The notes under the pieces: model-generated
Database searches by the model: none
What the model was told of the DNA's origin: nothing
The model's input: the letters and a program-made list of their open reading frames with translations, nothing else
Shown: piece after piece, positions 1-64,000 of the stretch
Layout: the number at the start of each line of letters is the position of its first letter
Position numbering within the stretch: the stretch's first letter is position 1
Translations under genes and position numbers: made by a program
NCBI RefSeq assembly: GCF_024296685.1
Contig: NZ_CP100763.1
Location: 1,612,001-1,676,000 of the forward strand
DNA: 64,000 nucleotides
Direction of reading: 5' to 3'
DNA from: Natrinema marinum
GTDB lineage: Archaea > Halobacteriota > Halobacteria > Halobacteriales > Natrialbaceae

Positions 1-2031
1 CTAGAAAACGAGACTGCGGACAACGGAAGCCAGGCCGCGTACGTGACGTTCGACGATCAGACGACCGAGGGCGAGACGGTCGTCGTCGCGAACGCCACGC
101 TCGCGAGCGGGGGCTTCGTGACGATCCACGACAGTAGCCTCCTCGTGGGGAACGTCATCGGCAGCGTCATCGGAACGTCGGAGTATCTCGAGGCGGGAAC
201 GCACGAGAACATCACGATCACGCTCGACGAACCCCTCGAGGAAGACGAGACGCTGATCGCGATGCCACACCGTGACACGAACCAGAACGAGACGTACGAT
301 TTCGTCGAGACCGAAGGTCAGGCCGACGGACCGTACCTCACGGCTGACGGCGAGCCGGTGACCGACCAGGCTGTCGTCACGGTTGAGGACGCCGTCGCGG
401 AGGAGCCGGCCGACAACGTCACCGACGAAGAGCCGGTTGACAACGTCACCGACGAACCGGTCGACGAAGAGCCGGTTGACAACGTCACCGACGAACCGGT
501 CGACGAAGAACCGGTTGACAACGTCACCGACGAACCGGTCGACAACGTCACCGAAGAACCGACCGACAACGTCACCGAAGAAGAGCCGGCCGAGGCTACC
601 GTGACGTTCGACAACCAGACGACCGAGGGCGAGACAGTCGTCGTTGCGAACACCACACTGCCGAGTGCCGGCTTCGTGACGATCCACGATAGCAGCCTGC
701 TCGAGGGCAACGTTATCGGGAGCGTCATCGGTGTCTCCGACTACCTCGAGGCGGGAACGCACGAGAACATCACGATCACGCTCGACGACCCCCTCGAGGA
801 AGACGAGACGCTGATCGCGATGCCGCACCAGGACACGAACGACAACGAGACGTACGACTTCGTCGAGACTGAGGGTGAAGAAGACGGACCGTTCCTCACC
901 GCCGAGGGTGAACCGGTGATCGACGATGCCTTCGTCACGGTCGAGGAACCGGTCGACGAAGAACCGGTCGATAACGTCACCGACGAAGAGCCAGTCGACA
1001 ACGTCACCGACGATGAAGAGAACGTCACCGACGAAGAGCCAGTCGACAACGTCACTGACGACGAAGAGAACGTCACCGACGAAGAGCCGATCGAGGACAA
1101 CGTGACGATCGACGAGCCGATGGACGAGCTGCCGATCGACGCAGGTGATCGGCCGATCTTCGTCACCGTCGAAAACACCACCATCGAGAACCTGAACGTC
1201 GAGAACGCGAGTATTTACGTTTTCGTCGTCAGTCCGAATATCAGCCCCGACGACCTCCCGGACGAGATGGAGAACATCACCGACGAGATCCCGACCGAGG
1301 ATAACGTCACGGAAGACAACGTGACGGAAGATAACGTCACCGAGGAGGAACCGGCTGATAACGTGACCGACGAAGAGCCGTTCGACGAGAACGTCACCGA
1401 AGAGCCGCCTTCGATGGAGGACAACATCACCGAGGATAACGTCACGGAAGACAACGTCACCGACGAAGAACCGGTCGACAACGTGACCGAAGACAACGTC
1501 ACCGACGAAGAACCGGCTGACAATGTCACCGAGGATAATGTGACGGACGAAGAACCGGTCGACAACGTCACCGAGGATAACGTGACCGAAGATAACGTCA
1601 CGGAAGACAATGTGACGGACGAAGAACCGGAGACAGCCGATTCCTTCAACGTCACCAATCTCGAGGCACCCGACAACGCCACCATCGGTGAGAACATCAC
1701 CGTAACGGCGACGATCGAGAACCCGACGGATCAGGAGCGGACCGAAGCCGTTCAGTTCCGTCTCGACGGTGACCTCATCACCGCACAGAACCTGACGCTC
1801 GAGGCCGGTGCGAGTGAGGATGTCGAGTTCGATGTCAGTACCGAGGGCCTCCAGCCCGGCGACTACATCCACATGGTGCTGACCGACGAGTCCGGCGAGG
1901 TTGCGATGATCGAGCTGACCGAGTCGACCGACACCGGCACCGATATCGGCGAAAGTAACGAAACCGAAACCGAGAACGAGACCGGCGACGGTCTCAACGA
2001 GAGCCCGGCCGCGATCGGGGCGCTCAGCTAA
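1..2031 (+). CDS. Secreted DUF7282 repeat protein with sequon-rich linkers (5' partial)
   Basis: The frame is open from the first base, so the N-terminus and any signal peptide lie outside; 676 residues are visible. Two near-identical DUF7282-type domains (about residues 12-126 and 198-312) are joined by Glu/Asp/Pro linkers made of EEPVDNVTD-like units. The stretch at about 552-645 resembles a CARDB/Ig-like domain. The linkers carry roughly 27 Asn-Val-Thr N-glycosylation sequons, with further NIT, NAS and NTT sites. DUF7282 proteins are haloarchaeal and extracellular; their function is unknown to me. No C-terminal membrane anchor is visible: the protein ends in a short Glu/Thr tail. A glycosylated surface or secreted protein is the inference. 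Confidence 0.85.
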   Translation, partial: LENETADNGSQAAYVTFDDQTTEGETVVVANATLASGGFVTIHDSSLLVGNVIGSVIGTSEYLEAGTHENITITLDEPLEEDETLIAMPHRDTNQNETYDFVETEGQADGPYLTADGEPVTDQAVVTVEDAVAEEPADNVTDEEPVDNVTDEPVDEEPVDNVTDEPVDEEPVDNVTDEPVDNVTEEPTDNVTEEEPAEATVTFDNQTTEGETVVVANTTLPSAGFVTIHDSSLLEGNVIGSVIGVSDYLEAGTHENITITLDDPLEEDETLIAMPHQDTNDNETYDFVETEGEEDGPFLTAEGEPVIDDAFVTVEEPVDEEPVDNVTDEEPVDNVTDDEENVTDEEPVDNVTDDEENVTDEEPIEDNVTIDEPMDELPIDAGDRPIFVTVENTTIENLNVENASIYVFVVSPNISPDDLPDEMENITDEIPTEDNVTEDNVTEDNVTEEEPADNVTDEEPFDENVTEEPPSMEDNITEDNVTEDNVTDEEPVDNVTEDNVTDEEPADNVTEDNVTDEEPVDNVTEDNVTEDNVTEDNVTDEEPETADSFNVTNLEAPDNATIGENITVTATIENPTDQERTEAVQFRLDGDLITAQNLTLEAGASEDVEFDVSTEGLQPGDYIHMVLTDESGEVAMIELTESTDTGTDIGESNETETENETGDGLNESPAAIGALS
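34..936 (+). repeat. Tandem duplication of the DUF7282 coding unit
   Basis: Bases about 34-377 and 598-936 encode two closely similar domains; both contain GFVTIHDSSLL and LEAGTHENITITLD. The DNA is also similar, which suggests a fairly recent internal duplication or homogenisation by recombination. Confidence 0.85.
391..597 (+). repeat. Low-complexity linker repeat array 1
   Basis: In-frame short repeats based on gacaacgtcaccgacgaa encode DNVTDEEPV-type units, with six NVT sequons. The array separates the two DUF7282 domains. Confidence 0.85.
943..1632 (+). repeat. Low-complexity linker repeat array 2
   Basis: A longer array of the same in-frame units (EEPVDNVTD, EDNVT, DDEENVTD). It is interrupted at about 1126-1260 by a non-repetitive stretch encoding a short beta-rich segment. 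It holds about 21 NVT sequons. Confidence 0.85.
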
Positions 2032-2204
2032 TCAGGAGAGCTCAACGGACAGCGCGTCTTTTCTCGCCGTCGTACTGACGGTGTTTTTTCGAACGGTCGC
2101 CTGCCGAGACGGTGACGACGCTACGACCAGCAGACCCCCGGTGGTCGCGCTGGCGACGGGCGTCGCCGTCGCGTCGTGTTGACCCGAGCCGCCGAGTCCG
2201 AACG

Positions 2205-2708
2205 CTAGCCGAGGAGCTGGTAGAGACTGCTGGCGGCGACGGCGAGGAAAAAGAGCACGCTCGCGAAAACCGGATCGATGCTCGAGACGCCCGGAAGGCC
2301 GAGCCCGGCCAGTGCGATGACCGCGAGTCCGAGGAGGCAGAGACCGAGATGGAGTTGCAGGAGTCGCGAGTGATCGGTGTTGTGGCCGTCGACGTACTGC
2401 AGGACCTCGTCGAAGTGACGACCCGGTTGGATCGTCTTGGCATCCGAGTCGTACTCGATCACGGCGTCTTCCTGTAGCTGGGGGAGATGTGTCTGTTGAA
2501 GTGAGACGTAGACGCTCTTGTAGAGATTGTTCGGCACGGGTGAGGTGTCGGACTCCGTCGCGGCGATCTCGTTAGCCACGTCGGAGACGTCGACCTGCCC
2601 GCCTTCGTCCGCGAGCAACTGGACGATGGCGCGGCGTCTATCGTTACCGAGGATGTGAAACACCTCACTCTCCTCGAGCGGTTCAGTCCTGTTCGTTTGA
2701 ACTGACAT
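2205..2708 (-). CDS. DUF7344 winged-helix protein with two membrane segments (copy 1)
   Basis: 167 residues. Residues about 10-105 match the haloarchaeal DUF7344 winged helix: FHILGNDRRRAIVQLLADEG, then SVYVSLQQTHLPQLQEDAVIEYD. Two hydrophobic segments follow (about 120-140 and 148-166), so the DNA-binding-like domain would be tethered to the inner face of the membrane. It is one of three paralogues here (also at 6043 and 37517). The family is thought to regulate transcription; the target is unknown. The start ATG is the first in frame, and an AT-rich stretch about 70-90 bases upstream may be the promoter. Confidence 0.85.
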   Translation of the reverse strand: MSVQTNRTEPLEESEVFHILGNDRRRAIVQLLADEGGQVDVSDVANEIAATESDTSPVPNNLYKSVYVSLQQTHLPQLQEDAVIEYDSDAKTIQPGRHFDEVLQYVDGHNTDHSRLLQLHLGLCLLGLAVIALAGLGLPGVSSIDPVFASVLFFLAVAASSLYQLLG

Positions 2709-3019
2709 CGATCAGAGAGATAGGGCACCGGTTCTCGAGGGACAGTCCACCACCAACGACCATGTCGACATACTTCTCCCACCACTAACTTTAACTTTTG
2801 CAGGTTACGTCGTCGTCAGCGTCGACTGTCGAATACCGTGGGTCCGCGAACGATCGTAGGAACAGCATACACCAGAGCGTATTCACGACGTGTCGATACT
2901 CGAAGGGCTGCCAGCGGTGTGGCGTCAGTGCTCGAGCGGGAAGCATACCGGCTGCTCACCGTTGCCGAACGCGATCGAAAACGAGCGTCACTATTCGTGT
3001 CTACGGACGGGTCGGGCCG
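2709..3019. other. Intergenic, no gene recognised
   Basis: Holds the upstream region of the DUF7344 gene, including an AT-rich tract near 2785-2800 (aactttaactttt). ORFs here have poor haloarchaeal composition. Confidence 0.5.
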
Positions 3020-3211
3020 TCAGTCACCGGGGAGGTGACCGCCAGACTGCATCTCTCGATAGGTCGTACAAGACGGACAGCCGTGGACGACGTCGCCATT
3101 GTCGCCGAAAACACGGGCGAACTGCTGCGTGACGTGGGTCCCGCAGTTTCGACACCGTGCGCCGGCTGTCGACGATTCCATGGGTTTCCAGTCGTGTTGG
3201 TGGGAGTTCAT
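3020..3211 (-). CDS. DUF7563-type small zinc-finger protein (copy 1)
   Basis: 63 residues with the pattern CRNCG, then THVTQQFARVFGDNGDVVHG, then CPSC, consistent with a four-cysteine zinc site. The core is almost identical to the gene at 50677. The start is chosen because the paralogues share a W-x-P-M stretch before the first CxxC (DWKPM here, KWTPM there), so translation probably begins upstream of the inner ATG at 3181. Many haloarchaea carry several DUF7563 proteins; the role is unknown. A longer ORF continues upstream but has atypical composition. Confidence 0.75.
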   Translation of the reverse strand: MNSHQHDWKPMESSTAGARCRNCGTHVTQQFARVFGDNGDVVHGCPSCTTYREMQSGGHLPGD

Positions 3212-3771
3212 GGTTGGGGGATATACTCGGCCGAGTTCCGCGTGCCGCCGACCGATCAGCGGTCGCCCGCTGTGACGAATCGGTGTGGCGCGGTGCCACC
3301 GCGGCGGATCACTCGACCGGGCATCATCGTATCGAGGGGAGCAAACCCGAATAAAGGACATTGACCGTTCAGCCCCAGAGCGGGCCTGAGAACCGAGAAA
3401 TAGCCGCTTTCCGCCAGATCTCACAGGGCAGAAGCGCTGACGGATGGGGGAGGGGGATTGACCGCCATCGGTTGTCAAGCCGAATTCAGTCGTCTTATCC
3501 CGGGGTCCGCGCTCAAACGCGGAGTTGATCCCGCCAGTGAACCGTCGAAACCTGTAGTTTCTCGAGCGAAATACGAACTTACGCCGTGTAACAACGTAGA
3601 GACTGCGAATAAGGTACATCGTTATAAAATACCACTATCGCTTACCGATCGGTGTGCGCGAATGTACGGTGGAACCCGCAACGGTGGTGGCCCCACTACC
3701 GACTGTCTCGAAACGTCACCTCTCTCGGAGAGCGAACGGAGCCTGCCCGTCACGAACGAGTAACTACGATC
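3212..3771. other. Divergent intergenic region
   Basis: Separates the DUF7563 gene from the HTH gene at 3772. A TATA-like ttataaaat at 3622-3630 faces right, which would give the HTH gene a leader of about 120 bases, or a GTG start at 3652. No convincing gene is present. Confidence 0.5.
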
Positions 3772-4104
3772 ATGTCCACGCAAGCGAGTAACACGCGATC
3801 GGAATCGACGCCCAACCCCGCCGCCCAGCTCGACGTCCTCGGGGACGACTGCGCCCGCACGATCCTCATCGCGACGAGCGAGGGACCGAAGACGGCGAAG
3901 GAACTCACGAGCCGAACCGACAGCTCGTCCGCGACCGTCTACCGGCGAATCAACAATCTCCTCGAGAGCGACCTGCTGGCCGAGTGCGTTCGGTTCGACG
4001 ACGACGGATCGCATACGACCGCCTACGAAGCGACCGCCGACGTCCTCCGCGTCCGGATCGGCGCGGACGGGATCGAGGTCGTCGTCTCGGATCCCGACGA
4101 CTAA
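3772..4104 (+). CDS. ArsR-like winged-helix transcriptional regulator
   Basis: 110 residues. The core LDVLGDDCARTILIATSEG, TAKELTSRTDSSSATVYRRI and NNLLESDLLAECVRF is a helix-turn-helix followed by a wing, typical of the many small haloarchaeal HTH proteins. No metal-binding cysteine pair is evident (single cysteines only), so it is not a classic metal sensor. The ATG at 3772 is preferred because residues encoded upstream, back to a GTG at 3652, lack the acidic character of the rest. It stands alone between a DUF7563 gene and the PadR gene; the target is unknown. Confidence 0.8.
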   Translation: MSTQASNTRSESTPNPAAQLDVLGDDCARTILIATSEGPKTAKELTSRTDSSSATVYRRINNLLESDLLAECVRFDDDGSHTTAYEATADVLRVRIGADGIEVVVSDPDD

Positions 4105-4292
4105 GCCGCGCGAGTGTGTCAGGAAACAGTCACCGAGCGCTCGAGCCGGCGAGCACCGACCGAGATCGACCGGAGAGGGGGAGCGTGGTCGATCGATGGC
4201 GGATTCTCGTCGACGAGCGACTGTCCGTCGAATAGAATCTTTCTCTCGAGTAATACCGTGTGAACGAGCGCGTCGGTTGCTGTATGATACGG

Positions 4293-4302
4293 ATAACAAA
4301 TA
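4293..4302 (+). promoter_or_regulatory. ATAACAAA motif, padR promoter
   Basis: ATAACAAATA starts 43 bases before the PadR start codon. Here it lies inside an inverted repeat, GGATA-acaaa-TATCC (4291-4305), which could be an operator for self-regulation. It is one of nine exact copies of the 8-mer in this window. Confidence 0.6.
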
Positions 4303-4335
4303 TCCACTCACTGGAACGGTCAGTGTGATTGAGCA

Positions 4336-4611
4336 ATGCACGATCTGACCGGCTTCCAGCGCGATCTGCTCTACGTGATCGCGGGCGCTGACCGACCGTC
4401 GGGGCAGACCGTCAAGGACGAGGTCGAACAGTACTACAGCTCAGAGATCAATCATGGGCGGTTGTATCCCAACCTGGATACGCTCGTCAACAAGGAGCTG
4501 GTCGAGAAGGGGCAACTCGACAGGCGAACCAACTACTACGCGATCACCGACGCCGGCCGACGGCAGATCGAGGAGCGTCGGGAGTGGGAGGCCCAGTACA
4601 TCGACTTCTGA
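4336..4611 (+). CDS. PadR family transcriptional regulator
   Basis: 91 residues. It begins LTGFQRDLLYVIAGADRPSG and contains INHGRLYPNLDTLVNKELV, the PadR winged-helix signature (x-G-R-L-Y-P-x-L). The tail ITDAGRRQIEERREWE is the usual wing and dimerisation helix. It lacks the long C-terminal domain of large PadR proteins. Its promoter carries the same ATAACAAA motif as the surface-polymer genes, embedded in a palindrome, so self-regulation and control of that set is a reasonable hypothesis but not shown. An in-frame TGA lies two codons upstream, which fixes the ATG. Confidence 0.9.
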   Translation: MHDLTGFQRDLLYVIAGADRPSGQTVKDEVEQYYSSEINHGRLYPNLDTLVNKELVEKGQLDRRTNYYAITDAGRRQIEERREWEAQYIDF

Positions 4612-4720
4612 CGGCCGTCAGCAGCCACAGCGCCGGGTCCGGGAGAGCCACGCTTTCGGCGCCGCTACGGCCGCGACTCGAGCGGTCGCGTCGGTCGTCG
4701 GTCGTGTCGGTAACTCGGCC

Positions 4721-4730
4721 ATAACAAAGC
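4721..4730 (+). promoter_or_regulatory. ATAACAAA motif, DUF1616 gene promoter
   Basis: ATAACAAAGC starts 37 bases before the ATG of a 21-codon upstream ORF (4758) and 99 before the DUF1616 start. A perfect 8-bp hairpin starts at its last two bases. Confidence 0.6.
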
Positions 4731-4750
4731 ACCGATGAGTGTATCGGTGC
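4729..4750 (+). promoter_or_regulatory. Perfect 8-bp inverted repeat
   Basis: GCACCGAT (4729-4736), six-base centre gagtgt, ATCGGTGC (4743-4750). It would cover the transcription start region if the adjacent motif acts as a TATA box, so an operator is possible. Confidence 0.55.
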
Positions 4751-4757
4751 AACGAGA

Positions 4758-4823
4758 ATGGCATCCGTATTGTTCGCACGGAGACGGCGCACTGCGCAGC
4801 GAACGTCGGTGTATCGTCGATGA
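4758..4823 (+). CDS. Candidate 21-codon upstream ORF before the DUF1616 gene
   Basis: ATG at 4758 lies 28 bases after the end of the ATAACAAA motif, where a leaderless transcript would start. The ORF ends in TGA at 4821-4823, overlapping the DUF1616 ATG as ATGA. The predicted peptide is arginine-rich (LFARRRRTAQR). It could be a coupling cistron, but so short an ORF may also arise by chance. Confidence 0.35.
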   Translation: MASVLFARRRRTAQRTSVYRR

Positions 4824-5815
4824 GTCATCGAACGAACACCTGGACTGGGATCGGGATCGTCCGACGGTACCCGTTCGATCTTGCGGCCGTCTCGATCGGC
4901 GCATTGCTGGCGTCCGCGATCGTGACGACGTTCGACACCGACAGTAGTCTGCGGCTGTTCGTGACGTTCCCACTCGCCCTGTTCCTCCCGGGGTATGCGG
5001 TCGTTTCGGTCCTCTTTCCGGCCGACAAGCGGCCCGCGCAGGAAACGGCCTCGACGGCGGCGGCCGTCGTCACCCGTCCCCGCGGGATCGACGCGATCGA
5101 ACGCGCGGGGCTGGCGTTCGTCCTGTCGCTGGCGATCGTCCCGGTAATCGCCATCGCCCTTCCGTTCACGGAGTGGGGGCTGACGACCACCTCGGTCGCG
5201 GCGGCGCTGACGCTGGTGACGGTCCTCACCGCACAGCTCGGAGCCGTCCGGCGGCTTCGCGTTCCCGATGGGGAGCGGTTTACCGTCTCGCTGACCGCGG
5301 GCCTCGAGCGGCTCCGTGGCGACGACACCGGCGCCGTGGCGGTCTCGTCGGTCGTGCTCGTCCTCGCGATCGGGCTGGCGGTCAGCGCCCTGTTCGTCGG
5401 CTTCCTGATGCCTGCATCGGCGGGCGGATTCACCGAACTCGCGCTCTACAGCGAGGACGAGGACGGCGAGATGGTCGCCGGCGGACTGCCGAGCGACATC
5501 GAGCCGGGCGAGTCGGTGCCGTTCATCCTCTCGATCGAGAACCAGGAGGGCGAACAGCGCGAGTACACCGTCGTCGTTCAGCAACACGCGGTGTCGGACG
5601 GCGAGGTCGTCGAGCGGACGGAACTGCGGCGGATCGAGGCGAGCGTCGACGACGGATCGACGGGGACCGGCCGACGGTCGGTCACGCCGACGGCGGGGCC
5701 CGGTGAGACCGTCCGAATCACCGTCTTGCTGTACCAGGGCGAACCCCCGGACGACCCGACGATCGACAACGCGATCGAGGACACCCACTTCTGGGTCACT
5801 GTGACGGACGAGTAA
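4820..5815 (+). CDS. DUF1616 domain membrane protein
   Basis: 331 residues. Four hydrophobic segments occupy roughly residues 14-145 (including LFVTFPLALFLPGYAVVSVLFP), a fifth lies at about 175-200, and a hydrophilic extracytoplasmic domain of about 130 residues follows. This is the usual plan of archaeal DUF1616 proteins. The outer domain contains GESVPFILSIENQEGEQREYTVVVQQ, a beta-sandwich-like pattern. The family often sits near glycan and S-layer genes, but its biochemical role is unknown. The ATG at 4820 is chosen over a GTG at 4739 because it overlaps a short upstream ORF and gives a standard N-terminus. Confidence 0.85.
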   Translation: MSHRTNTWTGIGIVRRYPFDLAAVSIGALLASAIVTTFDTDSSLRLFVTFPLALFLPGYAVVSVLFPADKRPAQETASTAAAVVTRPRGIDAIERAGLAFVLSLAIVPVIAIALPFTEWGLTTTSVAAALTLVTVLTAQLGAVRRLRVPDGERFTVSLTAGLERLRGDDTGAVAVSSVVLVLAIGLAVSALFVGFLMPASAGGFTELALYSEDEDGEMVAGGLPSDIEPGESVPFILSIENQEGEQREYTVVVQQHAVSDGEVVERTELRRIEASVDDGSTGTGRRSVTPTAGPGETVRITVLLYQGEPPDDPTIDNAIEDTHFWVTVTDE

Positions 5816-6042
5816 CCCCGTCGCGACATTTCGTCGCGCCCGAGCCGCTGTCGGCGCGTGTGACCGTTCCGCGCGCCCTAGCCTGATGCGTTCAGTTCTT
5901 CGGTCGGCCTCCACACTCGAATCGGGTCACACTCCGTCGCTCGATACCTAGAACCGACGGTCAGACGGGCAAGAACGGTCGGTCGTGGCCGATGCGGTGC
6001 TATCGCGGCGGCCGACAGGAGGTCAACGAGGGAGACGGCAGG

Positions 6043-6579
6043 TTATCGGCTCGCAAAGCCGAACGGAAGCGTCGTCCCAGGGCGACGCGAGAGGTGTTGT
6101 ACGGCCGCGAGGATGAGAACGAGGAGACAGAGGCCGACGGCGACGATCGGCGCGAGGCCCGCCGACAGCGGACCAACGGCCAGCGACGAGAGTGCGAAGG
6201 CCACGACGCCGACCGCCGTCACGCTCGCGTAGAAGCGGTGCCACGATCGATCCCCCTCGAGTTGGCGGTCGAGGTACGGTTCGAACTGGTCCTCGCTGGG
6301 GAGCAACTCGATCTCGTGGCCGTCCGGATCCCAGTCGACGATACCGTGGTCCTCGAGCATCGGCAGGTGCGTTTGGTAGAGGGAGATGTAGACCCGCCGG
6401 CGCTGAGTTCGGGTGACGTCGTCGGGTTCGATGTCGTTCTCCCAGGCGGCGACCTGCTCGACGAGCGGCGCGAGGTCGCAGCTACCACCCCGTCGTTTGA
6501 GATACTGGACCGCGCGTCGTCTCCGTGCGTTACTGAATACGTCGAATAGCTCTGCCTGTGTGAGCTCGCTGTCAGCCAT
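6043..6579 (-). CDS. DUF7344 winged-helix protein with two membrane segments (copy 2)
   Basis: 178 residues. The N-terminal domain (about 1-110) contains LFDVFSNARRRRAVQYLKRR, then RRRVYISLYQTHLPMLEDHG, the DUF7344 signature. Two membrane segments follow at about 118-138 and 142-163, then a short basic tail. It is closest in layout to the copy at 37517, with which it shares VEQVAAWENDI-like and Q-T-H-L-P-x-x stretches. A membrane-attached regulator is the inference; the ligand and targets are unknown. Confidence 0.87.
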   Translation of the reverse strand: MADSELTQAELFDVFSNARRRRAVQYLKRRGGSCDLAPLVEQVAAWENDIEPDDVTRTQRRRVYISLYQTHLPMLEDHGIVDWDPDGHEIELLPSEDQFEPYLDRQLEGDRSWHRFYASVTAVGVVAFALSSLAVGPLSAGLAPIVAVGLCLLVLILAAVQHLSRRPGTTLPFGFASR

Positions 6580-7042
6580 GGCTGCCCTCGTGGTGTCGTA
6601 TCGGGTCCCGGTCCCGTCTCCCGGGTGTGGTCGGATACCTCACAGCATCGTATGCCAGCCTGTGGCCCTTTACTATCACTCGGCTACCTGCGCGAAAGGG
6701 CGTTATACCTGTTAGAACGCGTGATAGACACCGAATGAGATGTTTCAGCGGGCGGAACGGATCACTCGTTCGAATATACCCAGAAGGGTGCCGTCCGCGG
6801 CCGGCAGCGCCGCTCGGGTTCACCGTTTCTGTAGTTCGCGACTACGGACCCCTCAGGGCGGGGATAACAAAGCCTCGTTACCGGCTGTATCAGCACGACT
6901 GCCCACGCGGGTATCGATTCACTATGACAGGAATACGCGACCGACTACGACGCCGAGTAGCGGTGCAGACGCGAACGACGACCCATCGGCGTCGCGTTCG
7001 CTCGAGCGGGACCGCGAGCGACCGCGGCGGAGGTGAACCGCG
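6580..7042. other. Upstream region of the nucleotide-sugar operon
   Basis: Contains the promoter side of the DUF7344 gene, the ATAACAAA motif at 6864, and a 40-codon ORF at 6924. Longer ORFs here are arginine-rich and unlikely to be genes. Confidence 0.5.
6864..6873 (+). promoter_or_regulatory. ATAACAAA motif, nucleotide-sugar operon promoter
   Basis: ATAACAAAGC lies 179 bases before the first operon gene, the longest spacing of the nine copies. A Shine-Dalgarno-like GGAGGTG (7029-7035) precedes the first gene, in keeping with a leadered transcript. Confidence 0.6.
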
Positions 7043-7046
7043 ATGA
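6924..7046 (+). CDS. Candidate 40-codon upstream ORF before the operon
   Basis: ATG at 6924 opens a very arginine-rich ORF (it begins MTGIRDRLRRRVAV) whose TGA overlaps the acetyltransferase ATG as ATGA. The overlap matches two other motif-bearing genes. Its start is 51 bases beyond the motif, farther than expected for a leaderless start, so confidence is low. Confidence 0.3.
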   Translation: MTGIRDRLRRRVAVQTRTTTHRRRVRSSGTASDRGGGEPR

Positions 7047-7633
7047 GCGAAGCGGTGCGGGAAGTCGTCCGGGGCGACGGTTGTACGATCGACGGCGACG
7101 CGACGGTCGGCTACGGCGAGTTCGACGAACCGACGCGGATCGGCGACGATGCGACGATCAGGGCCGGCTCGATCGTCTACGGCGACGTGACGATCGGCGA
7201 CGGCTTCGCGACGGGCCACCACGTGCTCGTCCGCGAGGGAACGACGATCGGCGACGACGTACTCGTCGGGACCAAAACGGTCATCGATGGTCAGACGTCG
7301 ATCGGCTCCCACGTCAGCCTCCAGACGAACGTCTACGTCCCGACCCAGACGACGATCGGAAACAACGTCTTCGTCGGGCCCGGCGCGGTGTTGACCAACG
7401 ACGAGTACCCAATCCGGACCGACGCTGGCCTCGAGGGGCCGACGATCGAGGACGGCGCGTCCGTCGGTGCGAACGCGACGCTGCTGCCCGGTGTGACGAT
7501 CGGCGAGAACGCGTTCGTCGCGGCCGGTGCCGTCGTCACCGACGACGTGCCGGCCGACAGCCTCGCCGTCGGCACGCCGGCGACCGTCCAGACGCTGCCG
7601 GACCCGCTGGAGGGGGAGAATCAAATCGCATGA
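7043..7633 (+). CDS. Nucleotide-sugar N-acetyltransferase, left-handed beta-helix (WbpD-like)
   Basis: 196 residues, almost entirely hexapeptide repeats (for example IGDDVLVGTKTVIDGQTSIG), ending in the typical IGENAFVAAGAVVTDDVPAD and a GTPA turn. By family, WbpD-type enzymes use acetyl-CoA to acetylate the 3-amino group of UDP-2-acetamido-3-amino-2,3-dideoxyglucuronate. That role is supported by the next three genes, which match the other enzymes of the same pathway. A strong GGAGGTG lies eight bases before the ATG. It overlaps the aminotransferase by ATGA, so the operon is probably translationally coupled. Confidence 0.88.
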   Translation: MSEAVREVVRGDGCTIDGDATVGYGEFDEPTRIGDDATIRAGSIVYGDVTIGDGFATGHHVLVREGTTIGDDVLVGTKTVIDGQTSIGSHVSLQTNVYVPTQTTIGNNVFVGPGAVLTNDEYPIRTDAGLEGPTIEDGASVGANATLLPGVTIGENAFVAAGAVVTDDVPADSLAVGTPATVQTLPDPLEGENQIA

Positions 7634-8844
7634 CTGACGCCGAACGGAACCCCGAAACCGACGGCGGGACGGAGGCGAGCACGGACGGCGGGACCGGGAC
7701 CGCGACCACCGACGCGGAGTTCGACGCCGATGCGGCGGGACCGGTCCCGATCGCCGATCCCGAACTCAGCGCCGACGCCCTCGAGCGCGTCCAGTCGCTC
7801 CTCGAGGAGGGACGGCTCGCCGACGGCCCGGAAGTCAGAGCCTTCGAGGACGAATTCGCGGCCTACTGTGGCACCGACGACGCGGTCGCGACGGCGAACG
7901 GGACGACCGCGTTACACGCCGCGCTCGAGGCGGTCGGGCTCGAAGACGGCGACGCGGTGATCACTTCGCCGTTTTCCTTCGTCGCGAGCGCGAACGCGAT
8001 TCGACTGGCCGGCGGCAAACCCGTCTTCACGGACATCGATCCCGAGACGTACACGCTCGACCCGGCCGACGTGGAGCGGGTCCTCACGGAGCGCGACGAC
8101 ATCGTCGGCCTGCTTCCCGTCCACCTCTACGGCCTGCCGGCAGCCATGCCGGCGCTGTGTGACCTCGCCGACGAGCACGACCTGTTCGTCGTCGAGGACG
8201 CCTGTCAGGCCCACGGCGCGAAAATCGACGGGCGGCGGGTCGGCACCTTCGGCGACGTGGCCTGCTTCTCGTTCTACCCGACGAAGAACATGACCACCGC
8301 CGAGGGCGGCATCGTCGTCACCGACCGCGAGGACGTGGCCGACCGCGCCGCGAGCTACGTCAACCACGGCCGGGACGTCAGCGGCACGGGCGGCTACGAC
8401 CACGTCGCTCTCGGGCACAACTTCCGGATGACGAGCATCGAGGCGGCGATCGGCCGTGCCCAGCTTGAGCGCCTGCCCGCGTTCAACCGCGCGCGCCGGG
8501 AGAACGCCCGGTTCTACGACGAACGACTCGCCGACCTCCCGCTCGAGACGCCGACGGAGCCGACCGACTCCCGCCACGTCTACCACCAGTACACGGTCCG
8601 GACCGACGACCGGGACGCTCTCGAGGCGAGCCTCGCCGAGCGCGAGGTCGGAACGGGAATCTACTACGACACGCCGATCCACCGCCAGCCGGCCTACGAG
8701 ACGGTCAGCACGGCCGCGGCGCGGCTCCCGCACGCGGAGCGAGCGGCCGAGGAGGTCCTCTCCCTGCCCGTCCACCCGGGCCTCTCCGAGCGCGACCGGC
8801 GGATCGTCGTCCGAGCAGTACGCGACCACTTCGCCAACCAATGA
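7630..8844 (+). CDS. DegT/DnrJ/EryC1 aminotransferase (WbpE-like)
   Basis: 404 residues, PLP-dependent fold type I. After a Thr/Asp-rich N-terminus (about 40 residues) come ALERVQSLLEEGRLADGPEV, the nucleotide-sugar aminotransferase pattern FSFVASANAI, the cofactor Asp in VEDACQAHGA, and SFYPTKNMTTAEGGI, whose lysine (about residue 219) should bind PLP. Such enzymes transfer an amino group, usually from glutamate, to a 3-keto nucleotide sugar. With the flanking acetyltransferase and oxidoreductase it fits the WbpE step. The start overlaps the upstream gene as ATGA; upstream in-frame sequence belongs to the acetyltransferase region. Confidence 0.9.
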   Translation: MTDAERNPETDGGTEASTDGGTGTATTDAEFDADAAGPVPIADPELSADALERVQSLLEEGRLADGPEVRAFEDEFAAYCGTDDAVATANGTTALHAALEAVGLEDGDAVITSPFSFVASANAIRLAGGKPVFTDIDPETYTLDPADVERVLTERDDIVGLLPVHLYGLPAAMPALCDLADEHDLFVVEDACQAHGAKIDGRRVGTFGDVACFSFYPTKNMTTAEGGIVVTDREDVADRAASYVNHGRDVSGTGGYDHVALGHNFRMTSIEAAIGRAQLERLPAFNRARRENARFYDERLADLPLETPTEPTDSRHVYHQYTVRTDDRDALEASLAEREVGTGIYYDTPIHRQPAYETVSTAAARLPHAERAAEEVLSLPVHPGLSERDRRIVVRAVRDHFANQ

Positions 8845-9887
8845 GCACAGATACCGCAGACGAGACGACTGACGAACAGCTTCGGGCCGGCGTCATTGGC
8901 GTCGGCTCGATGGGCGAAAACCACGCGCGCGTCTACGCCGAACTCCCCGGCGTCGACCTCGCCGGCATCACCGACCACGACGACGAGATCGCCCTGCGCG
9001 TCGCCGCCGAGTACGAAACGGAGCCGGTCGACCTCGAGACGCTGCTCGAGCGCTGCGATCTGGTGACCGTGGCCGTCCCGACCCACGCCCACTACGAGAC
9101 GGTGGCGACCTGTCTCGAGGCGGGCGTCCACGTCCTGGTCGAGAAACCGATCGCCGAGACGGTCGAGCAGGGCGAACGGCTGGCCGAGCAGGCCCGCGAA
9201 GCGGGGCTCGTCCTGCAGGTCGGCCACATCGAACGGTTCAATCCAGCGGTACAGGCCGTCGAGGAGGTGATCGAGGACCTGGACGTGATCGGCGTCGAGG
9301 CAGAACGCCTCGGCCCGCCGATCGATCGAACGGCACCCGGCAACGTCGTCTTCGACCTGATGGTCCACGACGTCGACGTCGTCGGCTCGATCTTGGACGA
9401 GCGGCCGCACTCGATCGCCGCGACGGGGACCGAAAACGGACAGTACGCCACCGCGACCATCGAGTACGATGATGTCGTCGCGACGTTGACTGCCAGCCGC
9501 GTCACCCAGAAGAAAGTGCGCAAACTCACCGTCACCGCCCGCGAGTGCCTCGTCGAGGTCGACTACTTAGAGCAGTCGGTGCTGATCCACCGCGACTCCT
9601 ACCCCGAGTATCTCACCGACGACGGCCAGTCGCGGTACCGCCACGAGAGCGTCGTCGAGCGCCCGCGCGTCGACACCGGCGAGCCGCTCCGGAACGAACT
9701 CGAGTCGTTCGTCGCGGCCGTCCGCACCGGCTCCGAACCGGAAGTCACCGCCGAAGACGGGATTCGGGCCCTCGAGACGGTCCGGATGATCGATCGGCTC
9801 GCGCTGGGACCGCCAGAGGGGCGCGACGACGAGGCCGACGGAGCCGAGACCGACGGCGACTCCGCAGAACGGGAGGTGGAGGTCTGA
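8841..9887 (+). CDS. Gfo/Idh/MocA family dehydrogenase (WbpB-like)
   Basis: 348 residues. The Rossmann motif GVIGVGSMGENHARVY lies at about residue 17, the EKP motif (VEKPIAETVEQ) at about 103, and HIERFNPAVQ at about 130, typical of WbpB-like members. The proposed reaction is oxidation of C3 of UDP-GlcNAc uronic acid to the 3-keto form that the upstream aminotransferase uses. Its start overlaps the aminotransferase stop as ATGA, and its TGA overlaps the next ATG. The last 20 residues are an acidic tail typical of halophiles. Confidence 0.88.
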   Translation: MSTDTADETTDEQLRAGVIGVGSMGENHARVYAELPGVDLAGITDHDDEIALRVAAEYETEPVDLETLLERCDLVTVAVPTHAHYETVATCLEAGVHVLVEKPIAETVEQGERLAEQAREAGLVLQVGHIERFNPAVQAVEEVIEDLDVIGVEAERLGPPIDRTAPGNVVFDLMVHDVDVVGSILDERPHSIAATGTENGQYATATIEYDDVVATLTASRVTQKKVRKLTVTARECLVEVDYLEQSVLIHRDSYPEYLTDDGQSRYRHESVVERPRVDTGEPLRNELESFVAAVRTGSEPEVTAEDGIRALETVRMIDRLALGPPEGRDDEADGAETDGDSAEREVEV

Positions 9888-11362
9888 TGTCCGAGACCGC
9901 GACCGACCCGCTCGAGGGCGACGCTGCGGGGCTCTACGGCTCGAGCTTGTCGGCCGACCGGCAGCGCGAGCGCCTGACGAGCGGCGAGATACCGGTCGCC
10001 GTCTACGGCCTCGGCAAGATGGGGCTCCCGCTGGCGGCTGTCTACGCCGAGACGACGGGGAACGTGACTGGCGTCGATGTCGACCCGGCCGTCGTCGAGA
10101 CGATCGAAGGCTGCGAGAGCCACGTCCTCGGCGAACCGGGGCTCGACGACCTCGTCGCCGAGCAGGTCGACGCGGGCCGGCTGGCGGCGACCACCGACGG
10201 GCCGGCAGCGGCCGAGACGGCGCGGATCCACGTGATCATCGTCCCGACGCTGCTGGACGACGAGAACGAGCCGGACCTGACGACGGTCGAGTCGGTCGTC
10301 GACGACATCGCGGCCGGCCTCTCGCCCGGCGACCTGGTGATCGCCGAGTCGACGCTGCCGCCGGGGACCTGCCGGGACGTACTGCAGCCCCATCTCGCGA
10401 GCGAAAGCGGCCTCGCACCCGACGAGTTCGGGCTCGCGTTCTGCCCGGAGCGGACCTCCTCCGGAACGGCGCTACGGGACATCCGCGGCGAGTATCCGAA
10501 GGTCGTCGGCGGCGTCGACTCGGAGAGCACTCGAGCCGCCGAGATCGTCTACGACAAGCTCTCGGACAACGAGGTCCACCCCGTCTCTGACGCGACGACC
10601 GCGGAGGCGGTCAAGGTGTTCGAGGGGATCTACCGCGACGTGAACATCGGGCTGGCGAACGAACTGGGCAGGCTCGCCGACGAGTTCGGGATCTCGGTCC
10701 GCGAGTCGATCGACACGGCCAACGACCTCCCGATGTGTCAACTCCACGAACCCGGACCGGGCGTCGGTGGCCACTGCATCCCCTATTACCCGCACTTCCT
10801 GCTCGGACGAACCGACGAGCCGATGGCCGTCACCGAGACGGCCAGGCGAGTCAACGACGAGATGCCCGCCGTCGTCGTCGACCGCCTCGAGCGCGAACTC
10901 GCCGGTGAGGGGACCGCCCTCGCGGACGCGTCGGTCGCCGTCCTCGGGATCACCTACCGACCCGGTGTCGAGGAGACCCGCGCCTCGCCGGCGCTCGGCG
11001 TCATCGACGAACTCCACGAGCGGGACGCGGCCGTCGCGGGCGTCGATCCGCTCGTCGATCCGGCCGAGTACGGCGCGCGACCCGTCGAGATCGACGACTT
11101 GCCCGACGAGACGTTCGACGCGGCCGTGGTCGTCACACCCCACGACGAGTTCGACCGGATCGAGTGGGACTGCCTCGAGCCGATGATCGTCGTGGACGGC
11201 CGAGACGCGGTCGACCTGACCGGGACGCGACATCGCGAGTACGACCTCGCGGGCTCGCGCGACGGCCGGCCGCCGCGGGGCGATAGCGACGGCGTGGGAG
11301 AGATCGAACGCGACGATCCAGAGACGCTGAACGCGACCACCGACGGAGGCACGGATGTATAA
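9887..11362 (+). CDS. Nucleotide-sugar 6-dehydrogenase (UDP-GlcNAc/ManNAc dehydrogenase type)
   Basis: 491 residues of the UDP-Glc/GDP-Man dehydrogenase family. Seen: VAVYGLGKMGLPLAAVYAE (NAD site, about 37-55), ESTLPPGT, FCPERT, the substrate loop EAVKVFEGIYRDVNIGLANE, and GVGGHCIPYYPHF with the catalytic Cys near residue 295. These enzymes oxidise C6 of UDP-HexNAc to the uronic acid in two NAD-linked steps. In this operon it would be the WbpA-like first step. The start follows a GGAGGTGGAGGT purine run and overlaps the previous stop as TGATG. An acidic linker and low-complexity tail end the protein. Confidence 0.9.
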   Translation: MSETATDPLEGDAAGLYGSSLSADRQRERLTSGEIPVAVYGLGKMGLPLAAVYAETTGNVTGVDVDPAVVETIEGCESHVLGEPGLDDLVAEQVDAGRLAATTDGPAAAETARIHVIIVPTLLDDENEPDLTTVESVVDDIAAGLSPGDLVIAESTLPPGTCRDVLQPHLASESGLAPDEFGLAFCPERTSSGTALRDIRGEYPKVVGGVDSESTRAAEIVYDKLSDNEVHPVSDATTAEAVKVFEGIYRDVNIGLANELGRLADEFGISVRESIDTANDLPMCQLHEPGPGVGGHCIPYYPHFLLGRTDEPMAVTETARRVNDEMPAVVVDRLERELAGEGTALADASVAVLGITYRPGVEETRASPALGVIDELHERDAAVAGVDPLVDPAEYGARPVEIDDLPDETFDAAVVVTPHDEFDRIEWDCLEPMIVVDGRDAVDLTGTRHREYDLAGSRDGRPPRGDSDGVGEIERDDPETLNATTDGGTDV

Positions 11363-12446
11363 GGGCAAACGGATCGGCGTCGTCGTCACCGCCTACGACG
11401 AGGCGGCGTTCGTCGGCCGCGTGATCGAGACGGTGCCGTCGTTCGTCGACCGGATCTACGCCGTCGACGATCGGTCGCCGGACGAGAGCTGGGACGTGAT
11501 CCAGCGGGTCGCGACGCGAGTCAACGCCGAGATCGGGACCGAAGGAAGCGAACCAGCGGTCGCGGTAGCCGACGGCGGCGACGACCGGCGCGTCGTCCCG
11601 ATCCGCCACGAAGAGAACCGCGGCTACGGCGCGGCGGTCAAGACCGGCTACCGCCGGGCCGCCGACGACGGGATGGACGTCGTCGCGGTGATGAACGGCG
11701 ACGGCCAGATGGACCCCGAGATTCTCGATCGTATCCTCGATCCGGTCGTCGAGGACGAGGCGGACTACGCCAAGGGCAACCGGCTACTCAGCCCCGACGA
11801 CCGCGAGGACATGTCGACGTTCCGGTTCGTCGGTAACGCCATGCTCACCGGCCTCTCGAAGTTCGCTACCGGCTACTGGTCGATCGGCGACCCGCAGAAC
11901 GGCTACACCGCCATCTCGAGGGACGCGATCGAGCGACTCGACCTCTCGAAGATCACCGACCAGTACGGCTTCCTCAACCACATCCTGACGCACCTCAACG
12001 TGGCGGGCTGTCGGGTCGCCGACGTGCCGATGACGGCCGTCTACGGCGACGAGGAGAGCAGCATCAAGTACGTGCCGTTCATCAAGTTCGTCTCCACCTT
12101 GCTGCTCCAGAGCTTCTGTTGGCGGCTAAAGACGCGGTACCTCGTTCGGTCGTTCAACCCGGCTATCCTCTACTACGGGGCCGGGGCCGCGGGACTGGCC
12201 GGCGGAGTGTCGGGCCTGGCCGGCGCAGCCGCTCGAGCGGCGCGTGGAAACGACGGCTTTTCCGGCGGCGTCGCTTCGTTCGTCGCCGTGTTGCTGGGAC
12301 TGATCTCGCTCGGCACCGCTATCCGGCTCGACGCCGAGGCGAACGAGGATCTCGAGGTGCCGTGGGACGAACACGAAACCGCCGAACGCGAGCGGGGTCT
12401 CGAAGCGGTGAGCGACGAGCGGGCGCCGCGTCAGTCGATCGAGTGA
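11355..12446 (+). CDS. GT2 glycosyltransferase with C-terminal membrane hairpin
   Basis: 363 residues. The GT-A domain shows VVVTAYDEAAFVGRVIETVP, the nucleotide-binding Asp pair in YAVDDRSPDES, and VMNGDGQMDPEIL as the DxD-like metal site, similar to dolichol-phosphate sugar transferases. After about residue 270 come two hydrophobic segments (LYYGAGAAGLAGGVSG and SFVAVLLGLISLGTA). It probably moves a sugar from a nucleotide donor to dolichyl phosphate or a lipid-linked chain at the cytoplasmic face. It overlaps the dehydrogenase by eight bases and closes the operon, so it may use the sugar made by the four upstream enzymes. Confidence 0.87.
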   Translation: MYKGKRIGVVVTAYDEAAFVGRVIETVPSFVDRIYAVDDRSPDESWDVIQRVATRVNAEIGTEGSEPAVAVADGGDDRRVVPIRHEENRGYGAAVKTGYRRAADDGMDVVAVMNGDGQMDPEILDRILDPVVEDEADYAKGNRLLSPDDREDMSTFRFVGNAMLTGLSKFATGYWSIGDPQNGYTAISRDAIERLDLSKITDQYGFLNHILTHLNVAGCRVADVPMTAVYGDEESSIKYVPFIKFVSTLLLQSFCWRLKTRYLVRSFNPAILYYGAGAAGLAGGVSGLAGAAARAARGNDGFSGGVASFVAVLLGLISLGTAIRLDAEANEDLEVPWDEHETAERERGLEAVSDERAPRQSIE

Positions 12447-12643
12447 GTGACGATATCGTCGCCGTCGCAGGCCGGACATCGGGTCGTGTCGGCCGACACG
12501 TTCGTTCCGCAATCGCGACACTCGTGAACTACCGTGACCGACCGCGCACCATCGCCGCCTTCGGGCGCTGCTGCGGGAGATTCCGTCCCCGATTCGGACT
12601 CGGATCCGGTGAGCAGTTCACTGAGCAGTGTGGAGAGACTCAT
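12431..12643 (-). CDS. Small zinc-ribbon protein
   Basis: 70 residues. A short helix (MSLSTLLSELLTG), an Asp/Glu/Ser-rich linker, then CRDCGTNVSADTTRCPACDGD, a zinc ribbon with two CxxC knuckles. It converges on the glycosyltransferase gene with a 16-base overlap. A TATA-like gcttatacc lies about 35-45 bases upstream of the ATG. Proteins of this type are common in haloarchaea; the function is unknown. Confidence 0.75.
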   Translation of the reverse strand: MSLSTLLSELLTGSESESGTESPAAAPEGGDGARSVTVVHECRDCGTNVSADTTRCPACDGDDIVTHSID

Positions 12644-12762
12644 AGAACGGGGGGTTGTCGGACCTTTTCCGGAGATGGGTATAAGCGTTTCGTGACCGCC
12701 GATACAACATTATTTTCAATGATATTTTTACGTCCGCTGTGCCGCCGTCGGCGCGACGACGG

Positions 12763-13863
12763 CTACGTCGACCGCGACCGCGGCTGGAGCACCCGCTTGG
12801 TCGACCGATCCAGTCGCTCGACCGTCCCGCGAGATTGAGCAACGTCGACGAGCAGATCGGTCAGGTTCACGAGGTCGCCGACGTACTCCTGCCGACGGCG
12901 CTGCCACCGTTCTCCCGCCTCGTCGTCGGCGAGGATCTCGAGCGAACGATCGCGGACCGCGTCGTAGGCGTCGAACTGCTCGGCGAGGCCGGCGCGCTCG
13001 AGTTCACGAAACTCGCCGTACTCGTGGTCGTCGGTGCCGCGATAGCGGAAGGCGGGCGTGCCGAGCAACGCGGCCTCGGTGGCCATCGTCCCGGTGTCGG
13101 CGACCAGCAGCGAGGCCTCGGCCATCGCGTCGTGGATCAGCGCGGGGTGGAGATCGTAGGGTCGCGCGGGGAGCTCGCGGAGGTCCATGTCGCCGCCCTC
13201 GTCGGAGACGAAGACCGTCGCCTCCTCGCTCAGCCGTTCGATCAGGTCGCGTCGCTGTTCGGGCCGGAACCCCTCGAGGTCGGCGTCGTGGAGGGCGTCG
13301 AGGGCGTTGAACCGGACGAGGACGTACGGCTCGTCGGGGCCGACGTCGAGGTACTCGCGGACGTCGCCTCGCGGCTCGAACACGTCGGGGTGGAGATAGG
13401 CGCACTCCTTGAAGCCGTCGAAGGTGTAGTGGTCGTCGCCGAGATCGCGACGCGTCACCTCCGGGGAGATGATGCAGTCGGCAAAGGGGCGAGAGACGGT
13501 GTGGTTGAAATCGCCGGGCTCGTCGTCTAAGACGAGGACGACCGGCGTCCGCGTGAGCGTGCCGGCGTAGGCCGCGTAGGGGCCGCGACCGAAGACGACG
13601 TCCGGATCGAACCGGACCGCCTGGGTTCCGATCGAGAGGAACTGGCCCCCCAGTTCGCGAGCGAACTGGAGTTTCGAGAACCGCTCCGTTCCGTGGTCGC
13701 CGTAGACCCGGTAGGGCATATCGAAGTAGTCGAGTAGGTCGGTCGTACAGGCGTACTCCCGGGTAAGCACGAGCACGTCGTGGCCCGCCGCCTCGAGGCG
13801 GTCGACGGCGTTTCGATACAGGTGGACGTGTGCGGGCGTGTTCGCCAAGACGAGGATCCGCAT
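12763..13863 (-). CDS. DUF354 family protein (glycosyltransferase/epimerase-like fold)
   Basis: 366 residues. It starts MRILVLANTPAHVHLYRNAV and has the layout of DUF354 (PF04007), a GT-B-like family related to UDP-GlcNAc 2-epimerases and glycosyltransferases. The Rossmann halves are visible at about 1-150 and 160-330, with IHDAMAEASLLVADTGTMA as the probable UDP-binding end and a C-terminal helical tail. Activity is unproven; a role in glycan assembly is inferred from the divergent GT4 gene and the operon beside it. Its promoter has a one-mismatch copy of the ATAACAAA motif 26 bases before the ATG. Confidence 0.8.
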   Translation of the reverse strand: MRILVLANTPAHVHLYRNAVDRLEAAGHDVLVLTREYACTTDLLDYFDMPYRVYGDHGTERFSKLQFARELGGQFLSIGTQAVRFDPDVVFGRGPYAAYAGTLTRTPVVLVLDDEPGDFNHTVSRPFADCIISPEVTRRDLGDDHYTFDGFKECAYLHPDVFEPRGDVREYLDVGPDEPYVLVRFNALDALHDADLEGFRPEQRRDLIERLSEEATVFVSDEGGDMDLRELPARPYDLHPALIHDAMAEASLLVADTGTMATEAALLGTPAFRYRGTDDHEYGEFRELERAGLAEQFDAYDAVRDRSLEILADDEAGERWQRRRQEYVGDLVNLTDLLVDVAQSRGTVERLDRSTKRVLQPRSRST

Positions 13864-13888
13864 CGCCCCCGACTACCCGCCGTCGACC

Positions 13889-13897
13889 CTTTGTAAT
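13889..13897 (-). promoter_or_regulatory. Near-match to the ATAACAAA motif, DUF354 promoter
   Basis: On the minus strand ATTACAAAG differs by one base from ATAACAAAG and ends 26 bases before the DUF354 ATG, like the exact copies at 18739 and 45976. It overlaps GTAAT-agc-ATTAC (13893-13905). Confidence 0.4.
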
Positions 13898-13987
13898 AGC
13901 ATTACTACGGCGGTGATCGGGCGGAAATCGCACTGTACCGCCCGCACATCTAGTTGTACGTGAAGAAAACTCGCGGGGACCCGGCGG

Positions 13988-13997
13988 ATAACAAAAC
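13988..13997 (+). promoter_or_regulatory. ATAACAAA motif, GT4 gene promoter
   Basis: ATAACAAAAC starts 40 bases before the GT4 ATG, a position compatible with a core promoter of a leaderless or nearly leaderless transcript. Confidence 0.6.
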
Positions 13998-14027
13998 GCA
14001 CTCGACTCGTTTCCCCACCCACTCGAG

Positions 14028-15014
14028 ATGCACGTCCTCACAGTCACGGCGAACGCCGACGCCCCGTTCATGACCGAGCAGATCGACGCGCTCGAGGAGC
14101 GGGGCGTCACCTTTTCGACGCTGTCCGTCGCCGGGGAGGTCGACGCCGACACCGCTCGAGGGCCGACGGACTACCTCCGAACGGTCCCCGAGGTCGTCAG
14201 GGAGGCCGGGAACGGCTACGACCTGGTCCACGCCCACTACGGCCTGACCGCGCCGATGGCGCTCGCGCAGGTCCGCAAACCGGTCGTCCTCTCGCTGTGG
14301 GGCTCGGACGTTCACGGTCCCGTCGCGCCCGTGAGTCGGGCGTCGGCGCCGTTCTGTGACGAGGTCGTCGTCATGTCCGAGGAGATGCGCGAGGTCCTCG
14401 GCCGGGACTGCACGGTGATCCCCGACGGCGTCGACTTGGAGAAGTTCCGACCGGAGCCACAGGACCGCGCCAGAGAACGAGTCGGCTGGGACGACGAGGA
14501 TGGGTACGACGTGCTCTTTCCGTACTCGCCCGCTCGAAAGGTGAAAAACTATCCGCGGGCCGAGCGCGTCACGGCCGTCGTCGACAACCTCCTCGAGCGC
14601 CCGGTCAGACTGCGAACCGTCTCGGGCGTCGACCACGACGCCGTCTCCGACTATATGAACGCCGCCGACGCCCTCCTGTTGACCTCCCACAGCGAAGGTT
14701 CGCCGAATTCGGTCAAGGAGGCGCTGGCCTGCAACCTCCCCGTCGTCGCCGTCGACGTCGGCGACGTTCGGGAACGGCTCGCCGGCGTCGATCCGTCTGT
14801 CGTGGCCGCGACCGACGAGGAACTCGTCCGCGGACTGCTCGAGGTCTTGGAGCGCGGCGAGCGGTCGAACGGCCGCGAGGCGGCCCGCGAGGTGAGCATC
14901 GACCGCACGGCGGAACGGATGCTCGAGGTCTACGAGCGGGTGGCGGGGCGGGTGATCGAGACCGAAGCGAGCGACGAAACCGAACGCGTGGAGATCGCGG
15001 GCCGGCTCGAGTGA
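14028..15014 (+). CDS. GT4 family glycosyltransferase
   Basis: 328 residues, GT-B fold. The N-terminal half has VLTVTANADAPFMTEQIDAL and YDLVHAHYGLTAPMAL. The C-terminal half has FPYSPARKVKNYPRAERV and the donor-site EGSPNSVKEALACNLPVVAV, the E-x7-E motif of family 4. It is somewhat shorter than typical GT4 enzymes (350-400 residues). It is cytoplasmic by prediction, with no membrane segment. It is transcribed divergently from the DUF354 gene and carries the surface-polymer promoter motif. The sugar donor and acceptor cannot be read from sequence. Confidence 0.85.
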   Translation: MHVLTVTANADAPFMTEQIDALEERGVTFSTLSVAGEVDADTARGPTDYLRTVPEVVREAGNGYDLVHAHYGLTAPMALAQVRKPVVLSLWGSDVHGPVAPVSRASAPFCDEVVVMSEEMREVLGRDCTVIPDGVDLEKFRPEPQDRARERVGWDDEDGYDVLFPYSPARKVKNYPRAERVTAVVDNLLERPVRLRTVSGVDHDAVSDYMNAADALLLTSHSEGSPNSVKEALACNLPVVAVDVGDVRERLAGVDPSVVAATDEELVRGLLEVLERGERSNGREAAREVSIDRTAERMLEVYERVAGRVIETEASDETERVEIAGRLE

Positions 15015-15121
15015 CGGCTGCGAAAACCCGGACTCCCCTGACTCTCCGCGGCGCTGACCGCCGAACGAGTCCCCATCTGTATAGGAACGGAGCTTACACC
15101 GGTCGGTCGGGAAAGAGAGAC

Positions 15122-15574
15122 ATGGCAGATTCTACCCCCGGCGAACCGGTCGAGCTCTTGCTCGTGGAGGACAACCCCGGTGACGTCCGCCTCACCCAGG
15201 AGGCGTTCAAGTCCACGGACAAGAACGTACGGTTTCACGTCGTCACCGACGGGGCGGAGGCGGCACACTACATGCACCGCAGCCAGCGAGGGGAGGTAGA
15301 CAGTCAGCTCGATCTGATCCTGCTCGATTTGAACCTCCCGCGGCTGGACGGATTGACGGTGCTCGAAGCGCTCGACGAAGAACTTGAGCATCCACCGCCG
15401 CCGGTGCTCGTCCTCTCCAGTTCGGACGCCGAAGAGGACATCGTGAAAAGTTACGAGAAGAACGCGAACGCGTATCTGACGAAACCGACTGGACCGATCG
15501 AGTTCGACTCGATGGCCCAGGCCATCGAAGACTTTTGGATCGAGACGGCGCGCCATCCGCCTGCACCCGCGTAA
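15122..15574 (+). CDS. Stand-alone response regulator receiver protein
   Basis: 150 residues, a single receiver domain: ELLLVEDNPGDVRLTQEAF with the acidic pair, LILLDLNLPRLDG with the phospho-acceptor Asp, LVLSSSDAEEDI for the Thr/Ser position, and YLTKPTG with the conserved Lys. The form (VEDNPGD, long alpha4 loop) resembles Rcp1-type regulators, which have no output domain and act by protein contact or phosphorelay. No kinase is adjacent; the nearest is at 21641. The ATG at 15122 is chosen over an upstream frame that overlaps the GT4 stop. Confidence 0.9.
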   Translation: MADSTPGEPVELLLVEDNPGDVRLTQEAFKSTDKNVRFHVVTDGAEAAHYMHRSQRGEVDSQLDLILLDLNLPRLDGLTVLEALDEELEHPPPPVLVLSSSDAEEDIVKSYEKNANAYLTKPTGPIEFDSMAQAIEDFWIETARHPPAPA

Positions 15575-15676
15575 GCTCGGTACCTGCCGATCCGAGGGGG
15601 CGTCGACACGAAGAGGAACCGCGAAGTATCACCGCCTGTCTGCGCTGGAACGGGCGGGATCGGCGACGGTCGAGGA

Positions 15677-16648
15677 TTACTGCACTTCCGCTCGGTACCA
15701 GTCCATCGTCTCGGGCAGATGCGCCTCGAGCGGCTGGTACTCGTAGCCCAACTCCTCGTTGGCCTTTCGCGACGTGTAGAAGAGCCGCTGGGTGGCGAGG
15801 TCGGCCATCTGCCGGTCGAAGGGGAACAGTCGGCGATCGGCGACGGCGTCGACGACCTCGGCGACGGGACCGGCGGCCCGGATCGCGGTCGCGGGAACGC
15901 GGATCCGCGCGGGCGAGCCGTCGACGGCGTTACTGATCCGCGAGACCGCACAGTTGTAGGTGAGGTTCTCGCCGCCGAGGATGTAGTGCTCGCCCGTCCT
16001 ACCGCGTTCGTAGGCCGCCAGCAGGCCGTCGACCACGTCGGAGATGCCGACGATGCTCAGGCCGCCGGGGAGGTGGGCGGGCATCGTCGGCTCGACGCCC
16101 ATCGCGAGCAACTGGGCGGTGAACTCCTCGTCGCCGGGGCCGAAGATCGAGGTCGGGTGGACGGTGACGGCGTCGCCGTCTCCCTCGGCGTACCGGTCGA
16201 CCAGCTCTTCGGCCTCGGCCTTCGAGGCTTGGTAGGCCCCGATCGGCTCGGCCACGTCCGTCTCGTCGGCGAAATCGCTGTCGCCCTGCGGGCGGCGCGT
16301 CCCCGACGTACTGGTGAAGACGACCCGTCCCGCGTCGGCCTCGCGGCAGGCCTCGAGCACGCGCTCGGTGCCGTCCCGATTCACTTCCCGGACGGTCTCG
16401 GGGCCGGCGTTCCAGAGGCCGATCCCCGCGAGGTGGAAGACCGCGTCGGCGCCGTCGACGAGGTCGGGCAGCGTCTCGTCGTCGAAAAGGTCGCCGACGT
16501 GCCAGTCGACGCCCTCGAGACCGCTCCGATCCGAGGTCGGTCGGCTAAGCCCGCGGACCTCCCAGCCGTCCGCGAGGAGGCGGTCGCAGAGCCGGCTGCC
16601 GAGAAACCCGGTCGCGCCGGTGACCGCTGCCGTGCGCGTCTCGGTCAT
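15677..16648 (-). CDS. NAD-dependent epimerase/dehydratase (extended SDR)
   Basis: 323 residues. The N-terminal VTGATGFLGSRLCDRLL is the NAD(P) site (GxxGxxG). VVFTSTSGTRRP and GAYQASKAEAEELVDRYA give the catalytic Ser and YxxxK. The C-terminal half is the variable substrate domain. Nucleotide-sugar epimerases and dihydroflavonol-type reductases share this form. It is third in a tight three-gene operon after a Gfo/Idh oxidoreductase and a DUF362 protein (4-base overlaps), under an ATAACAAA promoter, so a sugar substrate is likely but not proven. Confidence 0.85.
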   Translation of the reverse strand: MTETRTAAVTGATGFLGSRLCDRLLADGWEVRGLSRPTSDRSGLEGVDWHVGDLFDDETLPDLVDGADAVFHLAGIGLWNAGPETVREVNRDGTERVLEACREADAGRVVFTSTSGTRRPQGDSDFADETDVAEPIGAYQASKAEAEELVDRYAEGDGDAVTVHPTSIFGPGDEEFTAQLLAMGVEPTMPAHLPGGLSIVGISDVVDGLLAAYERGRTGEHYILGGENLTYNCAVSRISNAVDGSPARIRVPATAIRAAGPVAEVVDAVADRRLFPFDRQMADLATQRLFYTSRKANEELGYEYQPLEAHLPETMDWYRAEVQ

Positions 16649-17613
16649 CGGTTCCCCTCGAGCTGCGGCGGAACGGCGTCGCCGGCCACCGCGGCGTACA
16701 CACGGTAGGCGGCCGACACGGCGGGATGCGTCTCGTCGGCCGGCGGCAGATCGCCGTCACCGATTCGCGCTCGGAGCCGATCGAAATCGACATCTCCTGC
16801 CACTGTGACCGGCTCGGCCTCGGGACCGCGGGTCGTCTCGAGGGCCGCGTCAGCCTCCGGCGAACGACCGAGCAGGGAGGTCGCGACGGCGTCGACGGCG
16901 GGAGCGAAGCCGGCGAAGAGCGCGTTCGCCGAGACCGGATCGCCGTCGTAGGCGGTGGTCGCGTCGAGGACGGCGAGATCGGGCGAGACCGCGCGAGTCA
17001 CCGCGACGGGCGTCCGATCGGGATCACCGTCGCGGTCGACGACTCCGGCGAGGGTTCGCATCGCGCCCGCGACCGGGCCGGCCTCGGTGGGCCGCAGCGA
17101 CGGGACGACGACCACGGCGCTCTCGGCGAGGCGGTCGGGGACCGAAAGCGCGGTCGGACGGCCGTCGACCGTGTCGACGTGCTCGGTCCGGGAGCCGTTG
17201 GCCAGATCGACGAGATCGGCGTCGAACTGCTCGAGCAGGCTCGCGTAGCCCAGATACGCGGCCGTCCGGCCGAACGCGATCCGGTCGTCGCTCGCGCCGG
17301 CGACGGCGATGTCGGCGTCGGTCTCGCGCTCGAGGTGGGCGACGAGCGAGCCGACCACGGCCGGATCGGTCACCGTTCCAGTCGAGGGGTGGAACGGGTA
17401 GTGAGCGTCGGGAACGAGGGTGATCCGGTCGGCCGCGGCGAGCGACTCGATATCGGGCCCGAGGAGTTCACGGACGGGCGTCTCGAGCGCGGCCATGCGC
17501 GCCTCGATATCGGGCGTCCAGCCGCCGCGGCGGGCGGCGTCCACGCCCACGGCGCGGACTCGCGTCGCGTCTGTGGCGTTGTCCGTCGAGATTCCCTCTC
17601 CCGTGGCGCTCAT
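16645..17613 (-). CDS. DUF362 domain-containing protein
   Basis: 322 residues. Seen: ITLVPDAHYPFHPSTGTVTD near residue 65, ESAVVVVPSLRPTEAGPVAG mid-protein, and the long acidic tail usual in halophiles. DUF362 proteins are often fused to ferredoxin domains or lie near redox and surface genes; here no cysteine cluster is present. The reaction is unknown. It overlaps its neighbours by ATGA on both sides, so it is made with the oxidoreductase and the epimerase. Confidence 0.75.
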   Translation of the reverse strand: MSATGEGISTDNATDATRVRAVGVDAARRGGWTPDIEARMAALETPVRELLGPDIESLAAADRITLVPDAHYPFHPSTGTVTDPAVVGSLVAHLERETDADIAVAGASDDRIAFGRTAAYLGYASLLEQFDADLVDLANGSRTEHVDTVDGRPTALSVPDRLAESAVVVVPSLRPTEAGPVAGAMRTLAGVVDRDGDPDRTPVAVTRAVSPDLAVLDATTAYDGDPVSANALFAGFAPAVDAVATSLLGRSPEADAALETTRGPEAEPVTVAGDVDFDRLRARIGDGDLPPADETHPAVSAAYRVYAAVAGDAVPPQLEGNR

Positions 17614-18713
17614 AGCGTCACCTCCGGAGCCTCGAGCGCGCGTCCGTCGTCCGTGGCGGCCAGTTCGTAGGCGCTTTCGGCGAGTTCGAGCGTTCGTCGG
17701 CCGTCCGCGCCGTCGACCGGCGGCCGTTCGTCCGCGCGAACCGCATCACAGAAGTCCGCCAGCGCGTCGTAGTGAGCCTGGAGGTAGAACGACGGGCCGA
17801 AGACGTCGGGTTCCTCCCGGGTAAACCGGCTGGCGACGTTCTTCAGAGCCGACGTCGCCGCGCCGGCGTAGAAGTTCGCCGGCATGTGATCCTTGTTGCT
17901 GATCGTGCCCGTCACACCCTCGAGGCGCAGCCGGGTGTTGACCTCCGGCAGTTGCTCCCACTGGTAGGAGCCGCAGTGAAGCGTGATCGTCGTCCCGGTC
18001 TCGGGGGCTTCCATGAGCACGGTCGCGGCGTCTTCCACGTCGGTCTCGAGGCTCTTGCCCGTCGCGGCGTCCCGGACCTCGAGGTCGCCGAACAGCCACT
18101 CGAGGACGTCGAAACAGTGGACGCCGAGTTCGAACAAGGAGCCGCCGCCGGCCGCGTCGGGATCGAGCGGCCACGAGGGCGGCGCATCGCGCGCCGGCGG
18201 CCGGCCGAGCGGGCCGTCGTTGAGCCGGGTAATCGAGGCGTAAGGGACGTGGCCGACGCCCCCGTCGTCGTAGGCCTCCTTGACGCCGGCCATGTCGGGC
18301 TGGTAGCGCAGCGTGTGATCGACGCCGATGGCGATCCCGGCCTCGCGGGCGGTCTCGAGCATCGCGTCGGCCTCCTCGGTCGAGCGAGCGAGCGGTTTCT
18401 CGACGAAGACGTCGACGCCGACCGCGGCCGCCTGTTCGACGGCTTCGGCGTGGAGGAAGGGAGGGAGGGCGACAACCGCCGCGTCGAGTTCCTCGGAGGC
18501 GAGCAGCGCCGCGTAGTCGTCGTACGTTCGCGAGACGCCGGCGCGCTCCGCTCGGTCGCGGTTCTCGGGGACGGCGTCCGCGGCCGCGACGACTTCGATG
18601 TCCGGCATCGCGAGCGCCGACTTCAAGTGTACCATGCCGATGTTCCCGACACCGAGGACGCCAAGCGAGAGCGCACTCGAGTCGGTCCACCGATCCAGAA
18701 GCGTCAGTGCCAT
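17610..18713 (-). CDS. Gfo/Idh/MocA family oxidoreductase
   Basis: 367 residues. LGVLGVGNIGMVHLKSALAM is the dinucleotide site (about 17-36), VFVEKPLARSTEEADAML the EKP motif (about 101), and GVDHTLRYQPDMAGVK carries the helix near the active site. The C-terminal domain contains GGGSLFELGVHCFDVLEWLF, where GxHxxD supplies the catalytic His and Asp. The substrate is probably a nucleotide sugar or cyclitol. It is first in the operon with DUF362 and an SDR, with an ATAACAAA motif ending 26 bases before its ATG. Confidence 0.88.
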   Translation of the reverse strand: MALTLLDRWTDSSALSLGVLGVGNIGMVHLKSALAMPDIEVVAAADAVPENRDRAERAGVSRTYDDYAALLASEELDAAVVALPPFLHAEAVEQAAAVGVDVFVEKPLARSTEEADAMLETAREAGIAIGVDHTLRYQPDMAGVKEAYDDGGVGHVPYASITRLNDGPLGRPPARDAPPSWPLDPDAAGGGSLFELGVHCFDVLEWLFGDLEVRDAATGKSLETDVEDAATVLMEAPETGTTITLHCGSYQWEQLPEVNTRLRLEGVTGTISNKDHMPANFYAGAATSALKNVASRFTREEPDVFGPSFYLQAHYDALADFCDAVRADERPPVDGADGRRTLELAESAYELAATDDGRALEAPEVTL

Positions 18714-18738
18714 CTGCCCGAAAAGGGGCTGGCTGCGT

Positions 18739-18748
18739 GCTTTGTTAT
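18739..18748 (-). promoter_or_regulatory. ATAACAAA motif, Gfo/Idh operon promoter
   Basis: On the minus strand ATAACAAAGC starts 35 and ends 26 bases before the operon's first ATG, the typical core-promoter distance for a leaderless haloarchaeal transcript. Confidence 0.65.
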
Positions 18749-18825
18749 CGTCGCCGTACCGTCACGCGGCGGCGAGTAGCGCCACCATTCGGGAGACGGC
18801 GGCCCGTCAGCCGCCGCACCGACCG

Positions 18826-19770
18826 TCAGCTCCAGGTCGGCGTCGCCTGCTCGCTAACGGTCGTGGGTCCCGCCGTCCGACGTGCGACAGCTGCCATCGT
18901 CTCGACGGTGAGGTCGGTCGCGGAGCGTCGGCGCTCGAGGTGCGAGAGGATCGCTCGCATGCGCCGGTCGTCCCGCTCGTGCGTGAGGTTGTTCGGATGC
19001 AGCCACATGTGAAAGAGCCCGTCGGTGCGCGCCGCCTCGTCGATCCCGCGGCGGGCCAGGACGACCATCGGATCCTCCCAGATCGACTCCGCGACGGTCC
19101 GCGCTCGCCCCTCGAACCCGAAGAGGAACATCGAGGCCGGGACGTTGACCAACCCGTGCTCGTCGACGGTCGGCTCGACCAGCATCGACCGGTCGCGGAT
19201 CGTCGAGTCGAAGACGCCGCGGACGCCGTCTCGCGTCGGCGATCGACCCCGGTAGGCGGTGAGGCCCTGCTCGGCCAGCACGTCGCGGTGGCCGATATCG
19301 TTGCGCGGGTAGATGAACGAGTCGATCGACTGCCCCCAGTCGGCCGCGATCTCGATGCTTCGCTCGAGTTCGGCGACGGCCAGTTGGCGGTCCGTCTCCG
19401 GGCGGCCGAACAGGACGTGCGAGAAGGAGTGGCTCGCGAGTTCGTGGTCGGCGTCGGACTCGAGGATGCCCGAGACGAGATCGCGGCCGAACCGGAGATC
19501 CTCTCGGTCCGCCCAGTCGGTTCGCTCGCGCTCGAACCAGCCCTCGGGTGCCGGATGCTTGGTGTGTACGCCGTCGCAGTCCTCGAGCATGAGGTGGCCG
19601 ACGACCGCCCACGTCGCCGGTACGTCGAACTCTGCTAACAACTCGAGCATCGAGTTCCAGCCCCGACGGCCGGATTCGATCCGTTCGGCCGGCGGCTCGG
19701 GGAGGTCGTGAAAGCCCCACCCGAGTTCGGCGTCGAGCGAGATTACGACGCTGCCCACGAATCCCACCAC
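18826..19770 (-). CDS. Polysaccharide deacetylase family protein
   Basis: 314 residues, NodB-like fold. VISLDAELGWGFHD gives the metal and catalytic Asp. ELASHSFSHVLFG provides the H-x3-H metal ligands (about 140). FHMWLHPNNL near the C-terminus matches the last catalytic His. It would remove N- or O-acetyl groups from a glycan. No signal peptide is visible, so it may act on cytoplasmic lipid-linked sugars. The start is weak: GTG at 19770 or 19758; an ATG at 19787 is out of frame and opens a 14-codon ORF that overlaps the gene start. Confidence 0.85.
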   Translation of the reverse strand: MVGFVGSVVISLDAELGWGFHDLPEPPAERIESGRRGWNSMLELLAEFDVPATWAVVGHLMLEDCDGVHTKHPAPEGWFERERTDWADREDLRFGRDLVSGILESDADHELASHSFSHVLFGRPETDRQLAVAELERSIEIAADWGQSIDSFIYPRNDIGHRDVLAEQGLTAYRGRSPTRDGVRGVFDSTIRDRSMLVEPTVDEHGLVNVPASMFLFGFEGRARTVAESIWEDPMVVLARRGIDEAARTDGLFHMWLHPNNLTHERDDRRMRAILSHLERRRSATDLTVETMAAVARRTAGPTTVSEQATPTWS

Positions 19771-19810
19771 AGTTGAACGCGTCTCATATCGGGACGGTCG
19801 CGTTTGGATG

Positions 19811-19820
19811 GCTTTGTTAT
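19811..19820 (-). promoter_or_regulatory. ATAACAAA motif, polysaccharide deacetylase promoter
   Basis: On the minus strand ATAACAAAGC starts 33 bases before an out-of-frame ATG (19787) and 50 before the deacetylase GTG. It forms a divergent pair with the copy at 19963. Confidence 0.6.
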
Positions 19821-19962
19821 GGGTTACTTGTTGTGGCCCCGACCGGACGCGGCCGGTCGCACGGGCGGCGTACGACCGCCACAGCGGTGGATGGGAGTCG
19901 GCCAGCGCGTTAACGCGACCGAACGGGACCGGCTCGCGTCGACTGGCGCGTGAAACCTCTCT

Positions 19963-19972
19963 ATAACAAAAC
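19963..19972 (+). promoter_or_regulatory. ATAACAAA motif, phosphatase-superfamily gene promoter
   Basis: ATAACAAAAC starts 65 bases before the ATG at 20028, so a leader of roughly 25-30 bases is expected. It points away from the copy at 19811. Confidence 0.6.
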
Positions 19973-20027
19973 GCTCATCGACCGACCTGCGTGATAGCAG
20001 GCGTCTTCGACGTCTCAGAACACAATC

Positions 20028-21620
20028 ATGAGCGGATCTACAACCCCCTCCGAGCGGGCGTTCGTGCTCGGACTCGACGGCGTACCGTGGAGACTCATCG
20101 AGCGATGGAGCGACGAGGGAGAACTGCCCAACTTCGCCAGGCTGCGCGAGGAGGGTGCAGCGGGGCCACTCGACAGCACCCGCCCGCCGACGACGCCGCT
20201 GGCGTGGCCGTCGATCGCGACGGGCGTCTGGCCGGACAAACACGGGCTCTACGGCTTCCAGAATCTCTCCGCCGAGTATAGCCACGAGATGTACACGAGC
20301 CGGGATCTGGCGCAACCGGCCCTCTGGGATCAGCTCGGACCGGCACACGTCGGGAACGTGCCGATGACGTATCCGGCAAGCGAGATCGACGGCACCATGG
20401 TCACGGGCATGATAACGCCCTCGACCGACCGACAGTTCACACAGCCGCCGGACCTGCAAGACGAGATCGAGGCGCGGATCCCCGACTACGAGATCAGTCT
20501 CGACTACCCCGAGTACGCCGATCGGCTCGACGACTTCCAGATCGCCGTCGACGAAATGCTCGCAAAGCGGCGGCAACTGATGGAGCTTCAGATGGATCGG
20601 GCCGGTGACGACTGGCAGCTCTTCTTTTTCGTCTACACCGCACCAGACCGGTTCCAGCACCTCGTCTGGGACATGGACAAACTACTGGCCCACTACAAGA
20701 AACTCGACGAGATCGTCGGCGAAGTCATCGACTACACCGACGAGCACGCGGCCGACCTCTATGTCGTCTCCGACCACGGCTTCGGGCCGATCGAGGAACT
20801 CGTCTACGTCAACAGCATCCTCGAGAACGAGGGCTACCTGTTCCGCCGCGAGGACGAGGGCACCCGCGGGGCGCTCGCGAGTCTGGGCATCTCCAAGGAC
20901 TCGATCACCGGCGCGCTCAGCCGGGTCGGAATCACCGAGGAAACGCTCGTCCAGTCGCTCCCCCGGCGACTCGTCGACTCCGTCGCCGAGCAGATCCCCG
21001 GCGATCACGCCCTCTACGACGTCGACTTCGACCGGACCGTCGCGTTCGTCCACGACACCGGCAACCTGTACATCAACGACACCGAGCGCTTCGACCGCGG
21101 GATCATCTCGCCGAGCGAGGTGCCACAGGTGAAAGCCGACATCAAGGCTGCCCTCGAGTCGGCGACCGATTCGGATGGCGACCCCCTGCTCGAGGTGTTC
21201 GACGGCGACGAGCTGTTCCCGACCGACGAGGAGTCGCCGGATCTGGTCGTCGGCGGTCGCGGGACCTACGAATCGCGCAGCGCGGTCTCGGATTCCGTGC
21301 TCGGCGACACCGGGACCTACGACGCGAGCCACCGCAGCGAGGGGATCGTCCTCTGTCGGGGCCCCTCGATCGCAGCCGACGCGACGCTCCGCGGCGCTCG
21401 AGTGGTCGACATTGCCCCGACGCTGCTCCACGGGATCGGCCAGCCGGTACCCGAAAACACCGACGGTCGGGTGCTGTTCGATGCGTTCGACGAGGAGGCG
21501 GGGCCGGCCCAGACGAAAGTCGAGTGGACGGCCGTCGCTCAGACCGACACCGACGGCGAGGTCGACGAGGACTTCGACGACGTCGAGAATCGGCTCAAGG
21601 GTCTCGGCTACATGGAGTAA
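20028..21620 (+). CDS. Alkaline phosphatase superfamily protein (type I phosphodiesterase-like), copy 1
   Basis: 530 residues. FVLGLDGVPWRLIERW supplies the first metal Asp. TTPLAWPSIATGVWPDKHG holds the nucleophile region (Thr) and a downstream Lys/His. VVSDHGFGPIEEL gives the second-site Asp-His. The set matches the nucleotide pyrophosphatase/phosphodiesterase branch of the alkaline phosphatase superfamily. There is no signal peptide or membrane segment, so action is presumably cytoplasmic, perhaps on nucleotide-sugar or lipid-linked intermediates. A second family member is at 46009, also in a glycan locus and behind the same promoter motif. The substrate is unknown. Confidence 0.87.
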   Translation: MSGSTTPSERAFVLGLDGVPWRLIERWSDEGELPNFARLREEGAAGPLDSTRPPTTPLAWPSIATGVWPDKHGLYGFQNLSAEYSHEMYTSRDLAQPALWDQLGPAHVGNVPMTYPASEIDGTMVTGMITPSTDRQFTQPPDLQDEIEARIPDYEISLDYPEYADRLDDFQIAVDEMLAKRRQLMELQMDRAGDDWQLFFFVYTAPDRFQHLVWDMDKLLAHYKKLDEIVGEVIDYTDEHAADLYVVSDHGFGPIEELVYVNSILENEGYLFRREDEGTRGALASLGISKDSITGALSRVGITEETLVQSLPRRLVDSVAEQIPGDHALYDVDFDRTVAFVHDTGNLYINDTERFDRGIISPSEVPQVKADIKAALESATDSDGDPLLEVFDGDELFPTDEESPDLVVGGRGTYESRSAVSDSVLGDTGTYDASHRSEGIVLCRGPSIAADATLRGARVVDIAPTLLHGIGQPVPENTDGRVLFDAFDEEAGPAQTKVEWTAVAQTDTDGEVDEDFDDVENRLKGLGYME

Positions 21621-21640
21621 CGACGGGGCCGTCGCCGCGA

Positions 21641-23038
21641 CTACGACCGCTTGCGCGGCAGCGAGACGGTGATCGCGTTGCCCGTCTCGGTGCGTTCGAA
21701 CGTGATGTGGCCATCCGAGAGGTCGACGACCCAGTAGACCAGCCACAGCCCGAGCCCGGACGTGTGGTAGATATCGTCCATCTCCCAGTCACCGGTCAGT
21801 ACGCGGAACTCGACCTCAGGAATCGGCGGACAGCTGTCCTCGATCGTGAGTTCGACGCGGTCCTGGCGAGTGTCGACGGACACGGACAGCGTCGGCTGCC
21901 CGTTCGGATTGTGCTGAATAGCGTTCTCGAGGAGTTCGATCACCGCCAGTTCCATCTCGTGGAGCGTCCAGGCGACCGCCGCGTCGGGGGCTGTCAACTC
22001 GACCGTCACCGCGGGATGCTGGTCGCGGATCGTCTCGATCGCGTCGGAGGCGACCTGAACGAGGTCGATCGGCTCCGGCGTCGCCCGTTCCGTGAGCAGC
22101 TCGATAATTTCGCGCTGTTTGGCAGTGCTCTCGAGGAGTTCGCGTCCCTGTCGACGGATGGTCTCGGCGCGTTCGCTCGCGGGGGCGTCGGCGGTTCGGG
22201 CGATAGACTCCGCGTTGCCCATGATGACGGCCATATCGTTTCGCAGGTTGTGTCGAAGGAGGTTGTCCATGACCGCGAGCTGGCGCTCCCGCCGTCTGCG
22301 ATCGGTGATATCGCGGGTGAAGCCGGCGATCTTGACGACCTCGCCGTCCTCGAGGACCGGGACCGCCCGGACCCAGGCCCAACGGCTGTAGTCCGTCTTC
22401 GGATTGACCCGATACTCGATGTCTACGGATTCCCCTGCCGACGCGTGGGCCATCGCCTCCCGGATGCAGTCGACATCGTCGGGATGAACGACCTCGAGAA
22501 AGCTGTGCGGATCCTCCTCGAGTGCCTCGACGGGCAGGCCGAAGACGTCCTCGTACGCCGGATTGACGAACAGCAGTTCGGTCCAGTCGCCGTTGAACAT
22601 CCACAGGACATCGCCCACCGCCCCGGCGATCGTTCGGAGGCGGCTCTCGGCGTCGCGGCGCTCTCGTTCCGCGGCGACCCGTTCGGTGATGTCTCGCGAA
22701 CTGACGACGTAACCGTCGAGAGCGTCGTCCGGCGGATCGGTAAACCGGCTCTCGAGCCACACCCAGTCGCCGCTCTCGGTGGCGTGGCGGTACCGGACCG
22801 TCGCCGAGGTCTGTGTCGACGCGCTGATCTGGCTGAACCGATCGATGACCGCTCGTCTGTCGGCCGGGTGGATGTACTCGAGCGCGGGCTCGTCGACGAG
22901 CTGTGCCGGTTCGAATCCGAGGATGGACGTGCTCGCCTCGGTAACGTAGACGTACGTGCCCGCGTCGTCGACGACGGCGAGTTTATCCCGCGCGAACTCG
23001 AGCAAGACCGAGGCCATATCGCCGGTTTCCGGGTCCAT
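21641..23038 (-). CDS. PAS-domain sensor histidine kinase
   Basis: 465 residues, soluble. Two PAS/PAC units are seen: about 8-125 (VVDDAGTYVYVTEASTSILG, VSSRDITERVAAE) and 130-255 (GDVLWMFNGDWTELLFVNPA, GFTRDITDRRRR). The phospho-acceptor His lies in MDNLLRHNLRNDMAVIMGNA, a haloarchaeal H-box. ELLENAIQHNPNG is the N-box, and GLGLWLVYWVVDLSDG the nucleotide lid. It probably senses an intracellular redox or small-molecule cue. No partner regulator is adjacent. An ATG three codons inside a TTG-initiated frame is taken as the start. Confidence 0.9.
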   Translation of the reverse strand: MDPETGDMASVLLEFARDKLAVVDDAGTYVYVTEASTSILGFEPAQLVDEPALEYIHPADRRAVIDRFSQISASTQTSATVRYRHATESGDWVWLESRFTDPPDDALDGYVVSSRDITERVAAERERRDAESRLRTIAGAVGDVLWMFNGDWTELLFVNPAYEDVFGLPVEALEEDPHSFLEVVHPDDVDCIREAMAHASAGESVDIEYRVNPKTDYSRWAWVRAVPVLEDGEVVKIAGFTRDITDRRRRERQLAVMDNLLRHNLRNDMAVIMGNAESIARTADAPASERAETIRRQGRELLESTAKQREIIELLTERATPEPIDLVQVASDAIETIRDQHPAVTVELTAPDAAVAWTLHEMELAVIELLENAIQHNPNGQPTLSVSVDTRQDRVELTIEDSCPPIPEVEFRVLTGDWEMDDIYHTSGLGLWLVYWVVDLSDGHITFERTETGNAITVSLPRKRS

Positions 23039-23130
23039 CGGATACAATGGGAGAGATTAACGAGGGGGAGAGAAAAATATGGTGGCACGTCCTTGCCACC
23101 GTTCCGACGGAGACGGGACGGCGCTCGCGC

Positions 23131-23580
23131 TCAGTCGGCCGAGAACAGGTCGTCGAACAACGCGACGACGCGGCGTTCGACCTCGTCGCGGATCTCGAGA
23201 ACGCGCGCTGTATCCTCGCCGTCGGGATCGGGAAGCGCCCAGTCTCGGACATCGACCGTCGTCTCCGCGTCGCCGAGTTCGAGAGTCGAACAGCCCATCG
23301 TCGCGACGGCGTCACAGGATCGCAGTTCCGCCGAGGAGATCTCACGGGGCGTGCGCTCGGTGAGGTCGAACCCCGCCTCCCGCATGACCGCAACCACTTC
23401 GTCGTGGACCGCCTCGGCCGGGTGCGTGCCGCCGGTCAGGATCTCGACGCGGTCCTCGAGGCCCCGGCGCTCGCGCTCGCGTTCGGCGAACGCGGTGGCC
23501 ATCTGCGAGCGGCCGGCGTTCTGAACGCAGACGAACGCGAGCCGGACGCGGTCGTCGCTCTCGTTGCTCGCGTCGCTCAC
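23131..23580 (-). CDS. arsC: Arsenate reductase / low-molecular-weight phosphatase family (ArsC-like)
   Basis: 149 residues of the LMW phosphatase fold. The active loop CVQNAGRSQMA (C-x5-R) is near residue 18, and WALPDPDGED near 115 contains the general-acid Asp in DPD. Thioredoxin-type ArsC enzymes reduce arsenate to arsenite for export. The neighbours, an ACR3 exporter and an ArsR regulator on the same strand, make arsenate reduction more likely than protein dephosphorylation. It lies 116 bases downstream of the exporter, so it is probably part of the same operon. Confidence 0.88.
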   Translation of the reverse strand: MSDASNESDDRVRLAFVCVQNAGRSQMATAFAERERERRGLEDRVEILTGGTHPAEAVHDEVVAVMREAGFDLTERTPREISSAELRSCDAVATMGCSTLELGDAETTVDVRDWALPDPDGEDTARVLEIRDEVERRVVALFDDLFSAD

Positions 23581-23696
23581 GGCGACACCCCGCTCGGTGT
23601 TCGAACGCCGTCGGTAGTGCGTTCGCCGGTGCTGTTGTTGGTCTCGGTTCGGTCGGTCGTCGTCCGGTGGGTGCGTTCGGAATTCATGATGGTTCG

Positions 23697-24860
23697 TTAG
23701 TCGTCGGTCGTCGGGTCGCCGGTCGCTCGCTCGAGGCCGTCAGCCGTCCGGCCCCGCCAGTCGAACCGTCGCTGGAAGTAGAGCGCGACGTTGACGAGCG
23801 CGAGCAGGACGGGGACCTCGATGAGCGGGCCGACGACGGTCGCGAAGGCGACGCCGGAGCCGACGCCGAAGACGGCGACGGCGACGGCGATAGCGAGTTC
23901 GAAGTTGTTCGAGGCGGCAGTGAAGCCGATCGCGGTCGTCGTCGAGTAGTCCGCGCCGATCCCCCGACCCATCCCGAAGCTGACGAGGAACATGACGACG
24001 AAGTAGATCGTTAGTGGGACGGCGATCAGGAGCACGTCGGCCGGCGCGGCGACGATGGTCTCGCCCTGCGTAGCGAACATCACGACGACCGTAAACAGTA
24101 GCGCCACGAGCGTCAGCGGCTCGATCGTCGGGACGAACTCGTCGTCGTACCACGCTTTGCCCTTCGTTCGGGTACCGACGTACCGGGTGAGGATCCCGCC
24201 CGCGAAGGGGACGCCGAGGAAGACCGCGATGGCGAAAAACACCTGCTGGGGCGAAACGTTGAACGCGGTGATTTCGGCTGCGAGCCCCTCCATCCCGAGC
24301 AGCGGCGGCAGGACGAGCGCGAAGAACCAGACGTACACCCCGTAGGTGAGGATCTGAAAGAGGCTGTTGAACGCGACGAGTCCGGTGACGTACTCGGTCG
24401 ACCCCTCTGCGAGCTCGTTCCAGACCAACACCATGGCGATACACCGGGCCATCCCGATGAAGACGAGGCCGAGGAAGTACTCGGGACGGGCCGGCAGGCC
24501 GGGGACGAGCCCGCTGAAAAAGACCACCGCGAGCCCGAACATCAGCGTCGGTCCGATGAGCCAGTTCTGGACGAGGCTCAGCCCGAGCACCCGCCAGTTG
24601 CGAAAGACCGTCGGGAGCCGCGAGTAGTCGGCCTTCGCCAGCGGCGGGTACATCATCGCCACGAGTCCGATCTCCACGAGGTGGAGATCCCGGATCGGCC
24701 CGGTCACCGACGGCGCGACGTGGCCGACGCCGACGCCGACGACCATCGCCGCGAAGATCCACACGGTGAGGTACCTGTCGAGGAAGTCCATCGACCGCGG
24801 GTCGCCGCAGGCTTCGCAGTCGCAGTCCGGGCCGTGCTCGTGCGCATCGGCGTTAGACAT
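23697..24860 (-). CDS. arsB: ACR3 family arsenite efflux transporter
   Basis: 387 residues with about ten membrane helices, the size and plan of ACR3 (BASS superfamily). Conserved stretches include MARCIAMVLVWNELAEGS, which carries the essential Cys of ACR3 proteins, and FTAASNNFELAIAVAVAVFG. A Cys-rich N-terminus (CDCEACGD) precedes the first helix and may bind metalloid. It exports arsenite across the cytoplasmic membrane. Its start overlaps the ArsR stop by eight bases, so repressor and exporter are co-transcribed. Confidence 0.93.
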   Translation of the reverse strand: MSNADAHEHGPDCDCEACGDPRSMDFLDRYLTVWIFAAMVVGVGVGHVAPSVTGPIRDLHLVEIGLVAMMYPPLAKADYSRLPTVFRNWRVLGLSLVQNWLIGPTLMFGLAVVFFSGLVPGLPARPEYFLGLVFIGMARCIAMVLVWNELAEGSTEYVTGLVAFNSLFQILTYGVYVWFFALVLPPLLGMEGLAAEITAFNVSPQQVFFAIAVFLGVPFAGGILTRYVGTRTKGKAWYDDEFVPTIEPLTLVALLFTVVVMFATQGETIVAAPADVLLIAVPLTIYFVVMFLVSFGMGRGIGADYSTTTAIGFTAASNNFELAIAVAVAVFGVGSGVAFATVVGPLIEVPVLLALVNVALYFQRRFDWRGRTADGLERATGDPTTDD

Positions 24861-25251
24861 CGGTCACGCTCCCCTCGAGGACAGTCACGAGCGCCACCGC
24901 CCGGTTGGTCGCCCGGTACTTCTTCCAGCGACCGTCCTTCCGGCCCTCGGCGAGTCCCGCGTCGACGAGCGCCGAAAGGGCATGGCTGACCCCGCTCTCG
25001 CTCGCGTCGACGACCGCGTGAAGCTCGCAGACGCAAAGCTCCGTTCCCGCCGCCACCAGGGCGCGGACGAGCGAGTACCGCGTCTCGTTTGCCAGCGCCG
25101 ACAGCACCTCGAGTTCGGCGTCGATCCGCTCCCGGCCGATCGTCGCCTCGAGCGCGTTCAGTTCCTCGAGTCGCCGATCGACGTCCTCGTCGCAACAGGC
25201 CTCGAGTTCGTCTTCGAGGTACCGACGTAATCGCTCCGTGGCTTGTGCCAT
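24853..25251 (-). CDS. arsR: ArsR family metalloregulatory repressor
   Basis: 132 residues. The winged helix has VLSALANETRYSLVRALVAA, then TELCVCELHAVVDASESGVS, where the CVC pair in the recognition region is the classic ArsR As(III)/Sb(III) site. An extra CC pair (residues about 18-19) in the N-terminal extension could add ligands. It should repress the operon until arsenite binds. The ATG at 25251 is chosen; a TATA-like tttaatt lies about 25-30 bases upstream, so the transcript is probably leaderless. Confidence 0.92.
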   Translation of the reverse strand: MAQATERLRRYLEDELEACCDEDVDRRLEELNALEATIGRERIDAELEVLSALANETRYSLVRALVAAGTELCVCELHAVVDASESGVSHALSALVDAGLAEGRKDGRWKKYRATNRAVALVTVLEGSVTDV

Positions 25252-25491
25252 CGAGACACGATTGACAGACTGTTCAATTAAAGGTGCCGGTGTAACTCGA
25301 TAGAGCTGCTGAAATGAGCTTTGTCGATATTCTATTCCCAAGTATGAGTTTGCCGGTAGGTATCGGTTGAGAAATACCTAAACTATAGTTCGAATCACGA
25401 CTCGATCGAGCCAGCTCTCGAGGGACTCCGCGAGAGCGATGGCTCGAGGGACACTCGAACCCAGAAAAGCGGCCGACTGCGGTCGGTGACG

Positions 25492-26799
25492 CTACCGGTC
25501 GGAACGGACGAGTCGCAGTCCTGTCTTCGCCGTCTTCCAGGCCGGATAGGCGGTGTTGTAGACGCTGGTGGGCGCGTTCCGCGCCCCGGCACGGAGGAGT
25601 CGGTGGGTAAGCGGCGGACCGGACGTCGAGATCAGTTCGCCCAGATCTGCGTTCTCGAGCCACTCGAAGAACGCCGTCTCGGCCGGGGTCGCCGGCTCGG
25701 TCTCGCGCGCGCGGTCACGAATATCCGCCCACATGTGGCGCTCGTCCTGTCCGAGCACCCAGTCGCCGCGCTCCAAGGAGCGCCGGAGGTCGCGGTAGTC
25801 GGCGTCTGAGAACGGGTAGCCGTGCTGGGCCGGCTCGAGGCCGGCCAGCCGGAGGCCAACGGCGGTGCGGTAGCACTTCTCGCACTCGCCGCAGTTGCCG
25901 TCCATCCGGTCGTTGCAGGTCTGTAGCTGCAGGTTCGGGTCCTCCTCGCGGACGTAGTCGGCGATGACGTCCAGGCGCTCCTGTCTGGTGAGGTCGTAGG
26001 AGTCGTGGTGACACTGCGTGCCGGCCCACCGGACGTGATCGTCGATATCGGGTCTCGAGCCCCACTCGAGGTCGATCCCGTCCCAATGGGTCGCGGCGAC
26101 GTAGAGGTCCTCCATCCCGCGCGCGTAGGCCACCGGCGCGCAGAGCCCGAGGAGGCCGAGGCCGTGGCCCACGGAGCTGTACCAGCCGCCGTCGACGTAG
26201 CGCTTGTAGTGGGCCAACAGCATGGGATGGTCGAGGAAGGAGAGCATGTTCGACTCGACGAAGGCGGTCTCGCAGCCGTGATCGTCGGCGAAGCTCGAAA
26301 CGCGCGTCCGGAGGGCGTCCCACTTCCCGTCGTCGGCCGCGTCCGGCGTGATCGTCCAGCCCCGGATACTGATCAGCGTCGGCGACGCCTCGCGGTGGCG
26401 GACGTACGAACACGTCGAGTCGACGCCACCGGTGAACAGCAGGCCGCTCTCGTCGCCCGACTCGGGGTCGGGATCGATCGTCCGGCGCGCGTAGAGGGTG
26501 CCGCCCTCGAGGAAGTCGTGCATCTCGCACAGCGATGCCTTCACATCTTCGAGCGCCCGAGCGAACGTCGCGTCGACCTCGTCGACGTAGATATCGGCCC
26601 CGTTGGCCCACGCGACCGGACAGACCTGCGCGAGGACCGGGATCGCCAGAACGCCGTCGGGCACGTCCGCAATCGGCACGTCGTACTCGGTTCGAAACTG
26701 TTCGTCGGTGAAGAACCGCTCGAGGTCGCTCGAGGCGCGGATCGAACACTCGAGGGTGCCGTCGTCGGTGGAGAGGTGGTCGATGAGTATCGATGACAT
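25492..26799 (-). CDS. PP-loop ATP-utilising protein (ExsB/QueC-like) with Cys cluster
   Basis: 435 residues. An N-terminal domain (about 1-120) precedes LLFTGGVDSTCSYVRH, a PP-loop (SGGxDS-type) that adenylates a substrate. RMDGNCGECEKCYRTAVGLR near residue 300 is a zinc-binding cluster like that of QueC-type enzymes. The C-terminal 110 residues are unassigned. It does not look like true QueC (about 220 residues). It sits beside glycan genes, so modification of a sugar or surface molecule is possible but speculative. The gene at 27053 is divergent; I see no ATAACAAA copy on this side. Confidence 0.75.
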   Translation of the reverse strand: MSSILIDHLSTDDGTLECSIRASSDLERFFTDEQFRTEYDVPIADVPDGVLAIPVLAQVCPVAWANGADIYVDEVDATFARALEDVKASLCEMHDFLEGGTLYARRTIDPDPESGDESGLLFTGGVDSTCSYVRHREASPTLISIRGWTITPDAADDGKWDALRTRVSSFADDHGCETAFVESNMLSFLDHPMLLAHYKRYVDGGWYSSVGHGLGLLGLCAPVAYARGMEDLYVAATHWDGIDLEWGSRPDIDDHVRWAGTQCHHDSYDLTRQERLDVIADYVREEDPNLQLQTCNDRMDGNCGECEKCYRTAVGLRLAGLEPAQHGYPFSDADYRDLRRSLERGDWVLGQDERHMWADIRDRARETEPATPAETAFFEWLENADLGELISTSGPPLTHRLLRAGARNAPTSVYNTAYPAWKTAKTGLRLVRSDR

Positions 26800-26973
26800 A
26801 GGTGGCGTGTGGGTTGATCGATCGGACCGACCACTACCCGCTACAAAAATCATCAGAACCGTTGATCGATCACGAAAGGAGAAATCAACCGATAGCTGAC
26901 TATATGGACGGCATAGGGACGGCATAGATCGGCTACAGCCGCGCTACGATCTGCTTTCGACGGTAGGAGCTGT

Positions 26974-26983
26974 ATAACAAACG
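26974..26983 (+). promoter_or_regulatory. ATAACAAA motif, polytopic membrane protein promoter
   Basis: ATAACAAACG starts 38 bases before the ATG of a 14-codon upstream ORF (27012) and 79 before the main start. The spacing to the upstream ORF matches the DUF1616 promoter to within one base. Confidence 0.6.
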
Positions 26984-27011
26984 GCGTCAGCGGCGAGGAG
27001 TCGGCCAACAC

Positions 27012-27056
27012 ATGCATGTCGGGATGGACCCGGAGCGATCCGGTGAGCGGCCATGA
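27012..27056 (+). CDS. Candidate 14-codon upstream ORF before the membrane protein gene
   Basis: Encodes MHVGMDPERSGERP and ends in TGA overlapping the main ATG as ATGA. Its ATG is 29 bases beyond the end of the promoter motif, the place where leaderless transcription would begin. A GGTGAG just before the main ATG could support re-initiation. Confidence 0.4.
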   Translation: MHVGMDPERSGERP

Positions 27057-28843
27057 AACGATCGACGCTGAACGCGACGGTCGCAGTCGGGTTCGTCGCC
27101 GTCGCGATCGCGCTCCTCGTCGCGCGGGCGAACCCGGCGACGGCCTACGAGTCGTCCGTGTACGCGGGCACGCCGACGACCGCCTGGCTCGGGTTCGCGC
27201 TCGCGCTCGCGATCGCCGTCGGCACGTCACTCACTTGCCGAGGCCGCCAGCAGGGACTCGGCATCGGCCTCGGCGGGTTTACCGTCACGGCCATCGCGAG
27301 CCTCCCGGTGATCCGGAACTACTACTTCGCCGGGATGGGCGACGCGCTCAGCCATCTGGGGTGGACGCGTGACATCGTCGCCGGCACCACCGCACCCCAC
27401 GAGCTGTTCTATCCGGGATTGCACTCGATCGCGTCGACCCTACACTTCCTCGGCGGCGTATCGGTCGAGCGCGCCCTTCTCGTCGCGATGGTCGTTTTGT
27501 TCGTCCCGTTCGTGATCTTCGTCCCGCTCGTCGTTCGCGATATCGGTGGCGGCGGGCTGGCGGTCGGGCTCGCCGCGATCGTCTCCTGGATCGTGCTGCC
27601 CGTCAACAACATCGCGACCTTCATGGCCGTCCACACGAACTCGAACGCCCTGTTCGTCGTGCCCCCGGTCGTCTTCGCGGTCGTTGCTTACCTCCGGCGG
27701 CGGTCAACGATCGAGCGACTCCCCTTCGGCGTCTCCCCGTTCAGCGCGCTCATCTTCCTGACCGGGTTGGCGCTCCTGTTGATCCACCCCCAGCAGATGT
27801 TCAACGTCGTCGTCTTCATCGGCGCGATCAGCGCCGTCCAGTTCCTCGCGCGCCGACGCTACGACGATCACCCGATGCTCGAGCACCCGACGACCTACGT
27901 CCACACGATCTCACTGGGCGGGCTGTTCGCCCTCTGGGCGCTCGGCAACGAGCGATTCAGGCGGGCCGCCGTCGCCCTCGCTACCGGCTTGCTCTCGGCG
28001 GATATCGGCGGCAGCGCGCAGGTCAACCAGCAAGGATCGTCGTTGACCGAGATCGGCGGGAGTCTCTCCGAGATCTTCGTAAAGATGTTCCTCGACAAGG
28101 CGATCGTCGCCCTCGTCGTCGGCCTGTTCATTCTGGTCGTCTGGCTCGGTCGCTCGAGCCTCGACGCGGAAGCCAAGTCGTACGTGAACTACGTCGCACT
28201 CGCGCTGTTCCCGCTGTTCGGTATGTTCCTCGTCTACTTCCTCGGGACGCCGAAGATGGCGTTCCGCCAGATGGGGTTCATCTACGTCCTCGTAACGATC
28301 CTCGCGGGGGTCGCCCTGGCCCAGTTCGTCGGCGGACTCTCGAAGACGATTTCGACGCCCGGCGCGAACGCGGTGACGGCGCTCGTCTTGGGCGCCTGTC
28401 TCGTGTTGGGACTGATGACGATGTTCTCGTCACCGCTGATCTACAGATCGAGCCAGCACGTGACCGAGAGCATGATGAGCGGCTACGAAGACGGGCTGGA
28501 ACACGGAGCGGAGGGCGTCCCGTACGCGGGCATGGGATACGACCCCTACCGGTACGATCACGGTATCAACGGCCTCGCGGACGGGGACACGCTCAGCGGA
28601 GCGACGACGGCGACCGGGTCCGTCAACGCCACCGTGTTCTCGGCCGGCAACTACAGCGGGGCCTATCCCACCGACGAGTACTACTTCGTCGTCACGGAGT
28701 GGGACAGGACGAGAGAGTTGCGGGTCTACGAGGAGCTCAACTACGACGCAGCCGCAGTCGAGGGGCTCGAGACCGAGCCGACCGTGAACAAGGTGATCTC
28801 GAACGACGAGTTCACGATGTACGCGGTCGACAGCGAGCCGTAG
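27053..28843 (+). CDS. Polytopic membrane protein of unknown function (GT-C-like layout)
   Basis: 596 residues with roughly 11-13 predicted membrane helices, then a hydrophilic C-terminal domain (about 470-596). The first long loop holds YYFAGMGDALSHLGWTRDI, an acidic/His loop like that of GT-C glycosyltransferases, and a helix pair contains LLIHPQQMFNVVVF. I do not recognise a specific family. Candidate roles are polymerase, flippase-associated ligase or GT-C transferase acting on lipid-linked sugars outside the membrane. The promoter motif ties it to the surface-polymer genes. Translation may be coupled to a 14-codon ORF. Confidence 0.7.
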   Translation: MKRSTLNATVAVGFVAVAIALLVARANPATAYESSVYAGTPTTAWLGFALALAIAVGTSLTCRGRQQGLGIGLGGFTVTAIASLPVIRNYYFAGMGDALSHLGWTRDIVAGTTAPHELFYPGLHSIASTLHFLGGVSVERALLVAMVVLFVPFVIFVPLVVRDIGGGGLAVGLAAIVSWIVLPVNNIATFMAVHTNSNALFVVPPVVFAVVAYLRRRSTIERLPFGVSPFSALIFLTGLALLLIHPQQMFNVVVFIGAISAVQFLARRRYDDHPMLEHPTTYVHTISLGGLFALWALGNERFRRAAVALATGLLSADIGGSAQVNQQGSSLTEIGGSLSEIFVKMFLDKAIVALVVGLFILVVWLGRSSLDAEAKSYVNYVALALFPLFGMFLVYFLGTPKMAFRQMGFIYVLVTILAGVALAQFVGGLSKTISTPGANAVTALVLGACLVLGLMTMFSSPLIYRSSQHVTESMMSGYEDGLEHGAEGVPYAGMGYDPYRYDHGINGLADGDTLSGATTATGSVNATVFSAGNYSGAYPTDEYYFVVTEWDRTRELRVYEELNYDAAAVEGLETEPTVNKVISNDEFTMYAVDSEP

Positions 28844-28980
28844 CGGTCGCCGTCGGCGATCGGACGCGGAGTCAGCCACACCCAGCCTGACGGATGATCA
28901 CGCCGCGACGGTCACGGATCCGTCGCCGGTCTCGCTCGCTCGAGCGAGCCGATTGACCGTCGGTCACGATGGCGCCACTG

Positions 28981-29009
28981 CCCGAAATTGCGGGGTAATA
29001 GTCTATTAC
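28981..29009 (+). promoter_or_regulatory. Composite palindromic element, copy A
   Basis: CCCGAAATTGCGGG is followed directly by GTAATagtctATTAC, a perfect inverted repeat. A closely similar element lies at 51043-51075 on the other strand, and related GTAAT-N5-ATTAC sites at 30592 and 30653. Confidence 0.5.
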
Positions 29010-29119
29010 TGGATGGAAACGACGGTCGTGACCCTCTGAAACAGTAGCGGGAGAGCGTTCGTCCCGGAAACAGCCCGGTCGCCGGAAACAGCTTTCGCTC
29101 GGTCTCTCTCCGGCGATAC

Positions 29120-29146
29120 GCTCGTATTTCCGTCGCAAATACGAGC
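29120..29146 (+). promoter_or_regulatory. Perfect 10-bp inverted repeat
   Basis: Arms GCTCGTATTT (29120-29129) and AAATACGAGC (29137-29146) enclose seven bases. It lies 158 bases upstream of the beta-helix gene and 277 downstream of the membrane protein gene. It could be an operator or an RNA hairpin; there is no T-run typical of a terminator. Confidence 0.55.
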
Positions 29147-29267
29147 TTATGTGCCGGGTGATGCGATATCGAGACAGTCATATATTCGGAAACCATCCCC
29201 GATTCATTGTTCTATATTTCCCACTGGCGGGAACAAAGTCTGTAAATTTAAGCCATGATGGCAAGAA

Positions 29268-29277
29268 AAAGTTTATG
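29268..29277 (+). promoter_or_regulatory. Shared core promoter of beta-helix gene 1
   Basis: AAAGTTTATG ends 27 bases before the ATG. The same ten bases at the same distance occur before the other two beta-helix genes. GTCTGTAAATTT (29238-29249) lies 30 bases upstream, as before gene 2. Confidence 0.7.
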
Positions 29278-29303
29278 AGCGTAAGACGGAGTTACGGAGA
29301 TGT

Positions 29304-30254
29304 ATGGCGCAGAACCCCCGTACGTCCGAGACGGATTCCACTCCGACTACAGGTCGTAACTCTGGATTAAGCCGCCGTAACTACGTTCGCTCGCTCGCCG
29401 CGGTGGCGACGGCGACGACCGCACTCGGCGGCGCCGGAGCAGTCGCGGCCCAGGACGACTACGAGGTCATCGAAGCCCAGGGACAGACGATCACCATCGG
29501 CGCAGGCGAGACCTGGGAGAACAAGCTGATCGACATGACGACCGGTGCGGACATCGTCATCACCGCCCGCGACACCGACTGGACGATCCGAAACGTCGGT
29601 TTCAAAGGCGAGAACACGTCCGGCACCGGTACCGCCACCTTCGGCGTCGCCGACGTGAGCGGCGGGACGAGCACCGTCGAGAACGTCTACCTCGGTGACG
29701 GCTCGAGCACGGGCAACAGTAACCCGAACGGGCACGGCCAGACCGCCTTCTGGGTCGCCCCGGACCACTCCGGGCACATCGACTACAAAAACGTCAACAT
29801 CCAGAACTTCGCGGACAACGCGATCTACGGCTCCGCGCCTGGCAGCAAGGGAGGTGGCACTGTCCATATCGACAGCAGCTACGCCGCGAACTGTTACGTC
29901 TCGCACTTCCGACTGGCCACGGAAGGCAGCAAGGTCACGAACTCGAGTATCTACGTCGACGGGAGCGAGGGCTACGTCGGCCGCGGTATCTGGGCGTGGG
30001 CTCCCGGGACGATCGAAGTCGAGAGCTGCCAGATCGCGATGAACGGGCAGAACAACGCCATCGTCGCCGGCGCGAACGGGAAACCGACGGAAGTCGTCGT
30101 CACGGAAAGCGACTACGATGACACAGCAGGTATCGCCGAACACGCCGGCTCGAACGTCGAACTCGGCACCGATGTCGGTACGAACCCCGAGCCCTTCATC
30201 CCGGACGGCGTCCCAACCTCGCCGGAAGAGGCCGCATCGGGCGGCTCGAACTGA
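29304..30254 (+). CDS. Tat-exported right-handed beta-helix protein 1 (no C-terminal modules)
   Basis: 316 residues. The twin-arginine signal LSRRNYVRSLAAVATATTAL (RR at 24-25) ends near AVAA/QDD (about 50). The rest is a parallel beta-helix pattern: YEVIEAQGQTITIGAGETWE, then TIRNVGFKG and VENVYLGDG-type coils. It stops right after IPDGVPTSPEEAASGGSN. The two paralogues continue past this point with repeated modules. Beta-helix surface proteins often bind or cleave polysaccharides; catalytic residues are not evident. Secretion is expected as a folded protein. Its promoter is shared with the two paralogues. Confidence 0.85.
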   Translation: MAQNPRTSETDSTPTTGRNSGLSRRNYVRSLAAVATATTALGGAGAVAAQDDYEVIEAQGQTITIGAGETWENKLIDMTTGADIVITARDTDWTIRNVGFKGENTSGTGTATFGVADVSGGTSTVENVYLGDGSSTGNSNPNGHGQTAFWVAPDHSGHIDYKNVNIQNFADNAIYGSAPGSKGGGTVHIDSSYAANCYVSHFRLATEGSKVTNSSIYVDGSEGYVGRGIWAWAPGTIEVESCQIAMNGQNNAIVAGANGKPTEVVVTESDYDDTAGIAEHAGSNVELGTDVGTNPEPFIPDGVPTSPEEAASGGSN

Positions 30255-30591
30255 TCCCCGCTGCCGCGACCGCTCGCCGACCCGGTTCCCGCTGACGCTC
30301 CCCTCCACCGATTCCCCTCCGATCGGTCTTCCCCGACCGATCCCCGCTGACGCACTCCTCCACCACGCCGAACCCGGCCGGTCCTCCACCGGCCCTCCAC
30401 CGACCCTCCGACTCGCCGCCGCCCCGGTCGCGTTTTTCGGTTTCGATGCGCACGCGTACGCGTTTCGTCTGTTTTCGACTCGAGCGGATCGTTCACGCGC
30501 CCTCGAGCGCGACGTCGGTCCCCCTCGACTGCATCGACCACTGGACCCCGACGACACCGACGAACAGCGGCTCGGTCGGGTTCCGGGGCCG

Positions 30592-30668
30592 GTAATACCG
30601 AATTACTCGGGATTGAAACCTGTGACTTCGTGCTTCCGAGGGTTCTCGGGCGGTAATTCTGTATTACC
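30592..30668 (+). promoter_or_regulatory. Pair of GTAAT-N5-ATTAC sites
   Basis: GTAATaccgaATTAC (30592-30606) and GTAATtctgtATTAC (30653-30667) are 61 bases apart. The second is preceded by CTCGGGCG, resembling the left half of the composite element at 28981. They lie about 170-250 bases upstream of beta-helix gene 2. Confidence 0.5.
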
Positions 30669-30804
30669 AAACTGAACTCGCGCCCCGAGCTGGCCGCGGA
30701 GAGAATTTTATATGCGTCTTGTTGTTCCCAAAATAGTCATTCAATATTATACCATTCGTACCGATTATAGATACAGTCTGTAAATTTTAGGTACAGAAAT
30801 GCGG

Positions 30805-30814
30805 AAAGTTTATG
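30805..30814 (+). promoter_or_regulatory. Shared core promoter of beta-helix gene 2
   Basis: AAAGTTTATG ends 27 bases before the ATG at 30841. AGTCTGTAAATTT (30775-30787) lies 30 bases upstream, as before gene 1. Confidence 0.7.
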
Positions 30815-30840
30815 CCGTTAGTATCTAATTACCCGATTGC

Positions 30841-32640
30841 ATGGCACGCGACTCTTCGGTACTGGATGACGAGTCGACCGCCTCCGACGACGGGGAGGCG
30901 GCCGACGACGGCGGTAACGACGGATTACTGCACCGGCGATCGTACATGAAGCTGGCCGGTGCGACGACCGCGGCGGCGACGCTCACGGGAGCCGCGAGCG
31001 CCGACGACGACTACGACGTGATCGAGGCCCGCGGGCAGACGATCCGCGTCGGCCGCGGCGAGACGTTCGAGAACAAACTGATCGACCTCACGACGGGCGC
31101 GGGTTTCCTGATCTACGTCGAGGGAGCGAACTCGACGATCCGCAATATCGGATTCAAGGGCCTCTACCGCGGGGACTCGTTCATGATTTCGATCGACACC
31201 GGCCCGGGAGACATCCTCGTCGAGAACGTCTACCTCGGCGACGGCGCGACGAAGGAGGGCTCGAGTTTCGTTCACGGTCCCGGTGCGGTCTTCATGCACC
31301 GGGGCAGTCAGGCGGACATCACCTTCCGTAACTGTAACGTCCAGGGTTACCCGAACAACGGCTTTTACTGTTCCAACACGCCCTACGGCGGCAGCGTCCG
31401 CTTCGAGAACTGTTTCGGCAAGAACAACGGCGTCACGACCTTCCGGTGTGGCAGCGCAGAAGACGAGATCGTCAACTGCGTCGCCTACAACGACAACACG
31501 GATTACGGGCGCGGCTACGGCGGCTACGGCGAGACCAACGGCCGCCCCGTCTGGGTCTGGAACGGCGGGACCGTGACGATCCGCGACTCGCACTTCGCGG
31601 ACGGGCCGTACCCCTACGCGCTCGTCGCCGGCGCGAACGGCTCGCCCGGTAGCGTCGACTTCCGGAGCGGCGGCTACCGCGGCCAGATCCATCGGGCCAG
31701 TGGCTCGACGGTGAGCATCGGGAACGACGTCTCGAGCGATCCCGACCTCTCGATCCCCGACGGCGTCCCGACCTCGCCGGAGGAGGCCGCATCGAGCGGC
31801 TCCGGCGCCACCGGCACCAACCAATCGACCGACGACGAGAGCGTTCAGCTCCCCAACGTCCTCCTCGTGGACGGCAGTCCGGAGGACGCGACCCGATACG
31901 AGTTCAGCGTCGACGGCGCGATCGAGCGTTCGAACTACGAGGGTGCGTCGATCGACGACGAGGATGCGATCGACGGCTCGCTCGTGCAGGGCAGCGTCGC
32001 CGACTGGAAGGACGCCTTCCGGTTCGACGGCGAACTGACGAATCTCACCGTCGACGGCCCGGGAACGGTCTCCGTCAACGGCGAGCAGGTCGACCCCGAC
32101 GATTACGGCCAACAACTACCCCACGTGCTCGAGGTCGCGAGTCGGGGCACGCCAACGAGCTACGAAATCACGGTCGACGGCGCGGTCGAACTCGTCTCCG
32201 ACGACGCGCCGACCGCCGACGCGACGACTGTCTCGGGGTCGACCGTCCAGAGTTCGCTCACCGACGGAAGCCAGACGTTCCGGTTCTCGGGGGCGCTCAC
32301 CGACGTGACGTTCACCGACGGCGAGGCGGACGTGACCGTCGACGGCGAGCCGATCGATCCGAGCGAGTACGGCGACCACAAGATGCTGCCCCACGCGATA
32401 GTGGTCGACGGCGTCGAGGCCGACGGGCCGAGCGCCTACTCCTTCGAGGTCGACGGGACGGTCGTGCAGTCGAACTACGACGGCGCGTCGATCGACACCG
32501 AGGACGTGATCGACGGGACGGCCGTCCGCGGCGCGGTCGGCAACTGGCTCGACGCCTACTGGTTCGACGGCGACATCACGGACTTCCACCTGTGCGGTGA
32601 CGCCACGGTCGACGTGCAGTACAACGCGCGCGACCAGTAA
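30841..32640 (+). CDS. Tat-exported beta-helix protein 2 with three C-terminal modules
   Basis: 599 residues. An acidic N-terminus leads to the Tat signal LLHRRSYMKLAGATTAAATL (RR at 32-33). Residues about 57-320 are a parallel beta-helix like that of gene 1 (DYDVIEARGQTIRVGRGETF, IRNIGFKG, VENVYLGDG). After IPDGVPTSPEEAASSGS come three modules of about 88 residues (starting near 337, 426 and 515). Each has a V-DG start, a FRF-G-LT-V core and an end like VNGEQVDPDDYG. The modules look like beta-rich binding domains; no known family is assigned. It is convergent with the third paralogue. Confidence 0.85.
   Translation: MARDSSVLDDESTASDDGEAADDGGNDGLLHRRSYMKLAGATTAAATLTGAASADDDYDVIEARGQTIRVGRGETFENKLIDLTTGAGFLIYVEGANSTIRNIGFKGLYRGDSFMISIDTGPGDILVENVYLGDGATKEGSSFVHGPGAVFMHRGSQADITFRNCNVQGYPNNGFYCSNTPYGGSVRFENCFGKNNGVTTFRCGSAEDEIVNCVAYNDNTDYGRGYGGYGETNGRPVWVWNGGTVTIRDSHFADGPYPYALVAGANGSPGSVDFRSGGYRGQIHRASGSTVSIGNDVSSDPDLSIPDGVPTSPEEAASSGSGATGTNQSTDDESVQLPNVLLVDGSPEDATRYEFSVDGAIERSNYEGASIDDEDAIDGSLVQGSVADWKDAFRFDGELTNLTVDGPGTVSVNGEQVDPDDYGQQLPHVLEVASRGTPTSYEITVDGAVELVSDDAPTADATTVSGSTVQSSLTDGSQTFRFSGALTDVTFTDGEADVTVDGEPIDPSEYGDHKMLPHAIVVDGVEADGPSAYSFEVDGTVVQSNYDGASIDTEDVIDGTAVRGAVGNWLDAYWFDGDITDFHLCGDATVDVQYNARDQ
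31849..32637 (+). repeat. Three tandem modules in beta-helix protein 2
   Basis: In-frame units of about 267 bases start near 31849, 32116 and 32383. They share DGEL/ALT-DVT-type cores but have diverged in DNA. Confidence 0.75.
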
Positions 32641-32962
32641 CGCGACTCGGTTTTCTCGTTCCTCGTCGGACGGCACAACACAGCGCTCTTCGCGACGACC
32701 TCATCCGCGCACAATCGTAAGTTCGCGAAGCGGTATCCGAGATCTCGTCCGCTACGGCAGTCACAGACGAACCGACACCCAGTTGGGCGATATCGAACGG
32801 CTTCGTCGCGGGACGCTCGAGTCGGTCGGAGGGCTCGATCGGCCGTCAACCGAGCCATCCGCAGCCGACGCTCCGTACGGACCGTCGAGTCGTAACGGAC
32901 CAACCCCGACCGAATGCGATCGAAAGACGGAGTGAAGCGGAGTCCGGGTGCGAGTGAAAACG
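32641..32962. other. Convergent intergenic region
   Basis: Lies between the stops of beta-helix genes 2 and 3. T-rich tracts (cggttttctcgtt near 32648, and gcgttttcact on the minus strand near 32960) could terminate the two transcripts. No gene seen. Confidence 0.5.
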
Positions 32963-34990
32963 CTAGACGTTGTACTCGACATCGACGGTCGCGTCGCCGC
33001 GCAGGCGGAAGTCCGTGATGTCGCCGTCGAACCAGTAGGCATCGAGTTCGTCGTCGACGCTGCCGCTGACGGCCGTGCCCTCGACCGTGTCGCCGGGATC
33101 GACCGAGGCGTCTCGGTAGCTCGCGGTGACGACCTCGCCGTCGACGGCGAAGGAGTACGACGACTGCCCGTCCGTGCCCGAGCCGTCGATCACGATGGCG
33201 TTCGGGAGGCGCTTCTGGCCGTTGTAGTCATCGGGATCGATCCGCTGGTCGTCGAGGTAGACGTGCGCCGTGCCCTCGCGGAAGGTCACGTCGGTCAGCG
33301 CACCGGAGAACCGGAACCGCTGTGCGTCGCGTTCGATCGACCCCTCGACGGTGGTGTCGGAGAGCACGGTGGCGTACTCCTCGGAGGCGTCACCCGCGAC
33401 CGTATCGATCGTGCCGTCGACCGTGAGCTCGTAGCTGGCGTTCGAGCCGTCGCCGACCAGCGTCAGCACGTGTGGCTGTTCGTCGCCGTAGTCGGCGGGG
33501 TCGACCTGCTCGCCGTTGACGTAGACGCGAGCGTCGCCGTCGAGCGTGAGGTCCGTCAACTCGCCGCTGAACTTGAAGCCGTCGCGCCAGCCGGCCACGC
33601 TCCCGGTGATGATCCCGCCGTCGACGGTGTCCTCGCCGTCGATCGTGGCTCCCTTCACGGTCGCCTTCTGGGCGGCCCCGGAGACCGCAAACTCGTAGCG
33701 CGTCCCGCCCGAGGTGCCGACCCCGTCGACCAGCAATGTGTTCTCGAGGGTCGGCTGATCGCCGTTGTACTGGTCGGGGTCGATCGTCTCGCCGTTGACC
33801 TCGACGTGGGCCGAGCCCTGACGGAACGCGACCTCGTGGAGGTCGCCGGCGAACCGGTAGCCGTCGACGTGGGACGTGTTCGTCACCCAGCCGGTCGCGC
33901 TCGTGGCGTCGATCGAGTCGTAGCTCTCGAGCGAGCCGACGTTCGGATCGTCGACGAGTTCGTCGGTCGCCTCGACGTAGTACTCCGTCGGCTCGCCGGT
34001 GCCCGTCACCGTGAGGGTGTTCGCTGGGAGGTCCGACTCGCCGTCGCCGCTCGAGGGCGAATCGGACGTCGATCCGGCGCTCGCGGCCGCTTCGGGGGAG
34101 GTCGGGACCCCGTCGGGGACGAAATGCTCGGGGCTACCGTGAGTGCCGGAGCCGTCGTCCGTGTGGACCTGATCCATGGAGACGGACGGGCCGTTGTGCG
34201 TGACGACGCCACCGCCGGTCCCGTTCGTAATGACGTGGGTGTTTTCGATCGTGGCACCGCCGCCGTAGTCGCCCGCCCAGACCCAGATGCCGCGGCTCGC
34301 GGCCCGAGTGCCGCTCTTGTAGACGACCGAGTTCGAGATCGTACAGCCGTTATCGCCGATGCGGAGCCCCGTGTGATGGGTGTCGTAGGTGTAACAGCTG
34401 TCGATGTGGATCGAGCCGCCGTTCCCGTTGTACGCGGGCGCGGAGCCGTAAATTCCGTTGCAACCGGCGTGGCCGAAGTTGACGTTCCGGACCTCGAGAC
34501 GGCCGCTGTGGTCGGGGTCGACCCACATCAACAGCGGCCGCTCGTTCGAGGGCCGGTCGGGGTCGCCCCGGCCCCAGTAGATGTTCTCGAGCGTGGAGGT
34601 GTTACCGCCGGTGTCGGCGATGCCGAAGACAGTCCCGCTGTTCGGGGCCGTGCCGGTCGCACCGAGGGTGCCGCGAAACCCGATATTTCGAATGGTCCAG
34701 TTCGTTCCCTTGGCGATGATGGTGATGGTCCCGCCATTGCCGAGATCGATCAGCTTGTTCTCCCAGGTCTGGCCGGAACTGACGCGGATCGTCTGCCCGC
34801 GGGCCTCGATCACGTCGTAGTCGCCGGCGGCGCTCGCCGGGCCGGTGCTGACGCCCGCAGCGATCGCCGTCACCCCGGCCAGTTTCAGGTACGACCGTCG
34901 ATCGATCGTTCCGCCGTCAGTTCGTTCGTCGTCACTCGTGGTCGGTTCGACGGGACGGTCACCGTCCCGTACCGGTTCGTCGCGTGCCAT
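32963..34990 (-). CDS. Tat-exported beta-helix protein 3 with four C-terminal modules
   Basis: 675 residues. The Tat signal DRRSYLKLAGVTAIAAGVST (RR at 31-32) is followed by the same opening as its paralogues (GDYDVIEARGQTIRVSSGQT). The beta-helix runs to IPDGVPTSPEAAASAGS-like sequence near residue 300 (here VPDGVPTSP). Four modules start near 322, 413, 503 and 592; the last ends AYWFDGDITDFRLRGDATVD, almost as in protein 2. The module number (0, 3, 4 in the three paralogues) shows growth by duplication. A surface or secreted carbohydrate-interacting role is inferred, not shown. Confidence 0.85.
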   Translation of the reverse strand: MARDEPVRDGDRPVEPTTSDDERTDGGTIDRRSYLKLAGVTAIAAGVSTGPASAAGDYDVIEARGQTIRVSSGQTWENKLIDLGNGGTITIIAKGTNWTIRNIGFRGTLGATGTAPNSGTVFGIADTGGNTSTLENIYWGRGDPDRPSNERPLLMWVDPDHSGRLEVRNVNFGHAGCNGIYGSAPAYNGNGGSIHIDSCYTYDTHHTGLRIGDNGCTISNSVVYKSGTRAASRGIWVWAGDYGGGATIENTHVITNGTGGGVVTHNGPSVSMDQVHTDDGSGTHGSPEHFVPDGVPTSPEAAASAGSTSDSPSSGDGESDLPANTLTVTGTGEPTEYYVEATDELVDDPNVGSLESYDSIDATSATGWVTNTSHVDGYRFAGDLHEVAFRQGSAHVEVNGETIDPDQYNGDQPTLENTLLVDGVGTSGGTRYEFAVSGAAQKATVKGATIDGEDTVDGGIITGSVAGWRDGFKFSGELTDLTLDGDARVYVNGEQVDPADYGDEQPHVLTLVGDGSNASYELTVDGTIDTVAGDASEEYATVLSDTTVEGSIERDAQRFRFSGALTDVTFREGTAHVYLDDQRIDPDDYNGQKRLPNAIVIDGSGTDGQSSYSFAVDGEVVTASYRDASVDPGDTVEGTAVSGSVDDELDAYWFDGDITDFRLRGDATVDVEYNV
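32966..34024 (-). repeat. Four tandem modules in beta-helix protein 3
   Basis: In-frame units of about 265-270 bases on the minus strand, each ending in a D-P-x-x-Y turn except the last. Module 4 is closest to module 3 of the neighbouring paralogue. Confidence 0.75.
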
Positions 34991-35310
34991 GCGACCTGAG
35001 AGAGAACACTACCGAACCATAAACTTTCCTCCCTCGTTATCAGTAAGATTTCGTGATTATAATTATATCGTGGTATATTGTTCACTTTCTCATGGATTTT
35101 CTATCACGGGATCTTATATACAAAATCGGGAGACTTCAGGGTGAGGCACTATCTCTGCGCCAATTATGATACTGATAGAAAGATAGTTTCGAATTTTCTA
35201 CTGTCAGAACGGAGGGACAGTACGTCGATGTACGATTCGTGACCTGATCCGTTTCGTGGTCGACAGGATATCCGAACACTCAGGTGACAACGTTCGTTCC
35301 GACGGGACAG
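34991..35310. other. AT-rich upstream region of beta-helix gene 3
   Basis: Holds the gene's promoter and AT-rich sequence (35030-35200), unusual for this genome. No gene seen. The asparagine-synthase-like gene ends at 35311. Confidence 0.55.
35018..35027 (-). promoter_or_regulatory. Shared core promoter of beta-helix gene 3
   Basis: On the minus strand AAAGTTTATG ends 28 bases before the ATG, as in genes 1 and 2. The GTCTGTAAATTT element of genes 1 and 2 is absent here. Confidence 0.65.
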
Positions 35311-37137
35311 TCAGCCGAATACGGTGTCACGACGCGACTCGAGGACGCTCTGCGAGGAGTGGACGTCGTCGATGAACGAGGTGAGCGCGAAGAGCCGGTA
35401 AACGGACGTGCGGTCGTGGTCCGCGTGGGCGTCGAGGAACGCGTGGAGTTCGTCCGTCGAGAGCACGTCGTCGACGGCCTCGCACTGCTCGACCTGCGTG
35501 CGAATGCAGTCGACCGTATCCGGCCGGAGCTGCGAGCCCGTCTCGAGGCCGTTGATCGACTTGACGATCGGTCGGACCGCGTCGAACACGCGCGGATACC
35601 GCGAGAGCAGATCGTCGACGAACGCCACGGCTTCGTGACGGGTAGAGGCAACGGGCACGCCGTAGTCGGGGTGGGGGAGCGCCGCGGCGGCCGGCTCGAG
35701 TTCCGAGAGGAAGGCGCGGTACAGATTGTACCGGGCCTTCTGGTCGGGCGGGCAGTTCATCGCGTACCGGAAGAAATCGATCGAGTAGAACGGGGTCGTG
35801 CTCCAGAAAAAGAAGCGGTTGCGGTCCTCGCCCTCGAACAGGAAGTTGACGCCCCGCTCGTAGACGAGGAAGTGGACGTACTTCGAGGCGGGGTCGGACT
35901 CGGGGTACATGCGAAGCCGGTCGCGGACGCTACGCCGAATCGCCTCGGCCGACAGCCCGGTAATTCGTGCGACCTGCTCGAGCGAGAGGAACGAGTTCTC
36001 GTCGATGACGTAGTCGACCAGGGCCGCCTCGTCGGCGAGCGGCCGCGCGGGGGTCAGATCGGGGAGAACCTTGTCGCCGCCGTCGCCGGTGACGTACGTG
36101 AGGCCGGCGTCGTACTCCTCGCGGAGCTGGCGGAAGAACTCGAGTATGAAGGAGGTCAGGAGTCCGATCTGGCCGTTTTTCGTTTTGACGATCCGGTCGA
36201 GGTCCGACCCGTTCGGCGGCCCGATCTCGTAGCGTTGCCAGTCGACCTCGAGTTCGTTGGCCAGCTCCCGAGCGATCTCGACGTCCGACGGGGGAACGAA
36301 CTCGTCGGAGGCCATCGTGGCCGCTGTCGTCGGGATCCCCTCGGCGTTGTAGCCGGCGAGCACCGACCGAGAGTCGAGGCCGCCGCTCAGCGAAACGACA
36401 TCGTGACTACCCTGTCCCGACCGCTTTCGACAGGCTCGTTCGAATCGATCGACGAGTTCGCTGGCGTTTCGCGATCGGCTCCGATCGGCGTACGCCGGCT
36501 CCCCGAAGTCGAAGCGGTGCAGCGCCGTCTCGGTGACTGCACCGCGGTCCGGGTTGACGGTGAGTTTCGTCCCCGGGCGCAGTCGGTTGGCCCCCTCGAC
36601 GAGCGTTCGATCGCCCAGCGAGTAGCCAAAGAGGAGACACTGGGCGACGCCCATCGGATCGAACCCCTCGATCGGCGCTTCGTTGATCAGGTAGCGTAGC
36701 TCCCGCGAGAACAGGAACGACTCCCCGTCGTGGAAGTAGTACGTCGGCAGCCGGGCGAGCGGATCGTTGAGCAGCCCTAGCCGACCGCTGTCCTTGTCGA
36801 CGGCGACCAGCAGGAACTCGCCGTCGGTCTCGAGCAACCACTCCGTCAGGAACGCTTCGTCGCCGTCGGCCGCGAGGACATCCGCCGCGACCTCGAGCAG
36901 TTCGCGCTCGAGTACCGCGTCGGGCCGGTCGTAGATCCGGCCCTCGAGGCAGACCCAGCGGTCCTCGTCTTCGACGACGCGGATCGGATACTCCGGGTAG
37001 GCCGTCGTGCCGATCGCAGCGGACGACGACTCGTGGACGATCTCGCGCTCGTAGCGCTCCGTGTGAACGAGCGGCTCGAGCGACGCGGCGAACGTCCCAT
37101 CGTCGGACCTCGTCGTTCGGCCGGTGACACCAACCAT
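35311..37137 (-). CDS. Asparagine-synthase-like protein without the N-terminal Cys nucleophile
   Basis: 608 residues from this start. A class-II glutamine amidotransferase-like domain fills about 1-200 (LLNDPLARLPTYYFHDGESF). The synthetase domain has VVSLSGGLDSRSVLAGYNAE (PP-loop) and TYVTGDGGDKVLPD. The protein begins MVGVTGRTT: position 2 is Val, not the catalytic Cys of true AsnB, so glutamine hydrolysis is unlikely. Related enzymes in polysaccharide loci amidate uronic acids. An in-frame ATG at 37344 sits 20-28 bases from a TATA-like tract, so a 677-residue form is possible, but its extra 69 residues are Arg/Ser/Pro-rich. Confidence 0.8.
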   Translation of the reverse strand: MVGVTGRTTRSDDGTFAASLEPLVHTERYEREIVHESSSAAIGTTAYPEYPIRVVEDEDRWVCLEGRIYDRPDAVLERELLEVAADVLAADGDEAFLTEWLLETDGEFLLVAVDKDSGRLGLLNDPLARLPTYYFHDGESFLFSRELRYLINEAPIEGFDPMGVAQCLLFGYSLGDRTLVEGANRLRPGTKLTVNPDRGAVTETALHRFDFGEPAYADRSRSRNASELVDRFERACRKRSGQGSHDVVSLSGGLDSRSVLAGYNAEGIPTTAATMASDEFVPPSDVEIARELANELEVDWQRYEIGPPNGSDLDRIVKTKNGQIGLLTSFILEFFRQLREEYDAGLTYVTGDGGDKVLPDLTPARPLADEAALVDYVIDENSFLSLEQVARITGLSAEAIRRSVRDRLRMYPESDPASKYVHFLVYERGVNFLFEGEDRNRFFFWSTTPFYSIDFFRYAMNCPPDQKARYNLYRAFLSELEPAAAALPHPDYGVPVASTRHEAVAFVDDLLSRYPRVFDAVRPIVKSINGLETGSQLRPDTVDCIRTQVEQCEAVDDVLSTDELHAFLDAHADHDRTSVYRLFALTSFIDDVHSSQSVLESRRDTVFG

Positions 37138-37516
37138 GTCAGTACACGAGTGAGTAACCCGCATTGTAATGTCGGCGTTTACCGCCCCCAGTCGAGGGCT
37201 ACCGGCTTCGGGCCGCGACGCTGTGTCGTAACCGGTCGCTGCCGTCAGCGAGGGTGACGGCCGCGTAAGAAGGAGGCTCCCGCGCCTGGAACAGCTGCTG
37301 GCACGCGACTGTTCCGGTACTGGATGACGGTCGTCGGGAGCCATTCGACAGTATGGATTCAGGTAATAAAAACCCTTCTCAGGAGCCGGATAAGTGAGCG
37401 AACGTGAGATCCGAGACGTACCGGCGGTGGAGGATTGGTACAGATCAGTCGCTCGAGGCGGCTGATTGTCGCAAGAACGGTCGACGCGGACGACGATCAG
37501 TGCCGCCGTCGAAGGC
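37138..37516. other. Upstream region of the asparagine-synthase-like gene
   Basis: A TATA-like taataaaaa (37364-37372, reading leftward on the minus strand) implies either a start at ATG 37344 or a leader of about 200 bases. No other gene seen. Confidence 0.5.
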
Positions 37517-38113
37517 TCACTCGATGCGAGACAGTTTGCCGTCGACGTTGCGTTCGCGTCGGTGGTTCGTCACGGCGTGTGCGGTAGAGAGGAGGAGAAA
37601 CGCGACGATGACGGTGCCGGCGAGGCCGAGCATCGGAAGGGCCGAGAGGACGGGGACGCCGAAAAACGCCGCCCCGAGGAGGGACGCACCGGTGACGCTG
37701 ACGCCGGCGTACCATCGGTCCCACCGGTCCTGTCGATGGGAGTCCGTATCGAGGTACATCATCAGCAGGTCGGCGTTGTCCGACAGCGAGATCAGACCGC
37801 GGTCCTGATCGTACTCGACGATACCGGCGTCGTCCATCTTCGGGAGGTGGGTCTGGTAGAGGGCGACGTAGACGCGCTTGCGCTGGTCGGAACTGAGCGC
37901 GTTGACGTCGGTGTCGTTCTCCCAGGCGGCGATCTGTTCGGCGAGTTCACCGAGCGTGACCGTTTCGTCGGCTTCCAGCAAGTATGCGAGGACTTCTCGC
38001 CATCGTCGGTTTTTCAGGAGCTCGAAAATGACGTCCTTCGAGAGACGTTCGTCTTCATCGGCGTTGGCGACCGATGCGATTTCGTCCGGGAGGGACGTAT
38101 CGATCGAGGACAT
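37517..38113 (-). CDS. DUF7344 winged-helix protein with two membrane segments (copy 3)
   Basis: 198 residues. DVIFELLKNRRWREVLAYLL and RKRVYVALYQTHLPKMDDAG match the DUF7344 winged helix (about 25-120). Two membrane helices follow at about 145-165 and 168-188, with a basic tail. It shares AEQIAAWENDTDVNALSSDQ-like sequence with the copy at 6043. The longer N-terminal part, before the HTH, is acidic. Its role is unknown; a membrane-anchored regulator is likely. Confidence 0.87.
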   Translation of the reverse strand: MSSIDTSLPDEIASVANADEDERLSKDVIFELLKNRRWREVLAYLLEADETVTLGELAEQIAAWENDTDVNALSSDQRKRVYVALYQTHLPKMDDAGIVEYDQDRGLISLSDNADLLMMYLDTDSHRQDRWDRWYAGVSVTGASLLGAAFFGVPVLSALPMLGLAGTVIVAFLLLSTAHAVTNHRRERNVDGKLSRIE

Positions 38114-38862
38114 TATGCAGCGCCTCCGGTCGGAGCGTTGCCATTCGAGTTCGCCGATCCCTGAGCCCGGTAGCCGGTATCACCGGAATCTCGGCACGAC
38201 GGCGACCGCTGTACGTTCGAACGGCGAGTCGAAATCACGATTGACACACCAGGTTGTACACCAACAGAGATACTCTTAAACACGACCACGTTTCGCACCG
38301 TCTGCAAAGCGGGTACGGAGCGACTTCCGGACGGGGGAGCGGCGAGGTCGTTTCGTCGCTCTCTCGACCGGTTCCTGCCGGTCGGACGGCCGCGCGGTAT
38401 CGATCGATTGTGCGAACGTACCGATGGCGTACGTCGGTTCCACCCCGGGTGACCGGACGCCGTCGAGCGTCGGCGGACTGCGTAACAAGACGGCACTGGT
38501 ACCCACAGTTCGGTGGAACCGGTATAAAGTCGAACGACAGTTCACACGCGAAAGAGCGATTTACCCAATGAACGGACGATTTACGTCGTCGAGACGCCAC
38601 AACGATCGGCACCCTTCATGTGGCGTGTGGACATTGACCACGATGGGGCGAAGCGACCGTCGACCGGACGCTTCACCCTGACGCGACCGATGGGACACGG
38701 TCTCGACGCGGCCGCCGCGGATGCTCGCTCGAGGCACGCGGCGGTCGAGTCGTTCGATTTTCTGGGCTCGATTCTCGCGCGAGCAACGCCACAGTAAGTC
38801 GGTGTTTCCCGCGAAACCATGTGAACCCCTTACAGTGCCGGCACGGTTTCGTCCGGCTACTG
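38114..38862. other. Largest gene-free stretch of the window
   Basis: 749 bases between the DUF7344 gene and tfb. ORFs on both strands have atypical composition. A TATA-like ggtataaag (38520-38528) faces right and would serve a 37-codon ORF from 38568 or an RNA; neither is convincing. A non-coding RNA cannot be ruled out. Confidence 0.45.
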
Positions 38863-39822
38863 ATGACGCGGTCTATCATCGATCAACAGAGCAGCGAATC
38901 ACAGTCAGAGAAGGGTGAGACTGGCCTGTGTCCCGACTGCGAGACCGACACGATCGTCCACGATCCGGACCGCGGCGAGCAGGTCTGCGAGGACTGTGGC
39001 CTGGTCCTAAGCGAAGATCCCATCGATTACGGGCCGGAATGGCGGGCATTCAACGCCCAGGAGCACGACGAGCTGTCGCGTGTCGGTGCTCCCCTGACCC
39101 AGTCGATGCACGACCGGGGGTTAACGACCACCATCGACTGGCGGAACAAGGACGCGAACGGACACTCGATGTCGGCCGACAAGCACGGCCAGCTCCATCG
39201 CCTGCGCGTCTGGCAGGAGCGGATCCGAACGAAGAACGCGGGCGAACGAAACCTCAAGTACGCCCTCTCCGAGATCGACCGGATGGTCAGCGCGCTGGGC
39301 GTTCCCAAGCCCGTCAAAGAGACGGCGAGCGTCATCTATCGCCAGGCGCTCGAGCAGGACCTCATCCGCGGGCGCTCGATCGAGGGCGTCGCGACCAGCG
39401 CGCTCTACACCGCCTGCCGAAAGGAAGGGATTCCGCGCAGCTTAGAGGAAGTAACGTCCGTCTCCCGCGTCGAGCAACGCGAGATCGGTCGGACCTACCG
39501 CTACATCGCGGACGAACTCGGCATCAACTTAGAGCCAACGAACCCCCGGCAGTTCGTCCCTCGCTTTTGCTCGGAGCTAGACGTCAACAAAGACGTGGAA
39601 ACCAAAGCCATCGAGATCATCGATCGAACCACCGAACAGGGGCTCCACTCCGGCAAGTCACCGACCGGCTTCGCCGCCGCCGCCATCTACGCCGCCGGTC
39701 TCCTCTGTGACGAGACCATCCCACAGCGGGCCGTCGCCGACACCGCCCAGACGACCGTCGTCACCGTTCGCAACCGGTATCGAGAACAGCTCGAGGCGAT
39801 CGACCAGCAGCCCGCTACATGA
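38863..39822 (+). CDS. tfb: Transcription initiation factor TFB
   Basis: 319 residues. The N-terminal zinc ribbon CPDCETDTIVHDPDRGEQVC ending in EDCG is followed by the B-reader region (YGPEWRAFNAQEHD, TTTIDWRNKD). Two cyclin folds follow (LKYALSEIDRMVSALGVPKP and FVPRFCSELDVNKDVETKAI). TFB binds TBP and the BRE and positions RNA polymerase. Haloarchaea carry several TFBs thought to choose among promoter classes, which matters here because the window shows two unusual promoter boxes. The ATG at 38863 is preferred over a GTG at 38821. Confidence 0.95.
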   Translation: MTRSIIDQQSSESQSEKGETGLCPDCETDTIVHDPDRGEQVCEDCGLVLSEDPIDYGPEWRAFNAQEHDELSRVGAPLTQSMHDRGLTTTIDWRNKDANGHSMSADKHGQLHRLRVWQERIRTKNAGERNLKYALSEIDRMVSALGVPKPVKETASVIYRQALEQDLIRGRSIEGVATSALYTACRKEGIPRSLEEVTSVSRVEQREIGRTYRYIADELGINLEPTNPRQFVPRFCSELDVNKDVETKAIEIIDRTTEQGLHSGKSPTGFAAAAIYAAGLLCDETIPQRAVADTAQTTVVTVRNRYREQLEAIDQQPAT

Positions 39823-39991
39823 TCGACCGGTCGTCTTCTTCGTAGACCTCCTCGTCGAGCAGCGCGTGTAAGTTACTGTACGGAACGAACGCGAGGAACT
39901 GGTCGTCCCCGTCGTACAGCTCGAGACCGTTGTCGGCGTGCTCGTAGCGCTCACAGACGATCTGTCCTTCCGGGAGGATCGCGCGATACAT
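39815..39991 (-). CDS. Small conserved-type protein, function unknown
   Basis: 58 residues with a beta-rich pattern: MYRAILPEGQIVCERYEHAD, then YDGDDQFLAFVPYSNLHALL and an acidic end. It overlaps the tfb stop by eight bases on the opposite strand. A TATA-like gctatatctc (40015-40024) lies 24-33 bases before the ATG, matching a leaderless transcript and supporting this start over the longer frame. No family is recognised. Confidence 0.7.
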   Translation of the reverse strand: MYRAILPEGQIVCERYEHADNGLELYDGDDQFLAFVPYSNLHALLDEEVYEEDDRSIM

Positions 39992-40218
39992 ATGAGGGAT
40001 TAACGCCGTCGGATGAGATATAGCTGTCTGGGCTCGAGGGGTACGAGAAAGCCCACTCGTAATCGAGAGAGTCGACAGAGCTTCCGTGTACCTGAACCCG
40101 ATAGACGATCCTCCCGAACTGCTCGGATCACGTGCCGGAATATTCTTCTCGTTCGACGGTGAGATATCACAAGAATAGAATAGTAACGGCATAAAACCAA
40201 CACCACAACCACGAACGG

Positions 40219-40732
40219 ATGGAAAAATATCGACGTGAGACGCTTCTAACGGTTCCTGCACTCGTCACCGCCAGCGCCGGCTGTGTGAGCTTCAACGGCG
40301 AATCCGACGAGTGGGAACTCGATCGAGAACGGCTCAGATGGCGGTACCAGACCGACGGCCGCGTGTCTGCGTCGCCTGTTCTCAGCGACGGACGCCTCTA
40401 TGTTGGCAGTCTCGACGGCCATCTCCGATGGAACCGTCTACTTCGGGACGTACGGCGGGACGTTCTACGCACTCGAGACGGAGACGGGAAATATTCGCTG
40501 GACGAGCGAGAAACCGATCGGGACGATCAATTGCGATCCGATCGTCGTGGATGGAACCGTCATGGTCGGCGACCTCCGAGGGCACCTCCGTGCGTTCGAC
40601 GCGTCGACAGGGGAGCAATTATGGACGTACCGAACCGGCAACGCGGTCCACTCGACGCCCGTCGTCACCGACGACACGATCTACTTCGGCAGTAACGATG
40701 GCTACATCTACGCCATCGAGCGAACGTCCTGA
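40219..40732 (+). pseudogene. PQQ-type beta-propeller lipoprotein broken by an out-of-frame deletion
   Basis: ATG at 40219 opens a lipoprotein signal (LLTVPALVTASAGC, lipobox before Cys) and a first blade, LRWRYQTDGRVSASPVLSDG then LYVGSLDG. The frame then turns to nonsense at about 40422. The next frame continues with AISDGTVYFGTYGGTFYALE and two more blades to a stop at 40732. The end of blade 1 and the start of blade 2 are missing, so a deletion between similar blades is more likely than a single-base error. A TATA-like gcataaaacc lies just over 20 bases before the ATG. Unless sequencing is at fault, the product is a truncated 158-residue chimera. Confidence 0.75.
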
Positions 40733-40816
40733 ACGAGGGGCACCGAGCGAGGGTAACTGCTCGAGTCCGGCCGCCGAGCGAAATCGGTATACTCCCGCCG
40801 CCGCTACGACCGCGCA

Positions 40817-42730
40817 GTGACCGACGAACGTTCTTCGACGCCCGCCGACGAGCAGCGAAGCGAGTCCGCCGACCCGGCCGACGGTGAGGCGACCGACGCC
40901 GGCGCGGCGGCCGACGAGAACGGCGCCGACGAGTTCACCATCGCCGACTTCCACGACGCCAGCCAGCGCGAGGGCCGGCCCGTCCTGACGGCGGCAGCCG
41001 TCTCCCGCGCCCTCGAGGTCCCCCACGAAGAAACGAGCGACCGGCTCGAAGCCCTCGCCGACGACGGAAGCATAGAGCGCCTCTCGGTGTCGACCGATCC
41101 CGTGGTCTGGTACCCCAGCGAACTCGAGGACCTCACCGACCGCGAGCGGGTGGTCGTCTTCCCGAAGCGCCGCGAAATAATCGTCGACCGACCCGACCAG
41201 TTCACACGCGCGCAACTCTCGCAGTTCGCCCATCTGGCCGACGCCAACGGCGAGAAGGGGTATCGCTACGTCGTCCGCCCGGAGGACGTCTGGGGGACGC
41301 CCCACGACTCCTTCGAGGAACTGGCCCGGACGATGCGGCAGGCGCTCGGCCAGCGTTCGGAACGGCTCGAGGAGTGGGTCCACAGCCAGTGGGACCGCGC
41401 CCACCAGTTCCGGCTGACGACGCACGAGGAGGGGTACACCGTTCTCGAGGCCCAGAGCCCCGAAGTTATGGGCAACGTCGCCCGGCAGAAACTCGACGAG
41501 GAACACGTCCACGCACCGATCTCCGAGACCGAAGACTGGGTCCGCGAGGGGTCGGAGGCCGCCATCAAGCGTATCCTCTACGAGGCGGGCTACCCGGTAC
41601 AGGACCACCGCGAACTCGCCTCGGGCGAGGCGCTGCCGATCGAACTCGGCGTCCGGCTCCGGGACTACCAGCAGACGTGGGTCGACCGCTTCGCCGAGGC
41701 CGGCGAGGGCGTGTTCGTTGGCCCGCCGGGCAGCGGGAAGACCGTCGCGGCGATGGGCGCGATGGCCCACGTCGAGGGCGAGACCCTCGTGCTCGTGCCG
41801 AGCCGCGACCTCGCGCGCCAGTGGGCCGACGCCGTCCTCGAGTACACCTCGCTCGAGGCCGACCAGGTCGGGCAGTACCACGGCGGCCGCAAGGAGGTGC
41901 GCCCGGTGACGATCGCAACTTACCAGATCGCGGGGATGGATCGCCACCGCTCGCTGTTCGACGACCGGGAGTGGGGGCTGGTGATCTTCGACGAGTGTCA
42001 GCACGTTCCCTCGGACGTCTACCGGCGGAGTACCCACTTGCAGTCCAAACATCGCTTGGGGCTCAGCGCCAGCCCGATCAGGGAAGACGATCGTCAGACC
42101 GAAATTTTCACCCTCGTCGGCCCGCCGATCGGCACCGACTGGGAGGCGCTGTTCGAGGCCGGGTTCGTCGCCGAACCCGAACTCGAGATCCGCTACGTCC
42201 CGTGGGGCGACGACGAGCAGGCAAACGCCTACGGCTCGGCCGACGGCCGCGAGAAGTACCGCGTCGCCGCGAAAAACCGAGGGAAAGTCGACGAAGTCCG
42301 CTACCTGCTGTCGGCCCACCCCGACTCGAAGGCGCTGGTCTTCGTCGATTACCTCGAGCAGGGGCGGGACCTCTCGGCGGCGCTCGAGGTCCCCTTCCTC
42401 AGCGGCGAGACGCCCCACCACGAGCGACGCCGATTGCTCGAGGAATTTCGCCGAGACGAGCGCGACCTCCTGATCGTCTCTCGAGTGGGCGACGAAGGGA
42501 TCGATCTGCCGACGGCCGATCTGGCGATCATCGCCTCCGGGCTCGGCGGGAGCCGCCGGCAGGGGACACAACGAGCGGGCCGGACGATGCGTCCGGCCGG
42601 CGGTGCGCTGGTCTACGTGTTGGCGACGCGGGGGACTCGAGAGGAGGACTTCGCGCGGAAACAGCTCCAGCATCTCGGTCGCAAGGGGATGACAGTCCGC
42701 GAGCAGACGGTCGAGCGGGACGAGGACTGA
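40817..42730 (+). CDS. XPB/Rad25-type DNA repair helicase
   Basis: 637 residues. An acidic N-terminus and winged-helix-like region (about 40-110) precede the superfamily 2 core. Seen: QTWVDRFAEAGEGVFVGPPG followed by SGKT (Walker A, about 301), LVIFDECQHVP (motif II, about 390), SASPIREDDRQTEIF (motif III region) and GTQRAGRTMRPAGG (motif VI, about 582). Archaeal XPB homologues unwind DNA in repair and work with Bax1-type nucleases; no such gene is adjacent. The start is GTG at 40817. It is followed by a HerA-like ATPase on the same strand. Confidence 0.88.
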   Translation: MTDERSSTPADEQRSESADPADGEATDAGAAADENGADEFTIADFHDASQREGRPVLTAAAVSRALEVPHEETSDRLEALADDGSIERLSVSTDPVVWYPSELEDLTDRERVVVFPKRREIIVDRPDQFTRAQLSQFAHLADANGEKGYRYVVRPEDVWGTPHDSFEELARTMRQALGQRSERLEEWVHSQWDRAHQFRLTTHEEGYTVLEAQSPEVMGNVARQKLDEEHVHAPISETEDWVREGSEAAIKRILYEAGYPVQDHRELASGEALPIELGVRLRDYQQTWVDRFAEAGEGVFVGPPGSGKTVAAMGAMAHVEGETLVLVPSRDLARQWADAVLEYTSLEADQVGQYHGGRKEVRPVTIATYQIAGMDRHRSLFDDREWGLVIFDECQHVPSDVYRRSTHLQSKHRLGLSASPIREDDRQTEIFTLVGPPIGTDWEALFEAGFVAEPELEIRYVPWGDDEQANAYGSADGREKYRVAAKNRGKVDEVRYLLSAHPDSKALVFVDYLEQGRDLSAALEVPFLSGETPHHERRRLLEEFRRDERDLLIVSRVGDEGIDLPTADLAIIASGLGGSRRQGTQRAGRTMRPAGGALVYVLATRGTREEDFARKQLQHLGRKGMTVREQTVERDED

Positions 42731-42809
42731 TCGGTTCGAGGTGCCGGCCGGTTCCGAACTCGAGCCGAGGCCAATATTCAAGGTTCCGTGTTCGGACTGT
42801 ACTCATAGT

Positions 42810-42848
42810 ATGAACGAATCGCGCGTATTCGAGGTGGTGCGACGGTGA
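42810..42848 (+). CDS. Candidate 12-codon upstream ORF before the HerA-like gene
   Basis: Encodes MNESRVFEVVRR and stops in TGA overlapping the next start as GTGA. A GAGGTGG precedes that start. Too short for confidence, but it matches the upstream ORFs at 4758 and 27012. Confidence 0.3.
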   Translation: MNESRVFEVVRR

Positions 42849-44614
42849 GCGACGAACCGACGCAGCGCCAGATCCTCGTCGGCGAAACGGCCGACGGCGC
42901 GAACCTGAAACTACCGGTCGTCGAACTGCTCACCGGCCGGGGGTTCGTCACCGGCAAGTCGGGGTCGGGGAAGTCAAACACCGCGTCGGTCATCGCGGAG
43001 GAACTGCTCGAGGCCGGCTACCCGCTCCTGATCGTCGACACGGACGGCGAGTACTACGGGCTGAAAGAGGAGTACGAGATGCTCCACGCAGGGGCCGACG
43101 AGGAGTGCGACATTCAGATCGGGCCGGAACACGCCGAACAGATGGCGACGATCGCGCTCGAGGAGAACGTCCCCGTCATCCTCGACGTGTCCGGGTACCT
43201 CGACGAGGACGTGGCCGACGAACTGCTCCGGGAGGTCGCCCGCCAGTTGTTCGTCAAAGAGAAGAAGCTGAAGAAGCCGTTCTTGCTGGTCGTCGAGGAG
43301 GTCCACGAGTACATTCCGGAGGGCGGCGGCGTCGGCGAGACGGGGAACCTGCTGATCAAGATCAGCAAGCGCGGCCGGAAACACGGGCTGGGCATTCTGG
43401 GGATCAGCCAGCGGCCGGCCGACGTGAAGAAGGACTTCATCACGCAGGCCAACTGGCTGGTCTGGCACCGGCTGACCTGGGACAACGACACCAAGGTCGT
43501 CGGCCGGATCATCGACACCGAGTACTCGGAACTCGTCGCCGATCTCGACGACGGACAGGCGTTCGTCCAGACCGACTGGACCGAAGTCGACGTGCGGAAG
43601 ATCCAATTCCGCCGCAAGCGGACCTTCGACGCCGGCGCGACGCCCGGCCTCGACGACTTCGAGCGCCCCGAACTCAAGTCGGTTTCCGATGCGCTCGTGG
43701 GGGATCTGCAGGAGATTTCCGAGCGCAAGGACCGCGAACAGGATCGGATCAACGAACTCGAGAATGAACTCGAGAAGAAAGAAAAGCGCATCGAGACCTT
43801 AGAGGACGAACTCTCCTCCGCGCGAGACGTCTCGAGTGCGGCCAGACAGATGGCCGACGCCTTACAGAACACGGAGACAGTCCAGTCGCAACTGCCCGGT
43901 GGGGGCGGCGAGGACCTGCGCCGGCTTCACGAGGAGATCGCCGAACTCGAGAGCGAACGCGACGACCTCCGCGAGACGCTCGAGGCTCGCGACGAACTGA
44001 TCGAGGACCTCCAGGAGGAACTCGATGCGCGAGCCGGGAAACTCCGACAGCTCAAACAGGAGAACAAGCAGCTTCGCGGGATCGTCCGCGACCTCGAGCG
44101 CGAGCGGCCGTATCTGGACCCCGGCGAGGACGGGGAGAACGGCGAGGCCGAGGCTGGCGGTGGGGACGACAGCACCGACGACTCGGGAATCGTCCAGGCC
44201 GGCGGCGAGGCACACGAGTACGGGTACACGCCGGTCGGCGAGGGCGAGTCCGACGGGTCGGACGGTGACGGAGAGATGGACCCGACCGACGAGCCGGGAT
44301 TCGTCGTCGCCGACGAGGAGCGCGACCTCGCCGATCTCCTCGAGGTCCCGTGGCTCGAGGAGCGAGTGGGGCGCGCGTGCGAGGGATCGCGGTGCTCGGT
44401 CGAGACGGCCGGCGACGTGCTCGCCGTCTTCGCCCGCGAGGGGCCACTCGAGACGGAACCCGTCGCCGCCGCGGTCGATCGATCGCCGGTCGCGGTCCAG
44501 AGTCTCCTCTCGGAGCTCCGGACGGAGGGGGTCCTCGAGCGGACAGACGAACGGACCTACGGGTTGAGCGACGACCTGCTCGCGGAGCTGACCGAGACCG
44601 CGGCGGCCGAGTGA
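42845..44614 (+). CDS. HerA-like ATPase with coiled coil and C-terminal winged helix
   Basis: 589 residues. FVTGKSGSGKSNTASVIAEE (Walker A, about 37-56), ILDVSGYLDEDVADELL, and LLVVEEVHEYIPEGGGVGET (Walker B, about 150) followed by ILGISQRPADVKKDF (sensor) identify the HerA/DUF87 FtsK-like group. A long coiled coil (about 285-430, heptads such as LENELEKKEKRIETLEDELS) and an acidic linker precede a small winged-helix end. HerA pumps DNA with NurA in recombination repair, but no NurA is next to it. The ATPase part is usual; the coiled-coil extension suggests a specialised partner. The start is GTG. Confidence 0.85.
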   Translation: MSDEPTQRQILVGETADGANLKLPVVELLTGRGFVTGKSGSGKSNTASVIAEELLEAGYPLLIVDTDGEYYGLKEEYEMLHAGADEECDIQIGPEHAEQMATIALEENVPVILDVSGYLDEDVADELLREVARQLFVKEKKLKKPFLLVVEEVHEYIPEGGGVGETGNLLIKISKRGRKHGLGILGISQRPADVKKDFITQANWLVWHRLTWDNDTKVVGRIIDTEYSELVADLDDGQAFVQTDWTEVDVRKIQFRRKRTFDAGATPGLDDFERPELKSVSDALVGDLQEISERKDREQDRINELENELEKKEKRIETLEDELSSARDVSSAARQMADALQNTETVQSQLPGGGGEDLRRLHEEIAELESERDDLRETLEARDELIEDLQEELDARAGKLRQLKQENKQLRGIVRDLERERPYLDPGEDGENGEAEAGGGDDSTDDSGIVQAGGEAHEYGYTPVGEGESDGSDGDGEMDPTDEPGFVVADEERDLADLLEVPWLEERVGRACEGSRCSVETAGDVLAVFAREGPLETEPVAAAVDRSPVAVQSLLSELRTEGVLERTDERTYGLSDDLLAELTETAAAE

Positions 44615-44651
44615 CCGCCGAGGGTGACTCGGGTCTCGATCGAGCGGCGGC

Positions 44652-45776
44652 TCAACGGTCGAGTCGATCGCCAACGGCCTCGATCGCCGACGTCTCGATC
44701 CCCTGGTGGACGGGGAGCGTGACGACTTCGTCCGCGAGCCGGTTGGCGGTCTCGTAGGCCTCGTTTCCGTGTACCGACTCGCGGAGGATCGGCCAGGAGT
44801 GAGCGCCGACGACGCCACAATCCGCGAGCGTCGACTGGAAGGCCGCCGGGTCGTCCGCGCGGACGGGGAACTCGTAGGGACTGATTCCTTTCGGAAGCCG
44901 GTCGTAGAGCGCAGTCACGTCGTCTCGGTCGTCGAGCACGCGCTGCCAGGTCCGGAAGTTCTCCCGCCGAGTCGCTCGAATCGCGTCCGGCTCCGCGGCG
45001 TCGGCGACGGCCTTCGAGAGCCTCGACATCGGAACTTTCGCGGCTTCGTACCGCGCTTCGGGGTCGACGCTCGCGGGGTCGTCCGCGCCGTTGGCCAGGA
45101 ACGCCTCGACAGACCGATGGAGCGACTGGCTCGCCCCGAGGACGGTTTCGGCGACAGACGACGCCACGAACCGGCAGTCGGTGGCCGCGATCCGATCGGC
45201 GGGGCCGGCGAGCGCTGACGGTTCGAACGCCTCGCGGACCTCGTCGTCGGCACAGTAGAGGATGGCGCCGTCTGGGACCGGGAGCAGCTTTCGCAGCGTC
45301 GTGATCCCGAGATCGCCGACGGTCCCGAGCAGCGTTCCTTCGTCGACGCTCAGGGGCGCGTGCGCGTTGTCGTCGACGTGGTAACAGTCGTGTGTGTCGG
45401 CCAGAGACGCGATCCGCTCGAGGCCGGGTTGGGGGAAGCCGAAGTAGTTGACCGAGACGATCGCGGCGGTGTCGTCGTCGAGCCGCCGCTCGAGGTCGTC
45501 GAAGTCGGGCGCGAGCGTGGGTTCGATCGCGTAGAAGCGCGACTCGAGGCCGAGTTCGTGGAACGGTTCGACGACGGCGGGCGAGAGATAGGCCGGGACG
45601 AGGACGTTCTCGCCGGGCTCGACGAGCCCGGAGAGGCCGTCCCGGAGCGCGACCTTGCCGGCGCCGTAGTACGTGTACGCGACATCGGGGGCGTGCTGGT
45701 CGACGAACGAGCCGATACCGGGTGCCCCCGACCGCGAGACCGACGCGTCGAACACGGAGGGGGTAGCGGTGATCAT
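44652..45776 (-). CDS. DegT/DnrJ/EryC1-like PLP-dependent enzyme
   Basis: 374 residues. The fold-type I pattern is present: GAGKVALRDGLSGLVEPGEN, NVLVPAYLSPAVVEPFHELG, the cofactor Asp in YHVDDNAHAPLS, and TTLRKLLPVPDGAILYC, where the Lys is the likely PLP attachment site. The usual SFxxTK motif is replaced by TLRKLLP, so it may be a distant member with another substrate. It lies divergent to the phosphatase-superfamily gene at 46009 and fits a second glycan locus. The ATG at 45776 is chosen because the longer ORF has poor composition. The target sugar is unknown. Confidence 0.82.
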   Translation of the reverse strand: MITATPSVFDASVSRSGAPGIGSFVDQHAPDVAYTYYGAGKVALRDGLSGLVEPGENVLVPAYLSPAVVEPFHELGLESRFYAIEPTLAPDFDDLERRLDDDTAAIVSVNYFGFPQPGLERIASLADTHDCYHVDDNAHAPLSVDEGTLLGTVGDLGITTLRKLLPVPDGAILYCADDEVREAFEPSALAGPADRIAATDCRFVASSVAETVLGASQSLHRSVEAFLANGADDPASVDPEARYEAAKVPMSRLSKAVADAAEPDAIRATRRENFRTWQRVLDDRDDVTALYDRLPKGISPYEFPVRADDPAAFQSTLADCGVVGAHSWPILRESVHGNEAYETANRLADEVVTLPVHQGIETSAIEAVGDRLDR

Positions 45777-45975
45777 GGCTTCGGTCGAGGCGTGAACGGC
45801 GCAGTGGGAACGATCATCGACGTAATACAGTATCGACCGACGCCTTAGTGATAGTGGCAATACTCCGAACGGACGAGCGTCAATCACCACTTACGATCGC
45901 CGAGACGACGGCGTTCGAATCCACTATCCAGTACTTATCGCCGACAGTGCAAGCATACAGCCGGCCAGCAGTTGC

Positions 45976-45985
45976 ATAACAAAGC
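45976..45985 (+). promoter_or_regulatory. ATAACAAA motif, second phosphatase-superfamily gene promoter
   Basis: ATAACAAAGC starts 33 bases before the ATG at 46009, one of the cleanest cases of the motif lying at core-promoter distance. It is the only copy in the 44.6-48.6 kb locus, 19 kb from the nearest other copy. Confidence 0.65.
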
Positions 45986-46008
45986 ACGAGGGGGCGGACA
46001 CCGCGTCC

Positions 46009-47637
46009 ATGGCAGGTTCGACCGACGGAGAAGACCTTCGTCTGCTCGTCGTGGGGCTCGACGCCGGGTGTCAGCCGATACTCGAGCCGCTGTTCGAGTC
46101 GGGCGATCTTCCCACCCTCGAGCGGCTGTTCGAGACGGGGACGGCGGGACCGCTCGAGTCACAGATTCCGCCGTGGACCGCGAGCGCCTGGCCGTCGCTG
46201 TACACCGGGAAGAACCCGGGTAAGCACGGCGTCTACGATTTCCTCTCGTTCGACGGCTACGACTGGGACGTGGTCAACGCCTCGCACGTGCGGGCGCGAC
46301 CGATCTGGGAGCTATTGAGCGAACACGGCGTTACGAGCGTCGTCGTCAACGTTCCGGTCACCCACCCGGCACGGGCGTTCGACGGGGCGCTGATTCCGGG
46401 GCTGACCGCCCCCGAGGACCCCGACTGTCACCCGACGGGAATCCTCGAGGACGTGAAAGTAGCCTGTGGCGGCGACTACTGGCTCTACCCACAGCGTAGT
46501 CCGGAGCCGGACCGATCGATCGAAGGGTACGAACGGACGGTCGAGCTCCGTGGGAAGGCGTTTCGCTATCTCACCCGACGGTTCGACCCGGAGTTCGGGT
46601 TCGTCCAGTTCCAGCAGACCGACTCGGTGTTTCACGAGCGCCCCGGCGACAAGCGGGCTATCGAAGCTGTCTATCGCGAGGTCGACCGACAGGTCCGCGA
46701 GACCATCGAACGGACCGATCCCGAGAACGTCCTCGTCGTCAGCGACCACGGCATGGGGAAAGTGACCGGCACCGAGTTCCGGGTCAACGAGTTCCTCCGG
46801 GACGAGGGCTACGTCAGCGCCAAGAGCGGCGGCGAGGGGATGCCGACCTGGTCGAAGGCCTGGGAGAACGACCTGCTCGAGGGGGCCGAGGCCGGCAACC
46901 GCGAGCAGAGCGCGCTCGAGCGGGCGATGAACGTCGCGGCGAAGTTCGGGATCACGACCCAGCGCGTCGCGAGCGCGCTCGACCGCGTCGGACTCAAAGA
47001 GCCGATCGGGACGCGAGTGCCAAACGATATGATCCGCGCGGCGAGCGAACAGGTCGACTTCCCCGAGTCGCGGGCCTACGTCCGCTCGAAGAGTGAACTC
47101 GGCGTCCGCATCAACCTCGAGGGCCGCGAGCCGAACGGGCAGGTCTCCGAATCTGCGTACGAGAGCGTCCGCGACGAGCTCGTCGACGAACTGTCGGCCG
47201 TCCGGACGCCCGACGGCGAACCGGTGTTCGACGCCGTCGAACCCAGAGAGACGTACTTCGAGGGGGAACACGTCGATCTGGCTCCCGACGTGGTGACGGT
47301 TCCCGCGGGGTTCGACAACGCGATCTCGGCCGACCTCGGAACGGGCCGATTCGGCGAGCCGATGGAGCCGTGGAATCACAAGCGCACCGGCGTCGTCGCG
47401 GCCGCCGGTTCGGCGTTCGACGAGTCGGCCGCGCTCGAGGACGCGACGATCTTCGATATCGCGCCGACGATCTGTTCGCTGTTCGACGTGCCGATCGACG
47501 CCGCGATGGACGGCGGCCCGCTCCCGATTATCGACGGGAGCACGGAGGAACCGTATCCGGCCTACGAACCGGCCCCGATCACGGCGACCGACGACGGTGC
47601 CGTCGAAGATCGACTCTCGGACCTGGGATACCTATGA
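46009..47637 (+). CDS. Alkaline phosphatase superfamily protein (type I phosphodiesterase-like), copy 2
   Basis: 542 residues. LLVVGLDAGCQPILEPLFES (metal Asp), PPWTASAWPSLYTGKNPGKH (nucleophile Thr region) and VLVVSDHGMGKVTGTEF (Asp-His) repeat the layout of the gene at 20028. TIFDIAPTICSLFDVPID near the C-terminus is the conserved end of the fold. No signal peptide is present. By analogy it hydrolyses or transfers a phosphodiester on a sugar or lipid; this is an inference. It is co-transcribed with the FemAB-like gene (ATGA overlap) under an ATAACAAA promoter. Confidence 0.87.
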   Translation: MAGSTDGEDLRLLVVGLDAGCQPILEPLFESGDLPTLERLFETGTAGPLESQIPPWTASAWPSLYTGKNPGKHGVYDFLSFDGYDWDVVNASHVRARPIWELLSEHGVTSVVVNVPVTHPARAFDGALIPGLTAPEDPDCHPTGILEDVKVACGGDYWLYPQRSPEPDRSIEGYERTVELRGKAFRYLTRRFDPEFGFVQFQQTDSVFHERPGDKRAIEAVYREVDRQVRETIERTDPENVLVVSDHGMGKVTGTEFRVNEFLRDEGYVSAKSGGEGMPTWSKAWENDLLEGAEAGNREQSALERAMNVAAKFGITTQRVASALDRVGLKEPIGTRVPNDMIRAASEQVDFPESRAYVRSKSELGVRINLEGREPNGQVSESAYESVRDELVDELSAVRTPDGEPVFDAVEPRETYFEGEHVDLAPDVVTVPAGFDNAISADLGTGRFGEPMEPWNHKRTGVVAAAGSAFDESAALEDATIFDIAPTICSLFDVPIDAAMDGGPLPIIDGSTEEPYPAYEPAPITATDDGAVEDRLSDLGYL

Positions 47638-48644
47638 GCATCGAAATACGCACCCTCGATCCGCAAGTGGATGCCGACGAGTGGAACCGTTACGTCGACC
47701 GATCGGACGGCTCGAACCCGTTCTTCCGGGCCGAAGCGCTCCGGCTGCAGGCCGAGGATACGAGAACAACACCCTATCTACTCGCCGGATTCAAGGGACA
47801 GGAGCCCGTCGGTATCTTTCCGATCTTCGAGTACACCAGAGGTCCGGTCACCGGCGTCTTCTCCCCCGCGCCACACTCGTGGACGTCGTACCTCGGTCCC
47901 GCGCTGTTGAACGTCGACAAGCTCAAACAGCGCAAGGCCGACCGGCGTATCAAGCGGTTTCTGGAGGGCTGTCTCGAGTGGATCGACGACGAGCTCTCGC
48001 CGCTGTACAGCAAGTTCGTCACCGCGGAGTTCGACGATATCCGCCCGTTCGTCTGGAACGAGTACGACGTCGAGCCGTGTCACACGTACATCGTGGACCT
48101 CGACGGCACCGAAGAGGAGCTGCTGAAGCGATTCAGCAGCGACGCGCGGAGTAACATCCGAAACGCCGACGAGGAGAGTTACACGATCGAAGAGGGCGAC
48201 GGAGACGACGTCGAGCGGATCGTCCGGAAGGTCCGCGAACGGTACGAGAGCCAGGGCCAACCGTTCCATCTGAGCAGCGAGTTCGCCAGATCGACCTACG
48301 AGCAACTGCCCGACGGCGCGATCAGGCCCTACGTCTGCCGGGTCGACGGCGAGTTCCTCGGGGGGATCCTCGTCCTCGAGTCCGATCGGCGGCGGTATCG
48401 CTGGCAAGGCGGCGTCAAGCCCGATGCGGACGTCGATATCGCGATCAACGACCTGCTCGACTGGCACGTCATGCGCGACGGCCTCCGCGACGGGATCGCG
48501 GAGTACGACCTCGTCGGGGCCGGCGTCCCGAGCATCAACCGATACAAAGCGAAGTTCAACCCGCGCCTCGAGACCCACTACGAGATCACGTCGGGCGCGT
48601 TCGGGATCGACCTGCTAGTCGATCAGTATCAGAAACACCGGTAG
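47634..48644 (+). CDS. FemAB/BioF2-like GNAT acyltransferase
   Basis: 336 residues with two GNAT-like halves. The first includes NPFFRAEALRLQAEDTRTTP, and GIFPIFEYTRGPVTGVFSPA is the typical FemAB opening. The second has LKRFSSDARSNIRNADEESY and DLVGAGVPSINRYKAKFNPR, the conserved FemAB ending. Bacterial FemAB enzymes add amino acids to peptidoglycan; related archaeal proteins probably transfer acyl or aminoacyl groups to surface glycans. It overlaps the phosphatase-superfamily gene by ATGA, so the two products likely act on the same polymer. Confidence 0.87.
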   Translation: MSIEIRTLDPQVDADEWNRYVDRSDGSNPFFRAEALRLQAEDTRTTPYLLAGFKGQEPVGIFPIFEYTRGPVTGVFSPAPHSWTSYLGPALLNVDKLKQRKADRRIKRFLEGCLEWIDDELSPLYSKFVTAEFDDIRPFVWNEYDVEPCHTYIVDLDGTEEELLKRFSSDARSNIRNADEESYTIEEGDGDDVERIVRKVRERYESQGQPFHLSSEFARSTYEQLPDGAIRPYVCRVDGEFLGGILVLESDRRRYRWQGGVKPDADVDIAINDLLDWHVMRDGLRDGIAEYDLVGAGVPSINRYKAKFNPRLETHYEITSGAFGIDLLVDQYQKHR

Positions 48645-48678
48645 CGCGTATCCTCGACGTTCCGTCCGAAAGGCCCCA

Positions 48679-48969
48679 TTATTCCGCGATCCGATACTTC
48701 GACTGCCGGGCGTCCTCGAGACAGACCCGGCTGGTGACCAGTTCGTGATCCTCGAGCTTGCCGAGCGCGTAGCGAGCGGTCCGGGGGCACAGCCGCGTCT
48801 CGGCGGCGACCCCCTCCTGGGTCAGCGGCTGCTCGTACTCGAGGACTTTGTAGACGAGTTTCGCGCTGGGCGGGAGGTCGGCGAGGGCGGCGTCGGCCGA
48901 GCCGCTGGCCTCGTCGGTCGCCGCGTCGGCAGATCCCTCGGCTTCGGGTTCCGTCTCGGTCGCGCTCAT
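48679..48969 (-). CDS. Small winged-helix (MarR/HTH-type) regulator
   Basis: 96 residues. After an Ala/Glu-rich N-terminus (about 30 residues) comes LPPSAKLVYKVLEYEQPLTQ, then EGVAAETRLCPRTARYALGK and LEDHELVTSRVCLEDARQSK, a helix-turn-helix with a short wing. Such stand-alone HTH proteins are common in haloarchaea. Two Cys flank the recognition helix, but no metal site is clear. It converges on the FemAB-like gene; the target is unknown. Confidence 0.82.
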   Translation of the reverse strand: MSATETEPEAEGSADAATDEASGSADAALADLPPSAKLVYKVLEYEQPLTQEGVAAETRLCPRTARYALGKLEDHELVTSRVCLEDARQSKYRIAE

Positions 48970-49266
48970 CGCTCTCGACCTCGCTTGGCTGCCGGCGACT
49001 GCGATCGAAACGCGTGCGGTGCGGACATCATTCTCGCTCGAGACTACCGCAGTGTCTCACATATACGGCACCGACAGTTCAGAAATGCAGGCGGAAACTA
49101 ACGATGTGGGCGATGGGTCGGTGCCCGGGTCAGCGGTGGCGGGAAACGGCCATCGATCGATGCTCGCGGGACCGACGCGGGACGGCCCGCCAGAATCACG
49201 ACGCGGTCGGTCTCCGGAGCCAGTAACCCGTGCATAGTAAGGCGATCGGCCGCCTCACTGTTCCCC

Positions 49267-50592
49267 ATGTTCGGAACCAGCGGTATTCGCGGACGGGTCG
49301 GACGCGACGTGACGGCCGAGCTGGCGCTGTCGGTCGGCCGCGCGGTCGCCTCGGAGGGATACGACCGCGTCGTCGTCGGTCGCGACGTTCGGGAGAGCGG
49401 CTCGATGCTCGTCGACGCGGTCGTCGCGGGCCTGTGTGAGTGCGGTGCGGACGCGCTCACGGTGGGCGTCGAGGCGACACCGACGATCGCTCGCGCGATC
49501 GAGCATCTCGAGGCTGATGCGGGAATCGTCGTGACGGCCTCGCACAACCCCGCAGAAGACAACGGGATCAAGCTCTGGAATCCGTCGGGGAAGGCGTTCG
49601 GGCCCGACCAGCGCGATGCGATCGAGCGCCGGCTCCGCGAAGAGGAGTACGACCTGGCCGACTGGGACGGCGTCGGCGACCGCCGCCACCGAGCGGGCGT
49701 TCGCGACCACCACGCCGAGACGCTCCGGGCGGCCGTCGATCTCGAGCGGGAACTGAGCGTCGTCGTCGATATCGGGAACGGAGCCGGCGGCGTGACGGCG
49801 TCGGTCCTCGACGACCTCGGCTGTCAGGTGCGCACGCTCAACGGGCAGGAAGACGGCTCGTTCCCGGGACGACCGAGTGAGCCGACCGCCGAAACGCTCG
49901 AGACACTGTCGACGCTCGTCGAGGCGACGGACGCCGACCTCGGGATCGCCCACGACGGCGACGCCGATCGGATGCTGGCGGTCGACGAGACGGGGATGTT
50001 CGTCCCGAAGGACACGCTGCTCGCGCTGTTCGCTCGAGAGGCGGCAGGAGAGGGGCAACGGGTGGCCGCCCCTGTCGACACCAGCCTCGCCGTTGACGAC
50101 GCGCTGGCCGGCGTCGGCGCGTCGCTGACGCGGACGCAGGTCGGGGATGTCTACGTCGCGGAGCGAACGACGGAGTCCGACGTGGTCTTCGGCGGCGAAC
50201 CCAGCGGGGCGTGGATCTGGCCCGAGGAGACGCGCTGTCCAGACGGCCCGCTCGCGGCCTGCAAGCTGACCGAACTCGTCGCCGAACGGGGGCCGCTCTC
50301 GGCGCTCGTCGGCGAGATCGACGGGTATCCGATCCGGCGCACGTCGCTCGAGGTCGAAGAGAAGGCGGCGGTAATGGCCGAAGCGAGCGAGCGAGTGCGG
50401 GACCGATACGACGAGATCGATACGCTCGATGGCGTTCGGGTCGAAACCGACGACGGCTGGTTCTTGCTCCGAGCGAGCGGCACGCAGCCGCTGATCCGAG
50501 TGACGGCGGAGGCGCGTTCGGCGACCGACGCCGACGCGTTGTTCGAGGAGGCACAGGCCGTGATCACGGAGATCGGCACGCCGAACGCCTGA
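49267..50592 (+). CDS. glmM: Phosphoglucosamine mutase / phosphohexomutase
   Basis: 441 residues. VVTASHNPAEDNGIKLW holds the phospho-Ser (about residue 92), GIAHDGDADRMLAVDE the Mg site, VVFGGEPSGAWIWPEE the sugar-binding loop, and RASGTQPLIRVTAEA the phosphate-binding domain. The family interconverts hexosamine or hexose 6- and 1-phosphates. Its position close to GlmU and GlmS favours phosphoglucosamine mutase. An AT-rich gcatagtaa about 27-35 bases before the ATG suggests a leaderless transcript. Confidence 0.88.
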   Translation: MFGTSGIRGRVGRDVTAELALSVGRAVASEGYDRVVVGRDVRESGSMLVDAVVAGLCECGADALTVGVEATPTIARAIEHLEADAGIVVTASHNPAEDNGIKLWNPSGKAFGPDQRDAIERRLREEEYDLADWDGVGDRRHRAGVRDHHAETLRAAVDLERELSVVVDIGNGAGGVTASVLDDLGCQVRTLNGQEDGSFPGRPSEPTAETLETLSTLVEATDADLGIAHDGDADRMLAVDETGMFVPKDTLLALFAREAAGEGQRVAAPVDTSLAVDDALAGVGASLTRTQVGDVYVAERTTESDVVFGGEPSGAWIWPEETRCPDGPLAACKLTELVAERGPLSALVGEIDGYPIRRTSLEVEEKAAVMAEASERVRDRYDEIDTLDGVRVETDDGWFLLRASGTQPLIRVTAEARSATDADALFEEAQAVITEIGTPNA

Positions 50593-50676
50593 GGAGAGCC
50601 GAACCGGGTTCGGAGGCGGCCGGACTCGCTGAGAACGACGATGTGAACGGCACGAGATCGACGGTGAAGCGCGTCG

Positions 50677-50883
50677 CTATCGTGCTTCTTTGGGGATGAA
50701 ATCGGAGGTCTTCATCTCGCGGTAGGTGGCGCAGTCGGGACAGGCGTGAACGACATCGCGATTGTCTCCGAAAACGCGGGCGAACTGGCGGGTCACTTGG
50801 TTACCGCAGTTGATACATCGGGGGGCGCTCGTCTGTTGCCGGGACGACATTGGCGTCCACTTCGCGGATGGGTCCGTCGACAT
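50677..50883 (-). CDS. DUF7563-type small zinc-finger protein (copy 2)
   Basis: 68 residues. CINCGNQVTRQFARVFGDNR then VVHACPDC is almost the same as the gene at 3020 (CxxC spacing and FARVFGDN identical). The start at 50883 is supported by the promoter box GTCTATAGTAA (minus strand), whose end is 28 bases upstream, as expected for a leaderless mRNA. A TTG six bases further up and an ATG at 50850 are less likely. The function is unknown; a nucleic-acid or protein-binding zinc finger is possible. Confidence 0.8.
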   Translation of the reverse strand: MSTDPSAKWTPMSSRQQTSAPRCINCGNQVTRQFARVFGDNRDVVHACPDCATYREMKTSDFIPKEAR

Positions 50884-50910
50884 CACCAACCCGTAGCGAC
50901 AGAAGGGTAT

Positions 50911-50921
50911 TTACTATAGAC
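50911..50921 (-). promoter_or_regulatory. GTCTATAGTAA promoter box, DUF7563 gene
   Basis: The box ends 28 bases before the ATG at 50883. The identical 11-mer lies 28 bases before the ATG at 54803 in the glmS leader. Confidence 0.6.
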
Positions 50922-51042
50922 AGCATAACCGTTGGCGCGAGCGGTAGTCGCGAGTTTCGGCCGGGAATATCACTGTGAGCTGACAATCCGCGTATCGAGA
51001 GTATCAACGCCTCGTTCGTGAGAAATACGATATTTCGACCGG

Positions 51043-51075
51043 GTAATATGGTATTGCACCCCCGGAATTTCGGGG
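51043..51075 (-). promoter_or_regulatory. Composite palindromic element, copy B
   Basis: On the minus strand CCCCGAAATTCCGGGG is followed by a GCAATaccatATTAC half-palindrome. It aligns closely with 28981-29009 and has the same orientation toward its gene (DUF7563, 160 bases downstream). Confidence 0.5.
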
Positions 51076-51239
51076 CAACTCGTTGTCTTCGTGATAGCGG
51101 TCGTGACCGACTGCTCGAGCGACCCGCTCGCCAGGACTCGAGTCGACGGTCGTACGTGAACGGCATCGGCTTCGGAATCGCTCGACCACGGCCGACGGGA
51201 CTCGAGGCGGTCGCCGGACGCGACACCGGTGTAACAGCT

Positions 51240-51249
51240 GTATAATTAT
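51240..51249 (+). promoter_or_regulatory. Probable glmU core promoter
   Basis: The TATA-like gtataattat ends 27 bases before the glmU ATG at 51276, consistent with a leaderless transcript. Confidence 0.6.
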
Positions 51250-51275
51250 CCACCGGATCGAGGTACGTAGCGGTG

Positions 51276-52457
51276 ATGAAAGCCATCGTTCTCGCGGCAG
51301 GTGAAGGCACGCGGATCAGACCACTCTCTGCGGCCCGTCCGAAGCCGATGCTTCCCGTCGCCGACCGACCGCTCGCTGCCCACACGGTCGACGCCGCCGT
51401 CGACGCTGGGGCCGACGAGATCGTCCTGGTCGTCGGCTACGAGGCTGACACGGTCCGTGACTACTTCGATACCGAGTACCGTGGCGTCCCGGTCTCCTAT
51501 GCCGTCCAGGAGGACCAGGCAGGAACGGCCGACGCGGTCAACGCCGCCCGCGATCACATCGACGGCCCCTTTGCCGTCCTGAACGGCGACAACCTCTACG
51601 ATCCGGCCGCGGTCGACCGGCTGTTCGCCGAGTGTCCAGCGGTCTGTGCGATCGAAGTCGCCGAACCGAGTAACTACGGCGTCCTGAGCACGACCGACGG
51701 GACCGTGACCGACATCGTCGAGAAACCCGCCGATCCGCCGACGAACCTCGCCAACGCCGGCGCGTACGCCTTCCCCGAAGACGCCCGCAAGTGGCTCGAG
51801 GTGCCCGAAAGCGAACGGGGCGAACACGAGATCACGGACGTCCTCGCACGCGTCGTCGACCAGTACGCGGTGACGCCGGTGACCCTCGAGCGGTGGCTCG
51901 ACGTGGGCCGACCGTGGGAGCTGCTCGAGGCCAACGAGTGGAAACTCGCCGCCCTCGAGCGCCGGATCGACGGCGATGTCAGCGATTCGGCCCACCTCGA
52001 GGGCGATGTCGTCGTTGAGGACGGCGCGTCCGTCGAGCCCGGCGTCGTGATCGAGGGACCGGCGCTGATCCGCGAGGGCGCCGAGGTCGGGCCGAACGCC
52101 TACGTGCGTGGCGCGACGCTGATCGGGCCGGACGCCGAGATCGGCCACTCGGTCGAGATCAAAAACAGCGTGATCTCGCGGGGCACCTCGGTCAGCCACC
52201 TCTCGTACGTCGGTGACAGCGTCCTCGGCCGGAACGTCAACGTCGGCGCGGGAACGAACGTCGCGAACCTCCGTCACGACGACGACGACGTTCGATTTAC
52301 TGTCAAAGGCGACCGAGTGTCGACCGGTCGGCGGAAGTTCGGCGTCGTCGCCGGCGACGGCGTCAAGACGGGGATCAACTCGAGTCTCTCCCCCGGATTG
52401 AAGCTCAGCACCGAGGCGACGACGAACCCGGGCGAGACCGTCGAACGGGATCGGTAA
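51276..52457 (+). CDS. glmU: Bifunctional sugar-1-phosphate nucleotidylyltransferase/acetyltransferase (GlmU-type)
   Basis: 393 residues. The N-terminal domain shows MKAIVLAAGEGTRIRPLSAA (nucleotidyl transfer loop), VLNGDNLYDPAAVDRL and VTDIVEKPADPPTNLANAGA. From about residue 235 there is a left-handed beta-helix of hexapeptides (VEPGVVIEGPALIREGAEVG). This is the archaeal GlmU-type arrangement: acetylation of GlcN-1-P and transfer of UMP to give UDP-GlcNAc. The ATG at 51276 follows a GTG by one codon. It is convergent with glmS and downstream of glmM, completing the pathway. Confidence 0.88.
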   Translation: MKAIVLAAGEGTRIRPLSAARPKPMLPVADRPLAAHTVDAAVDAGADEIVLVVGYEADTVRDYFDTEYRGVPVSYAVQEDQAGTADAVNAARDHIDGPFAVLNGDNLYDPAAVDRLFAECPAVCAIEVAEPSNYGVLSTTDGTVTDIVEKPADPPTNLANAGAYAFPEDARKWLEVPESERGEHEITDVLARVVDQYAVTPVTLERWLDVGRPWELLEANEWKLAALERRIDGDVSDSAHLEGDVVVEDGASVEPGVVIEGPALIREGAEVGPNAYVRGATLIGPDAEIGHSVEIKNSVISRGTSVSHLSYVGDSVLGRNVNVGAGTNVANLRHDDDDVRFTVKGDRVSTGRRKFGVVAGDGVKTGINSSLSPGLKLSTEATTNPGETVERDR

Positions 52458-52816
52458 GGCGTCGGTTCGCGCTCGCGAATCGAGCCGCTCGACCGCACCG
52501 CCCGTAGCTATCAAGTGTGGCCTTTATACCGCGGCGAACCCCTAGTCGAATTGGAGGGTATCGGTCGATACCCACGACTCCGGTCGCGTCGATACCGGAA
52601 TCTCGATCGCCACAGTAACCCTCCACGTTCGATTCCGACATCGTTCGAGTACGGGTCGCTCTCTAACGACGCCGTGTGGACTCCGAGACTACGGGGGTGG
52701 TCTCGCGTCCTGCGGCCTCGAGACCCGTATTCGAGTCCGGATCGGGTCAAACGTTTCGTTCGTTGAGAGCCATCTCTCGACGGGAGCGCGAAAAAGACGA
52801 AATCGGGGCAACTGCC
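52458..52816. other. Convergent intergenic region with two hairpins
   Basis: Between the stops of glmU and glmS. It has a TATA-like cctttatacc (52521-52530), a strong palindrome at 52556-52573 and a second stem at 52580-52598. ORFs here have poor composition; a small RNA or terminator structure is possible. Confidence 0.45.
52556..52573. repeat. Perfect palindrome GGGTATC-ggtc-GATACCC
   Basis: Seven-base arms with a four-base centre. A second stem, CCGGT/ACCGG, follows at 52580-52598. They could end transcription of glmU or glmS or be part of an RNA. Confidence 0.5.
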
Positions 52817-54628
52817 CTACTCGACCGTGACGCTCTTCGCGAGGTTCCGCGGTTTGTCGATCGGCCGATCGAGGAGATCGGCGGCGTGATACGAGACCAA
52901 CTGGAGCTGAACGTTCGCGAGCAGCCCGGCTAGGTCGGAATCGGTCTCGGGGATCGCGAGGTGTTCGTCCGCGGCCTCGACGGCCGGGTGACCCTCCGGA
53001 CAGACCGCGATGACGGGCGCGCCGCGAGTCTGGGCCTCCTCGGCGTTTTTCAGCGTCTTCTCGTCTTCCTCGCCGGTGAAGACCGCGAACACCGGCGTCT
53101 CGGGCGTGACCAGTGCCAGCGGGCCGTGTTTGAGTTCGCCGGAGGCGAAGCCCTCGGCGTGCTCGTAGGTGATCTCCTTGAACTTCAGCGCCCCCTCGAG
53201 CGCCACGGGGAAGCCGAGGCCGCGACCGATGAAGAAGTACGACTGGCTGTCCTCGTACTGTTCGGCGATCGTCTCCGCGTCGGACTCGGCGAGCAAGTCG
53301 TCGATCGCGCCGGGCATCGACGCGAGTTCGGGCAGCAGCGACTCGAGGTCGGCCGGCGGTTCGCCCTGCTGGTCGGCGGCGATGCGCTGACCGAGCAGCG
53401 TGAGCATGACGGCCTGCGAGGAGAACGTCTTCGTCGCGGCGACGCCGATCTCCGGGCCCGCTCGAATGAAGAGGGCGTCGTCGGCCTCGCGGGCGGCCGT
53501 CGAACCGACGACGTTGGTCACCGTCAGCGTCCGCGCGCCCGCGGCGGTGGCCTGTCGGAGGGCGCTCAGGGTGTCCGCGGTCTCGCCGCTCTGCGTGACC
53601 GCGATCACCAGGGTGTTGTCGTCGATCGGCGGGGCCGAAACGCTGTATTCGTTGGCCAGCAGCGCGGTGGACTGAATCCCGGCCTGGTTGAGCGTCAGCG
53701 AGCCGTACAGGGCGGCGTGATAGGAGGTCCCGCAGGCGACGAACTGGACCGACTCGATCCCCTCGAACGTCCCCGGTTCGAAGTCCGAAAGGGAGATCCG
53801 ACCGTTCGTCGGATCGATTCGGCCCTCGATCGCCTGGGCCAGCGACGTCGGCTGCTCGTGAATCTCTTTGAGCATGAAGTGGTCGTACTCCCCCTTGCCG
53901 GCCTGTTCGGGGTCCCAGTCGACCGTCTCGGGCGTGCGGGTGACAGGGTTCCCCTCGAGGTCGGAAAACTCGACGCCGTCCTCGTCGACGACGACCACGT
54001 CGCCGTCCTCGAGGTAGACGACGCTGTCCGTGTACTCGAGGAACGCCGGCACGTCGCTGGCGAGGAAGTACTCGCCGTCTTCCATGCCGACGACGAGCGG
54101 GGAGCCCTGCCGGGCCGCATAGAGGACGTGTTCGCCCGACACCATCGCGGTGACGGCGTAGCTGCCCTCTAATTCGTCGATCGCCTGGCGGAACGCCGTC
54201 TCGCTATCGTAGCCGGCGTCGAGGTAGTACTGCACGAGGTGGGGGATGACCTCGGTGTCGGTGTCGCTGGTGAACTCGTAGCCGCTCGCCGCTAGGCGCT
54301 CTCTGAGCGCGGTGTAGTTCTCGATGATCCCGTTGTGGACGACGGCGACGTCCTCGCTCTCGTCCGTATGCGGGTGCGCGTTCGCGTCGGTCGGCGGCCC
54401 GTGGGTGCTCCAGCGGGTGTGCCCGATGCCGACCTCGCCCTTGAGCGGTTCGCCGATCGACTCCTTCAACTCCTCGACCTTCCCGGAGCGTTTCTCGACA
54501 TCGATGCCGGAGCCGTTCTGGACGGCGACGCCGGCCGAATCGTAGCCGCGGTACTCTAAGTTCTCGAGCCCGGTCAGCAACGGCTCGAGAGCGTTGCCGT
54601 CACCCACGCGGCCGATAATGCCACACAT
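52817..54628 (-). CDS. glmS: Glutamine--fructose-6-phosphate aminotransferase (isomerising)
   Basis: 603 residues. MCGIIGRVGDGNALEPLLTG places the catalytic Cys at position 2, with HTRWSTHGPPTDANAHPH as the glutamine-site loop. Two SIS domains follow (FVACGTSYHAALYGSLTLNQ, VTQSGETADTLSALRQA; then YFFIGRGLGFPVALEGALKF). The end, DKPRNLAKSVTVE, matches GlmS. It makes glucosamine-6-phosphate, the entry step to UDP-GlcNAc. The start is fixed by the MCGI motif. The mRNA appears to have a leader of about 175 bases with an ORF and a hairpin before the start codon. Confidence 0.95.
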   Translation of the reverse strand: MCGIIGRVGDGNALEPLLTGLENLEYRGYDSAGVAVQNGSGIDVEKRSGKVEELKESIGEPLKGEVGIGHTRWSTHGPPTDANAHPHTDESEDVAVVHNGIIENYTALRERLAASGYEFTSDTDTEVIPHLVQYYLDAGYDSETAFRQAIDELEGSYAVTAMVSGEHVLYAARQGSPLVVGMEDGEYFLASDVPAFLEYTDSVVYLEDGDVVVVDEDGVEFSDLEGNPVTRTPETVDWDPEQAGKGEYDHFMLKEIHEQPTSLAQAIEGRIDPTNGRISLSDFEPGTFEGIESVQFVACGTSYHAALYGSLTLNQAGIQSTALLANEYSVSAPPIDDNTLVIAVTQSGETADTLSALRQATAAGARTLTVTNVVGSTAAREADDALFIRAGPEIGVAATKTFSSQAVMLTLLGQRIAADQQGEPPADLESLLPELASMPGAIDDLLAESDAETIAEQYEDSQSYFFIGRGLGFPVALEGALKFKEITYEHAEGFASGELKHGPLALVTPETPVFAVFTGEEDEKTLKNAEEAQTRGAPVIAVCPEGHPAVEAADEHLAIPETDSDLAGLLANVQLQLVSYHAADLLDRPIDKPRNLAKSVTVE

Positions 54629-54635
54629 CGGAGAA

Positions 54636-54803
54636 TCACCGCCCGAGTGGTCGCTCGGGATGCTCGTCTCGTCCGTTCGGGGCGTCCGCTCCCGCAGCGG
54701 CCGCAACGCCGACTCGACTGGCTCCCGACCGGGATGAGAGTACTGACGAAGCGGACTGATGGTTCGTGGCGATTGTTCGAGATGGCAGACGGTACGCAAC
54801 CAT
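54636..54803 (-). CDS. Candidate 55-codon leader ORF of glmS
   Basis: The ATG at 54803 is 28 bases from the promoter box GTCTATAGTAA, exactly the spacing of the DUF7563 gene. The ORF (start MVAYRLPSRTIATNHQ) stops seven bases before the glmS ATG. Composition is not clearly that of a haloarchaeal protein, so it may be a regulatory leader rather than a functional peptide. Confidence 0.35.
   Translation of the reverse strand: MVAYRLPSRTIATNHQSASSVLSSRSGASRVGVAAAAGADAPNGRDEHPERPLGR
54642..54659 (-). promoter_or_regulatory. Hairpin just upstream of the glmS start codon
   Basis: On the mRNA, CCCGAG-cgacca-CTCGGG ends 13 bases before the glmS AUG and is followed directly by CGGTGATT, a possible ribosome-binding sequence. 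Placement suggests translational control. Confidence 0.5.
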
Positions 54804-54830
54804 GAGCGAAATTCAAACCTCCCGAACCCA

Positions 54831-54841
54831 TTACTATAGAC
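54831..54841 (-). promoter_or_regulatory. GTCTATAGTAA promoter box, glmS leader
   Basis: Identical to the box before the DUF7563 gene at 50911 and at the same distance (28) from an ATG. It predicts a glmS leader of about 175 bases. Confidence 0.55.
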
Positions 54842-55256
54842 GGACTACTGAACCCTGTAGCCACCGTGTACTCGGCTGCTGGCTGGCAGTGATCGCGAAC
54901 GGCAGGTTTCGGAACGCGATGCTCGAGAGACGCTCACTGAAACACGACCAGTCGATTATTCCGGCGCTCGAGGCCCCGCTCGTGGGAACTATCACAGTCA
55001 GGGGAAAAGTACGGCGAACGAACAGCGAATCCTGACTCGAGTACGGAACGACGAACGACCAGTAGTCACGGCCCAATCAACGGTATGGGGACGAAACAGC
55101 TGCGTGGCACACAGCGAGTCGAATACTGGCGGTAATCACCGCTCGAACGCACGTAGACCTCGCCGGCGGCCGTTCCAACCCTACACCGGCGGGAGGCGTG
55201 TGCCCGGACGAAACCGAATCGCCACACCTTTTGCAATGGGTGGGGTGACACGGAGT

Positions 55257-55439
55257 ATGGGTTTTGGTAGCTACGACGAGTCCGAACAGCAAGAGCAGAC
55301 GACCGACGACGAAGACGTAGAGGCCGTCAACGTCCACGAGCACGAGCACCACGGCGAGATGTCGTTCGAGTCCGATGTCTCGACGGACGAGCTGGTCTCC
55401 CAGCTCGGCTCGATGAAAGACGACGAATCGGACGACTAG
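55257..55439 (+). CDS. DUF5786 family small acidic protein
   Basis: 60 residues: MGFGSYDESEQQEQTTDDED at the start, a His-rich EHEHHGEMSFESDVSTDELV segment in the middle, and LVSQLGSMKDDESDD at the end. This matches the haloarchaeal DUF5786 family, whose role is unknown. The ATG at 55257 is the family start; an in-frame ATG at 55236 also exists. Promoter-like caccttttg lies about 25-35 bases upstream. Confidence 0.85.
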   Translation: MGFGSYDESEQQEQTTDDEDVEAVNVHEHEHHGEMSFESDVSTDELVSQLGSMKDDESDD

Positions 55440-55622
55440 CGCTCTCCGACGGCGTGTCGGTGCGAGCCGCCGACACCCGGCCATCGGTGCGCTTCCCGAC
55501 CGTGACTGGGTTGACGCGGTCGCCAACGCTGTTCTTTGTTTCGGACTGTCTCCGCACGCGCGAGAAACGGGTACTAAATCGGACGGAGAAGCGCCACCCC
55601 AAACCGGGCGCGAGCCCGCGGT

Positions 55623-56351
55623 TCAGGCGAGTGTCGAGCCGCAGAGTTCGCCGATCGCACGCCGCAGCCGCTGGGAGACGGCCGATTTCGACACCTCGAG
55701 CCGATCGGCGAGTTCGTCCTGTGAGATGCCACGCGGCACGTCGAAATACCCCTCCTCGTGGGCGACGGCGAGTAACTCCTGTTGTTTCTCGGTCAGGGCG
55801 ACGACGGCGTCGTCCCCGTCGTCGGACACACGGAGGTGGTCGACCGTGACGGAGACATCTCGGTTTCGACAGTAGTCGTTGAAAGCGACGAGACGATCGC
55901 GGTCGGGGAACCGAAGCTGGACCAGCCAGCCGTCGCGGGAGCTCGAGAGTTCGAGCAGGCGGCCACCGACGTCGGCGGTTGCGGCGGTGAACGTGACGGT
56001 CCGGTCGGCGAGCGCGACGCGGTACACTCGTCGGTCCGGATAGCGATCGACGAGGACCGGGTCGGTGACGGTCGGATCCGTCGAGAGGGCGGTCTCGAAC
56101 GCGTCGAAATCGCTCCCGTAGACGGTGACGAACACGAGCGTCCGATCGGCGTCGACGGCGGTCCAGTAGTCGGGTTCGACGGTCACGTCGGCGGTGCGCT
56201 CGAGCGTCGGCCGCAAGAATAGGTCCGGATGATCGAGTCGGAGTTGGGCGATGATCCCGCCGTCGGCCACAGATCGGATCCCCGCCCGATCACCGTCCGC
56301 GTCGGCGACGGCGTCTGACCGGTCCTCGGCGTCGGCGATATCGATGCTCAT
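55623..56351 (-). CDS. Bat-like HTH_10 transcriptional regulator
   Basis: 242 residues. The C-terminal LTEKQQELLAVAHEEGYFDV then PRGISQDELADRLEVSKSAV and SQRLRRAIGELC is the HTH_10 (bacterioopsin-activator type) domain. The N-terminal 170 residues resemble the sensor half of such proteins (ERTADVTVEPDYWTAVDADR), with no PAS or GAF domain recognised. It lies beside the much larger Bat-like gene at 56624. Upstream (56461-56538) are two GGAAACAGT-type sites that may be binding sites. Confidence 0.87.
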   Translation of the reverse strand: MSIDIADAEDRSDAVADADGDRAGIRSVADGGIIAQLRLDHPDLFLRPTLERTADVTVEPDYWTAVDADRTLVFVTVYGSDFDAFETALSTDPTVTDPVLVDRYPDRRVYRVALADRTVTFTAATADVGGRLLELSSSRDGWLVQLRFPDRDRLVAFNDYCRNRDVSVTVDHLRVSDDGDDAVVALTEKQQELLAVAHEEGYFDVPRGISQDELADRLEVSKSAVSQRLRRAIGELCGSTLA

Positions 56352-56460
56352 CGAACCACCCGCGAGCCGATCGATCGGCCGTCGTAATCTCGTCTTACCT
56401 CGGACGCACTCATTGAATGGCTCATTAGGTGCCGAGAACATGACCGTGCGCGCTAGATAC

Positions 56461-56538
56461 GGAACTGTTTCCAACGCTGACACCAATATGTATTCATCTT
56501 TCAGTCGTTCGACCGGTGTAGCGGCACTCGGAAACAGT
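56461..56538. promoter_or_regulatory. Two GGAAACAGT-type sites
   Basis: GGAACTGTTTCC (56461-56472, GGAAACAGTTCC on the other strand) and GGAAACAGT (56530-56538) lie in the region upstream of the HTH_10 gene. Related GGAAACAGC copies occur at 29064 and 29082. Confidence 0.35.
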
Positions 56539-56623
56539 CTATTACCCGATTACATACGCTTGTACCTCGGTGGAAAAGTCGGGTAAGAACGGACTACCGG
56601 TAGCAGGGTTGGGTCGGAGAGAG

Positions 56624-59600
56624 TCACTCGTCGGCGCCGTCGTCGAACAGCAGCGCGAACAGTTTCCGCTGGGCCAGTCGGAGGTGACGGCTAAACGTCG
56701 GCTGGGAGACTCCCAGCGAGTCGGCGACCTCCTCGCCGGTGTGCTCGCGGGGCCACTCGAAGAAGCCGCCGTAGTAGGCCGCCTCGAGCGTCCGCCGCTG
56801 GCGCTCGGAGAGGTGCTCGCCGAGTCGATCGAACGGGCGCGTCGCTCGCGGCAGCCGGTCCCGTTCCCGGCGCGCGATCAGTTCCGCCCCCGAATAAGTC
56901 CGCTCTATCGCCCGAACGAACGGCCGGACGGCGATCGGCTCCCCGAGTTCGATCGTGAGACGGGTTCGGTCGTCCACCGGCGAAACTGATCGGAGGACGC
57001 CGCCGCGATCGGCGACCGTTCGAGCGATGGTCCGTTCGGTCAGCGCGATCTCGAGGACCGCATCGTCGGTGCCACCGCCGACGACCGACACCGAGTCGAC
57101 GGCAGCGACCGACGCGACCGACTCGCGGGCCGCGTCCGGGTCGGCTACCGCGACCGCACAGAAGACCGTCGAACCACCGGTGGATCGGGGAACGACCGCC
57201 CGAACGTCGAGCGGGCTACCGAGCCGGTGGGCGATCGCCGACAGCGGCTCCGCATCGTCTCGGAGCACGATCTCGAGTTCGGTGATTCGGTCGGCGAGCA
57301 ACGCCTCGGTCGTCTCGATCGCGGCGATGGCGGCGCCGGCGATGGCCGCGAGGTGAGCGCAGACGCGCCGTGTGCGCTCGTCGAAGGCCGACGGCCGGTC
57401 CGCGTACGCGGTGAGCGTGCCGTAGCGCACTTCGCCCGCAGCGACCGGAACGCTCAGCGCGGACCGAAAGCCGCGCTCGAGGAGGCGCTGCCGCCACGCT
57501 TCGTCCGTGTCGGCGTCGGTCGCTCGGGCGCGTGAGTCGGGTCCACGAGGTGAATCGGCGGCGAGATCGTCGACGACGGTCGGTTCGCGGGTGGCCGCCG
57601 CGACCCCCGTCGGCTCGGCCCCCTCCCGGTCCTGCGGAAGCGCCGTCGACTCGAGGAAGGCGCCGTCTCGGCCGGCCCAGGTCGTCGGGACGACCGCCTC
57701 GCGGCCGTCGTCAGCGTGGCCGACCCAGACGAGTTCGATCTCGCCGGCCGACTCGAGCGGCGTCAGCGAAACGACCGCCTCGCAGAGCAATCGCTCGACG
57801 TCCGCGCGCGTCTCGGCGTTCAGCATCGACCGTTCGGCGTCCCACAGCCGTTCCGTCCGGGCCGCGACGGCCTCGAGGTGGGAACGCTCGCGTCGACACG
57901 CTCGGAGATCGGCGGCGTCCTTGAGGCCAGCGAGCGCGACGGTAGCGGCGTCCGAGAGGGTCTCGATCGGGGCGAAATCGAGTCTTTCGAAGGCCAGCGG
58001 CTCCGTACCGGTCGCGAGGACGACGCCGTCGGCCGCGATCGGCACGGCCAGGATCCGCTCCGCGCGGAGGCCGTTGGGACCGAACAGCCGCCGGAGCGCG
58101 CCCCGATCGTAGATCGTCGGGGACCGGTCCTCGAGCGCGTCGGCCAGCGGCGTCCCCTCGGGGTCGATCCACGGGGGCTCGATCGACTCCCCGTCGCCCC
58201 CGGCAACGCGCTCCGCCGCCGCGATCGCGGCCGGTCGAAAGCCGTCGTCGCTGGCGAGATACCAGACGGTGAGATCGGCGTCGGCGTACTCCCGGACGGC
58301 GTCGACGACGGCCGAGCGGACGGTCGACGGCGTCTCTGCCTCGCGAAGGGTGCGGGCGGTTCGGCGCACTGTCTCGAGCGCGGCGGCCGGGGAGCCACGC
58401 CGGTCGCGGACCACGCAGAGCGTTCGGTCGGGGTCGGACAGCGGCGCGACGAACACGTCGACCGGCCGGGAGGCGTCGATCGCGAGGTCGCCGGAGACGG
58501 GGTCCATCCACCTGACGACCGGCGAGCGCGCCCGCTCGCGGACCGCCGACGCGAGGTCGGCGTCGAACAGCGCGGCGAGGTCGCGGCCGATGAGGTCGTC
58601 CGTTCCGGCGAGCTCCCGCAGCGCCGGGTTAGCCAGCCGCACCGTTCCGTCCTCGAGGACGGCGACGCCGTCGTCCAGCGCGTCGACGACGGACTCGAGG
58701 AGGGCGAGCCGATCCCGGTCCGCCGCGGCCGCGGCGTCGGGGCCCCGGTCGCTGGCGCGGATCGAGACGCCGTCCGCTCCGGGGTGGATGTCGACGGTGA
58801 GCGGTCGCTCGAACGAGTCGGAGGCCGCCTCGAACGAGACCATCGACTCCGTCGCCCGGGCCTCGCGAACCCGATCGGCGAGCGCGCCGGCGAGGCCGTC
58901 GGGCAACAGATCCCAGACGACGGTTCCGGTGGGAATCTCGCGGCCGGGGCCGCGATCGGAGCGGGCGTCCGCCTCGCGGCCGTCGCCGGGGGCGAACAGC
59001 GACAGCGCCGCCGCGTTCGCGTACTGTAGCTCGTCCCGCGGGCCGATCGCGAAGACGGCGTCCTCGAGCCGATCGATTCCGGCCCGTACGGCGTCGTCAA
59101 CGGCCGAGTCGGCCGCCGGAGCGCCCGTGTCCGTGATGACGATTCCCTCGACGGCCGGATCCGCGAGCCGGTTGGTACAGGAAAGCGCCGAGACCCGCCA
59201 GGTGCCGTCGGCGCGGCCGAGCCGACAGGTGACGCGCTCGGTCGTCCCGACGGGTGCCGCCGCGACGGCGTCGATCGTCTCGGTCACCGCCTCACGGTCG
59301 TCCGGATGAACGATCCGAGTGAGCGACGCCCGCTCGAGTTCGGCCGGCGTGTATCCGAGCCGCGACTCGACCGCGGGCGTCGCGTACGCGACCGCCCCGT
59401 CGGCGTCGACGACCCAGACGACGGCGTCGGCGCGCTCGAGGATCGAGCCGGAACGGCGGCGCGCGTCCGCCGCTGCGAGGCGATAGCGTTCGCGCTCGGC
59501 GGCGGTCCTGACGCGCGCCGTAAACACCGCCTCGGACGCGTGCCGGTCGACGACATCGCTCGCGCCGGCCTCGAGCGCCCGGTCGGCCTCGTCCTCGTCG

Positions 59601-59878
59601 GCGACGGCGACGATCGGTCGTCCGTCGGCGCGGTCGGCCAAGCGCTCGAGGGTCGATGTCGCCGCCGAGGCGTCCGCGGCCCCGTACGGACAGACGAGAC
59701 AGTGGACCTCGCGGTCGGCGAGGCGCTCGCCGGCGGCCACGACGGACCGCGCCCTGAGCAGCGACCCGCCCTCGAACCCCGCCTCGAGGGCGGCCATCGC
59801 GTCGTCTGCCGATTTCGAGTCGCCGACGACGAGAACGCGCGGAGCGTCGCCGACGACCGTCGTCGCACCGTCGCTCAT
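56624..59878 (-). CDS. Large multi-domain Bat-type regulator (receiver-like, PAS, GAF, HTH_10)
   Basis: 1084 residues. A receiver-like N-terminus (about 13-125, RVLVVGDSKSADDAMAALEA) is followed by PAS domains (AVVWVVDADGAVAYATPAVE, DAVFAIGPRDELQYANAAAL, LDDGVAVLEDGTVRLANPAL). Then come GAF-type regions (about 520-660 and 700-850), a BAT domain and the C-terminal HTH_10 (LSERQRRTLEAAYYGGFFEW, EEVADSLGVSQPTFSRHL). It should integrate redox, light or ligand cues and control genes directly. The receiver-like part has no clear phospho-acceptor pattern. It is alone with the smaller HTH_10 gene. Confidence 0.9.
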   Translation of the reverse strand: MSDGATTVVGDAPRVLVVGDSKSADDAMAALEAGFEGGSLLRARSVVAAGERLADREVHCLVCPYGAADASAATSTLERLADRADGRPIVAVADEDEADRALEAGASDVVDRHASEAVFTARVRTAAERERYRLAAADARRRSGSILERADAVVWVVDADGAVAYATPAVESRLGYTPAELERASLTRIVHPDDREAVTETIDAVAAAPVGTTERVTCRLGRADGTWRVSALSCTNRLADPAVEGIVITDTGAPAADSAVDDAVRAGIDRLEDAVFAIGPRDELQYANAAALSLFAPGDGREADARSDRGPGREIPTGTVVWDLLPDGLAGALADRVREARATESMVSFEAASDSFERPLTVDIHPGADGVSIRASDRGPDAAAAADRDRLALLESVVDALDDGVAVLEDGTVRLANPALRELAGTDDLIGRDLAALFDADLASAVRERARSPVVRWMDPVSGDLAIDASRPVDVFVAPLSDPDRTLCVVRDRRGSPAAALETVRRTARTLREAETPSTVRSAVVDAVREYADADLTVWYLASDDGFRPAAIAAAERVAGGDGESIEPPWIDPEGTPLADALEDRSPTIYDRGALRRLFGPNGLRAERILAVPIAADGVVLATGTEPLAFERLDFAPIETLSDAATVALAGLKDAADLRACRRERSHLEAVAARTERLWDAERSMLNAETRADVERLLCEAVVSLTPLESAGEIELVWVGHADDGREAVVPTTWAGRDGAFLESTALPQDREGAEPTGVAAATREPTVVDDLAADSPRGPDSRARATDADTDEAWRQRLLERGFRSALSVPVAAGEVRYGTLTAYADRPSAFDERTRRVCAHLAAIAGAAIAAIETTEALLADRITELEIVLRDDAEPLSAIAHRLGSPLDVRAVVPRSTGGSTVFCAVAVADPDAARESVASVAAVDSVSVVGGGTDDAVLEIALTERTIARTVADRGGVLRSVSPVDDRTRLTIELGEPIAVRPFVRAIERTYSGAELIARRERDRLPRATRPFDRLGEHLSERQRRTLEAAYYGGFFEWPREHTGEEVADSLGVSQPTFSRHLRLAQRKLFALLFDDGADE

Positions 59879-60118
59879 CGGAGTGCCACCACCGAGCGAC
59901 CGATTCCCGCCGGCCGGGTGTGCGGTCCCGAGTGGCGCTGCTCGCTCGACGCGTCCATGTGTCGCTGTCGGTCCGGCGGACCGAGCGCCGAGCGGCCCGG
60001 ACCGCGAACGAGGGACCCGGACACGACGGCGGCCGACTTGCAGTCTCGCTGCATACGTATCGATCCCGTATCAGTACCCAGTACGGTGGTACGAGTCGCC
60101 GTCACCTGACGGCGGAAG

Positions 60119-60541
60119 TCAGGACTGGTCCCGAACGGTGACCACCGGCACCGGCGCGTTTCGGACGATCTCTTCGGCGACGCTCCCCGAGATCAGGTGA
60201 TCGAGCCCCGATCGGCCGGCCGTCCCGACGACGATCATATCGATCGAGTTCGCCTCCGCGACGTCGACGATCTGCTCTTGGGGCACGCCCGGACGGATCT
60301 CCGTCGTCGCCTCCACGCCCTCGCGAGCAGCCGCCTCCGCGGCCTCCTCGGCGGCCCTCGCGGCCTCGTCTTCCGGATCGTGGCGTAACCGGTCCTCCGT
60401 GTCCTCGGCCTGGGGCCCCTCTTCGGACACCGATAGCACGTGCAGCGTCGCATCGAGCTGGGCCGCCAGTTCGACCGCGTGGTCGGTCGCTCGACGAGCC
60501 GGGTCGCTCCCGTCCGTCGCGAGCAGCAGATCCTGATACAT
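60119..60541 (-). CDS. UspA family universal stress protein
   Basis: 140 residues, one Usp domain. MYQDLLLATDGSDPARRATD opens the ATP-binding fold, and VVGTAGRSGLDHLISGSVAE then IVRNAPVPVVTVR closes it with the G-x2-G-x9-G-S nucleotide pattern. A charged, Ala/Glu-rich insert (EDRLRHDPEDEAARAAEEAA) lies mid-protein. It probably binds ATP and helps in stress survival. The ATG at 60541 is chosen over a longer ORF. Confidence 0.92.
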   Translation of the reverse strand: MYQDLLLATDGSDPARRATDHAVELAAQLDATLHVLSVSEEGPQAEDTEDRLRHDPEDEAARAAEEAAEAAAREGVEATTEIRPGVPQEQIVDVAEANSIDMIVVGTAGRSGLDHLISGSVAEEIVRNAPVPVVTVRDQS

Positions 60542-60624
60542 CGCTACTCGCCCCATTCGTCGGACAGGCGCATACATCCCAGACCTGCCGTTGCCTGCCG
60601 GTTTTTCACCCTTCGGAACGGCGC

Positions 60625-60756
60625 TCAAAAGACGACGGTCCACGTATGCCCGCAGCGTCGACACTCGAACTGCCGCTGCAACCCGGCATCGATCAGCGAT
60701 CGATCGACCTCTTCGCCTGCCTTCTCGAGACAGCTCGGACAGCGGTGTCGGCTCAC
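60625..60756 (-). CDS. 43-residue zinc-ribbon protein
   Basis: Too short for usual ORF cut-offs. It reads MSRHRCPSCLEKAGEEVDRS, then LIDAGLQRQFECRRCGHTWT and VVF: a CPSC/CRRC zinc ribbon like those of TFIIS-type or Zn-ribbon transcription proteins. The start is GTG at 60756, with a TATA-like tttatc (60781-60786, minus strand) 25-30 bases upstream, so it is probably leaderless. No partner is obvious. Confidence 0.7.
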   Translation of the reverse strand: MSRHRCPSCLEKAGEEVDRSLIDAGLQRQFECRRCGHTWTVVF

Positions 60757-60829
60757 GATCCGTACTGGTGCCCGACCGGCGATAAACACTCACCCTTGGC
60801 AATTTGGATTAACTATAATTCAGCTGCGA

Positions 60830-61513
60830 TTATGGTATCTGAATTACCTCGAGGACGACGATCGCGAGGTAGAGCTGGCCGATACCGGCGACGATCATGA
60901 CCGCGCCCGCGAGTCGCTTGAGCGGGCCGGCGTAGGCCGCCAATCGCCCCGCGCCAGCGACGAGGCCCATCCCCGTCGCGACGGTCAGCGAGATCATGAG
61001 CACGACGAGGCTGCCGACGTACGTCCCGAGGAGGACGCTCGCCGAGACCACGGGCAACGAGAGCGCGCGGGTGACGACGCTCAAGAACACCGGCGCGACA
61101 CAGCCCGCTGCCGCCAGCGCGTAGCCGATGCCGAAAATCGCGAAGCCGAACACGCTCGAGCGCCGCTTCGGGAGCGGGATGGTCAACGAGGGCGCGCGGT
61201 CGGTGACGACCAGAAGGCCGAACACGAGGAGAACGACGCCAGCGACCACCTCGAACAGCGTGACGGACGAGAGCGCGGAGTAGCCGACCCAGAACGCCGC
61301 CCCGAGCAAGGCGGTAAACGTCAGCAGGACGCCGAGGCCGGCGATCAGTCCCCGGCTCAGTGCGCCGCCGAGCGACGCGCGCTCGCCGTCGGTCTGGCTC
61401 ACGTAGAAGCCGACGTATCCCGGCAGGAGCGGGAATGCACACGGCGAGAAGAAGGTGCCGATGCCGGTCGTCAGGCCGAAGATCGCCGAGCCGACGAGCG
61501 CCGCGTCGACCAT
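60830..61513 (-). CDS. ccdA: CcdA/DsbD-type thiol-disulfide transporter
   Basis: 227 residues with six membrane helices. GTFFSPCAFPLLPGYVGFYV in helix 1 and AAAGCVAPVFLSVVTRA in helix 4 hold the two conserved Cys-Pro-type sites that pass electrons across the membrane. It would deliver reducing power to the TlpA-like protein encoded just upstream (one base apart). Together with SCO1 this points to cytochrome c or CuA-centre maturation. It is last in a three-gene operon. Confidence 0.9.
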   Translation of the reverse strand: MVDAALVGSAIFGLTTGIGTFFSPCAFPLLPGYVGFYVSQTDGERASLGGALSRGLIAGLGVLLTFTALLGAAFWVGYSALSSVTLFEVVAGVVLLVFGLLVVTDRAPSLTIPLPKRRSSVFGFAIFGIGYALAAAGCVAPVFLSVVTRALSLPVVSASVLLGTYVGSLVVLMISLTVATGMGLVAGAGRLAAYAGPLKRLAGAVMIVAGIGQLYLAIVVLEVIQIP

Positions 61514-61514
61514 C

Positions 61515-62102
61515 CTACTCGCCTCCGGCCGCGACGGCCTGCTCGATGCCGGCGACGAGTTCGTCCGCGGTTTTGATTCCCGTCTCGCGCCACCGGAGGG
61601 TTCCCGAGGCGTCGACCGCGACGGCGACCGGATACTGGCTCGCCCAGTACCGGGACGTGAGCTTCGCGGTCGGATCGAGGCCGATCGTCCAGTTTCCGTC
61701 GTGCTCTCGCCACCACGTCGAGAGCTCCGACGCGTCGATCGACCGGCCGAACGGTTCGTTAGTCACCGACAGGAAGACGACGTCGTCCGAGACTCGAGCG
61801 TGTGCGTCCGCCAGCGCGTCCATCTGTTTCTCGCAGGGCGTACACCACGTCGCGAAGAAGTCGACGAAGGTGGGCTGTCCCGGCGCCGGCACCTGAACGG
61901 TGCCGGCCTCGCTCCCGCGTGCGTCGACCGTCTCTATCTCGAGGGGGTCGAACTGCTTCCCGACGAGCCCGGACGACCCGTCGGCGTCGGAGCCGTCGCC
62001 GGAGCCGCCGGTGTCGAGATTCCCGCCGGTGGCCGCGAGCGCGCCGGCACCGGCGACGATGCCCGCGCCACCGAGTCCGGCGAGGAGCTCGCGTCGGCGC
62101 AT
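61515..62102 (-). CDS. TlpA/ResA-like thioredoxin-fold protein
   Basis: 195 residues. A Tat-like N-terminus (MRRRELLAGLGGAGIVAGAG) and a Gly/Ser/Asp linker lead to the thioredoxin fold with FVDFFATWCTPCEKQMDALA (CxxC, about 107-110). It is probably exported and held at the outer face of the membrane, where it reduces Cys pairs of cytochrome or CuA partners using electrons from CcdA. It starts two bases after the SCO1 stop. Confidence 0.9.
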   Translation of the reverse strand: MRRRELLAGLGGAGIVAGAGALAATGGNLDTGGSGDGSDADGSSGLVGKQFDPLEIETVDARGSEAGTVQVPAPGQPTFVDFFATWCTPCEKQMDALADAHARVSDDVVFLSVTNEPFGRSIDASELSTWWREHDGNWTIGLDPTAKLTSRYWASQYPVAVAVDASGTLRWRETGIKTADELVAGIEQAVAAGGE

Positions 62103-62104
62103 CG

Positions 62105-62875
62105 TTAGCTATCGACCCCGACGACCGTGCGCGTGTCCTCGACCATCACTTCGGTGTTGATCCGTTCGTTCTGGGTAGCGGCCCTCGGATACGCTCGCTC
62201 GACGATCCCGCGGTCGTTGACGAGGGTGACCAGCGAGAAATGCGTGAACATGTACTCGCCGTGGTCGTGGCTCATCGACTCGTTGCCCGACGACGAGTTC
62301 GTCGATTCGCTCGTCGACGTGTTCGCGTTCGGCATCTCCTCGGTCCGCCGGAGTGGGAGCCCGAACGTGTCGGTCATGATCGATTTGGCGTCCTCGTTGG
62401 TCTCGGGTCGGAGGAAGTGCCAAGTTTCGGCCTCGTAGTCGATGCCCATCTGCGCGGCGAACGATCGGAGGGCCTCCGGCGTATCGCGGTTCGGATCGAA
62501 CGTCATCGCGACCAGCCCGACGTCGTCCGTATAGCCCGTCTCGGCGGCGTCTTCCTGTATCCGGTGGAGGTGCTGGAGCAGCGTGGGACAGGCCCCGTCC
62601 GGACAGGAGGTGTAGATGTGCGTCATCACGAACGGGCGCTCCCCGACGAAGTGCTCGAGCGTGATGGCTTCCTCCTTGAGCGGGTCCCGGATCGAAAACG
62701 ACGGGAACTCATCGCCGTAGATCGGATACGAGGGATCGCCCTGCTCGTACTCCGGCGGGTCGAGAACGGTCTCGGTGTCGTTGCTTCCGTTTCCGCCGAG
62801 CGCGTCGCCGAGACAGCCGGCCGCGCTCGCGAGCCCCGCGACGCCGAGCGAGCCGAGATACGTCCGCCGGTTCAT
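62105..62875 (-). CDS. SCO1/SenC-family copper chaperone lipoprotein
   Basis: 256 residues. The signal MNRRTYLGSLGVAGLASAAG followed by Cys is a twin-Arg-like signal with a lipobox. The thioredoxin-like SCO fold has THIYTSCPDGACPTLLQHLH, where the copper Cys pair is spaced C-x4-C, one more than the usual C-x3-C; FTHFSLVTLVNDRG supplies a candidate copper His. A Ser/Asn/Thr-rich insert lies near 180-205. It should load CuA of a terminal oxidase. First gene of the SCO1-TlpA-CcdA operon, divergent to the lipoprotein at 63032. Confidence 0.87.
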   Translation of the reverse strand: MNRRTYLGSLGVAGLASAAGCLGDALGGNGSNDTETVLDPPEYEQGDPSYPIYGDEFPSFSIRDPLKEEAITLEHFVGERPFVMTHIYTSCPDGACPTLLQHLHRIQEDAAETGYTDDVGLVAMTFDPNRDTPEALRSFAAQMGIDYEAETWHFLRPETNEDAKSIMTDTFGLPLRRTEEMPNANTSTSESTNSSSGNESMSHDHGEYMFTHFSLVTLVNDRGIVERAYPRAATQNERINTEVMVEDTRTVVGVDS

Positions 62876-63031
62876 ATCGAACTCGAGGGAGCCCCCGATC
62901 AAATGCTCGTTGGTTCATTTCACGAAGCGGGTCCGTCGGCTCCGACCGCGAGCCGACTGTGAGTCGGCGCACTCGCGGCGTTCGACCCCCGAACCAACAG
63001 GCGTTTTGTCGCCCGTTTCCAAGATCCGCCG

Positions 63032-64000
63032 ATGAACCGCCGGTCTTTCCTCCGTGGTACAGCCGCAGCCGGAGCCGCCGGCACCGTCGGGCTCGCCGGC
63101 TGTCTCGAGCGGCTCGGCTTCGAAGAGCAATCCGCCTGGGCGAACCCCCCGCTCGTCGAGGATCGGCCCGACGCCGTCTACCTCCCGGCCTCCCGCGAGG
63201 AGATGGGCATGTACGGCATGGCGACCGACGGCGATTACGCCGCCATGCTCACCTACACGTTTCCGCACCGCTTCTGGATCGTCAGCGGCGGGAAAGAGTT
63301 GGTCGAGGTCGACACCGACGACAGCCTCCACCTCATGTTCTCGCTTTGGGACCGCAAGACCGAGACCGTGCTGCCGGTGAACACGCGCCTCGAGATCCTG
63401 CAGGACGGTTCGCCGGTCGACATCGGCGTCTCCTCGCTGTGGCCGATGCTCTCCCAGCGGATGGGCTTTCACTACGGCGATAACGTCCGGCTGCCGGGGG
63501 AAGGCGAGTACACGGCCCGGATCACGGCCGGTCCCGTCGCGCTCGAGCGGACCGGCGCGTTCGAGGACCGGCTGGGCTCGCGGGCGACGCTCGAGATCGA
63601 TTTCGAATATGCGCGGTCGGACATCAACGGGCTCTCGTTCGAGACGATCGACGAGAGCGAGCGCGGCAGCCGCGACGCGTTGCCGTTGATGAACCACGAC
63701 GGGGACGACTCCGGCGGCCGACCGATGGGACGGGGAACCCCGGTCGAGGACCTCCCCGGCGAACTGCTCGGGACGAAACGCAGCGGCGACGCGGTGCTTC
63801 CCGCGCTCGCGTCCGACGCCGCCCGGTTCACCGACGGGGGCGCTTACCTGGCGGTCTCTCCCCGAACGCCGTACAACGATCTTATCGTTCCGTTCACGTC
63901 CCTGTCCGCGACCGTCGAACGCGACGGCTCGGTCGTCGCCGAGGGAGCGCTCACGGAGACGCTCGACGGCGAGTACGGCCACCACTACGGGCTCGCGGTC
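63032..64000 (+). CDS. Tat lipoprotein related to Tp34/P19 iron-transport proteins (3' partial)
   Basis: 323 residues visible; the frame runs off the window. The signal MNRRSFLRGTAAAGAAGTVG then LAGC is a Tat lipoprotein signal. The mature part has MGMYGMATDGDYAAMLTYTF with three closely spaced Met, PHRFWIVSGGKELVEVDTDD, and MGFHYGDNVRLPGEGEYTAR, which resembles the YGDNV-LP pattern of periplasmic iron (or copper) proteins such as Tp34/P19 (PF10634). Met and His ligands fit metal binding. It is divergent from the SCO1 operon. The C-terminal half (about 220-323) is a second domain not assigned here. Confidence 0.75.
   Translation, partial: MNRRSFLRGTAAAGAAGTVGLAGCLERLGFEEQSAWANPPLVEDRPDAVYLPASREEMGMYGMATDGDYAAMLTYTFPHRFWIVSGGKELVEVDTDDSLHLMFSLWDRKTETVLPVNTRLEILQDGSPVDIGVSSLWPMLSQRMGFHYGDNVRLPGEGEYTARITAGPVALERTGAFEDRLGSRATLEIDFEYARSDINGLSFETIDESERGSRDALPLMNHDGDDSGGRPMGRGTPVEDLPGELLGTKRSGDAVLPALASDAARFTDGGAYLAVSPRTPYNDLIVPFTSLSATVERDGSVVAEGALTETLDGEYGHHYGLAV

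Follow-up and report, generated by a model that had tools for sequence, protein, structure and literature searches.

Three neighbouring genes encoding beta-helix paralogues that differ in their number of C-terminal modules raise the questions of what the module is and what role the proteins carrying it might have. The reading that we develop here, and which we regard as an even call, is that the three proteins are exported glycan-modifying or glycan-binding proteins of an exopolysaccharide island, anchored by their module arrays and expressed as one regulon. It draws directly on protein architecture, the modelled helix fold, module distribution, positional orthology, constraint at the nucleotide level and linkage to a TFB (transcription initiation factor IIB) paralogue. 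Coordinates throughout are positions in the window, the whole 64,000-nt stretch of DNA analysed.

Architecture and fold of the three proteins

29304..30254, plus strand: protein 1, ORF of 316 aa; Tat signal and beta-helix type domain, zero modules
30841..32640, plus strand: protein 2, ORF of 599 aa; Tat signal, beta-helix type domain, modules B-C-D
32963..34990, minus strand: protein 3, ORF of 675 aa; Tat signal, beta-helix, modules A-B-C-D
34070..34825, minus strand: residues 56-307 of protein 3, a right-handed beta-helix according to VIA-align on the model

The ORFs and module boundaries bore out the first-pass annotation, which had described three beta-helix paralogues with 0, 3 and 4 added modules, a common Tat signal type (RR in all three), a common opening (in full, Y-[ED]-VIEA-[QR]-GQTI in the sequences) and a PDGVPTSPE hinge, directly after which protein 1 reaches its C-terminus. 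Each protein is a predicted Tat substrate, with a twin-arginine motif, a hydrophobic stretch and an A-x-A-like end; the twin RR is invariant in 30/30 aligned sequences, and protein 3 scored just under the cut-off for TIGR01409 (15.1 vs 16.7). The N-terminal parts of the three proteins are 42-46% identical in pairs. The possibility that protein 1 is a truncated protein 2 was ruled out by its MAQN-type copies, which are 309-328 aa long in 24/24 loci; judged from these sequences, protein 1 is a conserved separate partner gene lacking the module. The earlier annotation did not mention that protein 3 is encoded on the minus strand and converges on protein 2.

An AlphaFold2 model of protein 3 contained a right-handed parallel beta-helix, with VIA-align Z scores of 18-19 over 220-240 residues. 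The modelled helix aligned with pectate lyase 7xks (Z 19.3), with PL6 alginate lyases (Z about 18) and, more broadly, with PL1, PL6 and tailspike chains (Z 16-19), and the best Foldseek match of the model was WceF (E 4.8e-4). Over residues 56-307 the predicted fold is like that of PL1 pectate lyases, PL6 alginate lyases and WceF-type tailspike-like proteins, whereas sequence identity in the structural alignments is low (5-16%), and proteins 2 and 3 differ from all of these by their C-terminal module array. Searches of proteins 1-3 against Pfam and NCBIfam returned no lyase-family match above cut-off, the best family match being DUF4957, also under its cut-off (0.0017; 18.7 of 30.8 bits). Four residues, R210, R233, Y181 and D82, are invariant in the alignment of relatives. 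Beta-helices may also bind glycans or merely serve as scaffolds, and likeness of fold does not equal likeness of function.

An accessory module in ordered arrays

31843..32112, plus strand: protein 2 module B, residues 335-424
32113..32376, plus strand: protein 2 module C, residues 425-512
32377..32637, plus strand: protein 2 module D (terminal), residues 513-599
33761..34033, minus strand: protein 3 module A (extra, most divergent), residues 320-410
33482..33760, minus strand: protein 3 module B, residues 411-503, modelled alone
33218..33481, minus strand: protein 3 module C, residues 504-591
32966..33217, minus strand: protein 3 module D (terminal), residues 592-675

The seven modules measure 84-93 aa, in keeping with the length of about 88 residues first proposed, and the suggestion that they belong to no known family was upheld: the module is absent from Pfam-A, those of proteins 2 and 3 matched nothing in Pfam above cut-off, and proteins 1-3 lacked a convincing NCBIfam match. 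When 50 modules were compared with Pfam, five families each matched a single member, none convincingly as judged by E value (best E 0.0019), and no PDB sequence matched the module profile at E <= 10. Structure prediction, which the first-pass annotation had recommended for one module, gave an all-beta model of protein 3 module B with a pLDDT of 92.1. Foldseek found no relative of this model at E <= 0.001, nor did a comparison with viral models at the same threshold. Against solved structures the best VIA-align Z was 4.6, and Pyrococcus/Thermococcus chitin-binding domains, DUF4425, cohesins and TRAP scored 3-4.6, within the noise of the structural list. Archaeal chitin-binding domains and small beta-sandwich accessory modules (2cwr, 5dhd) are likewise small all-beta domains on secreted enzymes, but they share no sequence match with the module and resemble it only weakly in structure, at Z scores (4.3-4.5) that a common arrangement can reach. 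As modelled, the module is an all-beta haloarchaeal accessory domain unnamed in Pfam.

A profile built from the seven modules of proteins 2 and 3, used for the search of other haloarchaea that had also been proposed, matched 203/292 haloarchaeal genomes and 65/77 genera; in its own genome it found 11 places at E <= 1e-5, seven of them in proteins 2 and 3. The module occurs alone or fused to beta-helices, GH16, subtilase, thioredoxin and PKD proteins, partners that rule out a domain limited to beta-helix proteins. Some standalone modules have no signal sequence, and a surface-anchoring role leaves these unexplained. Phage records gave no match, and the seven stretches of viral contigs that fitted the pattern included no relatives. 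The accessible part of the open-licence literature held no description that we recognised of the module or of the promoter discussed below. This gap in Pfam, at a domain found in about 70% of the sampled haloarchaeal genomes, hides the roles of many "hypothetical" exported proteins, and the profile would group beta-helix, GH16, subtilase, thioredoxin-like and PKD proteins by a probable common location.

Two earlier claims found no support in these comparisons. The last modules of proteins 2 and 3, described as nearly the same, are the closest pair among the seven yet only 63% identical (28-57% for the other pairs), and in place of a "small expanding family" there is a module widespread in haloarchaea on many unrelated proteins. 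The last three modules of the array, B, C and D, are positional orthologues, corresponding from genus to genus as well as from protein 2 to protein 3 (position clades in the module tree: c1 100/100, c2 98/96), and the arrays are therefore old and ordered; recent tandem amplification was ruled out by this clustering per position across genera. In 29 of 30 rows, one module-less row having been dropped, identity of B/C/D was 60/58/64% vs 47% for the helix (406 pairs), and 58/53/62% vs 37% for the 280 pairs with helix identity below 50%. This conservation of the array above the beta-helix is, at the level of sequence, what one would expect if the array were an unchanging address for effectors that vary. 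The conserved module positions are mostly Gly and hydrophobic, with no obvious sugar-binding platform apparent.

A shared promoter, a frozen start and a linked TFB

29268..29308, plus strand: protein 1, TATA box to start codon, including GTA-N9-TAC
30805..30861, plus strand: protein 2, TATA box, start codon and frozen start element ATGGCACGCGA...CGGTA
34970..35027, minus strand: protein 3, TATA box, start codon and frozen start element
38821..39822, plus strand: TFB paralogue (the genome has 8), linked to the locus across genera

Module genes in one haloarchaeal family have in common a TATA box, a GTA-N9-TAC repeat and the element ATGGCACGCGA...CGGTA, in which rare synonymous codons are frozen. 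In the genome under study the start-element pattern occurs in exactly four places, each a module gene (reversed control, 0), and the 30 fetched family loci with the element encode a module protein in 28 cases by HMM and one by eye, the remaining one being a module-less beta-helix. Start regions were taken from ORFs preceded by 150 bases or more within the fetched stretch, one per identical first 60 residues (88 ORFs, whose codons from 61 onward served as background). After 20 pattern-selected ORFs and near-copies were left out, 52 remained, of which the 43 beginning MAR were used for codon counts and the other nine set aside. Codon 2 was GCA in 43/43 (background 11%), and the Val of codon 7 was GTA in 28/30 (background 2.8%). 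The repeat was present in 22/39 MA[RQK] ORFs, from sets without pattern selection, vs 0.14 in shuffles, and in 5/15 distant starts, with start codons picked by eye, vs 0.07; the exact repeat is absent upstream of proteins 2 and 3, and in more distant families most module genes do not begin with the exact ATGGCACGCGA. Genome-wide, the only sites that combine a TATA box with GTA-N9-TAC were that of protein 1 and an unrelated one (reversed control, 1), and therefore this element alone fails to define a gene set.

We infer that these elements act in transcription rather than translation. A possible but less favoured explanation is that the frozen start works at the RNA level and, instead of being a transcription-factor site, optimises or regulates how near-leaderless mRNAs are translated: the synonymous constraint sits within codons 2-8, the leader predicted from TATA spacing is very short or absent, and bases -4 to +6 influence haloarchaeal gene expression, according to PMC4574771. 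Yet folding of eight starts (one of which, L105, was a wrong stretch) revealed no consistent structure or hairpin (z -1.5 to +1.7), and the repeat lies upstream of the expected transcript start. That promoter and start are a functionless remnant of whole-gene duplication is very improbable. Proteins 2 and 3, the L003 protein and a standalone protein could conceivably stem from one gene via domain replacement, but codons 2 and 3, one of them a rare codon, have a top-codon frequency of 1.0, as against 0.34-0.94 for other conserved Ala columns and 0.34-0.65 for Arg columns in the same genes.

A candidate regulator lies nearby. The linked TFB paralogue has a zinc ribbon and two TFIIB repeats (PF00382 in two stretches, PF08271 and NF001658, above cut-off) and adjoins protein 1-2 loci in 24/25. 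In a hand tally of the 56 genomes, related to one another, that were common to both surveys (15 of the 71 TFB-survey genomes fell outside the module survey), a module match at E <= 1e-25 was present in 45/49 genomes with the linked TFB and in 0/7 without it. Haloarchaea have multiple-TFB regulatory networks, as set out in PMC4230888; here too the TFB is a paralogue of an expanded family, in this case linked to candidate target genes. In contrast to the networks of that account, the linkage is to a single surface-protein island with a start-spanning element, over which its control is a proposal of ours. One could go further and suppose, in a reading that we consider unlikely, that a dedicated TFB acts like a sigma factor, recognising an extended core promoter (GTA-N9-TAC plus the element in codons 2-8) of a surface-glycan regulon. 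The repeat would then lie around the transcript start, the downstream element would fix the rare synonymous codons, and the unnamed accessory domain would be what unites the targets of such a TFB. If the linked TFB does control the frozen promoter, the locus offers a clean natural test of promoter choice by sequence among archaeal TFB paralogues, and of whether archaeal core promoters reach into coding DNA.

The glycan island and the proposed role

11355..19770: glycan synthesis genes (GT2, DUF354, GT4-like, epimerase, DUF362, Gfo/Idh, deacetylase-like)
25492..26925, minus strand: conserved neighbour with a GGVDST motif
27053..28843, plus strand: conserved neighbour (596 aa) that looks hydrophobic on inspection
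35311..37344, minus strand: asparagine-synthase-like protein (Pfam/NCBIfam)

We infer for proteins 1-3 a polysaccharide substrate and an anchoring role for the arrays. The Tat-exported right-handed beta-helix proteins would have as their substrate or ligand an acidic surface polysaccharide, the product of the surrounding glycan-synthesis island. The ordered array (B-C-D, sometimes with A first) may tether a beta-helix that varies to a target that stays the same, most likely a cell-surface glycan or a glycosylated S-layer. Co-expression would be achieved through the specialised TATA box, the GTA-N9-TAC repeat and the frozen first codons, with the linked TFB probably in control of the shared promoter.

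Two other roles have to be weighed against this one. The modules could be a passive stalk or spacer lifting the beta-helix through the surface layer without specific binding, which we find doubtful. Tandem arrays do vary from 1 to 7 copies, the beta fold is generic with no clear relative, and Ser/Thr/Asp-rich linkers occur in distant families; a stalk, however, would be expected to diverge faster than the catalytic domain, whereas B, C and D are conserved above the helix, every array position retains its own identity across genera, and single modules also stand alone. It is less likely still that proteins 1-3 are catabolic, secreted polysaccharide lyases for feeding on polymers from outside the cell, the module then being a binding domain of the ordinary kind. 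The lyase-like fold of the protein 3 model and the joining of the module elsewhere to GH16 and beta-helix partners would fit such a role, but the surroundings are those of glycan synthesis, including glycosyltransferases, the epimerase, a phosphomannomutase and a nucleotidyltransferase, and the ORFs scanned included no recognisable gene for uronate catabolism or, apart from one of SBF type, for a transporter.

Beyond this window, on H. turkmenica pHTUR04, the orthologues of proteins 1 and 2 lie beside the same glycan set. The 596-aa neighbour, which matched no Pfam or NCBIfam family, had tblastn matches in 29/33 loci, and the neighbour with the GGVDST motif, which we take to be PP-loop-like, in 23/33.

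The three beta-helix proteins and their predicted folds

Analysis of the window recovered the three beta-helix paralogues at the places proposed in the first-pass annotation:

29304-30254, + strand: protein 1 ORF, 316 aa
30841-32640, + strand: protein 2 ORF, 599 aa
32963-34990, - strand: protein 3 ORF, 675 aa

As that annotation had described, the proteins share a Tat signal type (RRNYVRS, RRSYMKL and RRSYLKL at the N-termini of proteins 1-3, respectively), a common opening (Y-[ED]-VIEA-[QR]-GQTI) and the hinge PDGVPTSPE, past which protein 1 terminates and proteins 2 and 3 add three (B-C-D) and four (A-B-C-D) modules, respectively, of 84-93 aa each. Pairwise identity of the N-terminal parts is 42-46%. 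The last modules of proteins 2 and 3, previously called nearly the same, are indeed the closest pair, but that description overstates their 63% identity; the remaining pairs share 28-57%.

A model of protein 3 predicted from 30 aligned full-length sequences (mean pLDDT 80.6, pTM 0.45) contained a right-handed beta-helix at residues 56-307, which aligned by VIA-align with pectate lyase 7xks (Z 19.3, rmsd 3.0, 220 residues), PL6 alginate lyases (Z about 18) and phage tailspikes (Z 16-17). The sole Foldseek match of this model at E <= 0.001 was WceF, a beta-helix protein that modifies a glycan biofilm. Pfam profiles did not recognise the helix in proteins 1-3 (best, DUF4957 on protein 2, E 0.0017, under the cut-off), and NCBIfam returned nothing over cut-off for the whole proteins. 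Helix residues invariant over the 30 sequences include D82, N102, N136, N178, Y181, R210, R233 and W236. Any enzyme activity of the domain is putative.

The view that the module lacks a known family held: no Pfam score exceeded the cut-off across proteins 2 and 3, a Pfam scan of 50 modules gave five unrelated families, each matching one member alone (best E 0.0019), and a PDB sequence search found no relatives at E <= 10. The predicted structure of module B of protein 3, built from 50 aligned modules, was confident (pLDDT 92.1, pTM 0.83), all-beta and nine-stranded. It had no Foldseek match in the PDB at E <= 0.001; its best VIA-align row, a DUF4425 protein (Z 4.6), and archaeal chitin-binding domains (Z 4.3-4.5) both fall within the tool's range for common arrangements.

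Order, age and distribution of the module array

A 122-module tree (92 columns), whose bootstrap is not fully settled and which places first modules poorly, grouped the last modules in a single clade (35 rows, support 100/100) and the second-last modules in another (38 rows, 98/96), the latter including three standalone modules. Position labels required 6 changes in all, versus 65.9 in shuffles. Because modules cluster by position, B-C-D is an old ordered block that proteins 2 and 3 have in common; what protein 3 adds to it is module A. The suggestion of an expanding family was thus not borne out. Protein 1, too, is a conserved gene in its own right, its MAQN type having 24 copies of 309-328 aa. 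Over 406 pairs, identity was 60%, 58% and 64% for modules B, C and D, respectively, versus 47% for the helix; in the 280 pairs with helix identity under 50%, the values were 58%, 53% and 62% versus 37%. We read this better conservation of the array as a constant address on varying effectors.

Of the 292 class genomes searched with a profile of the seven window modules (E <= 1e-5), 203 had a match, in 65 of 77 genera, so the module does occur in other haloarchaea; in a phylum sample it matched 36/294 genomes, all labelled own genome, same genus, same family or same order. Partners outside the own family were beta-helix proteins, a GH16 protein, a subtilase, a thioredoxin-like protein and a PKD/CARDB protein. 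Searching by tblastn with protein 2 matched 67 plasmid records, the better matches being mostly annotated 'hypothetical protein'.

Beyond the window, the own genome carries the module in the Tat protein of locus L003, whose N-terminal domain differs, and in two small proteins that show no signal (L006 and L007). The L003 protein (1498-3324, - strand) has two modules, an N-terminal domain without a Pfam match and the promoter and start of the window module genes; its gene adjoins one that by eye resembles the window's DUF354 protein. Like L006 and L007, loci L095, L099, L100, L057 and L058 encode standalone proteins of about 105-140 aa that consist of one module and lack an export signal; several standalone proteins have the same start and TATA pattern as exported ones:

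L006, 1426-1839, - strand: standalone module protein, no export signal
L007, start at 1535 of the reverse strand in L105: standalone module protein, no export signal

Two genes appear split over two frames by sequencing error or decay, a protein 3 type in N. zhouii (L069, 7983-9585, +) and a protein 2 type in N. hispanicum (L098, 7880-9744, +).

Conserved promoter and start region

A TATA box, AAAGTTTAT, lies about 36-38 bases 5' of the ATG in proteins 1-3 and relatives, and common blocks extend to, and span, the start codon. In the own genome, AARGYTTATN{18,40}ATGGC matched six times (proteins 1, 2 and 3, L003, the L007 standalone protein and an unrelated 62-aa ORF), and ATGGCACGNGANNNNNCGGTA exactly four times, always at a module gene (reversed control 0). 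The combined pattern was found in 52/71 genomes of the family; among 30 fetched places, a module protein starts at 28 by HMM and at one more by eye (L131), and the remaining one (L126) is the start of a beta-helix protein without the module.

Codon use was counted in a set not selected by the start pattern (52 module ORFs once near-copies were removed, 43 beginning MAR). Among these 43, codon 2 was GCA in all 43, codon 3 was CGC in 42 and codon 7, where Val, was GTA in 28/30, against a background later in such genes of 11% GCA among Ala codons and 2.8% GTA among Val codons. In 134 other conserved columns, used as a control, mean top-codon frequency was 0.73 (Ala 0.34-0.94, Arg 0.34-0.65); a value of 1.0 was reached in some columns of Val, Asp and Asn too, but on the preferred codon. 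The general A/U preference near haloarchaeal starts, as described in PMC4983044, may account for part of this bias but hardly for GTA at codon 7.

A GTA-N9-TAC repeat stood between the TATA box and the ATG in 22/39 upstream regions versus 0.14 in shuffles, and in 5/15 from distant families versus 0.07; in proteins 2 and 3 the repeat is imperfect. Spacing N6 occurred in 7/39 and the remaining spacings tested, from 4 to 14, in none of the upstream regions. By eye, GCA was the codon in 7/8 distant starts whose second codon encodes Ala, but only L142 kept ATGGCACGCGA at its start. A further block, GTCTGTAAATTTTA, lies some 55-75 bases 5' of the ATG in protein 1 and 2 types, is weaker in protein 3 and is a possible activator site:

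about 30770-30790, + strand: GTCTGTAAATTTTA block of protein 2, at the same place in relatives

A linked TFB and the genomic surroundings

Three neighbouring genes were followed across 33 named loci:

38821-39822, + strand: TFB paralogue, one of eight TFBs in the genome
25492-26925, - strand: PP-loop-like protein, so labelled presumptively from a motif; tblastn matches in 23/33 loci
35311-37344, - strand: asparagine-synthase-like protein; tblastn matches in 6/33 loci

Protein 1 had a match above 50% identity in 25 loci, and 24 of these also had, within the fetched stretch, a window-type TFB of 85-95% identity, the exception being L096, where the contig ends. The linked TFBs form a clade that excludes the seven other own-genome TFBs, which are 34-67% identical to the window TFB. 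The window TFB was matched at E <= 1e-150 in 62/71 family genomes. Among the 56 genomes, related to one another, that were common to the TFB and class-wide module searches, a strong module match (E <= 1e-25) was found in 45/49 with the window TFB versus 0/7 without, an association rather than proof. This TFB is a candidate regulator and stays linked to the protein 1-2 locus from genus to genus.

Genes of the window region encode glycosyltransferases, a DUF354 protein, an epimerase, Gfo/Idh oxidoreductases, DUF362, a phosphomannomutase, a nucleotidyltransferase, a DegT-family aminotransferase and a deacetylase-like protein (weak HfsH match). On the Haloterrigena turkmenica plasmid pHTUR04, the same epimerase, DUF362, Gfo/Idh, deacetylase-type and phosphodiesterase genes adjoin the orthologues of protein 1, protein 2 and 27053.

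Alongside the observed fold, order, conservation and linkage, we infer a substrate, a mode of anchoring and a regulator. Proteins 1-3 are probably produced jointly from a specialised promoter, perhaps via the linked TFB; most likely they would be exported folded by Tat and would bind or act on an acidic cell-surface glycan, the array most likely holding proteins 2 and 3 at the surface while protein 1 remains free. This mechanism leaves the standalone, apparently cytosolic modules unaccounted for.

The PP-loop-like and asparagine-synthase-like genes adjoin the surface-protein genes. Elsewhere in the window, a tRNA-Gly (tcc) call (44696-44795, +) spans 100 bases, longer than usual, which may reflect an intron or a false call.
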